Positions 1 through 43,998 of a stretch of 43,998 nt of DNA are shown here, one piece after another. The stretch is from the NCBI GenBank assembly GCA_947463915.1, contig CANHVO010000016.1:1-43998 (forward strand). The letters run 5' to 3'. A program made the position numbers and the translations under genes. The notes beneath the pieces are model-generated. The model ran no database searches, had not been told where the DNA came from, and worked only from the letters and a program-made list of their open reading frames with translations. The DNA is from Planctomycetaceae bacterium (GTDB lineage Bacteria; Planctomycetota; Planctomycetia; Pirellulales; Pirellulaceae). Position 1 is the first letter of the stretch, and the number at the start of each line of letters is the position of its first letter.

Positions 1-145
1 GGTCGACTTGATCCCATAGGCTTGGAGACTTCTTTGCGTTGCTCGCGCCGGGGCAAGGGCGGTCCACGATCAACTTGCCGAACTGCTCCAGCTTTCGCCC
101 CATACCGAAGTCGAGCAAACGGTAGTTGGTATCCGGGGTTGGCAT
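1..145 (-). CDS. SAM-dependent methyltransferase, N-terminal fragment (cut by window edge)
   Basis: The minus-strand ATG at 145-143 opens a frame that runs off the window start, giving 48 codons. It begins MPTPDTNYRLLDFGMGRKLE and continues through a 'DRPCPGA' motif. That opening (LLDxGxGRKLExFG, then a DRPCP motif) is how planctomycete class I SAM-dependent methyltransferases of the RlmI/RlmK-like type start, as far as I can recall. The methyltransferase core is outside the window, so the assignment rests on the N-terminus alone. The start codon follows the stop of the phosphatase gene (148-146) with no gap, so the two genes are probably cotranscribed and translationally coupled. Confidence 0.6.
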   Translation of the reverse strand, partial: MPTPDTNYRLLDFGMGRKLEQFGKLIVDRPCPGASNAKKSPSLWDQVD

Positions 146-682
146 CTACTCTTCTACCCCCGGCTTACTCGGTTGTTCGCAGTATTGGCGAACAACAGGC
201 CGATGGACGAGCTTTGCATTGACATGCGGGCGTTTGCGCAGCAGATGCGATTGCGCCTCGGGCAACGCCATGGATCGGTGGCGGACCAACCAACAAATGA
301 CCACGGTGGCGCTTCGTGCTCGCCCTGCTTTGCAATGCACGTAGACCTTTTCGCCGAGTGAAGCATGCTTTTTAATGAAATCGACGCCGCGACTAACATC
401 TTCGAAAGTTGGGGGATTGAAATCGACCGTCGGAAGCCAGAGTTGATCGATTCCTAGGCGTTGATACTCCGACTTTGGTCCGGGGTATTCCTGACACATG
501 TTGATAACGCCTCGCACACCAAGAGCGTGGAGTGGCTTGGCGTCCGATCGCAATGGCATGGCTCCCAAAATGATTGCTGGGTCGACTTCGTCCCACCAAT
601 TCCGGACCTTCAGGACTCGGCCCAGCATGTAGTTCCAAGTGAACGTGGGGGCGAACAACGCTCGAGATAAGACCGGGTGCAA
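146..682 (-). CDS. Dual-specificity phosphatase, PTPMT1-like
   Basis: A 178-residue protein carrying the Cys-based phosphatase signature HCKAGRARSAT at about residues 116-126, where Cys is the nucleophile and Arg binds phosphate. The 'VHCKAGRxRSAT' form is typical of the PTPMT1 branch, which dephosphorylates phosphatidylglycerophosphate in cardiolipin synthesis, so a lipid phosphatase role is more likely than a protein phosphatase role; this is family inference. The general-acid Asp is probably in 'LPTVDFNPP'. The listed start is a TTG with an AAGG-type ribosome site upstream. An internal ATG at 628 is an alternative start that would remove the moderately hydrophobic N-terminus. The next gene, a methyltransferase, starts directly after its stop codon. 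Confidence 0.78.
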   Translation of the reverse strand: MHPVLSRALFAPTFTWNYMLGRVLKVRNWWDEVDPAIILGAMPLRSDAKPLHALGVRGVINMCQEYPGPKSEYQRLGIDQLWLPTVDFNPPTFEDVSRGVDFIKKHASLGEKVYVHCKAGRARSATVVICWLVRHRSMALPEAQSHLLRKRPHVNAKLVHRPVVRQYCEQPSKPGVEE

Positions 683-722
683 TTCAGGACCTTGTTGAAA
701 TAGGATATTAGGTAAATGTATC

Positions 723-791
723 TCGTTTAACGGTTAGCCGTAGGCGTACCGTCGAAGGAATCAAGTACGCCTTCGGCTGACTGTTAAACGA
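723..791. repeat. Imperfect palindrome (27-bp arms) between two genes
   Basis: The left arm 723-749 begins tcgtttaacggttagccg, and the right arm 765-791 is its reverse complement with three mismatches, separated by a 15-base spacer. It lies in the 165-base gap between the phosphatase start and the transaldolase stop. It could fold in RNA as a long hairpin but has no following T-run. It resembles the dispersed palindromic repeats common in planctomycete intergenic regions and differs from the two other repeat families in this window. Confidence 0.7.
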
Positions 792-847
792 TTCGGTGGC
801 ATGTTCATCCGTGTTTTGCTAGATGGGCGGCATATGGAATGGGCCTG

Positions 848-1903
848 CTACTTGGTTAGGCTCGCACGTTTTTCTTGAATGGTTTGGAGCAGTTGTTTCT
901 GCGGAGCCACAAACTTGGCAACTCCTTGTTCCATCAAGGTCTTTTCCAAGTCCGGAACGTTGACCGCAGCGTCCAGCTCTTTCGCAATGGACTCGCTGAC
1001 CATCGTATCGACCTGACGCATGAAGCTTTGATTGCTAGCGGCGACAGCGGCGTTCGTATCGGGTGGATTGGTTTGGATGTCGGAACCGGCTAAAGCCGAA
1101 ACATATTTCCATGGGGCATCGGCAGCGTTTTTGGTTCCGGTACTCGCGAAGATGATTTCTTGTTGAAGCGGCGTCACGTGTTCTTTCCAAAACTTTTGGT
1201 TGGCAGTCCAAATTCGTTTTGCATTGACAATTCCGTACTGCCCCTGAGCTTCAGGCGACAGTTGCTTGCAATTGTCGGCAGTATATTGATCGATGCGGGA
1301 AACGAAGATGCTAAACACGCTTTTGAAGGAATCGAGCGATGTGCGACGTTGAGCTCCACGCCAGACGGCATCGCGTGCAAGGTCATACTGACGCATGGTG
1401 AAGATCAAGGTGACATTGAGAGTGACTCCAGCCGCGGCCAATTCTTCCAAGGCATCGAGTCCTGCTGGGGTGGCTGGAACTTTGATCATGCGGTTATCGT
1501 GTCCAGCAGCCCACTTCTTACCTAGGGAAATGTAGCTAGCGACACGTTCCGCGTGAGGTAAGTTCACGGCAGGATCTTCCAGAAGCGGGTCCAGTTCGAA
1601 GCTGACCCAGCCGGCATTTCCTTTTGTCCGTTCCCAGACGGGATGAAACTCTTTTTGGGCGTCGCTGACTAGGTCATTGGTCATGCTCCAGCAAACCGCC
1701 GAGTCATCTTGACCGCGCCCAATGTAATCGACAATGGATTTGTCAAACCGACCCGTCCGAATCAGACCTGAAATAATGATGGGGTTGCTTGTTGCCCCGA
1801 CGGCTCCCCATTCCAGGTTTTGAGCCACCAACGTTGGATCGATCGAGTCAAGATACAAATTGGTCCCTGTGTCGATCAGGGATTGGATTGAGGCGTTCTT
1901 CAT
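848..1903 (-). CDS. tal: Transaldolase family protein
   Basis: A 351-residue protein of the transaldolase family, which transfers a dihydroxyacetone unit between sugar phosphates in the non-oxidative pentose phosphate pathway through a Schiff-base lysine. The family landmarks are present: 'GATSNP' at 36-41, 'MIKVPAT' with the probable catalytic Lys141, and '[12 protein letters not shown]'. At 351 residues it is longer than the classical E. coli enzyme (about 317) and of a size seen in the Tal-type subgroup. The ATG at 1903 has an AGGA ribosome site upstream. The gene stands alone and diverges from ltaE. It could serve general pentose phosphate metabolism, including carbon from the pentose locus further along, but nothing in the sequence links the two. 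Confidence 0.88.
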
Positions 1904-2050
1904 ATTTTATCCTGTTGCGGAGATGGTTTTTGAGGGTTTTTGCCCGCCAGTGCAAAGACTATAGTAAGCTTCTGGATGCTTCACCAACAGCCCGCAACGG
2001 CCGATTCCTAGTCGGAGTCTGGGAATTGGGCCCTCAAAACACAGGAAACC

Positions 2051-3097
2051 ATGCAAATCATAGATCTTCGCAGCGATACCGTTACCAAACCAACCCTTGA
2101 AATGCGTGAAGCCATGTTGAACGCGCCAGTTGGCGATGACGTAATCGATATCGATCCTACGGTAGTTGAATTACAGGAGTATGTCGCTCGGTTGCTAGGT
2201 AAGGAAGCAGCTATCTTCATGCCCAGTGGAACGATGACCAACCAAATCGCCTTGCGTGTCCACTGCGTACCTGGCGACGAATTCCTGTGCGAAGCAGGTT
2301 GCCATATTTACAACTACGAACAGGGGGCATTTGCGCAGTTGAGTGGTCTGGTGGCCAAGACCATCGAAGGCCAAAATGGTTTGCTGGATTTAGACCAAAT
2401 GCACGGAACCGTTCGCCCTGAAAACGAACACACGGTTCGAACCAAATTGCTCTGCCTGGAAAACACGCACAATCGAGGTGCGGGCAAAATCTACTCGCTT
2501 TCGCGAATTGAAGCCTTATGCGAATGGGCTCATGCGCAAGGCTTGAAAACGCACTTGGATGGCGCGAGACTTTTTAACGCATCTGTCGCAACAGGTGTCT
2601 CGCTGCAATCCTTCTCGGAACCTTTTGAGTCCGTTAGCGTCTGCTTCAGCAAAGGACTCGGTGCTCCCGTCGGTTCATGCTTGGCTGGCTCTCGAGACTT
2701 CGTAGCGAAAGCGCGACGTGCGAGAAAACTTTTCGGGGGTGGAATGAGGCAGATCGGTATCCTTGCAGCAGGCGCACTCTACGCTCTCCAACATCAAATG
2801 GATCGTTTGGCGGACGACCACGCCAATGCTCGACAGCTAGCTCACGCGGTAAGCAAATGCAAGTCGCTTCGACTGAGCGACAAAGAGCCCGATACCAACA
2901 TTGTGATCTTTCATGTAGACAAGGAATGGGGGACGGCATCGCAATTCTCCGAGTCGCTTAAAAAAGCGGGCGTACTGTCGTTGCCTTTTGGTCCGCAAAG
3001 CGTCAGGTTAGTCACGCACCTTGATGTTTCCTCGCAGCAAATTGCGCAGGCTTGCGAAACGATCGAGAGTGTCGCAAGTAGTTCACTGCTGATTTAG
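2051..3097 (+). CDS. ltaE: Low-specificity L-threonine aldolase
   Basis: A 348-residue PLP enzyme of the beta-eliminating lyase/threonine aldolase family that cleaves L-threonine or allo-threonine to glycine and acetaldehyde. It opens with the family start 'DLRSDTVTKPT'. It has the PLP-contacting 'HLDGARLFNA' at about 168-177 and the Schiff-base lysine K201 in 'CFSKGLGAPVGS'. Length is normal for the family. The start ATG is followed directly by the conserved N-terminus, so it is secure. The gene is divergent from the transaldolase gene with about 150 bases between them. Confidence 0.92.
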   Translation: MQIIDLRSDTVTKPTLEMREAMLNAPVGDDVIDIDPTVVELQEYVARLLGKEAAIFMPSGTMTNQIALRVHCVPGDEFLCEAGCHIYNYEQGAFAQLSGLVAKTIEGQNGLLDLDQMHGTVRPENEHTVRTKLLCLENTHNRGAGKIYSLSRIEALCEWAHAQGLKTHLDGARLFNASVATGVSLQSFSEPFESVSVCFSKGLGAPVGSCLAGSRDFVAKARRARKLFGGGMRQIGILAAGALYALQHQMDRLADDHANARQLAHAVSKCKSLRLSDKEPDTNIVIFHVDKEWGTASQFSESLKKAGVLSLPFGPQSVRLVTHLDVSSQQIAQACETIESVASSSLLI

Positions 3098-3225
3098 ACA
3101 GGAAGCCGTTGAGAATGAAGGTGGCAAGATAATCAAGCAGATAACTTCGTTTCCTGGAGGACGAAGATTCCAGTTCCTTGATCCGAGCGGTAATGAATTT
3201 GCCGTGTGGTCCGAATAACAAGAAT

Positions 3226-3726
3226 TCAAACGTCGAGACCAAAACGTTTCCTAACGATGCGCCAATGGTGAGCGACATGCCCAACCAAAATCGTCGCAAG
3301 TTTGTGAACCGTTACCTCATGCCCCATGACCTGCCCCATAGCTCCCCAAGCATCCTCAGGTAGATTTTGAAATAGAGCCAACGACGACGACCTCACCGCC
3401 TGAAACTCTGCAGCCAAGGAAGTGATCGCAAACTCCTTGGCTTTAGACCGGCGAGAAAACTCATCTTCGTCAAACGGAATGAGTGGCATGTCACCACCTC
3501 GGGCAACCCAAAGTGCACGGTAAGCAAAAACGCGTTCGCAATCCGACAAGTGATTGACAACTTCTTTCAAAGTCCACGTATACGGTGCGTGCACAACCAA
3601 AGAATCCGATTCGGAAATGGTCCCAAGCCAGAGCCCAACCTCTTGCCCCTGATCTGCCATCATGCCAACAAGGTTCGTTTTTTCGTCGATCAGATCGGTA
3701 TACTTTTTGAACGTGGGTTCGGTCAT
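3226..3726 (-). CDS. DinB-fold (DinB_2/YfiT-like) putative metal-dependent protein
   Basis: A 166-residue protein with the four-helix DinB/YfiT pattern. The motif 'WTLKEVVNHLSDCERVFAYR' near 50-70 carries the first metal-site His, and 'LVGHVAHHWRIVRKR' near the C-terminus carries the remaining His pair. DinB-family members are typically metal-dependent thiol transferases or detoxifying enzymes acting on low-molecular-weight thiols, but the substrate here cannot be told. The C-terminus converges on ltaE, and no partner gene is adjacent. No strong ribosome site is visible before the ATG. Confidence 0.8.
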   Translation of the reverse strand: MTEPTFKKYTDLIDEKTNLVGMMADQGQEVGLWLGTISESDSLVVHAPYTWTLKEVVNHLSDCERVFAYRALWVARGGDMPLIPFDEDEFSRRSKAKEFAITSLAAEFQAVRSSSLALFQNLPEDAWGAMGQVMGHEVTVHKLATILVGHVAHHWRIVRKRFGLDV

Positions 3727-3930
3727 TTAGAATAGGGTGGGCTAGAATGAAGATGCGAGGTCCAGAGCAAAACCGTTGCTCAGTTTAGAGTTTTCCCAAC
3801 TAAATCCCAGGTCGTTTTTGTTTTCACAACACAAAAATCGAGAAGAACTCTCCAATAATCCTTCTCAACCTGCGAACTAACCGCAACCGTCGATGCCTTT
3901 GAATCATCACCTCTAATCCACTTCCAAATC

Positions 3931-4815
3931 ATGAAAACGCTTGCTTCCACTTTTGCGATGGCTTCATTCGGTCTTGCGATCCTTTCTGGTTGCAATATGC
4001 CGCAATTTTCTGCGAAACGAGATTATCAAAAGGTCATTCCGATCAATTCTCAGGTCAACGTAAATGCCGAAACATTCAACGGTAGCATTACCGTAACCCC
4101 AACGGATCAATCGGAGGTGGCATTAGTCGCTCACATCAAGAGCCATGGTTACACTCAGGAAGAAGCAGACGCCGCGCTGGACTCACTAACTCCCGTCATC
4201 GATACAACCGCTTCCACATTGACGATCGCTTGCAAGCGTCGCAATCAAACTCTCATGTACTCGGATTCGGTTAGCTTGGAGCTGAAGGTACCCGCAAGCT
4301 GGCCATTGATACTGTCGACTTCGAACGGGGCGGTCTCGACCACTCAAAGTCGCGGGCCTGTTACCATCGATACTTCCAACGGAAAAATCGAAGTCAGAGA
4401 AGCAGCCGGCTCGCTTCAACTTTCGACCAGCAACGGGAAAATTATTGTTGAAAACTCGGCCGGCAATATTCAGGCAAGTTCAAGTAACGGAGTTGTTGAA
4501 ATGACCAACTGCTCGCTCGAGGGGAAATGCAAATTGGAGACGAGCAATGGCCAAATCAAAGTCAGCTTTTCCGACCGCAGCCCAATCAAACTTGACGCAA
4601 GCACTTCGAATGGCTCTATCCAATTCAATGAAGCCGACGCCGATTTGACCAAGAATTCAAAGACTCATGTCGCGGGAGTGCTTTTCGGCAAAGCAAACGG
4701 CCCAATACCAGCTAGCTCCTTAGACCTCGAAACTTCTAATGGAAACATCACCATCTCGACGGATTCATCGATTCCCAAGACCACAGCTTCGGAGCAAACG
4801 GCAGTCGGACTTTAG
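3931..4815 (+). CDS. DUF4097-type beta-repeat lipoprotein
   Basis: A 294-residue exported lipoprotein. The signal peptide ends in the lipobox LSGC, so Cys21 would be lipidated. After it, 'SNG' recurs about every 17-25 residues (roughly eight times, mostly as TSNG or SSNG), the pattern of a DUF4097/putative adhesin right-handed beta-helix. Function is unknown in the family, though such proteins are often envelope-associated. The first ATG with the lipobox was taken as the start; the ribosome site is weak. The next gene begins about 100 bases downstream on the same strand. Confidence 0.8.
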   Translation: MKTLASTFAMASFGLAILSGCNMPQFSAKRDYQKVIPINSQVNVNAETFNGSITVTPTDQSEVALVAHIKSHGYTQEEADAALDSLTPVIDTTASTLTIACKRRNQTLMYSDSVSLELKVPASWPLILSTSNGAVSTTQSRGPVTIDTSNGKIEVREAAGSLQLSTSNGKIIVENSAGNIQASSSNGVVEMTNCSLEGKCKLETSNGQIKVSFSDRSPIKLDASTSNGSIQFNEADADLTKNSKTHVAGVLFGKANGPIPASSLDLETSNGNITISTDSSIPKTTASEQTAVGL

Positions 4816-4918
4816 CTGAAGGTAGCAGGCACACTCCGCGCGCCGCACCCAAATCGATTCGTTATACTAGGCAGACATAGCGATTGAAATGTGCATACCA
4901 AGGCCAACGGCGATTTGA

Positions 4919-5644
4919 ATGAAGTCCATGGAAAAAACGGATCAAATTGCGGACTGGCTGACCTTCGATCGACAGGTGTTGCTAGCAGCAATTGTGAGGC
5001 AATTGAACCTTGAGGACCACCTGGACCATGGCTCACTATGGACTGACGATCTTAAAACGCAGTCCGGAATAAAGCACTCTTTCGCTATCGGCAGTTGGTT
5101 GTCAGATCGTATCAAGATCGGCGATGATGTATGGCGTTTTCTCGCAACACATTCCAACAATATTGTACGCGAATGGGCAGCGATCATCGTCGGTTTGACA
5201 GATAGCATCCCATTCGCTCGCAAGCTGGCTTGGATGAAAACTTTCGCTGACGACGAGCACCCAGGTCTTCGAGAAATCGCATGGCTAGCATTAAGAGCCG
5301 ATGTTATTCGCGATCCATTATCGGCAATCCGTTGTTTAGCCCCTTGGACAGGGAGTAGAAACGAGCGGCTTCGCAGGCTTGCGGTTGAAGTAACACGCCC
5401 CAGTGGCGTTGGGTGTTCGCCCATTCCGATTCTCCAAGATCAGCCGGAACTCGGGCTCCCTATTTTAGAGCCGCTTTTTGCGGACGATTCAGAGTACGTG
5501 CAGATCGCCGTTGGCAATTGGATCGTCGACGCTAGCAAATCCAAACCCGATTGGGTTCAAGCCATAACGGAACGATGGCTCTCGGAGTCGGCGTCCGATA
5601 ACACTCAAGCCATCCTAAAGCAGGTGTTGGGCGCAATCGAGTGA
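4919..5644 (+). CDS. Hypothetical protein, HEAT/armadillo-like
   Basis: A 241-residue cytoplasmic protein with no signal peptide or membrane segment. It is dominated by helix pairs with periodic Trp, Leu and Ala (for example 'NNIVREWAAIIVGL', 'DDEHPGLREIAWLALRAD', 'SEYVQIAVGNWIVD'), as in HEAT-like repeats and bacterial DNA-alkylation-repair-like scaffolds. No catalytic motif is recognised, and the similarity is structural, read by eye only. Two ATGs compete for the start, 4919 and 4928, and neither has a clear ribosome site. Confidence 0.6.
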   Translation: MKSMEKTDQIADWLTFDRQVLLAAIVRQLNLEDHLDHGSLWTDDLKTQSGIKHSFAIGSWLSDRIKIGDDVWRFLATHSNNIVREWAAIIVGLTDSIPFARKLAWMKTFADDEHPGLREIAWLALRADVIRDPLSAIRCLAPWTGSRNERLRRLAVEVTRPSGVGCSPIPILQDQPELGLPILEPLFADDSEYVQIAVGNWIVDASKSKPDWVQAITERWLSESASDNTQAILKQVLGAIE

Positions 5645-5722
5645 TGCGACGGACACGGATTTGGCTAAGCGATCTCCAAGTGTGCGGTGAAGCATTTTCC
5701 GCTGCCAAAAACAGTCTTTTCT

Positions 5723-5791
5723 GTAGCAAAAGTCGTCAAGACTTTCGGCTGCATTGCATAAACAACCGAAACTCTTGACGAGTTTCGCTAC
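5723..5791. repeat. REP-like palindrome, GTAGC...GCTAC family, copy 1
   Basis: An inverted repeat with 26-bp arms (three mismatches) around a 17-base loop. It starts gtagcaaaagtcgtcaag and ends with the complementary ...gacgagtttcgctac. It lies between the HEAT-like gene and katG. Related palindromes with GTAGC/GCTAC ends sit at 8422-8475 and 11688-11757. It could act as a transcript-end hairpin or be a dispersed non-autonomous element. Confidence 0.7.
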
Positions 5792-5802
5792 AAAGTGCTT
5801 CT

Positions 5803-5892
5803 CAGCGTTCCCTAATAACAGCGTTCCCTAATAGGGTAATGTCGCACTGGACCTCATGCCTACAATGCATGCGATGCATAACTGAAATGCAT
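5803..5892. promoter_or_regulatory. katG upstream region: 16-bp direct repeats and triple ATGCAT
   Basis: The 352-base gap before katG holds, beyond the REP-like palindrome, two direct copies of cagcgttccctaata (5803-5817 and 5819-5833). It also holds three copies of ATGCAT at 5865, 5874 and 5887. Repeated short dyads upstream of a peroxide-defence gene could be regulator sites. They do not match the Fur, PerR or OxyR consensus sequences I know, so the assignment is tentative. Confidence 0.35.
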
Positions 5893-5993
5893 TGGATAAC
5901 TTACCGCAAATGCCGCAGAATATCCTTCGTTCGCTCGCTCGCGGCATCGCATTCGCGTTGCAAAGCCAGAACCAATCCCTATTTCAGGAGTAG

Positions 5994-8378
<2,385 letters not shown>

Positions 8379-8421
8379 CAGTCAAAAACAGGATAAGGCG
8401 AGCGGCGAAATGAGTACTACC

Positions 8422-8475
8422 GTAGCTGAATTCGTAAGAATTCAGAACCGGCTGAATTCTTGCGAATCCAGCTAC
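8422..8475. repeat. REP-like palindrome, GTAGC...GCTAC family, copy 2
   Basis: An inverted repeat with 24-bp arms (two mismatches) and a six-base loop, aaccgg. It starts gtagctgaattcgtaag and ends ...cgaatccagctac. It lies in the gap after katG, before the APH-fold gene. It shares terminal GTAGC/GCTAC and the 'TTCGT-AAG' core with the copies at 5723 and 11688. Confidence 0.72.
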
Positions 8476-8575
8476 GAGTTGTGGTATGTTTTTTCTGCCG
8501 CTCGCATTGGGTGACTTTGCTCATCCGTTCGAGTCAAGTCATGTCCTGCATCCGATTCAAAACCGAAACCTCACA

Positions 8576-9727
8576 ATGCTTAACAAAGACTCGCTTGATA
8601 CGTTATCTCGAATGGCGTTGGATTCTGTCAAACGAGCGGCTTTGATCCAGCACTCTTACTTCCCAGTAAACGCTGGCGAAGTGGAGTGCACTTCTTGGCG
8701 GTCGAATGGTTTTAGTGACTCGGCTATCTACCGACTCGCAACAGAATCGGGTGTGTTTGCCATTCGTAGTTGGCCGAATCGATTTGACTCCCCATCGAAA
8801 GTCGAGTTTTGGTCGAGCACCAACAAGTCGTTTGCGGGCGAAACGAACAGTTTATCCCATGTCGGAGCCTCCAACCCAAAGCCGTTTCCCAAAATTGTGG
8901 AATGGCATTCAATGGATGCATCCGGTGGATTATTGCTGCCGTATGCAAACAAGCTGTGGACGCTTTGCGAATGGGTTGAGGGGAAGCCTGTCGAAGCCAA
9001 AGGTGTTTCGAAATCTACGGTTCAGCATCTTGCCACTATATTGGGGCGACTCCATTCGCATTCAAGCCAAGTGTTGCAAGCCTCAGGCTCACCCGATCCC
9101 AAGCAAATGATGCGATCCAATTCGCTTCGGGAGCGATTGGATCTTCTGAAGACGATGGACTATCGCTTGTTGGCGACATGCGATCCAACCCATTTTTTCG
9201 CAAACCAACAGTTGCTCGAGAAGGTAAAGCACTGTTTGGCCATCGTGATAGAGCGGCAGCCAAGTTGGCTTCGTTTTCTAACGATTTGCGAGTCGCAAAA
9301 TCGATATTGCCATTGGATCGTTCGCGATCTTTGGAGTGAAAACATCTTGATCGACGAACGACAGCGTTTTTCTTCGATCGTTGATTTAGGAGCCGCCCGG
9401 TTCGACTGGCCAGGGCTCGATTTTGTCAGGCTTTTCGGGAGCCTATCCTACCGAGATGGGGAGCGTACTGTCTTTGCAAATGACGAAAGCGAAGAGGACC
9501 TTTGGAACGACGCTTTCGACTCGTACACTCAATCGCATAACGACCATGCAATCGAGTCCCTTGACGAATGCAAAATGCTTCATAAGGTGTCACTTGGACT
9601 TTCCATTGTCCAGTGGGTGCTCTGGAATCAAGGCGGAAGCATCGATCTGAACATCTCGGACAAAGCACAGCGTGTCTCTAATCGGATATCTGCACTCTGT
9701 GACCAAATGTTGATTGAAGCTGTTTAG
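8576..9727 (+). CDS. Phosphotransferase (APH/homoserine-kinase-type fold)
   Basis: A protein of about 383 residues with the aminoglycoside phosphotransferase/choline kinase fold. The catalytic loop is 'HWIVRDLWSENILID', a variant of the Brenner motif HxDxxxxN in which Asp is the catalytic base and Asn binds metal. The metal-binding 'IVDLGAARFDWPGLDFVRL' follows, equivalent to the DFG Asp. The N-terminal lobe has 'IYRLATESGVFAIRSWP', where an Arg stands in the usual Lys region. The phosphoryl acceptor is unknown; small-molecule kinases of this class act on amino acids, sugars or antibiotics. The start is uncertain: 8576 (MLNKDSLD) fits the domain, while 8486 adds 30 residues of no recognisable content. 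Confidence 0.72.
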   Translation: MLNKDSLDTLSRMALDSVKRAALIQHSYFPVNAGEVECTSWRSNGFSDSAIYRLATESGVFAIRSWPNRFDSPSKVEFWSSTNKSFAGETNSLSHVGASNPKPFPKIVEWHSMDASGGLLLPYANKLWTLCEWVEGKPVEAKGVSKSTVQHLATILGRLHSHSSQVLQASGSPDPKQMMRSNSLRERLDLLKTMDYRLLATCDPTHFFANQQLLEKVKHCLAIVIERQPSWLRFLTICESQNRYCHWIVRDLWSENILIDERQRFSSIVDLGAARFDWPGLDFVRLFGSLSYRDGERTVFANDESEEDLWNDAFDSYTQSHNDHAIESLDECKMLHKVSLGLSIVQWVLWNQGGSIDLNISDKAQRVSNRISALCDQMLIEAV

Positions 9728-9743
9728 CTGCAGGGGACAAAAG

Positions 9744-9757
9744 CCGGCTTAAGCCGG
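9744..9757. terminator. Possible shared dyad between convergent genes
   Basis: A perfect 14-base palindrome, ccggcttaagccgg, lies in the 40-base gap between the converging APH-fold and HUMPS genes. Its position suits a bidirectional transcript end, but no T-run follows on either strand. Confidence 0.35.
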
Positions 9758-9767
9758 TACACCAGCG

Positions 9768-10451
9768 CTAGGCACCTTTGATCGCTTGGCAGATCATTCT
9801 TAACGACGCTTCCAAGTCGCCGCTTGCGGTTTTGAAAGCGTCTGCGTCGATGGTTAACGGCGCCCCGAGTACGACCAAGGGTGCCCCGTAGGCCGGGCAC
9901 TGAATCGCTTGTTCCAAAGAAAGCCCCCCCACCGCTTGAACTGGAATCTTCACTGCATCGGCTACTTGCCGAAGCTGATCCAATGGGCTTGGCATGCGTA
10001 GCCCACGAGCGGCGATACCTCGACGCTCATCGTAACCAATATGGTGGATAACATAGTCGCAACCGAGATCTTCAAGCCATTTTGCGCCAGCGACCATGTC
10101 AGGGCAAACCATGTTGTCCCCCATAACCTGAACGCCGAAATCCTTGCCCGCTTTGACAACGCATCGAATCGTTTCTTCGTGAGCGCGCGCCATGACGACC
10201 ACATGGGTTGCGCCGGCACCAGCCATCATTTGGGCTTCGAGGTACCCACCGTCCATGGTCTTGAGATCGGCAACGATAGGTGTTGTTGGAAACGCGGCGC
10301 GCAGAGCGCGAATGCCGTGCAACCCCTCGGCCAAAATCAACGGTGTCCCGGCCTCAAGCCAATCAACGCCAGCTCGCATCGCCATCGCGGCTGTCTCAAG
10401 GGCTTCGTCAATGTTGGTAAGGTCCAGGGAAATTTGAACAATCGGTTTCAT
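9768..10451 (-). CDS. HUMPS-family protein (3-hexulose-6-phosphate synthase-like)
   Basis: A 227-residue TIM-barrel protein of the OMP decarboxylase/HUMPS superfamily. The hallmark D-x-K-x-x-D motif is present as 'ADLKTMDGG', and the phosphate-binding end of the barrel appears as 'VQAVGGLS'. Sequences with 'GTPLI...G' and 'DLKTMDGG' fit 3-hexulose-6-phosphate synthase or 3-keto-L-gulonate-6-phosphate decarboxylase better than true PyrF. HPS joins formaldehyde to ribulose 5-phosphate. The partner isomerase (PHI) is not in the window, so the reaction is not settled. The ATG at 10451 was preferred over a TTG two codons upstream. Confidence 0.75.
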   Translation of the reverse strand: MKPIVQISLDLTNIDEALETAAMAMRAGVDWLEAGTPLILAEGLHGIRALRAAFPTTPIVADLKTMDGGYLEAQMMAGAGATHVVVMARAHEETIRCVVKAGKDFGVQVMGDNMVCPDMVAGAKWLEDLGCDYVIHHIGYDERRGIAARGLRMPSPLDQLRQVADAVKIPVQAVGGLSLEQAIQCPAYGAPLVVLGAPLTIDADAFKTASGDLEASLRMICQAIKGA

Positions 10452-10548
10452 GAGCAAGCTTTAAGGTGTGAGGAGCAATGAGTTAGGAGTTAGTAGTAAG
10501 GAGTTAGTGAGGTGAAAAGCTTATAGCTTACACCTTATCGCTAACCGC

Positions 10549-10968
10549 TTATCTCTGAAGTCGTTTCATTTTGGATTTGATATCTTCCACGGACGTTCGC
10601 AGACGATCGACTGCCGCTTCGGTCGGGATACCATCTTTGTCGCATGGCACGTCTTTAGCCGTCGTTTCAAACGTTTCGCCTCCGAAGCGAACGGAGATAA
10701 GAAAGTCGGCCAGGCATTCCTTATCACCAGTTTCTCCAAGTCGCACGTCGCCCGATTTTTTGACTGCCACTTCGCTCTTGTTGAGCAACCAACCCGTACC
10801 ATCGTGCAGGCTTACGATCACTTGATTCACTGCCGAGGGAATTCCCATCCATGGTGCTGGGTTGGAAACGGCTTTGTTAGTCACGGGCTGATCGCAACCG
10901 CTGAAAATCGCGATAGCAAAAAGAACGATTGTTACTTGCTGAAGTCGCGGGAAAAAAAGTCGGACCAT
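10549..10968 (-). CDS. Small hypothetical lipoprotein
   Basis: A 139-residue exported lipoprotein with a signal peptide 'LQQVTIVLFAIAIFSGC' ending in a lipobox (FSGC). The mature part is short and hydrophilic, with a C-terminal helix 'VDRLRTSVEDIKSKMKRLQR'. No known domain is recognised. A strong GGAGG ribosome site precedes the ATG. It lies downstream of nothing obvious and converges on no neighbour. The gap to the HUMPS gene contains three copies of 'gagttag' and a TAAGGTGT/ACACCTTA inverted pair (10462 and 10530). Confidence 0.65.
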   Translation of the reverse strand: MVRLFFPRLQQVTIVLFAIAIFSGCDQPVTNKAVSNPAPWMGIPSAVNQVIVSLHDGTGWLLNKSEVAVKKSGDVRLGETGDKECLADFLISVRFGGETFETTAKDVPCDKDGIPTEAAVDRLRTSVEDIKSKMKRLQR

Positions 10969-11205
10969 GGATGTCCTCCATCTTGAGGATTGATTGCGCC
11001 TTAACTTTGGTTGAGCGGGCCAGCATTCAGTATACAGAATGCACCAAAATCAGTACACCTACTCTGCGGCGAGCGCATATTCACTGCGACGAAAATCGAT
11101 AAGTCTCGCAATGATGCGAGCCATTGCCACGCTGCGGCTGCTTTATGTTACATTCTTGACGCATTGCTTTACCATGCCCTACGCCACTTAGGAAGAAGAA
11201 ATGAA

Positions 11206-11622
11206 ATGAGCGACAATCCGTACGAAGCCCCTCCATTGACCACAACCGCGCCTGCAGCAATCGGAGTCCTTAGCGGCACCCGAGAAGATCTCCGCAGCGT
11301 TGCGAAGTACCAAAAGGGAATTCTTGTGTGCATCCTGGTGTATTTGATTGCAGTCGTCGGTCAATTCGTTCTGCCACCTGAACTCCGCGCTCTTGTCGGT
11401 ATCCCCGTACTCATCGCCGGGATCGTAGGCGCGGTTTTCGTCTTTTTGTTGGCGATCAAGGTTTATGGTACAGGTCTTGGAATCGTGCTTGGCATACTTT
11501 CCCTGATACCGTGCATCGGCCTAATTGTACTTCTGATCGTCAATCAGAAAGCGACCAGCATATTGAAGCAAAACGGCATCCAAGTCGGATTGCTCGGCGC
11601 GAACCTCTCTGCCGTCCATTGA
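11206..11622 (+). CDS. Small membrane protein with 'NPYEAP' N-terminus
   Basis: A 138-residue protein starting MSDNPYEAPP, a motif that opens many planctomycete and proteobacterial small membrane proteins. Three hydrophobic segments follow: 'GILVCILVYLIAVVGQFVL', 'LVGIPVLIAGIVGAVFVFLL' and 'GIVLGILSLIPCIGLIVLLIV'. The open frame extends 65 codons further upstream, but the GGAAGAAGAA ribosome site and the NPY motif fix the start at 11206. Function is unknown. Confidence 0.72.
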   Translation: MSDNPYEAPPLTTTAPAAIGVLSGTREDLRSVAKYQKGILVCILVYLIAVVGQFVLPPELRALVGIPVLIAGIVGAVFVFLLAIKVYGTGLGIVLGILSLIPCIGLIVLLIVNQKATSILKQNGIQVGLLGANLSAVH

Positions 11623-11628
11623 AATAAA

Positions 11629-11800
11629 TAGTGGATTCACTAGCTTGCGGGTTTGCGCGTTTTGAAGTTGCACTGCATTGAGAAATATAGCTGAATTCGT
11701 GAGAATTCAGACACTTTGCAATGAAGACGCGGCCAAAATCCTCACGAATTTTGCTACGAAATCACAAGTGTGCAACTTCAAGACTTGCGCGTCGTGCTAG
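11629..11800. repeat. MITE-like inverted element, copy 1, with nested REP-like palindrome
   Basis: The left end contains tagtggattcactagcttgcg and gcgcgttttgaagttgcac (11655-11673). The right end is gtgcaacttcaagacttgcg followed by cgtcgtgctag (11770-11800), complementary to the left end. The same sequence blocks recur in a related element at 21916-22080. Between the arms sits a GTAGC-type palindrome (11688-11757), so one repeat family appears to have inserted into the other. No coding capacity is seen. Confidence 0.65.
11688..11757. repeat. REP-like palindrome, GTAGC...GCTAC family, copy 3 (nested)
   Basis: It starts tagctgaattcgtgagaatt and ends ...ctcacgaattttgctac, with imperfect complementary arms and a loop of about 20 bases. 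It is closest to the copy at 8422. It lies inside the arms of the MITE-like element 11629-11800. Confidence 0.6.
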
Positions 11801-11878
11801 GAGTATTGGAACTTTCCACTCGCCTAAAGACGATACACCAGCGCTCACCCAGTTCATTTCCTCCCTTCCTGTTTCGAC

Positions 11879-13555
11879 ATGACCCCTTGGACTCAGCAGT
11901 ACGACCCGTTTGGGAACATCTTTCTATCCGCCGTTTTTGCCGCATTGCCCATCTTTGTGCTGCTTGGACTTCTGGCTGGCTTTCACGTGAAAGCTCAATA
12001 TGCCGCTCTTGCGGGCTTAGCTGTGTCTTTGGTGGTTGCTGTCGGGCTATTCAAGATGCCGACGACGCTCGCACTCACTGCCGCGGCCAACGGCGCGGCC
12101 TATGGCATGTTCCCCATAGGCTGGATTGTGTTGACCGCGATCTTTACCTATGACATTTCGGTCGCGACAGGCAAATTCGAAATTCTCAAACGTTCGATCG
12201 CAGGTCTCGCGGACGATCGACGCATCCAAGTTCTGCTGATCGCCTTTAGCTTCGGTGCCTTTATCGAGGGAGCCGCTGGATTTGGTACTCCCGTTGCCAT
12301 CTCGGCCGCGATGCTCATCGGACTCGGCTTTAAACCGCTTCCCGCAGCTGGATTGTCGCTTATTGGAAACACGGCACCCGTCGCTTTCGGTGCCCTAGGC
12401 TCGCCGATTATTGTATTGGCCAAGGTGACGGAGCTGCCGCTCGATTCGCTCAGCATGATGGTGGGACGCCAATTGCCTTTGTTCTCCCTACTAATTCCCT
12501 TCTGGTTGATTTGGGTAATGGCAGGTTGGCGTGGAATGATCGAAGTATGGCCCGCTTGCTTGGCTGCAGGCCTCAGCTTTGGCGTTATGCAATTCCTCGT
12601 GAGCAACTACCACGGGCCTTGGCTGGTGGACGTGATTAGCGCGATCATCTCAATCGCAACTCTCGTTGGCTTGCTTCAGGTTTGGCAACCGAAAACCACT
12701 TGGCGATTTGCGGACGAGCCGGCCGCCATCGACGAAGTTCCGCCAACGCTCCGTGAAACATGCATCGCGTGGCTCCCTTGGCTCGTTCTTTCGGTGACAG
12801 TATTCCTCTGGGGGCTGCCGCAAGCCAAAAGCCAACTCAACGCATGGTCGAAACTGAAACCTCAAGCGAAACAAGTTGGCGAAAAGGGGCTTGAGCTGGA
12901 AGTGCCAGGCTTGCATTTGATGGTTGTACGCGACCAACCTATCGTCGCTGTTCCTACTCCCGAAAAAGCGATTTACGAGCTCAATTGGCTGTCCGCCACC
13001 GGAACGGCTCTCTTCCTTGCTGGAATCATGTCAGGTACTTTGCTCGGGCTTTCCCCCGCAACGATGGCGTCGCTTTTTTGGGGAACACTCAAGCGCACAA
13101 CCATCTCGCTAGTAACGATTGCCGTGATGTTGGCGCTCGGCTACACGACCAAGTACAGCGGCTTGGACGCTTCGATGGGCTTGGCATTTGCAAGTACTGG
13201 AGCGCTGTTTCCGTTCTTTTCGCCGTTGCTGGGTTGGCTGGGTGTCGCACTCACCGGCAGCGACACCTCCTCCAATGTCATGTTCGGCAACTTGCAGCAA
13301 ATCACCGCGGAGCGAGTTGGGATTTCGCCGATTTTAGCTGCTGCAGCCAACAGCTCTGGCGGGGTCATGGGCAAAATGATCGATGCCCAATCCCTTGTGG
13401 TGGCAAGTGTCGCTACCAACCAGCGAGGCCAGGAAGGGACGATCCTCCGATATGTTTTCCTGCACAGCATTGTCCTTGCGATCATGGTTGGTGTGATGGT
13501 GGCAACACAAGCGTACTTGTTACCACAGATGATCCCGGTTGTCCCTGTGCGTTGA
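11879..13555 (+). CDS. lldP: L-lactate permease (LctP family)
   Basis: A 558-residue polytopic inner-membrane protein of the LctP family, which imports lactate (and often glycolate) with protons. Family motifs are visible: '[29 protein letters not shown]' near 80-108, '[21 protein letters not shown]' near 135-155, and '[20 protein letters not shown]' near 455-475. About a dozen hydrophobic segments and the length fit the family. The ribosome site is weak. No lactate dehydrogenase genes are adjacent. A MITE-like repeat occupies the upstream gap. Confidence 0.93.
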
Positions 13556-13630
13556 CCCCACCAACTGCAACTTTGGAGTTCTAGATTCACGTCGCCGGAT
13601 CGCACAACTCTGGACTCGTCGCACAGTTTA

Positions 13631-13651
13631 GAGCGATTGTCTCAATCGCTC
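13631..13651. terminator. Perfect 9-bp hairpin between convergent lldP and ruvB
   Basis: gagcgattg, loop tct, caatcgctc. A second short dyad (cgattg...caatcg) lies near 13741-13756. Both are in the gap between the convergent lldP and ruvB genes, and no U-run follows, so transcription termination here is only plausible. Confidence 0.4.
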
Positions 13652-13771
13652 GGCGGGCACTTTAGGTCCCATCCCGCAGAACAAAGAAGCCTCGACTTGA
13701 TGGTGCAATGGCAATGCGATTGTGGTCTGCACTTCCGAAACGATTGAGGACAATCGCTTTATACTCGAGAC

Positions 13772-14881
13772 TTATGCGTCTTTGTTTGGGTTGAACAGCT
13801 TGAGCATCTCGTAGGCTTTGGCCGTCGCGCAGCGTCCTCGCTGGGTTCGAATCACGTACTCGCTTCGCAGCAGAAAAGGCTCCACCTCGTCCTCGAGCGT
13901 GTCGGCAGACACACTCATGGTGTGTGCAATAGCTTCCACGCCAGCCGGGCCACCGTTGAAGACGCGAATGAGGGTTTCCAAGTAACGACGGTCCTGTCGA
14001 TCGAGGCCAATCTCGTCGATCCCCATCATGTCCAACGCTCGCTTGGCGATGTCAAGATTGACTTTACCATCCGCCTTGCTCATAGCAAAGTCGCGAACCC
14101 AAAGGAAACGATTGTTGGCAATTCGTGGCGTCCCTCTCGCCCGCTTGGCAATCTCGACTGCTGCGTCCGAGTTCAGCGTCACATTAAGCTTCTTCGCATT
14201 GCGTGAAAGGATTTCAATCAACTCGTCAACAGAATAGTAGCCTAAATGCTGTCGGATGAGAAACCGATCGCGAAGCGGCGCGCTGAGCATGCCTGCTCGC
14301 GTAGTGGCACCGATGAGCGTGAACGGTTGCAATTGCAAATTCAACGTTCGCGCGTTGACCCCTTCGCCCAAAATGATATCGATACGATAGTCTTCCATGG
14401 CCGTGTAAAGAAACTCTTCGACCGGTTTGGGAAGACGATGGATTTCGTCGATGAACAGTACGGAGCCGTGTTCCAGATTCGTCAGATAAGGAATCATTTC
14501 CTTGGGGGCTTTGAGAACCGGGCCGCTTGTCATATCCACCTTGACCCCCATCTCGCGCGGGATACAAGTGGCAAAGGTTGTTTTCCCTAGTCCAGGCGGG
14601 CCATCAAAGAGAATATGCCCTAGTGGTTCATTGCGTTTTTTGGCAGCATCCATGGCGATTTGGATGACGTCCATGACTTCCTGTTGGCCGACCATGTCCG
14701 CAATGCGTTTCGGACGTAGGACGATATCATTTTCGCCAGGCGCCATGATTCCGGAGCCCGGGACGTGACTGGATGGTGGTAGAGAGCTCCCAGCTCCTGC
14801 GTCCCCTTCGTTGTAGCCTTTCTCTTTGCCGTCATCGTCATCATCGGGCTCAGCTGGAATGATCTTGCGTTCTCGAACCAT
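13772..14881 (-). CDS. ruvB: Holliday junction branch-migration helicase RuvB
   Basis: The AAA+ motor of RuvAB, which drives branch migration of Holliday junctions. Walker A is 'DGPPGLGKTT', Walker B is 'LFIDEIHR', sensor 1 is in 'LIGATTRAG', the Arg finger region is in 'LRDRF', and the winged-helix C-terminus includes 'RTQRGRCAT'. The protein has an acidic N-terminal extension of about 50 residues before the conserved 'LRPKRIADMVGQ', absent from E. coli RuvB. ATG at 14881 follows the lepA stop by one base; an in-frame ATG at 14896 would overlap lepA by 14 bases. Operon with lepA is likely. Confidence 0.96.
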   Translation of the reverse strand: MVRERKIIPAEPDDDDDGKEKGYNEGDAGAGSSLPPSSHVPGSGIMAPGENDIVLRPKRIADMVGQQEVMDVIQIAMDAAKKRNEPLGHILFDGPPGLGKTTFATCIPREMGVKVDMTSGPVLKAPKEMIPYLTNLEHGSVLFIDEIHRLPKPVEEFLYTAMEDYRIDIILGEGVNARTLNLQLQPFTLIGATTRAGMLSAPLRDRFLIRQHLGYYSVDELIEILSRNAKKLNVTLNSDAAVEIAKRARGTPRIANNRFLWVRDFAMSKADGKVNLDIAKRALDMMGIDEIGLDRQDRRYLETLIRVFNGGPAGVEAIAHTMSVSADTLEDEVEPFLLRSEYVIRTQRGRCATAKAYEMLKLFNPNKDA

Positions 14882-14882
14882 A

Positions 14883-16727
14883 CTATTTTTCCGCACCTGT
14901 GTCCAAGATCGCCATAAATGCCTTCTGAGGAATGTCGACCGAACCGATCGATTTCATTCGCTTCTTGCCCTCTTTTTGCTTCGCCCAAAGCTTTTTCTTA
15001 CGCGAGATGTCACCGCCATAACACTTTGCCGTCACATTCTTTCGCATCGCAGAAACGGTTTCGCGTGCAATGATGCGAGAGCCAATGGCTGCCTGGACTG
15101 CGACTTCAAACATGTGTCGGTCGATTTCTTCTTTGAGCTTCTTCACAACGGCCCGGCCGCGACGTTCTGAGTCAGCAGTGTCGCAGATAATGCTGAGCGC
15201 ATCGACCCGTTTTCCATTCACGAGAATGTCCATACGCACCAAATTTGCGGGTTCATACCCGATGATCTCATAGTCCATCGTGCCGTAACCGCGAGTTACG
15301 CTTTTGAGTTTGTCATGCAAGTCATAGATCACTTCCGCCAAAGGCAAATCGTAGCTGACGAGCGCACGTGTTCCGGACAAATATTCATTGCCGCGCAGGA
15401 TCCCGCGTCGATCTTGCGACAGCTTCATCACAACTCCGATGTACTCGATCGGCAGCACGAAGTTAACGCGGACAATCGGCTGACGAAATTCTTCGATATC
15501 GCATGAATCGGGCACTTCCTGCGGACGATGGATTTCCAAAGTGGTGCCATCCCGCTTGACGATTTCATAGGTGACGTTGGGAGCCGTTTGAACGAGGTCG
15601 ACGTCGCATTCATTTTCGAGCCGTTGCTGGATGATTTCCATGTGCAGCAGTCCAAGGAACCCGCAACGAAATCCGAAGCCGAGAGCTTCACTGGATTCGG
15701 GCGCAAAGTCAAAAGACGGGTCGTTGATCGATAGTTTTTCGAGGGCATCGCGGAGTTCAGTAAACTCTTGGCCGTCGCTCGGATAGAGTCCGCAGTAGAC
15801 CATCCGTTTCGGTGGCTTATAACCAGCAAGCGCGACTGCCTTGTCGTCGTTGGCCATAGCGACCGTATCGCCGATCCGAACATCTTTGAGCGATTTTATG
15901 TTGCAGATTAGATATCCGACTTCACCTGCCAGCAGCGAATCGACCGGCATTCGATGGGGGATAAACTGACCAAGCTCGAGCACTTCGTAGTTGGCCCCGA
16001 CGCCTAGGAAACGCACCTTGTCGCCACGCTTGACTTTGCCTTCCATGACTCGCACGTAGGTAATGGCGCCACGATAATCATCGTAAAGGGAATCGAACAC
16101 CATGGCTTTGAGAGGAGCGGTGCGATCGCCGACCGGTGGTGGAACGCGTTCAACGATGGCTTCTAGCAATTCATCGATACCGATACCAGCTTTGCCGGAA
16201 CACTTGACTATTTCGGTTGGGTCGATGCCGAGGCTTTGCTCCATTTCCGTCGTGACTTCATCGACACGCGCGTGCACCAAATCGATTTTGTTGATCACAG
16301 GAATGATCTTCAAATCGTGTTCCATAGCCGCGTAAGCGTTGGCGACTGTCTGTGCCTCGACCCCTTGGAAGGAATCGACCAAAAGCAATGCACCTTCACA
16401 ACAAGTCAACGCTCGAGAGACTTCGTATTGGAAGTCAACGTGTCCAGGGGTATCGATCAAATTCAGCTCGTAAAGCTCCCCTTTGTGCCAATGGTTGAGC
16501 GAGACCGATTTGGCTTTGATGGTGATACCACGGGATCGCTCCAAATCCATGCCGTCGAGCAACTGCTCTCTCATCTTGCGAGTCTCGACAGTGCCTGTGC
16601 GTTCGAGGAGTCGGTCTGCGAGCGTGCTCTTGCCGTGATCGATGTGCGCAATGATGCAAAAGTTCCTGATTTTGGCGGTGGGCATTTCACCCTGTTGTTG
16701 GCCACCGTGTTTGCCGCCAGTGCTCAT
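14883..16727 (-). CDS. lepA: Elongation factor 4 (LepA), ribosomal back-translocating GTPase
   Basis: A 614-residue translational GTPase close to the family length (about 600). G1 is 'AHIDHGKST', G2 lies around 'RGITIKAKSV', G3 is 'DTPGHVDF' and G4 is 'NKIDLVHA'. The LepA-specific C-terminal domain is present, ending with 'RKKKLWAKQKEGKKRMKSIG'. A 14-residue Gly/Gln-rich leader precedes the usual start (MPTAKIRNF), so either that Met or the listed ATG is used. The gene is directly upstream of ruvB. Confidence 0.97.
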   Translation of the reverse strand: MSTGGKHGGQQQGEMPTAKIRNFCIIAHIDHGKSTLADRLLERTGTVETRKMREQLLDGMDLERSRGITIKAKSVSLNHWHKGELYELNLIDTPGHVDFQYEVSRALTCCEGALLLVDSFQGVEAQTVANAYAAMEHDLKIIPVINKIDLVHARVDEVTTEMEQSLGIDPTEIVKCSGKAGIGIDELLEAIVERVPPPVGDRTAPLKAMVFDSLYDDYRGAITYVRVMEGKVKRGDKVRFLGVGANYEVLELGQFIPHRMPVDSLLAGEVGYLICNIKSLKDVRIGDTVAMANDDKAVALAGYKPPKRMVYCGLYPSDGQEFTELRDALEKLSINDPSFDFAPESSEALGFGFRCGFLGLLHMEIIQQRLENECDVDLVQTAPNVTYEIVKRDGTTLEIHRPQEVPDSCDIEEFRQPIVRVNFVLPIEYIGVVMKLSQDRRGILRGNEYLSGTRALVSYDLPLAEVIYDLHDKLKSVTRGYGTMDYEIIGYEPANLVRMDILVNGKRVDALSIICDTADSERRGRAVVKKLKEEIDRHMFEVAVQAAIGSRIIARETVSAMRKNVTAKCYGGDISRKKKLWAKQKEGKKRMKSIGSVDIPQKAFMAILDTGAEK

Positions 16728-16788
16728 GCGTGAATCCTAGTACTTTGTTTCATTTGATTTCGGTTAATCGATTTCCAGGGATTTGCAA

Positions 16789-17817
16789 TCACGTTGCCAG
16801 CTTCTTGTATTCCATGCGAGCGATGCCAGCCGCTCCAAGGTAACCAGCATCGCCACCTAAAGAAGCAAACTCGATCTTGGTGCCGTTCGCGACATACTCG
16901 AAGCTGCGTTTTCGAAACGCCTCGCCGATTCGCTTTAGAAACCGCTTTCCAATAGGGCATTGCGAGCCACCAAAGTTCATCGCACCGCCCAACACAATCA
17001 GACCAGGGTCGAGAGTATGGACAACGGTTGCGATTCCAAGTGCTAGATAGTCCGCCGTTTCGTCAATAATCTTCAAACTGAATTCATCACCTGACGAGGC
17101 AGCTAGGTAAATCTTTTTTGTAGTAAGCGTTCCCGCATCGGATGTGAGTGAACTCACTGCGCCAGCCGCAAGCTCTTCCTTGGCTCGTTGAACAACGGCA
17201 CTGGCACTCGCGTACGCTTCCAAATGGCCGCGTCCTCCACCCCAAACACAAAGTCTCGCATTCGGACTGGGGTCGATGATCATGTGACCGCACTCACCCC
17301 CGAAACTGTTGTGTCCTACCACCAGTTGATTGTCGATAATGATGCCGCCCCCAACACCTGTCCCAAGCGTCAACAGAACCATACTACTGTACACAGCACC
17401 TGTGCCGACCCAAAATTCCCCAAATGCGGCCGCATTGGCATCGTTGGCGAAAGAAACCGGCAGCCCGATTGCGTCCTCCAAACATTTCACAATTGGAAAA
17501 TGGTGCCAATGCGGGTGATTGGGCGGCTCGATGAGCATTCCTTTGGGTATGTCCTGACTGCCAGGTGTTCCCAAACCGACTCGCACAATGTCTTTTTTGG
17601 TCAGCCCAATCGAAGCCAGGAGTTCTTCCGAGCTGGAAGCAATGCGCTGCATGGCATCGACCGGTCCGCGTGGTTCTTCCGTTGGAATGGACGTAAACCC
17701 GAGTGTTTTGCCATTGTCATCGACGACCCCCACCTTCATGCCGGTTCCGCCGACGTCGATTCCCAAATAAAGCGGGTGCGCGGCTCGGGAGGCCGGCAAA
17801 ATAGGCTGTGACGTCAT
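16789..17817 (-). CDS. ROK-family sugar kinase (glucokinase-like)
   Basis: A 342-residue ROK kinase. The N-terminal phosphate-binding motif is 'LGIDVGGTGMKVGVVD', followed by 'NDANAAAFGEFWVG' (catalytic Asp region), 'LTLGTGVGGGIIID' and 'GGECGHMIID'. The usual zinc motif CxCGxxGCxE is altered here to 'CVWGGGRGHLE': only the first Cys survives and the other two positions are Trp and His. A broader frame begins at 17916, but the ATG at 17817 sits at the normal distance before the ROK motif. It is monocistronic and probably phosphorylates glucose or a related hexose. Confidence 0.85.
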   Translation of the reverse strand: MTSQPILPASRAAHPLYLGIDVGGTGMKVGVVDDNGKTLGFTSIPTEEPRGPVDAMQRIASSSEELLASIGLTKKDIVRVGLGTPGSQDIPKGMLIEPPNHPHWHHFPIVKCLEDAIGLPVSFANDANAAAFGEFWVGTGAVYSSMVLLTLGTGVGGGIIIDNQLVVGHNSFGGECGHMIIDPSPNARLCVWGGGRGHLEAYASASAVVQRAKEELAAGAVSSLTSDAGTLTTKKIYLAASSGDEFSLKIIDETADYLALGIATVVHTLDPGLIVLGGAMNFGGSQCPIGKRFLKRIGEAFRKRSFEYVANGTKIEFASLGGDAGYLGAAGIARMEYKKLAT

Positions 17818-17975
17818 AAGGCGTTTGCTGAAAAGGGGTTGCGATGAATGGTGTCGAATATCAGAGATGGCTAAACATACAGTATAAGCCATGCTTTCCA
17901 GGACAAACAGGGACAATTATCCTTGGCAGTTCAATGCAGATATCAGCTTGATTCATCACAAACTTGCCTAAGCCC

Positions 17976-18761
17976 CTAGCCGCTACCCTTGCAAACGCTG
18001 CAATTTGGATTTCGATGGATTTTTCGTTTTGTAAAGGACATGTTCGCTAAATCCATAGTCAGCATCGTGCCGCTAAGTGTTTCGCCAACTCCAGTTATCA
18101 ACTTGATGACTTCCATCGCTGCCAGACACGCAACAGTCCCTGCCACAGCACCAAAGACAGGAAACTCTCGGCGCCAAGCGGTGGGGGCAACCGGTGACAA
18201 ACAGGCAAGACATGGCGAAACTCCCGGGAGAATCGTTGTTAAGCTACCCTCATACTCATACATGGCGCATTCGACCATCGGTTTGCATTGTCGTACGATG
18301 GCTCGATTCATTTCGAAACGTTCTTCAAACAAAGGGGCACAGTCGACTACGACGCCTGCTCCTTTTATCAAAGCCTGAGCGTTGGTGGCGTTTATGTTCT
18401 CGTTATGGAGCTCCAAGATCAGTCGTGGATTGAGCGCAAGCAGTCGCGCCCGGGCGGTCTCCACTCGGGACTGGCCGATTCGATCATGAGTCATCAGCAA
18501 TTGCCGATTCAAATCGCTAGGCTTGATCTCTCCAGCGTGAGCCAAGATCAGCTTGCCGATGCCGGCTGCTGCTAGCTGATACGCAACCGTTCCGCCAACG
18601 CCGCCTATTCGCGAAATCAGAACCGTTGCAGCTTTCAATTTTCGTTGACCTAGTTCGCCAATCCCATCGGCCCACATCTGCCATTCATATGTAGCGAACT
18701 CTATCGCATCCAGTTTCGGGAAATCATTTTCCATGCCGTTAGAGAAGTTGCTGTCTGACAT
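17976..18761 (-). CDS. ThiF/MoeB-like E1 adenylating enzyme, atypical
   Basis: A 261-residue E1-like enzyme that would activate the C-terminal glycine of a ubiquitin-like sulfur carrier by adenylation. The nucleotide loop 'SRIGGVGGTVAY' (50-61) and 'DLNRQLL' (83-89) are present. Two CxxC pairs, C184/C187 and C254/C257, form the structural zinc site. Several usual active-site residues differ: Arg99 stands where MoeB/ThiF has the ATP-contacting Lys, the acidic cluster before NRQ reads 'AHAGEIKPSD', and the 'DCTDN' motif reads 'DCAPLFEER'. The MoaD/ThiS-like gene lies two bases upstream, so the pair forms an operon. Whether it serves thiamine, molybdopterin or another sulfur pathway is not shown. 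Confidence 0.82.
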   Translation of the reverse strand: MSDSNFSNGMENDFPKLDAIEFATYEWQMWADGIGELGQRKLKAATVLISRIGGVGGTVAYQLAAAGIGKLILAHAGEIKPSDLNRQLLMTHDRIGQSRVETARARLLALNPRLILELHNENINATNAQALIKGAGVVVDCAPLFEERFEMNRAIVRQCKPMVECAMYEYEGSLTTILPGVSPCLACLSPVAPTAWRREFPVFGAVAGTVACLAAMEVIKLITGVGETLSGTMLTMDLANMSFTKRKIHRNPNCSVCKGSG

Positions 18762-18763
18762 TT

Positions 18764-19042
18764 CTAACCGCCAGAGATCAAGGTCGTGAGGGTCAATTCT
18801 GCACCATCTTGCAATACGCAGGGCTTCTCTTTTGCGACAAGCTCATTGTTCAGAAAGATAAGCAGGGAGGGCCGAACGGAGTCGTGCTCATCCATTAAAG
18901 CAGATCGCAATGCTCCCGTTCCAGAGTTGCCAACTCGCTGAATGACCTCGAGCAGGGGGGTATCTTCATCCACATCGAGCGTAACATTGCTGCAGCCCGC
19001 TAGCCGGCGGACTTGGGAGTCAAAGTGGACGTAGACTTTCAC
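18764..19042 (-). CDS. MoaD/ThiS-like ubiquitin-fold sulfur carrier
   Basis: A beta-grasp protein of about 92 residues beginning VKVYVHFDSQVRRLAG and ending in LISGG. The terminal Gly-Gly is the site of adenylation and thiocarboxylate formation in MoaD/ThiS proteins. The conserved 'FLNNELV' turn and 'LQDGAELTLTTLISGG' tail are clear. The domain start fits a GTG at 19042. An ATG at 19183 would add 47 residues without recognisable structure; ATGs at 19126 and 19081 are also possible. It ends two bases before the E1-like gene. Confidence 0.78.
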   Translation of the reverse strand: MKVYVHFDSQVRRLAGCSNVTLDVDEDTPLLEVIQRVGNSGTGALRSALMDEHDSVRPSLLIFLNNELVAKEKPCVLQDGAELTLTTLISGG

Positions 19043-19201
19043 TTGGGAGGACCTTTGGGAAATTCCGTTTGGCGGCGACATCCGATCTGATTCAACCGCA
19101 ACGGGCCGAATGCAACTGGGCTCCATTGTAGCCGAACGAAGTGATCGCTTACACTGACGTTGTGGTGGCATCTTTTCGATCATCCGATTCCGCGAGATAA
19201 A

Positions 19202-21271
19202 ATGACAGTCCTCAATCGAGTTTCCATAGCCTTACTGGCGGTAAATTTCATGCTTGGATTCTCTCATTGCATTCCGCTCAACGCAGATGAGCCTAAGCAA
19301 GTTTTCCTTCTGGAGTCTCCTCCCGAATTCACGGCGTCGATTGTCCGTTCTGTCCGCACACTGGTCGAGAGCAATCATGTTCTTCAGCCAAGCTTTAACG
19401 ACGAGATATCCTCGCGTGGATTCGAGACATTCCTATTGCGAATCGATCCCACCAAGTGCTTCTTTTTCGAAAGGGATATCGATGAATTTTTGCCGTACAA
19501 AACACTACTGGATGACCAAGTCAGGGACGACAGCATTGCATTTGCGTATGTCGTGTACAAACGTTTTTTGGTTCGTCTCGATGAAGTGCTCCCGATAATT
19601 CATCGACAAATCGACTCGCCACAAGACTTCGATTTAGAGGAGACCGTATTCAGAAGCTCATCGAAGATTGGGTATGCCCGCGAGCAAAAGGACATGGTGG
19701 AACGATGGCGAAAGTCCATCAAGCTTGAGATTCTGGAGCTTCGTCGGGATAATAAAAGCGCCCCTGAGATTAAAGATATACTCCATCAACGCTATCGCCA
19801 ATTCCAATATCAAGCGACAAGGTTGAGTTCGGATGAGTTGCTCGAGAGATACCTTTCATCCCTAACGAATGCGCTGGACCCGCATACGACCTACAAGGCG
19901 CCTCAAACGCAAGAGCGTTTTGCCAGCGAGCTCAAACTGGAGATGAGTGGAATCGGGGCTGCTCTAAAGCAAGTGGATGGGGCCACGATCGTCACTTCAT
20001 TGGTTCCGGGAGGTGCTGCTGAAATCGACGGGAGACTCAAGATTGGAGATAGGATATTGGCCGTTGCAGAAAATGACGGAGAGCTTCCTATCGAGATTCA
20101 AGACATTTCCCTTAGCGAAGTTGTCAAATTGATCCGAGGCAAAACGGGAACTCGAGTTAGGCTTCATATCAAGACGGGCACAAACGATGAAACTCGAATT
20201 TACGAAATCGAACGAGCGTTGATCCGACTTGAAGACGCAGCTGCGAAATCAGAGATCGTTGAGGAAGGCAGCAAAGCGGATGGAGCTCCGTACAAGTTTG
20301 GTTACATCAAGCTAAATAGTTTTTACCAAGATTCAGAGGGAGCCAAGGCAAATAGAGAGAACTATCGCAGCGCGACTCGCGACTTGCGGGCAATTCTGAA
20401 TCGGCTGAGCGAAGCTACCGTCGATTGCGTCATTCTCGACCTTAGCACCAACGATCGAGGGGCACTATCCGAGGCTGTTTCCGCTACAGGGTTGTTTATC
20501 GATCAAGGGCCAGTCGTGCAAGTGAAATCTCCTGACGGAGCGTTCAGAACACTTGCCGACGAAGAATCGGGAGTCGCTTGGGGCGGGCCTCTCGTTGTTA
20601 AGATCAGCCAAGCGAGTACGAGTGCAACAGAAGTGTTTGCAGGCGCAATTCAGGATTACGCCCGAGGTCTTATTGTTGGCGACCCGAAAAGCCACGGCAA
20701 AGGAACGATTCAGAGAATTCTTGATATCGTACCCGACTCAAACGGACCGGAACAAGGAAAGCCCTATGGTGCTTTAAAATTAACAGCGCAACAGTTCTAT
20801 CTCCCGGGAGGCAAGTCGACTCAGCTTGTTGGTGTGGCAGCAGATGTTGTCCTACCTTCCTTGATTGCGAAACTGGACATTTCGGAAGGTGACTTACCCT
20901 ACGCTCTGCCCAGCAGTTCCGGCCCAGTTTTGCAACATCACAACTTTGGAATGGTGGATTCGGCGATCAAGGTAGAATTGCAAAAAGCGGTTGACGTTCG
21001 AATCGCCCAAGACGAGGGGTTTAGACGTCAACAACGGGATATAGAGGCTTATACGAAACAAAAGACATTCGAATTAATTTCCCTAAATGAGGCCAAATAC
21101 CAAGCGAGTCGAATTGAGTTAGGCTCGGAGCAAATACGAAACGCATTCCTAGATTCCAATTCGGAGCCAGGCCGAATCTACATAGATCATTTTTACAATC
21201 GTGAAGTACTTCGAGTTGCGCATGATTATGTGGAATCCATCATGCGAAATCCGCACGCTGTTCCTAACTGA
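19202..21271 (+). CDS. prc: C-terminal processing protease, Prc/Tsp type (S41A)
   Basis: A 689-residue periplasmic S41 peptidase, close to E. coli Prc (682). It has a signal peptide (1-27), a helical N-terminal domain and 'LDPHTTYKAP' before a PDZ domain (about 238-330). The protease core has a triad readable as S474 ('STSATEVFAG'), D485 and K500 ('SHGKGTIQ'), with the spacing of E. coli S430/D441/K455 plus one inserted residue. A C-terminal helical domain follows. These enzymes trim or degrade envelope proteins from their C-termini. The ATG at 19202 places the signal peptide at the N-terminus; an upstream in-frame ATG at 19160 is unlikely. The gene diverges from the MoaD/ThiS gene. Confidence 0.92.
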   Translation: MTVLNRVSIALLAVNFMLGFSHCIPLNADEPKQVFLLESPPEFTASIVRSVRTLVESNHVLQPSFNDEISSRGFETFLLRIDPTKCFFFERDIDEFLPYKTLLDDQVRDDSIAFAYVVYKRFLVRLDEVLPIIHRQIDSPQDFDLEETVFRSSSKIGYAREQKDMVERWRKSIKLEILELRRDNKSAPEIKDILHQRYRQFQYQATRLSSDELLERYLSSLTNALDPHTTYKAPQTQERFASELKLEMSGIGAALKQVDGATIVTSLVPGGAAEIDGRLKIGDRILAVAENDGELPIEIQDISLSEVVKLIRGKTGTRVRLHIKTGTNDETRIYEIERALIRLEDAAAKSEIVEEGSKADGAPYKFGYIKLNSFYQDSEGAKANRENYRSATRDLRAILNRLSEATVDCVILDLSTNDRGALSEAVSATGLFIDQGPVVQVKSPDGAFRTLADEESGVAWGGPLVVKISQASTSATEVFAGAIQDYARGLIVGDPKSHGKGTIQRILDIVPDSNGPEQGKPYGALKLTAQQFYLPGGKSTQLVGVAADVVLPSLIAKLDISEGDLPYALPSSSGPVLQHHNFGMVDSAIKVELQKAVDVRIAQDEGFRRQQRDIEAYTKQKTFELISLNEAKYQASRIELGSEQIRNAFLDSNSEPGRIYIDHFYNREVLRVAHDYVESIMRNPHAVPN

Positions 21272-21518
21272 AGTCGCTATGTTGTCTTTATTACAGTGAC
21301 TCACTACAGCCCAAACAACAAAACAGAAAATTATTTGACGTCGCAGGTCAAGTCATATCAACATGTTGCGGCTGTCAAGTGGGGTTATTCGGCGATCGTA
21401 AGCTGTTGACAGATCCGTCGGATTTGACGAAGGTCTTAGGAGTACATCAATCACGAAGATTGCTGCTATTGATAAGCAAGATGCTCGCGTTGTAGGTTCG
21501 AAACGAGGGAGTGTTTTT

Positions 21519-21821
21519 ATGCAAAAGTTTGCATTCTGTTTTCTTTTGGCGAGTGTCATGCTGACCGCCATGTTTTCAAGCGGCGTTCAAGGCTGTGATC
21601 ATTGCGTTGCAAACCAAAAAGCCGCGCAGCAAGCGTCGGAAGGGCGAATGCGACACGTTGGAGGTAGCATGGGCAGTGGCCGATACGAAGGCGTCGGGTT
21701 CTCAACAGTGTCGGCTGACGATGCAATCCGTAAATGCTGCTACTGGGGACAACGCAGTCCAGTTGGCATTGGTGTCTCGCGTGGAAACAACGGTTGGTAT
21801 GCGACAGTGCTCTATCGCTAG
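21519..21821 (+). CDS. Small secreted cysteine-containing protein
   Basis: A 100-residue protein with a signal peptide (about 1-25) and a short mature region holding four Cys (CDHC near the start, CC near the middle) and the C-terminal motif 'GIGVSRGNNGWYATVLYR'. No known family is recognised. The Cys pairs suggest disulfides or metal binding. GAGGGAG precedes the ATG. The last coding bases and stop codon are part of a perfect 20-bp tandem duplication. Confidence 0.6.
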   Translation: MQKFAFCFLLASVMLTAMFSSGVQGCDHCVANQKAAQQASEGRMRHVGGSMGSGRYEGVGFSTVSADDAIRKCCYWGQRSPVGIGVSRGNNGWYATVLYR

Positions 21822-21844
21822 TCGCAGTGCTCTATCGCTAGTCG
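21805..21844. repeat. Perfect 20-bp tandem duplication over a gene end
   Basis: Two adjacent identical 20-base copies, 21805-21824 and 21825-21844, each beginning cagtgctctatcg. The first contains the final codons and stop of the small secreted protein, and the second lies just after it. This suggests a recent slippage or duplication event. Confidence 0.85.
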
Positions 21845-21915
21845 CGGCTCTTTCCTGTAGGGCATTCGCCACAGGCTAGTTAGGCGAGCGGCCGCATGAG
21901 CACTAACCTAAGTAT

Positions 21916-22080
21916 GACGCGCAAGTTTTGAAGTTGCACGTTTTCTGTGTTTCCGGGCCAACGGCCCAGCAATTTACATAGCACAGTCCAACAGGCTTTG
22001 CCCCTAAAGCAAATAGTGCAACTTCAAAACGCGCAAGCTAGTGAATCAACTATCCAATTGACTAACTTGCGCGTCGTGCT
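21916..22080. repeat. MITE-like inverted element, copy 2
   Basis: The left arm 21916-21939 (gacgcgcaagttttgaag, then ttgcac) faces gtgcaacttcaaaacgcgca (22016 on). This continues into agctagtgaatcaactatcc and then acttgcgcgtcgtgct at 22065-22080. The blocks match, in inverse order, those of the element at 11629-11800, but the internal sequence differs and lacks the nested palindrome. Nothing coding is seen in the 430-base gap 21822-22252. Confidence 0.65.
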
Positions 22081-22252
22081 TCGGCATCTACAAGCCCGCC
22101 GCTCGCCTTAAAGTCGAATTTGATATTTGAGTGACCAAGAACAACCGGCCGTAAGCGAACACTGCAAAAACGTTTCATCAATCTCAACCGTTTATTGGAA
22201 CGCTTTGGGATTGCAGACCAAACTCTCAACACCGGACAAATTGAGGAAAACA

Positions 22253-22963
22253 ATGCGGAAAATTGCGAATTGGATTCAATTGGGAATTTGCTTTGTTTCA
22301 ATGGGAGCCTCAGCTTTTGCAGACGATCCTAAACAACCCCAAAAGGAAACCCAACGGCGTTTCGATCTCGTTGTACGGGAGGATATCTTCGCCGGCTTTG
22401 GAGGAGATTCCGCAGCCCTTGATCGCGGCGAGAGCGAATGCGAAAAAGCGTTAAAGGAGGATTCAAAAAATGCGGAAGCGATGGTTTGGCTGGGCGCCGT
22501 CCAAATGTTTAAGGCAGGTGGACTGTTTGGGAAAAATAAGCCAGCCGAAGCCTTTCCGCTTTGGACGAAGGGCCTGAAGAACATGGATGATGCTGTTAAG
22601 CTGGAACCAGACAATGTCGGAGTCCGCATTCCAAGAGCGTCGGTACTGCTACCTTCGGCTCGAAACGCCCCCGCTGTCATGGGAGCACCTTTGCTTAAGA
22701 CGGTACTGAAGGATTTTGAGTATATCTACAAGAAGCAAGCGGAGCATTTGGATGAATTGGGGACACACTCACGTGGCGAACTGCGTATGGGGCTAGCAGA
22801 CACCTATCGTTTACTTGGCAAACTTGAAGAGTCCAAAGAGCAACTGGAAGCGATTGCCAAGGAGCTTCCCGATACCGAATACGCCACGGAAGCCAAGGAG
22901 TGGCTGGCAGCTGCTCCGACGGCCAAACTTTCGCATAACTGCAAAGGCTGCCATTCAAACTGA
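22253..22963 (+). CDS. Exported TPR-like protein with C-terminal CxxCH
   Basis: A 236-residue protein with a signal peptide (about 1-22, ending 'SAFADD'). Its helical repeats read as TPR-like ('AEAMVWLGAVQMFKAG', 'MGLADTYRLLGKLEESKEQLEAIAKEL'). The last residues are 'HNCKGCHSN', a CxxCH motif as used for covalent haem c attachment, though here it sits at the extreme C-terminus without a cytochrome fold. GAGGAAAA before the ATG fixes the start, although the frame is open further upstream. The function is not known; a role in binding haem or metal is possible. Confidence 0.68.
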   Translation: MRKIANWIQLGICFVSMGASAFADDPKQPQKETQRRFDLVVREDIFAGFGGDSAALDRGESECEKALKEDSKNAEAMVWLGAVQMFKAGGLFGKNKPAEAFPLWTKGLKNMDDAVKLEPDNVGVRIPRASVLLPSARNAPAVMGAPLLKTVLKDFEYIYKKQAEHLDELGTHSRGELRMGLADTYRLLGKLEESKEQLEAIAKELPDTEYATEAKEWLAAAPTAKLSHNCKGCHSN

Positions 22964-23020
22964 TCAACGCATGAGCGAGCTCGTCCGCGCTTCGGCTCGC
23001 GAGACAACTTCCCGGACCAG

Positions 23021-23059
23021 AAACAACAAAACCCAGCGAATTGCTGGGTTTTGTTGTTT
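23021..23059. terminator. Strong bidirectional terminator hairpin
   Basis: The arms aaacaacaaaacccagc and gctgggttttgttgttt are 17 bp and perfectly complementary around a five-base loop (gaatt), with T-rich and A-rich flanks. It can end the TPR-like gene transcript on the plus strand. On the minus strand it lies just after the tRNA 3' fragment and could be that tRNA's original terminator. Confidence 0.85.
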
Positions 23060-23086
23060 CTTTGCGGGCTAATGATGCCCTATGTA

Positions 23087-23305
23087 ATGACCCCGACGGG
23101 AGTCGAACCTTTATCAAAATCGCTGGAAAAAACAGGGGCCACGCAATCTCGCTCCTTGCCGGTTCCCTTATCCGAATTTGCTGAGCTGTTCGATCTTTTT
23201 TGCTCCTTGGATGCGTCAGCTCGGCGCGAGCTCCTTGCTGAAGCCAAATTGGCGCAATCGTGCGGCGCTTCAACTTCCGAACAACCTCTCCCACGGCCAC
23301 CCTAA
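23087..23305 (+). CDS. Possible small helical protein overlapping the tRNA fragment
   Basis: A 72-codon frame whose first residues ('MTPTGVEPL') are the antisense translation of the tRNA end. The second half, 'EFAELFDLFCSLDASARRELLAEAKLAQ', looks like a real amphipathic helix pair. If genuine, element DNA was joined to a start codon supplied by the tRNA sequence. No ribosome site is clear and no family is recognised, so it may be a chance frame. Confidence 0.28.
   Translation: MTPTGVEPLSKSLEKTGATQSRSLPVPLSEFAELFDLFCSLDASARRELLAEAKLAQSCGASTSEQPLPRPP
23088..23109 (-). pseudogene. tRNA 3'-end fragment (T-loop to discriminator)
   Basis: On the minus strand the 22 bases read GG TTCGACT CCCGT CGGGGTC A. 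They correspond to the end of the T-stem, a canonical T-loop (TTCGACT), the 3' T-stem strand, a 7-base acceptor strand and a discriminator A. The upstream bases do not complete a T-stem, and no D-arm, anticodon arm or complementary GACCCCG 5' acceptor strand was found nearby, so it is not a working tRNA. Such orphan tRNA ends usually mark one junction of an integrated element. The large serine recombinase gene begins about 450 bases away. Confidence 0.6.
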
Positions 23306-23470
23306 TCTCCCCGGCTCTTGCCCCATGCTATGACAAGGACGTCTAGCATCCCCTCGGGTCCGGCCTCTGCCCGACTCGGCTTTGTTGTAGATGCACTCGC
23401 ATTTCGTTGCTCACCCTGACGGAAAGTCACTCCTCCTGCTTAGGCTCAAAACCTCGGTGCCCAATTCCAT

Positions 23471-23487
23471 CCCTCGAAATTCGAGGG
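23471..23487. promoter_or_regulatory. Perfect dyad upstream of the serine recombinase
   Basis: ccctcgaa, a, ttcgaggg: 8-bp arms around one base, 75 bases before the recombinase start. The position suits an operator or part of an attachment site. No other copy was noticed. Confidence 0.4.
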
Positions 23488-23561
23488 AAGTACCCGTTTA
23501 TCACGTCTCCCTTCATACGTTTTCAACCTCCCTCTCGTGAATAAGGACATTCACATACATC

Positions 23562-25544
23562 ATGTCAAAGAACTCAAAGTTAGTAATTTACGCTCGCTAC
23601 TCCACGGATTTGCAGTCCAAAGCAAGTTGCGAGGACCAAGTTCGACAGGTTCGCGAGGCCTTGACCCGGCTTGGCATCGACCATAGCAATGCTCTCGTTC
23701 TGGCAGACGAAGCGATTAGTGGCACAAAAGCCGACCGCCCCAATTTTCAACGCCTATTGGCAATGATCGAACGGGAGGAGGTTTCCATCCTCGCTGTCGA
23801 CGAGCAGTCGCGACTTACCCGCGGATTTGACGCAACGAAAATCATTCAAGACCTTCAATTTCGGGGAGGCCGTTTCATTTCGATAACCGATAGCGTCGAC
23901 TCCAGTAACAGCTCTTGGAAGATGATCGCTGGATTCAAGCAGATCGCGAACAATGCCGTCGTGGATGAGACCGCAGCCAGGGTACGCCGTGGGCAAAAAG
24001 GCAACCTAATTCAAGACCAATCTGCCGGAGATAACCCTTTTGGCTACGAAGCGTATTACCTAGATCCAGAAGCAGCTCTTCGAATAGGCAATGGCCCAAA
24101 ACCAAAAAAAGGAGTGCGGATCAACGAAGTAGATGCACAAATCGTCCGAGAAATCTTCCGGCGATTTATCTCAGGCGAATCGATGTCCGCGATAGCACGC
24201 GATTTGACGTCGAGGAAAACTCCGCGAGGAAATCGCGTCAAGGACACAAGATGGTCGCACGCGCAAGTGCACAGAATCCTTGAAAACTCCAAATATGTTG
24301 GCGAATGGGTATGGGGAAGGACTAAGACGATTCGCAATGGCGGTGGCAAGACACGTCAAGCCAAAACGCCGAGGGAGGATTGGTTTAAAGCCGATCGTCC
24401 GCACTTGCGGATTGTTGATCAAAGCACATGGGAAGTTGCGCAAGCCAAACTCAAGTCCATGCATGACCGATATGGATACAAAGAAGGCCAGCGTAAACGA
24501 GGGCCTGCGATCCATCATTCTGTCGACTACCCGACGGGACTACTTAACGGTCTCCTGTACTGCATGTGCGGCGCCCGGATGCACGTACACGCTAAACTAA
24601 GAATAGGTGATAATGAGCCAGAGAAGTACTTTGAATGCCCAGTGCAGAATAAGGACAGAGGTTCTTGCACGATGGCTTCCCATGTCCCAGCCGACAAGGC
24701 CGAACAAGCCGTGATGGAAACCATTCTCGCGAGACTTACCAGTTACCAAGACTGGCAAACCGTCGTGCTTGACCAAATGAAGGCGAAAATCCAAGCCAAT
24801 TCGCGTGCCGCTGGCTCAACCGTCACTAGCTTACAGCATAGACAGAAGGAGACTAAGCGAAAGCTCGACAATCTTTTCGACGCAATAACCGAGGGCAATT
24901 TGACCGGCCAGTCCGCCAAAGCACGCGTTGCCGAATTGGAGACCGAACTCGATTCGATCAATTCGGCATTGGAGAAGCAGAACCAGCTACTCTCCAAACC
25001 GCTCGAGTTACCGGACGAGAATTGGATTGCAATGCGGTTTCAAGAGCTCTCCACGCTCTTGATGGACGAACCGAAAAAAGCGGCGATACTCATTCGAAAG
25101 CTGATACCACGCATCACTGCAAATCACGTTATCGCCCCTGGTAAGTCGAGAGGCTACACGCAAATTAGGTTCTCGTTCAATCGCCATGCAGCGATCCAAA
25201 CGGCGATCAATAACCCGCGCATGGAAACTTTCGCGGATTTGCAGGGGCAAAACGAGCCCGCTCTAGACGATGATCTTGGCATCCTAGATGATTTTGTGAT
25301 CGACCTTGGAGGTCCAACACAATACGATGCCCTATCGCCCAAGATCGCAGCGATGCGAGCCGCAGGCGCAACTTGGAAGACCATCCAAGCGGAAACAGGC
25401 ATAGCGATCGGAAACCTCTACAACGTCTGGGCACGCTACATCAAGGCAACGACAGGCAAAAAGCCAACGAAGTCCAAAGGCACGCTGATGTCGAACGATA
25501 TCTCATCGATGGAGCAGCCCGATAAGTCCAAGTGGGCTTCTTAG
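23562..25544 (+). CDS. Large serine recombinase
   Basis: A 660-residue site-specific recombinase. The N-terminal resolvase domain has the nucleophile Ser14 in 'YARYSTDLQ'. The 'Recombinase' DNA-binding domain spans about 165-300 ('GESMSAIARDLTSRKTPRG'). A zinc ribbon follows ('LYCMCGARM' ... 'YFECPVQNKDRGSC'), then a coiled coil near 415-480 and a C-terminal helix-turn-helix-like segment near 595-630 ('AAGATWKTIQAETGIAIGNLYNVW'). It would integrate and excise DNA between att sites without needing host homology. The orphan tRNA end at 23088 and the small ORF downstream suggest an integrative element. Confidence 0.93.
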   Translation: MSKNSKLVIYARYSTDLQSKASCEDQVRQVREALTRLGIDHSNALVLADEAISGTKADRPNFQRLLAMIEREEVSILAVDEQSRLTRGFDATKIIQDLQFRGGRFISITDSVDSSNSSWKMIAGFKQIANNAVVDETAARVRRGQKGNLIQDQSAGDNPFGYEAYYLDPEAALRIGNGPKPKKGVRINEVDAQIVREIFRRFISGESMSAIARDLTSRKTPRGNRVKDTRWSHAQVHRILENSKYVGEWVWGRTKTIRNGGGKTRQAKTPREDWFKADRPHLRIVDQSTWEVAQAKLKSMHDRYGYKEGQRKRGPAIHHSVDYPTGLLNGLLYCMCGARMHVHAKLRIGDNEPEKYFECPVQNKDRGSCTMASHVPADKAEQAVMETILARLTSYQDWQTVVLDQMKAKIQANSRAAGSTVTSLQHRQKETKRKLDNLFDAITEGNLTGQSAKARVAELETELDSINSALEKQNQLLSKPLELPDENWIAMRFQELSTLLMDEPKKAAILIRKLIPRITANHVIAPGKSRGYTQIRFSFNRHAAIQTAINNPRMETFADLQGQNEPALDDDLGILDDFVIDLGGPTQYDALSPKIAAMRAAGATWKTIQAETGIAIGNLYNVWARYIKATTGKKPTKSKGTLMSNDISSMEQPDKSKWAS

Positions 25545-25585
25545 TCTGCCTAGTGTCAATCGGGCACCTATTCTGACGAAGCAAC

Positions 25586-25623
25586 GGCATTGGCGTAATA
25601 GGCTTGCCTAGTACGCCAATGCC
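25586..25623. repeat. 38-base long palindrome after the recombinase gene
   Basis: The outer 12-bp arms are ggcattggcgta and tacgccaatgcc. Inside them, after an A/G mismatch, are a further 5-bp pair taggc/gccta around a two-base loop. The whole folds as one almost uninterrupted hairpin of 17 pairs. No T-run follows, so it is not a standard terminator. It may be a recombination or RNA-stability element. Confidence 0.65.
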
Positions 25624-25645
25624 AGATCTATAAACACACATCACA

Positions 25646-25676
25646 GGCTCGGTTTCAACCGAGCCTTCTTTTTTGC
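25646..25676 (+). terminator. Rho-independent terminator after the recombinase
   Basis: ggctcggtt, loop tc, aaccgagcc: a perfect 9-bp stem followed by ttctttttt. It ends transcripts from the recombinase and also isolates the small downstream ORF. Confidence 0.82.
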
Positions 25677-25688
25677 AAGGAGACGACA

Positions 25689-25886
25689 ATGGAAACAATT
25701 TGGCGAGAATTCGCGAATCTGATAGGCGAGGCGATGGCAAGGCACTGGATCGCGGAGTGCGACCGACGAACTCAAGACAAATCGCTCCAGACAACAGAAA
25801 ACAAGAAAACGGACAACGCCGCGCGCTCATGGACGAGTCAAAAATCATCAAGCGACGGCAAAGCCATTTCCCCAACGCACGAGTAG
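25689..25886 (+). CDS. Small ORF bracketed by two terminators
   Basis: A 65-residue frame with a good ribosome site (AAGGAGACGACA before ATG), starting METIWREFANLIGEAMARHW and continuing into a hydrophilic, Lys/Ser-rich tail. One terminator lies immediately upstream and one immediately downstream. The ribosome site, the 5' helix and the terminators support a real gene. No family is recognised. The ribosome site overlaps the bases just after the upstream T-run, so it would need its own promoter or read-through. Confidence 0.5.
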   Translation: METIWREFANLIGEAMARHWIAECDRRTQDKSLQTTENKKTDNAARSWTSQKSSSDGKAISPTHE

Positions 25887-25903
25887 TACTTACCTACGAA
25901 AGA

Positions 25904-25937
25904 GATCGAAGCCTCAAAGCGGCCTCGATCTTTTTTT
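25904..25937 (+). terminator. Rho-independent terminator after the small ORF
   Basis: gatcgaagcc, loop tcaaagc, ggcctcgatc (one mismatch), followed by a run of seven or more T. Confidence 0.8.
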
Positions 25938-26340
25938 AGCTATTCGCAGGCGGCCCAGTCGTCGATGTCCGAAGGAAAAACAGAACTCGAAAAGTTCATT
26001 CAAAAGTGCACCTTCGGCAACTTTGGGGACCCAAACGTGCCGAAAATGGTTTTTGCAATAAACTCGTTTGCCCCTCTCGACTTACGTCGAGCCATCCAAT
26101 CTAGTGTTCCCCGCAGGTGCGAACGATCCGAACAAAAGGCTACCGGAAATGACTGCTGGTGGCGTAAGCCGCTTGGGATTTTCTTGCTTTGGGACGATCG
26201 ATTTCGTTGGCTTCGCGGCGGGTGTAGCGTTTCCAACGCCGTCCGGAGAGGCCTTTTTACAAGCAGTCCCGCTCAACTGAATGGGTAAAAAACGACATGA
26301 AAACGAGGCGTTGCGGGAAACCGACGGCTGGGCACGAACT

Positions 26341-26365
26341 CGCTCCGGTTTGGGTGACCGGAGCG
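26341..26365. repeat. Stem-loop sharing 15 bases with a site at 43852
   Basis: cgctccggt, loop ttgggtg, accggagcg: a perfect 9-bp stem. The 15 bases aactcgctccggttt (26337-26351) recur exactly at 43852-43866, again followed by a partly complementary arm (ccggtgcg). The two copies lie on either side of the AraC to Sde182 gene cluster. Confidence 0.55.
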
Positions 26366-26644
26366 ACTTGGACGCGACCTTGATTCGACTTTTTTGCGCC
26401 GGTTTGTAGTCGCGAAATAACACGCCCACTGAATCGCGACTGCGATGACGCTGATACGAATTGCGAATTTCCGAGTATTCCAAAGCCCCAGAACGAGCAC
26501 ATCACATCGAGCGGTTCCGTTGGCGCGTCCATGTTCCCTACGCTTACTTTGCTTTCGCCCATAGCCGTGAGGTCATCAATTCGAAACTGGCTCCCGCAAC
26601 TTCTCTGCTTGGTTAGGAAACTGACCGCAGTAGGCTATTTGAAG

Positions 26645-26684
26645 AAGCCGACGTTTAGCAAGCAAGCAAAACGTCGGCTTTTTT
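26645..26684 (+). terminator. Terminator-like hairpin in gene-poor region
   Basis: aagccgacgttt and aaacgtcggctt are perfect 12-bp arms around a 12-base loop, followed by a T-run. No clear gene ends just upstream, so it may be left from a lost gene. Confidence 0.75.
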
Positions 26685-27000
26685 CGTGTATCCCTGCAAT
26701 CTTCCGGGCCTCGACCGCACTCCAGAGACTCGATTCCGGTCCGCGACTCTCGCCAAAACAGCCCCTCTCTGGGGTCTGATCAGAGACAAATACTCTCAGA
26801 GTCTCTGGGTTATGAAAACCACCGGGTTAACGAATCTGGGCTATGAACCGTCTGACTGACTCGGGTATGTTTTTTGCTGCCCAGTCTGTCTTGCTAGGCG
26901 GTCCAAAGTTGCGAAATTTAGTGTCTGGTAATGGAAAACAGAAAGCCCTAGATGAAAACGGCTAGTTGGCCTGAGATGCAGCGAGCACTTGCATTCCGGG

Positions 27001-27831
27001 CTATTCCAATTTGTTTCGGTGCGCTTTGCGATAGTCGCGAGGTGAACATCGACATTCTTCTTTAAATGCTTCGTTAAATCGACTCAGACTCTGAAAGCCT
27101 GCTTCCATTGCGACGTTTAGAATTGTGTCGTCTGTCGTTACCAATAATCGCTGTGCATGGGAAAGTCGATGCTGGACCACGAAGGCGGTCATTGTTGTTC
27201 CAAATGTTTTCTTAAAAAGACTCATCGCATAATTCGGATGCACTTCATTTGCAGCGGCGATGGATTCAGAAGTTAGCGGCTGCTGGTAGTTCTTTGCGAT
27301 AAAGCATGCAAGCTGGTCCGCGCGTGATAACCCAGGCGGCATAGGAGGGTTTAAAGCCGACGTAATCCGTCCCGACATCCGTAGGAGCCTTGCCCTAACC
27401 TCCAATTGTGCAGCTCGCTCGAAGACTGGCGATTGCGATTTCAAGTCGCCTTCCCACCTAGCGAAAAGGGATGCATCCGCGTCATCAACCACACTGTCGA
27501 TTAATAACTCACCCTGCAATGCTCGATTCACAAACTCGCGACTAATCCCAGCGCGTAGGAATTCAGTCAACGGGATCGTCACGACGAAATAGGGGAATTC
27601 CGTGCCAAAGTCAACTATCTGATGCGGAATCGCGGCCCAAAAAAGACCGAGTTTACCTGCGGATATGGTTGTTCGACTCCCACCGAGTAAGTAAGTCAAC
27701 GAGCCAGATGCAAGCCAGTTCAGCTCGATCTCGTTATGTCGATCCGGTCGCAGCATCAAAGCCGGAGTCCACGCCTCGCACGTGAATCCATACGGTGAAA
27801 ACTCAGGTCTTTTGTCGTCGAACTTCTTCAT
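27001..27831 (-). CDS. AraC-family transcriptional regulator
   Basis: A 276-residue regulator. The N-terminal half resembles the cupin ligand-binding domain of MelR/RhaS-type regulators ('MLRPDRHNEIELNWLASGSLTYLLGG'). The C-terminal 100 residues form the double helix-turn-helix ('LTSESIAAANEVHPNYAMSLFKKTFGTTMTAFVVQHRLSHAQRLL', then 'ILNVAMEAGFQSLSRFNEAFKEECRCSPRDYR'). It is transcribed away from the Sde182/ribose operon with a 124-base shared promoter region, so it is the obvious candidate activator of that operon, probably responding to a sugar. The ligand is unknown. No strong ribosome site is visible. Confidence 0.9.
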   Translation of the reverse strand: MKKFDDKRPEFSPYGFTCEAWTPALMLRPDRHNEIELNWLASGSLTYLLGGSRTTISAGKLGLFWAAIPHQIVDFGTEFPYFVVTIPLTEFLRAGISREFVNRALQGELLIDSVVDDADASLFARWEGDLKSQSPVFERAAQLEVRARLLRMSGRITSALNPPMPPGLSRADQLACFIAKNYQQPLTSESIAAANEVHPNYAMSLFKKTFGTTMTAFVVQHRLSHAQRLLVTTDDTILNVAMEAGFQSLSRFNEAFKEECRCSPRDYRKAHRNKLE

Positions 27832-27955
27832 GCAGCTTAGAATACCGTGAATTCTTACTGCTTGACAGTGAGATAAACGGTGAAGCCGAAGCTAAACTCA
27901 AAAACCATCCAGCGGGTTTTTACCCTCCTATCCAGGCCCCACCTTACTAACCGGT
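27832..27955. promoter_or_regulatory. Divergent promoter region, AraC gene / sugar operon
   Basis: The 124 bases between the AraC gene and the first Sde182 gene must hold both promoters. An inverted repeat aaaaacc (27900-27906) and ggttttt (27915-27921) is visible, and 'ttgaca' occurs at 27862. No repeated pair of AraC half-sites could be picked out with confidence. Confidence 0.4.
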
Positions 27956-29062
27956 ATGCTTGTCCGGCCTGCCAGAATCTCCAAACCGAGTACCCAAGTG
28001 AAAAATATTGCCGTACGACTTACCTTGCTGACGGCGATCGCGATTTCTGTCGTTGATTGTTGTGCATTCGAAGCCCCAACTGGCATGATTGCCACGAAAC
28101 CTGCCCAGAAGCCACGATTTCGTGTTGTCGTGACAACCGACTTTCCACCCATCGGTGTCGTCAAAGAAGGCAACGTGCCGAATGATCAAAAAAGCGATCC
28201 AGATGATATGCAGTCGATGGTGCGTTTTCTACTTTACGCAAACGAGTTTGACATCGAGGCACTCATCGCTTCGTCTGGAACGTTTGCCAATGTTGCTCGG
28301 AAACAGAATATTTTTGATGTCATTGATCGCTACGCAGAAGTTCATCACAACCTATCAAAGCATGATCCGCAATACCCAAAGCCGGACTACCTCCGGTCAA
28401 TTACCTTTGAGGGGCGAAGTGGAACGTGGGGTAAAAAGGGGACAGACAATATCGGTGAAGGTAAAGATAGTGAAGCATCCAATGCTTTGATTTCGATCGT
28501 TGACAAACCTGATCCGCGTCCAATCTACATTTCGGTATGGGGCGACAGTAGTGTTGTGGCTCAAGCAATCTGGAAAGTTAAAAAGTCACGAAGTGACGCC
28601 GAGTTCGAGCAGTTTATCGGTAAGTTGCGAATCCACCAGATTGCAACCCAGGACGGTACTATTGGCTGGTTGCGAGAACAGTTCCCAAGACTATTCATCA
28701 TTCATTCCGAGAAAACATATTTCGGAATGTTCGGCGCGAATGATGCAATTTCAAATCTTGATTGGGTCAATGAGCACGTTCGTCGCAATCACGGTCCACT
28801 GTGTGACCTGTATCCGAAGGAAGGAGTCGGTTGCACCGGAGTTTGCGAGGGTGACTCGCCCGCGTTCTTATGGCTGGTCAGCGGTAATCGCGGACTTAAC
28901 GATCCAGAGGACCCGACACAAGAAAGCTGGGGCGGTCAATTTAAAAAGAATAGGGGTACGAATCACTTCGTTGATGGTATTGGCGGTGTTAGCATCTCGA
29001 AATGGCGTAAAGATTTTCAACGAGAATTCGCCGAGCGCGCCGACTGGTGCGTTGACAATTAG
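27956..29062 (+). CDS. Sde182/DUF1593 nucleoside-hydrolase-like protein, copy A
   Basis: A 368-residue exported protein with a Sde182 NH-like domain (formerly DUF1593). This domain is related in fold to nucleoside hydrolases and is best known from a cellulose-binding protein of Saccharophagus. An Asp cluster resembling the nucleoside hydrolase calcium site is present: D62 in 'VVVTTDFPP' and D81/D83/D84 in 'SDPDDMQSMVRFLLY'. Further family blocks are 'SVWGDSSVVAQAIWKVK' and 'EGDSPAFLWLV'. It ends 'WRKDFQREFAERADWCVDN' and lacks the C-terminal Ig-like domain of copies B-D. The start is uncertain: ATG 27956, or a GTG at 27998 that gives a cleaner signal peptide. It is the first gene of the operon. 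Confidence 0.85.
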   Translation: MLVRPARISKPSTQVKNIAVRLTLLTAIAISVVDCCAFEAPTGMIATKPAQKPRFRVVVTTDFPPIGVVKEGNVPNDQKSDPDDMQSMVRFLLYANEFDIEALIASSGTFANVARKQNIFDVIDRYAEVHHNLSKHDPQYPKPDYLRSITFEGRSGTWGKKGTDNIGEGKDSEASNALISIVDKPDPRPIYISVWGDSSVVAQAIWKVKKSRSDAEFEQFIGKLRIHQIATQDGTIGWLREQFPRLFIIHSEKTYFGMFGANDAISNLDWVNEHVRRNHGPLCDLYPKEGVGCTGVCEGDSPAFLWLVSGNRGLNDPEDPTQESWGGQFKKNRGTNHFVDGIGGVSISKWRKDFQREFAERADWCVDN

Positions 29063-29144
29063 TCTTTGACGCCAAGCCACATAAAACATTTTAGTAATCA
29101 TCAGTTAAACACAAAGACAATGGTGAAAGCACTAAAGGATTTCA

Positions 29145-30089
29145 ATGACAAGCCGTAGCCGCATCTGTGTTATCGGGTCCGCTAACGTGGACCTAACCTT
29201 TCGAACTCCGAGATTTCCGCGACCGGGTGAGACGTTGACTGGAAATTCGTTGCATCAATGCATGGGAGGCAAGGGAGCTAACCAGGCGGTCGCCGCTGCG
29301 CGTCTGGGCGCTGATGTCACGTTCATTGCATGTGTCGGCGACGATTCATTTGGCGAGAAAGCGATTCGGCAATATCAGGTAGATGGTATCTGCACTGACT
29401 ATGTACGTCGCGTCGGTGGTCAAACCACAGGAACAGCTGCAATCGTGGTGGATGATAATGCAGAGAACTGCATCATTGTTATCCCGGGTGCAAATGCGCA
29501 GTTATCTAGATCTGACATTCAGCGAGCTGCCAGCGTTATCGAACAAGCCGACGCCATCGTGTGTCAGCTCGAAACCCCTATAGATGCAACTTTAGAAGCA
29601 TTTCGAATTGCGCGCAGGGCGGGCAAACTCACCGTTTTGACTCCTGCTCCAGTAGTTGAATTGCCAGAAGAGTTACTTTGTTTGTGCGATTTGTGTATTC
29701 CAAATCGAACTGAGATTGAAGTGCTAGTCAAGCGTGTAGTCAGTAGCGAACAAGATGCGCATTCAGCAGCCGACCTGCTACGTGCTCGCGGCGTGGGGGC
29801 CGTTGCATTGACGATGGGTGGTCATGGAGCCTTTATCGTCAACGATACCGATGCCATGCATATTCCTGCCATGCGGGTTGAAGCCGTTGATACTACGGGA
29901 GCTGGCGATGCGTTCTCGGCTGCTCTGACCGTCTTTCTCTGCGAAGGATTTTCGCTGCGTGAAGCGGCTACACGGGCCAGCGTAGTTGGCGCGTTGACGG
30001 TGACCCGTATCGGAACATACTCTGCATTCCCTAGTCGTGATAAGTTATTACAAACCATCGCCGCCCCTTCGATGCAGCCTTTTTTGTAA
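29145..30089 (+). CDS. rbsK: Ribokinase (PfkB family)
   Basis: A 314-residue PfkB-type kinase phosphorylating ribose (or a related pentose) at O5. It has 'GGKGANQAVAAARLGA' (41-56), the substrate-binding opening 'VIGSANVDLTF', 'PNRTEIEVL' and the anion-hole motif 'DTTGAGDAFSAAL' with catalytic base D255. All ribokinase landmarks are intact. It lies between Sde182 copies A and B on the same strand with short gaps (82 and 48 bases), so it belongs to the operon rather than standing with the ABC transporter genes. Confidence 0.93.
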   Translation: MTSRSRICVIGSANVDLTFRTPRFPRPGETLTGNSLHQCMGGKGANQAVAAARLGADVTFIACVGDDSFGEKAIRQYQVDGICTDYVRRVGGQTTGTAAIVVDDNAENCIIVIPGANAQLSRSDIQRAASVIEQADAIVCQLETPIDATLEAFRIARRAGKLTVLTPAPVVELPEELLCLCDLCIPNRTEIEVLVKRVVSSEQDAHSAADLLRARGVGAVALTMGGHGAFIVNDTDAMHIPAMRVEAVDTTGAGDAFSAALTVFLCEGFSLREAATRASVVGALTVTRIGTYSAFPSRDKLLQTIAAPSMQPFL

Positions 30090-30137
30090 GCACTCGTATC
30101 ACACAGCCAATCCAACCATCATCGGAATTACCACGCT

Positions 30138-31526
30138 TTGAAAACCAAAATCTTGCAATATGTTGCGTTGTTAGTGTTCGCATGCGTATCTTCTACCGTT
30201 TGCAGCGCTGATGACGCCAAGCCACGCGTGGTCGTGCTCACAGATGTGTCGACATGGGAGACAGATGACAGTGAATCGTTGGTGCGATTGATGGTCCATG
30301 CAGACCTGTTAGAAATCGAAGGAATCGTGTTTACGACTGGCTGGAGTCTAGGTGAAACGCGCGATGAGTTCATTGGGCTCATTCATAAAACCATCGACGC
30401 TTATGAAAAGGATCTTCCAAACCTGCTCAAACGCTCTGAACAAACTGGGCATGTACAGATTGAGTCGCGTCAATCTGTTGGCTATTGGCCTAGTCCAAAG
30501 TATCTCCGCGATCGCACCATGTTTGGTAGCAAGAAGCGTGGTGCTCAACATATTGGGGAGGGGAACGATTCGCCCGGCAGTCGACTCATTATTGATCTTG
30601 TGGATGAAGATGACGATCGACCCCTTTGGGTTAATGTCTGGGGTGGAGGCAACACTATAGCTCAATCGATCTGGCGAATTAAACAAGATCGCAGCGAAGC
30701 GGAACTCAAGAAGTTTTTGGGCAAGCTGCGAGTCTACACCATTACCGACCAAGACCGCGATCAGAAGACTCCGTTCAGCGACAGTGCCCATCAATGGATG
30801 CGACGCGCCTTTGAAAAGGATCTATTCTTCCTCTGGGATGAATGCGCTTGGAAGTTTCAAAATGGTACTGGGCGAAGGAAATGGGATGAATATGAGGAAC
30901 ATATTCAAGGACATGGAAATCTTGGAAATGAATACCCCAAATACAAGTATGGAGTCGAAGGTGATACTCCCGCGTTCTTGCATCTGTTGCCCATTGGTTT
31001 GAATGACCCTATTGTGCCAACCCACGGTGGTTGGGGCGGTTTTTTCGAATGGGGCATCAGCGAAGATAAAGAGACGAAGTGCTTCACGAACTTTGAGAAA
31101 CCTGCATACGATCAGTGTCGCAAATTGGAAGAGCATTTTTATGCAGCAACCTTCAACAACTTCGCGGCACGCATGGACTGGGCGAAGGACGGAACGGGGA
31201 ATCGAAATCCGATCGTCAAGATTGATGAGGACTTGTCTTTAAATATCCTTACGAAGTCCCCGAAGGTCGGCGAACAAGTAACACTCGATGCTTCCGGCTC
31301 ATTCGATCCGGACCACAATAATCTATCGTTTATTTGGTGGGTTCTTTCGGATGCTGGCACCTATAAGCAGGCTGTCGAGATTCGCGGCCAAGACCAGTCC
31401 AAAGCTACATTGGATGTCCCAGTCAATTCAGCGGGCAAAACGATCCATGTCATTTGCGAGGTCACTGATGACGGCTCTCCTAGTTTGACCAGTTACCGCC
31501 GGGTGATCTTCGAACCATGCGAATGA
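30138..31526 (+). CDS. Sde182/DUF1593 protein with C-terminal Ig-like domain, copy B
   Basis: A 462-residue exported protein starting with a TTG. The signal peptide begins right there and ends 'TVCSADD'. The NH-like domain (about 28-355) has D36 in 'VVLTD' and D43/D44 in 'WETDDSESLVRLM', with Glu-Thr where copies A and E have Asp-Pro. It also has 'NVWGGGNTIAQSIWRIK' and 'EGDTPAFLHLLPIGLNDP...HGGWGGFF'. The C-terminal ~100 residues form an Ig-like/Sde182 C-terminal domain ending 'LTSYRRVIFEPCE'. Its 3' third is highly similar at DNA level to the next gene, copy C. Confidence 0.86.
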   Translation: MKTKILQYVALLVFACVSSTVCSADDAKPRVVVLTDVSTWETDDSESLVRLMVHADLLEIEGIVFTTGWSLGETRDEFIGLIHKTIDAYEKDLPNLLKRSEQTGHVQIESRQSVGYWPSPKYLRDRTMFGSKKRGAQHIGEGNDSPGSRLIIDLVDEDDDRPLWVNVWGGGNTIAQSIWRIKQDRSEAELKKFLGKLRVYTITDQDRDQKTPFSDSAHQWMRRAFEKDLFFLWDECAWKFQNGTGRRKWDEYEEHIQGHGNLGNEYPKYKYGVEGDTPAFLHLLPIGLNDPIVPTHGGWGGFFEWGISEDKETKCFTNFEKPAYDQCRKLEEHFYAATFNNFAARMDWAKDGTGNRNPIVKIDEDLSLNILTKSPKVGEQVTLDASGSFDPDHNNLSFIWWVLSDAGTYKQAVEIRGQDQSKATLDVPVNSAGKTIHVICEVTDDGSPSLTSYRRVIFEPCE

Positions 31527-31585
31527 GAACCCGCTGGACGCTGGCCGAGTTGAAAATTGAACTGAAGAAAGACTGGGGATTGGCC

Positions 31586-32983
31586 ATGAAGACACGATTG
31601 GCTTGTTTGCTTGTGGTTATGGTGCTGGGGATGGCGAATGCCGAATCGCCGAAGCCAAGGATTGTGGTGCTTACAGATATAGCGCCGACCAATTTTGAGC
31701 CGGACGATATGGAGTCTTTGGTTCGGTTGCTGGCGCATGCGGATTTGTTTGAGATTGAGGCGTTGGTTGCCACGACGGGGTGGAGCAACACGGGAGGGAA
31801 CGAGCGGATCGACCTGATTGAGGCGGTTGTGGATGCGTATGAGAAGGATCTCCCGAATCTTCGGAAGCGATCGAATCAGACGAAACACTCAGAGAATGAG
31901 TCGCGGCAGGAGATCGGGTATTGGCCGAGCACAGAGTATCTGCAGGCCCGAACGGTGCTCGGAAGCACGAAGATGGGGATGAAGTTTGTTGGTGAGGGGA
32001 ATGATTCGGCGGGGAGCAATTTGATCATCAAGCTGGCGGATGAGGAGGATAGCCGTCCGATTTGGGTTTCGACGTGGGGAGGCGGGAATACGCTTGCCCA
32101 AGCGATCTGGCGGGTGAAGATGGATCGGACTCCGGAACAGTTGAAGGTGTTTCTGCACAAGCTTCGGATTTATACAATTACGGATCAGGATCGGCCGTGG
32201 TCGAAGAATGACGATGTACCTTACGACGTGAGTTCGCATCAGTGGATGCGTAGAGAATTTGAGAAGGACTTGTTGTTTCTATGGGATGAGTGCGCGTGGC
32301 ATTACCAGTGCGACTTTGGCGCGAAGAACTGGGCGGCACATGCGCAGAAAATCCAAGGGCATGGGAAACTTGGGGAATTGTATCCGAAGTATAAGTGGGG
32401 AGTGGAAGGTGACACTCCCGCGTGTCTGCATATGTTGCCTATCGGATTGAATGATCCCAATGTGCCAACACACGGAGGCTGGGGTGGCTATTTTGCCTGG
32501 GGCGTAAGCGAAGACAAGGAAACTTCGTGCTATACGAATTTTGACAAGCATACATTCGAGCAATGCCTCAAGCTGGAAGAGCATTTTTACCCAGCAACCT
32601 TCAACAACTTCGTAGCTCGCATGGACTGGGCGAAAGATGGCACGGGAAATCGAAATCCAATCGTCAAGATTGATGACGATCTGTCATTGAAGATCCTTAC
32701 GAGAGCTCCAAACGTAGGCGAACAAGTTACACTCGATGCATCCGGTTCATCCGATCCAGACCACAACAATCTGACGTTCAAATGGTGGACGCTATCTGCC
32801 GCTGGCACCTACGATCATGCGGTTGAGATTTTCGGTCACGACCAATCCAAAGCCACATTGCACGTGCCACTTGATTCGGCAGGCAAGGTTATTCATGTCA
32901 TTTGCGAGGTCGCTGATGACGGCTCTCCTCGTTTGACCAGTTATCGAAGGGTGGTCTTCGAACCATGCAATTGGCCCCACTAA
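31586..32983 (+). CDS. Sde182/DUF1593 protein with C-terminal Ig-like domain, copy C
   Basis: A 465-residue tandem paralogue of copy B. The ATG at 31586 starts a clean signal peptide ('MKTRLACLLVVMVLGMANA') with TGGGGA upstream. An in-frame ATG at 31517 would overlap copy B. The metal cluster is D31 and E38-P-D40-D41. The WGGGN, EGDTPA and GGWGG blocks and the C-terminal domain ('LTSYRRVVFEPCNW') are intact. From the start to about 32,470 codons end strikingly often in G, whereas the 3' part shares the mixed codon use and much of the sequence of copy B, suggesting a mosaic gene. Confidence 0.86.
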   Translation: MKTRLACLLVVMVLGMANAESPKPRIVVLTDIAPTNFEPDDMESLVRLLAHADLFEIEALVATTGWSNTGGNERIDLIEAVVDAYEKDLPNLRKRSNQTKHSENESRQEIGYWPSTEYLQARTVLGSTKMGMKFVGEGNDSAGSNLIIKLADEEDSRPIWVSTWGGGNTLAQAIWRVKMDRTPEQLKVFLHKLRIYTITDQDRPWSKNDDVPYDVSSHQWMRREFEKDLLFLWDECAWHYQCDFGAKNWAAHAQKIQGHGKLGELYPKYKWGVEGDTPACLHMLPIGLNDPNVPTHGGWGGYFAWGVSEDKETSCYTNFDKHTFEQCLKLEEHFYPATFNNFVARMDWAKDGTGNRNPIVKIDDDLSLKILTRAPNVGEQVTLDASGSSDPDHNNLTFKWWTLSAAGTYDHAVEIFGHDQSKATLHVPLDSAGKVIHVICEVADDGSPRLTSYRRVVFEPCNWPH

Positions 32984-33135
32984 CAACCTTAGTTTTCCGT
33001 GAATATACACCTGAAACCAGGAGGACTTCTTGTTTGGTGGCCGTAACAATAGTCAACAGACTGGTGCGAGTTGATGTGATCACGCTCAAGACCCGCACAC
33101 GCTTTACAAAGTGATTCAAAAGCAAAGGACTACCT

Positions 33136-34341
33136 ATGACACAATTAATTGAAGACCGACCAGCAACCAAGTTAACTCCAAGCAAGACCACACAGGTTCG
33201 TGCGGTCTGCATGACAGCTCCAGGCCAGACGGAGATGCGTACCTATCCTTACCCGAAGATGGATCACGACTCAGCAATCGTGAAGGTTGACATGTCGGGT
33301 ATCTGTGGAACAGACCGGCATATTTTCTTAGGAGAAGCGACCGAGTTGCGGGGCAAGTCGATCTATCCCTATATCGGTGGCCATGAAGTCATCGCTACGA
33401 TCGAAGAGATCGGTGACAATGCCGCTCGAGTGATGGATTTCGACGGCCAGTTGTTACAACCGGGCGATCGAGTTGCGATAGCGGTTGAAGTGAACTGTGG
33501 CGAATGTTGGTATTGCCGCAATCAATACAACAATAAGACGTGCGAAAACCAACTGCAGGCTTACGGACTTCATCCAAGCGCCGACATCGCTCCTCACGTG
33601 CGAGGTGGTTTCGGTGAGTACATGTTCCTGCGCCCAAAGACTCATCTTTTCAAGATTCCCGAGGAGATGTCGACGGATGTAGCGGTCTTCGTCGAAGAAA
33701 TGGCTGTCGCTTACCATGCATTAGCTCGCGCAAGTGTGCCATTCGCGCCAGTAAACGAAGGCTTTGGCCCAGGCATGTCGGTAGCTGTGCTTGGTAATGG
33801 TCCTCTCGGAATTCTGCATGGCGTTATGGCAGGCATTCAAGGCGCTGGTTTGGCAATCGCAACAGACCTATCCGATTTACGACTCGGCATTGCCAAGAAT
33901 CTGTACGCTGACGTGACCATGAATGCGTCCAAAATCGACATCGAAGAGCGCATTCAGCGAGCAAAAGACTTGACAGAGGGAGTTGGTCCGGACTTGGTAA
34001 TCGAGGCAGCTGGCGAGCCCGAGGCGTTCGTGGAAGCGCTTCGCATGGTTCGCAAAGGAGGAACAGTGATCGAAGTTGGTAATTGGGTTGACTTAGGTAA
34101 GACGGTGGCGATCGACGTGATGCGTCATATCAATTCAAAGAACCTGCATATTCATTCAGTCTTCCATTGCGGAACGAACTGGAAACCTGTGTTGAAGGTT
34201 CTTCAGCAGCAAGCGGACCGATATGATTTCCCCTCTCTGATCACTCATCGATTCAGCCTGGACGAGCTAGTCACAGGATTCGGGACGGTGACCGACTTCA
34301 ACAAGTGCTGCAAGATCGAGGTCATGCCGCACAAACGGTAA
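33136..34341 (+). CDS. Zinc-dependent alcohol/polyol dehydrogenase (MDR family)
   Basis: A 401-residue medium-chain dehydrogenase. Catalytic zinc ligands are C57 ('GICGTD') and H83/E84 ('GGHE'). The structural zinc is held by C121, C124, C127 and C136. The Rossmann motif is 'VLGNGPLGILHG' with an acidic residue after the second strand ('ATDLSD'), favouring NAD. The overall pattern is like sorbitol and threonine dehydrogenases, so it probably oxidises a polyol, sugar or sugar acid. AAAGGA precedes the ATG. Its place between the Sde182 genes and rbsD suggests it handles the imported sugar or its product. Confidence 0.88.
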   Translation: MTQLIEDRPATKLTPSKTTQVRAVCMTAPGQTEMRTYPYPKMDHDSAIVKVDMSGICGTDRHIFLGEATELRGKSIYPYIGGHEVIATIEEIGDNAARVMDFDGQLLQPGDRVAIAVEVNCGECWYCRNQYNNKTCENQLQAYGLHPSADIAPHVRGGFGEYMFLRPKTHLFKIPEEMSTDVAVFVEEMAVAYHALARASVPFAPVNEGFGPGMSVAVLGNGPLGILHGVMAGIQGAGLAIATDLSDLRLGIAKNLYADVTMNASKIDIEERIQRAKDLTEGVGPDLVIEAAGEPEAFVEALRMVRKGGTVIEVGNWVDLGKTVAIDVMRHINSKNLHIHSVFHCGTNWKPVLKVLQQQADRYDFPSLITHRFSLDELVTGFGTVTDFNKCCKIEVMPHKR

Positions 34342-34404
34342 GTTTTTCGAGAGCATGAATCGATCAGTTAGTGGTTCAATTGAAAGTGCTGGAATTTAAG
34401 CCAA

Positions 34405-34812
34405 ATGAAACGCGGAAGATTGTTGAACAGTGAATTGAGTTATGAGATAAGCCGAATCGGCCACACTGCTTCGATAGTATTATGCGATGCGGGGCTACCG
34501 ATTCCTGCCGAAGTCAAACGTATCGACCTGGCAATTGAAAGTGGTTATCCATCGTTCATTCGGACGTTAGATGTATTGCTTAGTGAAATGCAGGTCGAGG
34601 AAATCATAGTCGCCAGCGAGATACATCAAAGAAACCCAAACATCTATCGTGCGATGATGGATGAATTTAAGAAGCATGGCATGGCACCCGTTGTTACTGA
34701 GGTTTCGCATGATCAATTCAAACTAATGACGAGAGACAGCGAAGCGATAGTGAGGACGGGTGAGTGCACTCCGTATGCGAACGCAATACTTAAGTCCGGT
34801 GTGGTGTTTTAG
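34405..34812 (+). CDS. rbsD: D-ribose pyranase RbsD
   Basis: A 135-residue RbsD/FucU-family mutarotase that interconverts pyranose and furanose forms of ribose so that ribokinase can use it. It has the family start '[29 protein letters not shown]', with the conserved His20 and Asp28. The family ending '[18 protein letters not shown]' is also present. Length is normal. It lies 25 bases ahead of the transporter binding protein gene, the usual company for RbsD. Confidence 0.93.
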
Positions 34813-34837
34813 TTTGGATAACTCTAAGGCGGAAATC

Positions 34838-35839
34838 ATGCATCGTTTCAAAGTCAGCACGAACCTTTTGCTTCTTGCAATCTGCCTACTTGCCATTGGC
34901 ATCACCGGCTGTTCTAACTCGTCCTCCACGACAAAGGGTGAGGAATCTAGCAAAGGCAGTATTCCGAAGAAACCCTTGAAAATAGCGGTGATCATATCGA
35001 CTCTCAACAATCCATGGTTTGTGGTTCTTGGTGAGACTGCTCGCGATCGAGCGATTGAACTCGGGTGCGAAGCAACAGTCTTTGACTCGCAAAACGATAC
35101 GGCTAAAGAGGCCGCACACTTTGACAATGTCATAGCCGCAGGATTCGCGGCGATCATCTTTAATCCGACCGATGCCGATGGGTCTATCGCAAATGTGAAG
35201 AGAGCAAAGGAAGCTGGAGTGCCGGTGTTTTGTATCGATCGCGAAATAAACTCGAGTGATGCTGCAACCACTCAACTACTCTCGGATAACTGCTCAGGCT
35301 GTATCGCTCTCGGCAAACATTTCGTTGAGATGGTTGGTGAACAAGGAAAGTATGTGGAATTGCTCGGCTTGGTTGGCGACAATAACACTTGGAACCGCTC
35401 AAAAGGTTTCCATGCCGTGGTTGATCGTTACGAAGGTCTGAAAATGGTGGCTCAACAAAGTGCTGACTTTGATCGCAGCAAAGCGATGGAAGTGATGGAA
35501 TCCATTCTGCAGTCGCATGACGATGTTCGTGCCGTATTTTGTGGAAATGACGCTATGGCGATGGGAGCATACCAAGCTCTGTTAGCTGCCGGCAAGTCGG
35601 ACTCGGTGAAGGTCTTTGGCTATGACGGTTCGGACGATGTGATTCGTTCGATTAGCGAGAAAAAGATTACAGCGACGGTTATGCAGTATCCCAAATTGAT
35701 GGCGACCACTGCTGCTGAATATGCATATGAATATTTAGTAAATGGCAAGAAAGATTTTGAACAGAAGATTCCCGTTAACGTGGACCTGGTAACTCAGCAG
35801 AATATTGCAGAGTTTGCTGGGTTTGGCAAAAAGGAGTAG
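34838..35839 (+). CDS. rbsB: Ribose-type ABC transporter substrate-binding lipoprotein
   Basis: A 333-residue periplasmic binding protein of the sugar (Peripla_BP_4) class. Signal peptide and lipobox 'GITGC' give a lipidated Cys25, followed by a Ser/Thr/Glu-rich linker and then '[21 protein letters not shown]', typical of RbsB. Later blocks are 'FNPTDADGS', 'CIDREI' and '[15 protein letters not shown]', all RbsB-like. AAGGCGGAA before ATG 34838 fixes the start; the frame is open 26 codons upstream. The sugar is inferred to be ribose or another furanose from the rbsD and rbsK neighbours. Confidence 0.92.
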
Positions 35840-35844
35840 CCATT

Positions 35845-36474
35845 TTGGGCAGGCAACGATTCGTTTTAAGCGGACTTCTTGGAATTTTTGCGATTCTATG
35901 CTGGTTCTTTCCGCTATTTCACGTTCGCCAACTCGGTGGAAGTGATGCGAATACCGCGGCAGCCAAGGCCACGAGTGAAGAATCGGAAGCCAATGATCAA
36001 CCTAGTCGGTTAGAAGATTACGCTACGAAGGCGACGGACCTAATGCAGTTGTGGGAAGCCTTCGAGACAGACGCTGCGAAAGCGAAGAAACAATTCGGCC
36101 AGCAAGCGGGACTCGGTGGCTCGGTCTACTTCTGCGTTCGCGGCAGTGGAACTGTCGAGTCAATCGAAAAGGATCGTGTGATGTTAGCAGTTCGGGACGC
36201 CAAACGCCGTGTTTGCTTAGAGCTCGGTATCGTTGTCGATAGCACAGTGCGTGACGCCGTCGGAGTGAAGGCCAGTAAGTTTCCGAATTCACAAGAGTTC
36301 AACGCGTTTTCGTCGGAGTTGAATCGTCAAGTCGAAGATGCTGTTCTTGCTCCCAATCGTGAGCTCATCAAAGTAGGTACCCTAGTCGACTTTGTTGGGT
36401 GCGGGAAGGTCGGTGGTAAATCGGACCTCGATCCCTTGTGCCTCATTCCGATTCAGTTGAAGGTATCCCAGTAG
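35845..36474 (+). CDS. DUF2291 periplasmic protein of sugar ABC operons
   Basis: A 209-residue protein with one N-terminal membrane segment ('FVLSGLLGIFAILCWFFPLF') and a periplasmic domain holding 'GSVYFCVRGSGTVESIEKDRVMLAV', the DUF2291 pattern. DUF2291 genes are regularly found inside ribose-type ABC operons, but their role is not known to me. It starts with TTG, supported by AAGGAG nine bases before and by a five-base gap to the previous stop, which indicates translational coupling. Confidence 0.82.
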   Translation: MGRQRFVLSGLLGIFAILCWFFPLFHVRQLGGSDANTAAAKATSEESEANDQPSRLEDYATKATDLMQLWEAFETDAAKAKKQFGQQAGLGGSVYFCVRGSGTVESIEKDRVMLAVRDAKRRVCLELGIVVDSTVRDAVGVKASKFPNSQEFNAFSSELNRQVEDAVLAPNRELIKVGTLVDFVGCGKVGGKSDLDPLCLIPIQLKVSQ

Positions 36475-36516
36475 AACTAAACGTGCTTCGGTGACATAAC
36501 GCTCCGATGATTAACC

Positions 36517-38058
36517 ATGACTTCAGCCGTTCAACAACTTTTATTAGCAGGCGAAGGAATCTCCAAAAGATATCCTGGAGTCGTTGCGTTAGATCGAGTT
36601 GACTTCACGGTCCACGTCGGCGAGGTCCACGGCTTAATCGGTGAGAACGGTGCAGGCAAATCCACATTGATGAAGATTCTCGCTGGTATCATTCAACCGG
36701 ACGAGGGCGTGATTCGCTTGGCCGGTCAACCGATTCAACTCTCAAGTCCACGTGATGCAAACGATCGAGGGATCGCACTGGTGCATCAGGAACTCAATCT
36801 CGTACCCTATCTGACAGTAGCTGAGAATATCTTTCTCGGCCGTGAAATAGTATCAAAAGCAGGTCTCATTCGAGCGAATGAACAGGAACGCAGTTGTCGC
36901 CAATTGCTTGCAGAACTCGACCCTTCGATTGATCCTCGCTCCGAGGTTCACCGTCTTCGGGTCGGGCAACAGCAAGTCGTTGAGATTGCAAAAGCGATCA
37001 ACTGCAAGGCTCGAGTTATCTTCATGGATGAACCGACTTCAGCGATTAGTGATACAGAGGTCGCCGCTCTCTTTCAGTTGATTAGTTCGCTGCGAAACTC
37101 TGGCGTGTCGATTGTCTATGTCTCTCACAAGCTAGATGAACTGCTCAAAATCACGGACCGAATCACCGTGCTGCGCGATGGCAAGTTTGTTCAGACGGTT
37201 CAAACTTCTCAGGCAGATCGCAACACGATCGTGCGATTGATGGTCGGCCGCGAGCTAAGCGATCTTTACGTCCATTCGCCTCCGCAGCCGCAGCGTTGCG
37301 AGCGTTTACGTGTCGACTCGCTAACGCTGAATCGGAAGAACACGGAGCGACCTGTCGTCGATAACTTTTCGTTCGAGGCCTATGGTGGCGAAGTTCTTGG
37401 TATCTTCGGTTTGATGGGTAGTGGCCGAACGGAACTGCTTGAAACAGTTTTTGGCCTGCACGCTCAGCAAATGTCTGGCGAGATCACGATTGATGGTGTA
37501 CCCAAAACCATCGACTCGCCCGCCGAAGCCATACGCTTAGGACTGGGGCTGGTTCCCGAGGATCGTAAACGCCAGGGCCTGATCCTATCGATGAGCGTTG
37601 AACAGAATATCAGCTTGTCAAATCTGCAAGACATGGAAAGCAGTGGCATTCTCAGCCATCATCGCGAGCGCCAGCATGCTGAAAGCTACGTGCAACAGTT
37701 TGCGATTAAGACACCAGCAGTTACGCAACCCGTTCGAACACTCAGCGGTGGCAATCAGCAGAAAGTTGTTCTGTCGAAAGTGCTGTCTAGTAAGCCTCGC
37801 GTTCTGATGCTTGACGAGCCTACTCGCGGAATTGACGTGAGCGCCAAGCGTGAGATCTATGCACTGATTGATCGACTTAAAAGAGAAGGTATGGCGGTTA
37901 TTGTTGTCTCATCAGAGTTGCCAGAACTGCTGGGAATCGCCGATCGCATCCTCGTGATGTGCGAAGGTTGCAAGACCGCAGAGTTCGATCGAAGAGACGC
38001 GAGCGAGGAATTGCTCATGCAGGCTGCAGTTCCCAAAGAGGCAGCAATTACAACCTAG
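36517..38058 (+). CDS. rbsA: Ribose-type ABC transporter ATP-binding protein (two NBDs)
   Basis: A 513-residue fused double ATPase of the sugar importer class. NBD1 has Walker A 'GENGAGKST' (42-50), signature 'LRVGQQQ' and Walker B 'VIFMDEPTS'. NBD2 has a degenerate Walker A 'GLMGSGRTEL', signature 'LSGGNQQ' and Walker B 'VLMLDEPTRGID'. The degenerate second Walker A is normal for RbsA, MglA and AraG. It powers import with the RbsC permease encoded next. Confidence 0.95.
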   Translation: MTSAVQQLLLAGEGISKRYPGVVALDRVDFTVHVGEVHGLIGENGAGKSTLMKILAGIIQPDEGVIRLAGQPIQLSSPRDANDRGIALVHQELNLVPYLTVAENIFLGREIVSKAGLIRANEQERSCRQLLAELDPSIDPRSEVHRLRVGQQQVVEIAKAINCKARVIFMDEPTSAISDTEVAALFQLISSLRNSGVSIVYVSHKLDELLKITDRITVLRDGKFVQTVQTSQADRNTIVRLMVGRELSDLYVHSPPQPQRCERLRVDSLTLNRKNTERPVVDNFSFEAYGGEVLGIFGLMGSGRTELLETVFGLHAQQMSGEITIDGVPKTIDSPAEAIRLGLGLVPEDRKRQGLILSMSVEQNISLSNLQDMESSGILSHHRERQHAESYVQQFAIKTPAVTQPVRTLSGGNQQKVVLSKVLSSKPRVLMLDEPTRGIDVSAKREIYALIDRLKREGMAVIVVSSELPELLGIADRILVMCEGCKTAEFDRRDASEELLMQAAVPKEAAITT

Positions 38059-38134
38059 GTGAAAGAAAACAACCCACCGCTTGACGCATTCAACACAAAT
38101 ACAAGTTAAACAGAAGCTTATCCTCGAAATTTAT

Positions 38135-39112
38135 ATGCCTCATAAACAAAAAGTTCTTCACTACGCCAGCCGCTTTCAATCGCTGCTGGTGCTTGTCCTG
38201 ATGATCGTCGCGATGAGCCTTCTGTCAGATCGCTTTATGACGACTGCGAATGGCTGGAACATTTTGCGGCAGATCTCGGTGAATGTCTGCTTAGCCATCG
38301 GGATGACAATGGTAATCGTATCGGGCGGCATCGATCTCTCAGTCGGCTCGGTACTGGCATTCTCGGGCGCGATTACCGCCGGCCTGATCAAGAATCCCAT
38401 CCCAATTCCTTGGTTTGGCTTAGAGCTTCAGTTCACTGTCTGGGGAGCGATAGTAGCTGGACTGAGTGTCGGTACGTTTCTTGGGTGGTTCAATGGCCTC
38501 ATGATCACCAGATTGAAGATCCCGCCATTCGTAGCAACGTTAGGCATGCTGAGTATTGCACGGGGGCTTACGATGCTTTGGACCAAGGGATTTCCAATTA
38601 CTGGCCTGGGAGACGATTTTGCAGTTTTGGGAACACGAACCTATGCAGGTGTTCCTGCGCCGGTTTGGATCGCAGGGATACTTGTCGGCTTCTTCGTTTT
38701 GATTACCAAGAAGACACGTCTCGGTCGTTACATCTATGCAATTGGTGGTAACGAGATCACTGCAAAGCTATCGGGCCTAAACGTTAGTGGAATCAAGTTG
38801 ACTGTGTACACGTTAGCTGGGGCGCTTTCAGCAGTTGCCGGGCTGATCATGACCTCAAGATTAGACTCTGCTCAACCGAACGCTGGCACTGGATATGAAC
38901 TTGATTGCATCGCAGCGGTTGTGATCGGTGGCACATCGCTGTCTGGGGGACGCGGATCTATTTGGGGGACTGTTATCGGCTGCCTCATCATCGGCGTGTT
39001 GAACAGTGGACTCGTGCTTTTGAATGTTTCTCCTTTCTGGCAACAAGTCGTTAAGGGAGCCGTCATTCTCGTGGCAGTCGCCATCGACCGAAGGCGAGAG
39101 TCCAATGAGTAG
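38135..39112 (+). CDS. rbsC: Ribose-type ABC transporter permease
   Basis: A permease of about 325 residues in the BPD_transp_2 family, with 8-10 hydrophobic segments. The family blocks 'MTMVIVSGGIDLSVGSVLAFSGA' and 'GYELDCIAAVVIGGTSLSGGRGSIWGTVIGC' are clear. ATG 38135 ('MPHKQKVL') is preferred; a TTG at 38081 is in frame but adds nothing recognisable. It completes an RbsB-A-C importer. Confidence 0.93.
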   Translation: MPHKQKVLHYASRFQSLLVLVLMIVAMSLLSDRFMTTANGWNILRQISVNVCLAIGMTMVIVSGGIDLSVGSVLAFSGAITAGLIKNPIPIPWFGLELQFTVWGAIVAGLSVGTFLGWFNGLMITRLKIPPFVATLGMLSIARGLTMLWTKGFPITGLGDDFAVLGTRTYAGVPAPVWIAGILVGFFVLITKKTRLGRYIYAIGGNEITAKLSGLNVSGIKLTVYTLAGALSAVAGLIMTSRLDSAQPNAGTGYELDCIAAVVIGGTSLSGGRGSIWGTVIGCLIIGVLNSGLVLLNVSPFWQQVVKGAVILVAVAIDRRRESNE

Positions 39113-39228
39113 GCTTAATTCACTTCGCTTCAAAACGGCATGTAGATCGCTGGGGGCAGTGATGAGATCGGAATTCATGAAACAATCTTCCATTGCCTAC
39201 CTGACTGGCAAACGCCAAGGACACTGAA

Positions 39229-39488
39229 ATGATGAAAACAGATACTTTACTTTCCAAAGCGATGTTGCCGGCCCTTTGCGTGTATCAGTACTCAACGCTG
39301 GCGACAGCTCAGGAGCAGCCGGAACCGAAACCTAGGGAGATCGCTACGACGGACGGTGAAGTCGATGATCGAAGTTCGATGATTCGCTTGCTGCTCTACG
39401 CATGCGACTTGTGATTTGTGAGGTGACCGACAACGGCAAGCCAAATCTGACTCATTATCGGCGTGTTATTATCGAGCCCAATAGATAG
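39229..39488 (+). pseudogene. Sde182/DUF1593 remnant with internal deletion
   Basis: The 5' piece encodes a signal peptide and the domain start 'IATTDGEVDDRSSMIRLLLYACD', nearly identical to the D-copy at 'VTTDGEVDDRSSMVRFLLYACD'. It then stops. In a different frame the DNA continues immediately as 'ICEVTDNGKPNLTHYRRVIIEPNR*', the C-terminal end of the family (compare 'ICEVTDDGSPSLTSYRRVIFEPCE' in copy B). Nearly the whole middle, more than 1 kb, is missing, with a frameshift at about 39412. A ribosome site and ATG remain. Confidence 0.88.
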
Positions 39489-39560
39489 CAGCACGTCAAC
39501 ATTGCGACCGTGCAAACTCGCTTGGTCCGAATATCAACATGACAACGGAAGGCTATTACC

Positions 39561-42020
39561 ATGAATCCGAATCTCTTAATTGCTCAAACTACCATTACTG
39601 TTTTTGCATTGTTACTGAATTCATTGAATGTAGACGCTCAAGACTCTTCTGTCGCGACGAGTATAGGACTAAAGCAACATTCGAATGGAAACTTTTTGGT
39701 CGGCGCCGGTGTCTCGGACGAGATAGCAATTCAGCAAAAAGACTGGCCGCTATTGACACAAAATTTCGAAATAGTGACTCCCGAAAATTGCATGAAGCCT
39801 CAAGCGATTCAGGCCGTCGAGGGAGTGTTTCAGTTCAGACAGTGCGACGCATTTGTACAGTTCGCCGAAGACAAAAAACTGCAGATAGTTGGGCATTGCT
39901 TAGTTTGGGCGAAGGATGACCGTACGCCCGAATGGTGGCTCATGGAAAACGAAAGACCGACAGGCAAAGCCCTGCTGCTCAAACGTTTGAAAGATCACAT
40001 CGACGCGGTCGCAGGGCGATATGGCGATCGTATCGCCGCATGGGATGTTGTAAACGAGGCTTTGTCAGATGACGAATCCGACTATTTACGAGATTCCATT
40101 TGGACCCGTGTCACGGGCGAGGAGTTCATTGTTCGCGCATTTCAGTATGCACGCGAAAACGCTCCCAAGGCGCTGCTCATCTACAACGACTACAACTGCG
40201 ACAACGATGGCAAATGTGATAAGTTGATACGATTAATCAAGTCCTTAAAGTCGCAAGATGCGCCCGTTGACGCGGTAGGCTTACAAGGACATTACGAACT
40301 AGACTCCATTCCATACGAGGGACTTGAATCACTGCTGTTGGCTATGCGCAAGCTTCGCATTAAAGTAATAATCTCGGAACTGGATATTGATGTTGTACCG
40401 CGCGGACGATGGTGGGCAGACGGCAATAAATACCGTGAGGAATTGAAGTCATTCGACCCTTATAGCGACGGTTGCCCGAGCGAGATACTGGCTCGACAAG
40501 CGGATCAGTACGCGCAACTCTTTGATCTGTTCTGTAAGTACGATGATGTAATACAGCGTGTTTCATTCTGGAATCTTCACGATGGACAAAGTTGGTTGAA
40601 TTACTTTCCTTGGAATCGCGTGAACCACCCTTTACTATTCGACCGAAACAGCAATCCTAAGCCAGCATATACTTCCGTCGTCACCACGCTAGATCGATTC
40701 CAGAAGACTAAGATTAAGGAGGCAGGTGAAATAGCTAAAATTCACGCAAATCCACGCGTAATTGTCACGACCGATGGTGAAGTGGATGATCGCAGCTCCA
40801 TGGTTCGCTTTTTGCTTTACGCATGTGACTTCGACGTAGCGGGTATCGTTCAAGTTAATTCAAAATTCCAGAAGCAGGGGCACAGCGACAAAAAGTGGAT
40901 TGATGCTCAGTTGGATGCCTACGAGTCAGTCCTGCCGAATCTGCGAAAACACAATCCAAATTTCCCAGACTCCGCGCAGTTGCGAAGTGTAATGCGAGTC
41001 GGCAACGAGACCGAAGCCGATTTATGGATCGCTCCGCCTGACATGCAGACAAAGGACACGCAGGGTGCCCAATTGATTATCGACACACTTCTCGACAATG
41101 ACCCACGCCCAGTTCATGTTCTCTCCTGGGGAGGAGCCAATACGACGGCGTCTGCACTGTGGAAACTGAAGACAGAGTATTCAAAGGAAAAATTTGATTA
41201 CGCGGTGTCACGCATTCGTATCTATTGCATTTGGTATCAGGATGGCGGCGGCGAATGGATTCAGAAAAACATTTCCGGCGCCTACATCTATGAAGCGTAC
41301 AAATGGGACAACGTCTGGGACTACGAGAGCTACGATCATGCACGAAAGCAAGGCAAACTCAGTGCCAACCCGCCAACTGAACAAGAAGTCATGAAGCCAG
41401 CATGGTTTAACGAGCATATTAAGAATGGGCACGGGCCGCTTGGTGCAATGACACCTCAGAAATACATCAGTGAAGGTGACACGCCATCGTTTTTTAACCT
41501 GGTCAACAACGGACTCGCCGCTGACAAAGATTATACGCTCGGAGGTTGGGGCGGGCGTGGAGCGTTTGATGACATGGCTTTTCCTAACCACATCTCGGAT
41601 AAAACGATTACCGACGATGGCGATTCACACAAAATGTTTTGGCGCTGGGTTCTGCCGGCGCAAAACGATTTTGCCGCACGCATGGACTGGTGCGTGAAAG
41701 AGTTCAAAGAGGCCAATCATGCACCAGTTGCCAAAGTGATAGGCGAACTCCATCGGGATGTACAACCAGGCGAATCCGTGACCCTTCAAGCCACCGCCAG
41801 TGATCCTGATGGCAATAAGCTCACCTTTAAGTGGTGGCAATATTCCGATGCGGATTCCGCTGTCGCAACCGTGGACATTGCGAACGCCGAGTCGCTCGAT
41901 AGTGCAAGCTTCATTGTGCCCAACGAGTCCAAGAAACAGGTCCACATCATTTTAGAAGTAACCGACAATGGCACACCAGCGCTCGTCGGCTATCAACCAG
42001 TCATTTGCAATATCAAGTAA
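39561..42020 (+). CDS. GH10 xylanase fused to Sde182/DUF1593 (copy D)
   Basis: An 819-residue exported fusion. Residues 1-27 are a signal peptide. Residues ~40-385 are a GH10 domain with acid/base E166 ('WDVVNEAL') and nucleophile E273 ('ISELDIDV'), plus the substrate His in 'GHCLVW'. GH10 enzymes cleave beta-1,4-xylan with retention. Residues ~398-715 are a Sde182 NH-like domain with D405 and D409/D410 ('TTDGEVDDRSS') and 'SWGGANTTASALWKLK'. Residues ~720-819 form the C-terminal Ig-like domain. Both catalytic halves appear intact. The combination ties the Sde182 family to xylan-like substrates. It starts 72 bases after the remnant gene. Confidence 0.9.
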   Translation: MNPNLLIAQTTITVFALLLNSLNVDAQDSSVATSIGLKQHSNGNFLVGAGVSDEIAIQQKDWPLLTQNFEIVTPENCMKPQAIQAVEGVFQFRQCDAFVQFAEDKKLQIVGHCLVWAKDDRTPEWWLMENERPTGKALLLKRLKDHIDAVAGRYGDRIAAWDVVNEALSDDESDYLRDSIWTRVTGEEFIVRAFQYARENAPKALLIYNDYNCDNDGKCDKLIRLIKSLKSQDAPVDAVGLQGHYELDSIPYEGLESLLLAMRKLRIKVIISELDIDVVPRGRWWADGNKYREELKSFDPYSDGCPSEILARQADQYAQLFDLFCKYDDVIQRVSFWNLHDGQSWLNYFPWNRVNHPLLFDRNSNPKPAYTSVVTTLDRFQKTKIKEAGEIAKIHANPRVIVTTDGEVDDRSSMVRFLLYACDFDVAGIVQVNSKFQKQGHSDKKWIDAQLDAYESVLPNLRKHNPNFPDSAQLRSVMRVGNETEADLWIAPPDMQTKDTQGAQLIIDTLLDNDPRPVHVLSWGGANTTASALWKLKTEYSKEKFDYAVSRIRIYCIWYQDGGGEWIQKNISGAYIYEAYKWDNVWDYESYDHARKQGKLSANPPTEQEVMKPAWFNEHIKNGHGPLGAMTPQKYISEGDTPSFFNLVNNGLAADKDYTLGGWGGRGAFDDMAFPNHISDKTITDDGDSHKMFWRWVLPAQNDFAARMDWCVKEFKEANHAPVAKVIGELHRDVQPGESVTLQATASDPDGNKLTFKWWQYSDADSAVATVDIANAESLDSASFIVPNESKKQVHIILEVTDNGTPALVGYQPVICNIK

Positions 42021-42043
42021 CAATGCTTCGCTCGTTTAATCTC

Positions 42044-43399
42044 ATGAAAACAAGAACTCCAATGGACGATCGACCTTCGTTTTTTATTTGCCGCACCTGT
42101 CTGCAATGGACTGCATTGGGATTGTTAAGCTACGTGTTAGTCGCGACACAAGCGTTCGCAGTTGCAGATGATGGCGCAATCACAGGAGTGAGGCATCGCA
42201 TCTTGGTATCAACGGACATTGGTGGAACAGATCCCGATGACGTTCAGTCAATGGTTCATCTGCTGGTTTATGCCGAAAGCTTTGACATCGAGGGATTGGT
42301 CTCGTCACCTTACGGTCCAGGCCGCAAGGAGCATATTTTAAAAGTCATCGATGCCTACGAGCGTGATTTACCCAAACTTCGCGCGCACTCTGCTTCTGCA
42401 CTGAAACAATACCCAACAGCGGACGCGCTTCGCGCTCTTTCAAAGCAAGGAGCACTTGATGCTCCGGGTGCTGCCGGTATTGGAGTTGCAACTGAAGGAT
42501 CCAATTGGATCATTCAGTGTGCCAAGCGGGACGACCTTCGGCCCCTTAATGTGCTGGTCTGGGGTGGGATTGAAGATTTGGCCCAGGCTCTTCACGATGC
42601 ACCGGAAATCTTACCAAAGCTGCGAGTCTTTTTTATCGGCGGGCCGAATAAAAAATGGAGCGTGGATGCCTACAACTATGTGGAACAAAACCATCCTAAA
42701 CTTTGGATGATTGAGTCCAACGCGACCTACCGTGGCTGGTTCACTGGCGGTAATCAGAAAGGGGAATGGAACAACAAAGAGTTTGTGACCAAACATGTCG
42801 CAGAACATGGAGCTTTGGGCAACGCATTCTTCGAAGCCAAGGCAGATATCAAAATGGGCGATACGCCATCGCTCGGTAGACTCCTTCGTGGCGTGTCTGA
42901 TGATCCCACGAAGCCTGGATGGGGAGGCAACTATGTGCCGATCTGGGACGATCGCAAAACGATTTTTGATCGATTGACGGTCGAAGCGGATCAGGTCGAA
43001 GTGTTCGGCGTCACCGAGTTCGCATTGCCCATCCCCGAAGGTTACAGGTCGAAGAATTCAACAACAATGATTTTCAACAAAGGCGTTCCTTCCTCTGCTG
43101 GAGTCATTGATGGGAATGTACTTCGTTTCCGATTTTCGCCACGCGACGCATTCGTTTGGTCGTATGTCATCGAAAGCGATTACGCACATCTCGATGGCCA
43201 ATCCGGAAAATTCACCGCAGTACCACCGCCCATTACTCGTACAAGCAAACGATCCGTTGTGCATCCGAACTGGTGGATCGACGATCCAAATCCCGCTCTA
43301 GCCGAAGGAGTTCATCCTGGCGCGAAAAGCGTCAGTCAATGGCGTGAGGATTACTTACGAAACTTCGCCGAACGATTGAAGCGATGCTGCTCGAATTAA
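42044..43399 (+). CDS. Sde182/DUF1593 protein, copy E
   Basis: A 451-residue exported Sde182 NH-like protein. The metal cluster is D58 in 'VSTDIGG' and D63/D65/D66 ('TDPDDVQSM'), closest to copy A. 'VLVWGGIEDLAQAL' and 'MGDTPSLGRLLRG' mark the family. It ends 'WREDYLRNFAERLKRCCSN' like copy A, without the Ig-like C-terminus of B-D. A segment near 325-430 ('EFALPIPEGYRSKN...HPNWWIDDP') is not in copy A and may be an extra small domain. The start is ambiguous (42023, 42044 or 42062; none has a ribosome site). It is the last gene of the run. Confidence 0.83.
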   Translation: MKTRTPMDDRPSFFICRTCLQWTALGLLSYVLVATQAFAVADDGAITGVRHRILVSTDIGGTDPDDVQSMVHLLVYAESFDIEGLVSSPYGPGRKEHILKVIDAYERDLPKLRAHSASALKQYPTADALRALSKQGALDAPGAAGIGVATEGSNWIIQCAKRDDLRPLNVLVWGGIEDLAQALHDAPEILPKLRVFFIGGPNKKWSVDAYNYVEQNHPKLWMIESNATYRGWFTGGNQKGEWNNKEFVTKHVAEHGALGNAFFEAKADIKMGDTPSLGRLLRGVSDDPTKPGWGGNYVPIWDDRKTIFDRLTVEADQVEVFGVTEFALPIPEGYRSKNSTTMIFNKGVPSSAGVIDGNVLRFRFSPRDAFVWSYVIESDYAHLDGQSGKFTAVPPPITRTSKRSVVHPNWWIDDPNPALAEGVHPGAKSVSQWREDYLRNFAERLKRCCSN

Positions 43400-43998
43400 G
43401 GTCTGAGAACCTAGCCCTCTACCAACAGAAACTTCCATGTTGTTGCATGTGCCGAAATTCGTGTTTCATGCAACTCCACACGCATCGCAAATTGATACCG
43501 CTCACTCGGTCCCAATCGCCAAGAGTACTCTCTGCAGTTATCGCAGTCTTAGCCATGACTCCATTCGACTAGCCAGTAGAATGTGTATAACGGTACCGAG
43601 CCGCCGGCTGCCTGAAAAGCTAATTGATACGCAAACTTGGAGTGGAGGTGATAGAGATTTGGCAAAAAAGAACGACGGATATCAACTGCTACACCCAGAT
43701 TGCCTTAGGGGGCTGATTGATAGATCAACCAACTGGCATATCGCAGTCGCGGCCCTGAGTTGGATCGTACTGAGGCTTAACTATTCCTACGTACCACGAC
43801 TATCTGGAATTGCATTTGAAGTTGTCGCGGTAAATTACCCATGCTGGCCCCAACTCGCTCCGGTTTGACACGCCGGTGCGTCGGCGTTTGCTTGGCTTCC
43901 AGCCAAACATTTACCTCCAAGCGGCTCACGGGCCCATTCAATCAGCCAGATGGGGTACCTTAGGAAGGCGTTTACAGGCGCCTCGCCCGAGAATTACA
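43400..43998. other. Non-coding tail region
   Basis: No frame of about 600 bases here shows a recognisable domain or good ribosome site; a 143-codon plus-strand frame (43437-43868) has an unconvincing composition. The region contains the second copy of the aactcgctccggttt motif at 43852-43866 and an imperfect stem around it. No terminator was seen after the last Sde182 gene. Confidence 0.5.

Follow-up and report, generated by a model that had tools for sequence, protein, structure and literature searches.

A xylanase joined to a nucleoside-hydrolase-like domain

What could be the role of a nucleoside-hydrolase-like domain carried by a xylanase? This question is raised by a single gene of the window (the whole stretch of DNA analysed, 43,998 nucleotides). 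The domain concerned, PF07632 (DUF1593), has a solved structure, and we found no reaction for the family in the literature searched, as the initial annotation had supposed. That annotation left two possible roles, the removal of a furanosyl decoration from xylan or the anchoring of the enzyme to cellulose or xylan.

The gene is an uninterrupted reading frame on the forward strand (39561..42020, 819 codons). Its 819-aa product was analyzed with Pfam, and three domains scored far above their cut-offs: GH10 (residues 37-375), PF07632 (399-666) and Sde0182_C (740-817). The match to PF00331 (39669..40685, forward strand; E=2e-85, 287 bits) covers profile positions 2-310 of 311 and thus corresponds to a full GH10 domain. 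The catalytic glutamate pair is intact, with the acid/base E166 (codon 40056) within WDVVNEA and the nucleophile E273 (codon 40377) within SELDID, both residues being found where they had been placed from the sequence. In a PDB comparison, the closest solved structures of this half are endoxylanases, e.g. 1uqy, and we propose that it would cut a backbone of the beta-1,4-xylan type. The second domain (40755..41558, forward strand; Sde182_NH-like, E=2e-71) reaches 241.5 bits for a gathering cut-off of 26.8, and everything beyond GH10 is clearly related to Sde_0182 (PDB 2yhg). The C-terminus, previously described as Ig-like, is the known Sde0182 C-terminal domain (41778..42011, forward strand; PF21027, E=4e-23). 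By eye, the N-terminus (...VDA|Q) looks like the signal peptide noted in the initial annotation.

It had been suggested that the frame could result from a sequencing fusion of two genes. However, the linker between GH10 and PF07632 is 23 residues long and contains no second signal peptide, whereas a stand-alone homologue, 73% identical and found in a Verrucomicrobiota locus (L051), possesses its own. The joining is therefore a true fusion.

The gap of ~450 bp ahead of the fusion contains the relic of a stand-alone PF07632 gene, a decayed sixth copy (39229..39488, forward strand), detected by blastx and blastn against the paralogues. It retains a 5' end with a signal peptide and the DGEVDDRSSM motif of the fused domain, followed by an internal deletion and by a C-terminal end in another frame. 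Its 5' part matches the fused domain, at 81% across 27 aa and 83% across 65 bp, and its 3' end matches the paralogue NH2 (78% over 23 aa), which gives it a chimeric look with a 3' end of the NH2/NH3 kind. The cluster thus formerly contained the now fused type as a gene of its own, and the fusion may derive from a duplication of that gene.

None of the 110 other PF07632-containing frames surveyed carries a GH10 domain; since the survey covered sampled genomes, mainly of three phyla, together with plasmids, absence elsewhere does not mean that the fusion is unique. A tblastn search of plasmids with the fusion gave no record spanning both halves, and a limited search of the literature turned up no description of the architecture, in line with the earlier impression that it is not a described one. 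A 766-aa frame of another genome (L032, G059) was considered as a second fusion and rejected: more than 300 residues at its N-terminus come from a spurious frame that overlaps a neighbouring gene of NH5 type, and its PF07632 domain is preceded by a signal peptide.

The PF07632 domain and its conserved aspartates

An AlphaFold2 model of residues 394-819 (pLDDT 80, pTM 0.84) matches 2yhg with a Z score of 41.3 at 37% identity. Its PF07632 part also superimposes with nucleoside hydrolases and with XopQ effectors, which are related to them (Z 14.7-18.8 over ~230 residues); the nucleoside hydrolases give Z values of 17-19, and some of the structures matched carry bound ribose. On the basis of this model, the PF07632 half is predicted to have a nucleoside hydrolase fold. 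The nucleoside hydrolase profile PF01156 gave no match to the fusion protein at E 0.01, and hhalign of PF07632 against IU_nuc_hydro aligned the N-terminal third only (prob 65%).

In nucleoside hydrolases, a Ca2+ coordinates the 2- and 3-hydroxyls of ribose. By homology, D405, D409, D410 and D640 would form the corresponding Ca2+/furanose site of the fusion. These residues are the Asp cluster of the initial annotation, and they are kept in 95-99% of 110 PF07632 domains. As hhalign reached only the N-terminal third, D640 is assigned as the C-terminal metal-binding Asp from its motif position. The catalytic His-Asp motif of nucleoside hydrolases appears as Gly-Asp in the present domain, according to a sequence comparison and not to a solved mapping; this counts against a catalytic role.

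Sde_0182 itself comes from Saccharophagus degradans, and its structure 2yhg is that of Hehemann et al. 2011, cited in PMC8910321. In the latter paper the protein is presented as inactive on nucleosides and as retaining Ca2+; it is located after carbohydrate-binding domains, and the hypothesis put forward is that of a module interacting with furanose. Such a Ca2+-keeping, nucleoside-inactive domain is compatible with an O-furanosidase as well as with a binding module, which sequence alone cannot separate. One could thus assume that the PF07632 half is a non-catalytic, CBM-like module that binds furanose and anchors the xylanase, the ribose operon described below being an independent neighbour. 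Besides the properties of Sde_0182, the Pfam name of PF07632, cellulose-binding, would agree with this assumption, but the near-total conservation of the Asp set argues against it, as does the genomic context.

A cluster of five PF07632 genes and a ribose-type transporter

A single 16-kb cluster contains the one GH10 encoded by the genome together with each of its five PF07632 domains. At one end, an AraC-family regulator is transcribed divergently (27001..27831, reverse strand); its orthologues elsewhere stand beside PF07632 and/or rbs genes. From this regulator to the contig end, all on the forward strand, one finds NH1, a PF07632 protein by Pfam (27956..29062), a ribokinase RbsK of the PfkB family (29145..30089; TIGR02152, 357 bits, cut-off 299.7), NH2 (30138..31526) and NH3 (31517..32983), both matching PF07632 and Sde0182_C in Pfam, a zinc alcohol dehydrogenase (33136..34341) whose orthologue adjoins rbs genes in L135, and the D-ribose pyranase RbsD (34405..34812; NF008761, 175 bits, cut-off 93). 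These are followed by an RbsB-type solute-binding protein (34838..35839; 60% identical to 2fn8), a DUF2291 protein related to Thermotoga maritima TM0957 (35845..36474; PF10054; 2f4i, E=3e-5), an RbsA-type sugar ABC ATPase (36517..38058) and an RbsC-type permease (38081..39112). Then come the relic, the fusion and NH5, a stand-alone PF07632 protein (42005..43399; PF07632, E=4e-58), and the contig ends 600 bases further. Rfam and tRNA scans gave no match. A serine recombinase (Resolvase/Recombinase, 23562-25544), a possible edge of an acquired region, is located ~1.5 kb before the regulator, but the GC content is flat across the 16-kb cluster, which does not favour the idea of a mobile island.

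The cluster thus brings together a complete rbs set, RbsK, RbsD, RbsB, RbsA and RbsC. RbsK and RbsD pass the NCBI cut-offs. RbsB, RbsA and RbsC do not reach the strict equivalog cut-offs, which are based on E. coli, and were recognised by family and closest relatives, so that the label of ribose rests on the binding pocket and on the neighbouring genes. In the RbsB of the cluster, which is 60% identical to that of T. maritima, ten out of ten ribose-contact residues are kept, as listed for the latter in PMC2630998.

A nucleoside-hydrolase fold alongside a ribose operon could suggest that the PF07632 proteins are extracellular hydrolases of nucleosides or nucleotide-sugars scavenging ribose, the link with GH10 being incidental; indeed, an IU_nuc_hydro gene and an rbs operon share a contig in another genome (G035). 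We regard this as very improbable in view of the inactivity of Sde_0182 on nucleosides reported in PMC8910321, of the fusion of the family to polysaccharide enzymes and of a separate ordinary nucleoside hydrolase encoded by the genome.

Recurrence in three phyla

The paralogue types of the cluster recur, with the same regulator and/or transporter, in Verrucomicrobiota and Bacteroidota. In Verrucomicrobiota, L051 associates an AraC gene and the same types of PF07632 genes with RbsB-DUF2291-RbsA-RbsC and an NH5 that is truncated, and in L158 the same four transport genes directly precede two PF07632 genes, the first of them of NH5 type. In Bacteroidota, L138 contains a PF07632 gene divergent from a regulator-like gene, an isomerase, the transketolase genes TK1 and TK2, RbsB, DUF2291, RbsA, RbsC and an FGGY kinase; in L053, an AraC gene occurs with five PF07632 genes and with a GH10 encoded separately. 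Orthologues of the regulator (43-53%) adjoin PF07632 genes in L051, L053, L143 and L146, and in L135 an rbs operon without PF07632, so that the loci sharing it have PF07632 only, rbs only or both. Of 60 relatives, only G035 and G059 possess an RbsB of the cluster type (61-67% identical), and both have PF07632 genes. Most of the PF07632 genes surveyed do not adjoin rbs genes, which weighs against the scavenging system proposed below. In a tree of 110 PF07632 domains, the NH1, NH2/NH3 and fused types fall into separate deep clades, each of which also has members from L051 and/or L053; NH5 was left out of this reading, and its relatives come from a separate comparison.

Paralogues of distant lineages therefore share one cluster and are found together again in three phyla. 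This is hardly expected of a module that would merely anchor a xylanase, and neither are secreted stand-alone copies devoid of a catalytic partner or the interleaving of PF07632 genes with uptake genes. The anchoring to cellulose or xylan proposed initially loses ground, because it leaves the five paralogues and the transporter unexplained, and we consider the binding-module explanation unlikely. The other proposal, the removal of a furanosyl group, gains support from the conserved Asp cluster of the Ca2+ site, the nucleoside-hydrolase fold and the five paralogues within a pentose-uptake operon. It is thus rather probable, in our opinion, that the PF07632 proteins of the cluster are catalytic furanosidases.

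Partners suggesting pectin as much as xylan

The partners of PF07632 in other proteins give some indication about the polymer. In L041 (8335-10698), an NH5-type domain is fused to a pectate lyase (PF09492), and the counterparts of this pair are adjacent genes in L045, from a genome (G024) of the same genus as the source of the GH10 fusion. A DUF5060 protein, with no PDB relative and no match to apiosidase (PF13204), is fused to PF07632 in L053, and a DUF5060 protein is encoded nearby in L032. A 2093-aa protein unites PF07632 with GH95, GH2 and malectin domains (L160:9292-15570). Other cases are a GDSL esterase (L087), tandem PF07632 copies (L051, L084) and a planctomycete protein with IU_nuc_hydro and PF07632 domains (L086:8481-10877). 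On plasmids, a DUF1593 gene of Selenomonas ruminantium (L178:9393-10901) belongs to a gene run with an alpha-L-rhamnosidase, a GH1 and a beta-glucoside PTS, which recalls the use of plant phenolic glycosides, and another from Catenovulum (L182:9884-11239) lies amid three GH115 genes.

Altogether, these associations suggest cell-wall material of plant type, with pectin no less likely than xylan. The part of the initial proposal that placed the decoration on xylan is not established: elsewhere, PF07632 is found with pectate lyase, GH95/GH2 and a DUF5060 protein, and no ribose- or apiose-bearing xylan was reported in the literature searched.

Ribose or apiose

With five PF07632 members tied to a xylanase and to a recognisable pentose transporter, ribofuranosides and apiofuranosides become the main candidates as substrates. 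The same enzymatic logic could apply specifically to D-apiose released from RG-II or apiogalacturonan, RbsK, RbsD and the dehydrogenase providing an alternative apiose route. The partners described above would be in favour of this possibility. Moreover, L051 and L138, linked to PF07632, and L136, unlinked, carry an isomerase, a split transketolase and an FGGY kinase that display 54-56%, 44-54%, 39-45% and 37-41% identity with those of a Klebsiella operon. Operons of this make-up are present in Klebsiella, Rahnella and Sodalis. A Klebsiella pneumoniae record (L175:301-11596), linear, 11.6 kb long and filed as a plasmid, consists mostly of an apiose-type RbsB-DUF2291-RbsAC-transketolase-isomerase-FGGY set; it has no annotated replication gene and is possibly a piece of chromosome. 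E. coli SE15 also has the transketolase/kinase/RbsB/DUF2291 part of the set, within a cluster that is reported to serve D-apiose, strains possessing the cluster having been shown to grow on this sugar (PMC13001218). Because of this homology, the linked loci elsewhere would point to apiose.

In Bacteroidota (395 genomes, PF07632 in 33), the isomerase at >=70% identity occurs in five genomes and PF07632 in 5/5 of them (p=3e-6), and over all 19 isomerase genomes PF07632 occurs in 8/19 (p=4e-5), p-values that ignore phylogeny and, for the first, a 70% split chosen after seeing the matches. A link of the apiose module with PF07632 throughout Planctomycetota was considered and dropped, their co-occurrence there being not significant.

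In the source genome (G000), the apiose-type isomerase gave no match at E 1e-60, and a ribokinase and a ribose pyranase above cut-off are present, which would point to ribose. Apiose forms no pyranose, and the RbsB of the cluster belongs with the ribose-type protein of T. maritima and not with those of the enterobacterial apiose clusters. We therefore find it improbable that D-apiose is the specific sugar of the system. On the other hand, Rhizobium etli RHE_PF00037 (4ry0/5ibq) has reportedly been solved with both ribose and apiose, and a binding protein of this superfamily may therefore not discriminate between them. L-arabinose was not favoured, given the ribokinase and RbsD of the cluster and the lack of any araBAD-like set among the genes seen. 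If PF07632 is catalytic, ribose would have an even chance of being the sugar, apiose a smaller but appreciable one, and the remainder would go to another pentose such as L-arabinose.

A proposed pentofuranose-scavenging system

Our preferred hypothesis, which we hold with about equal belief and doubt, is that the fusion is secreted and works as a two-headed enzyme in a locus for scavenging pentofuranoses. The GH10 half would cut the backbone. In the PF07632 half, a Ca2+ held by Asp residues would bind a terminal pentofuranose by its cis-2,3-diol, in the manner of nucleoside hydrolases, and the O-glycosidic bond of this sugar would be hydrolysed, so that the fusion would couple backbone cutting to sugar release. 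The five PF07632 proteins could handle different linkages. The RbsB-type protein would then bind the freed pentose and RbsA/RbsC would import it; in the source genome, RbsD and ribokinase would most likely process it as D-ribose. The architecture, the predicted fold, the conserved Asp site, the clustering, the type of transporter and the recurrence in three phyla come from the computations themselves, whereas the catalysis by PF07632, the O-glycoside substrate, the identity of the sugar and its place on a xylan-like polymer are inferred. A bolder and rather doubtful extension is that PF07632 would be a glycoside hydrolase family of its own, comprising Ca2+-dependent ribo-/apiofuranosidases with the fold of nucleoside hydrolases. 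These would attack cell-wall O-glycosides and, in three phyla or more, be encoded as sets of several paralogues along with a pentose uptake system devoted to them. Under this extension, some xylan-like polymer would also carry such a furanose and be the target of the GH10 fusion. The clustering makes the function of this poorly understood family directly testable.

Comparison with known systems

Like Sde_0182 (2yhg), the fusion combines PF07632 with Sde0182_C and an Asp cluster at the Ca2+ site, but it carries GH10 in place of carbohydrate-binding domains. With GH10 endo-xylanases such as 1uqy it shares the full domain and both catalytic glutamates, the attachment of PF07632 being its own and unseen in the other PF07632 proteins surveyed. 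The PF07632 half resembles nucleoside hydrolases (IU_nuc_hydro, PF01156) by its predicted fold and by the D-x3-DD motif; it belongs, however, to a separate Pfam family, is secreted and has Gly-Asp instead of His-Asp. D-apiose catabolic clusters were reportedly described by Carter et al. in 2018. Those of PMC13001218 are similar to L051 and L138 in their homologous isomerase, split transketolase and FGGY kinase with RbsB-DUF2291-RbsAC, whereas the source cluster displays a ribokinase, RbsD and a dehydrogenase instead, and a binding protein of a different clade. The latter is closer to the ribose transporter of T. maritima (TM0957/TM0958), with which the source cluster shares its type of RbsB, all the ribose contacts and the DUF2291 partner.
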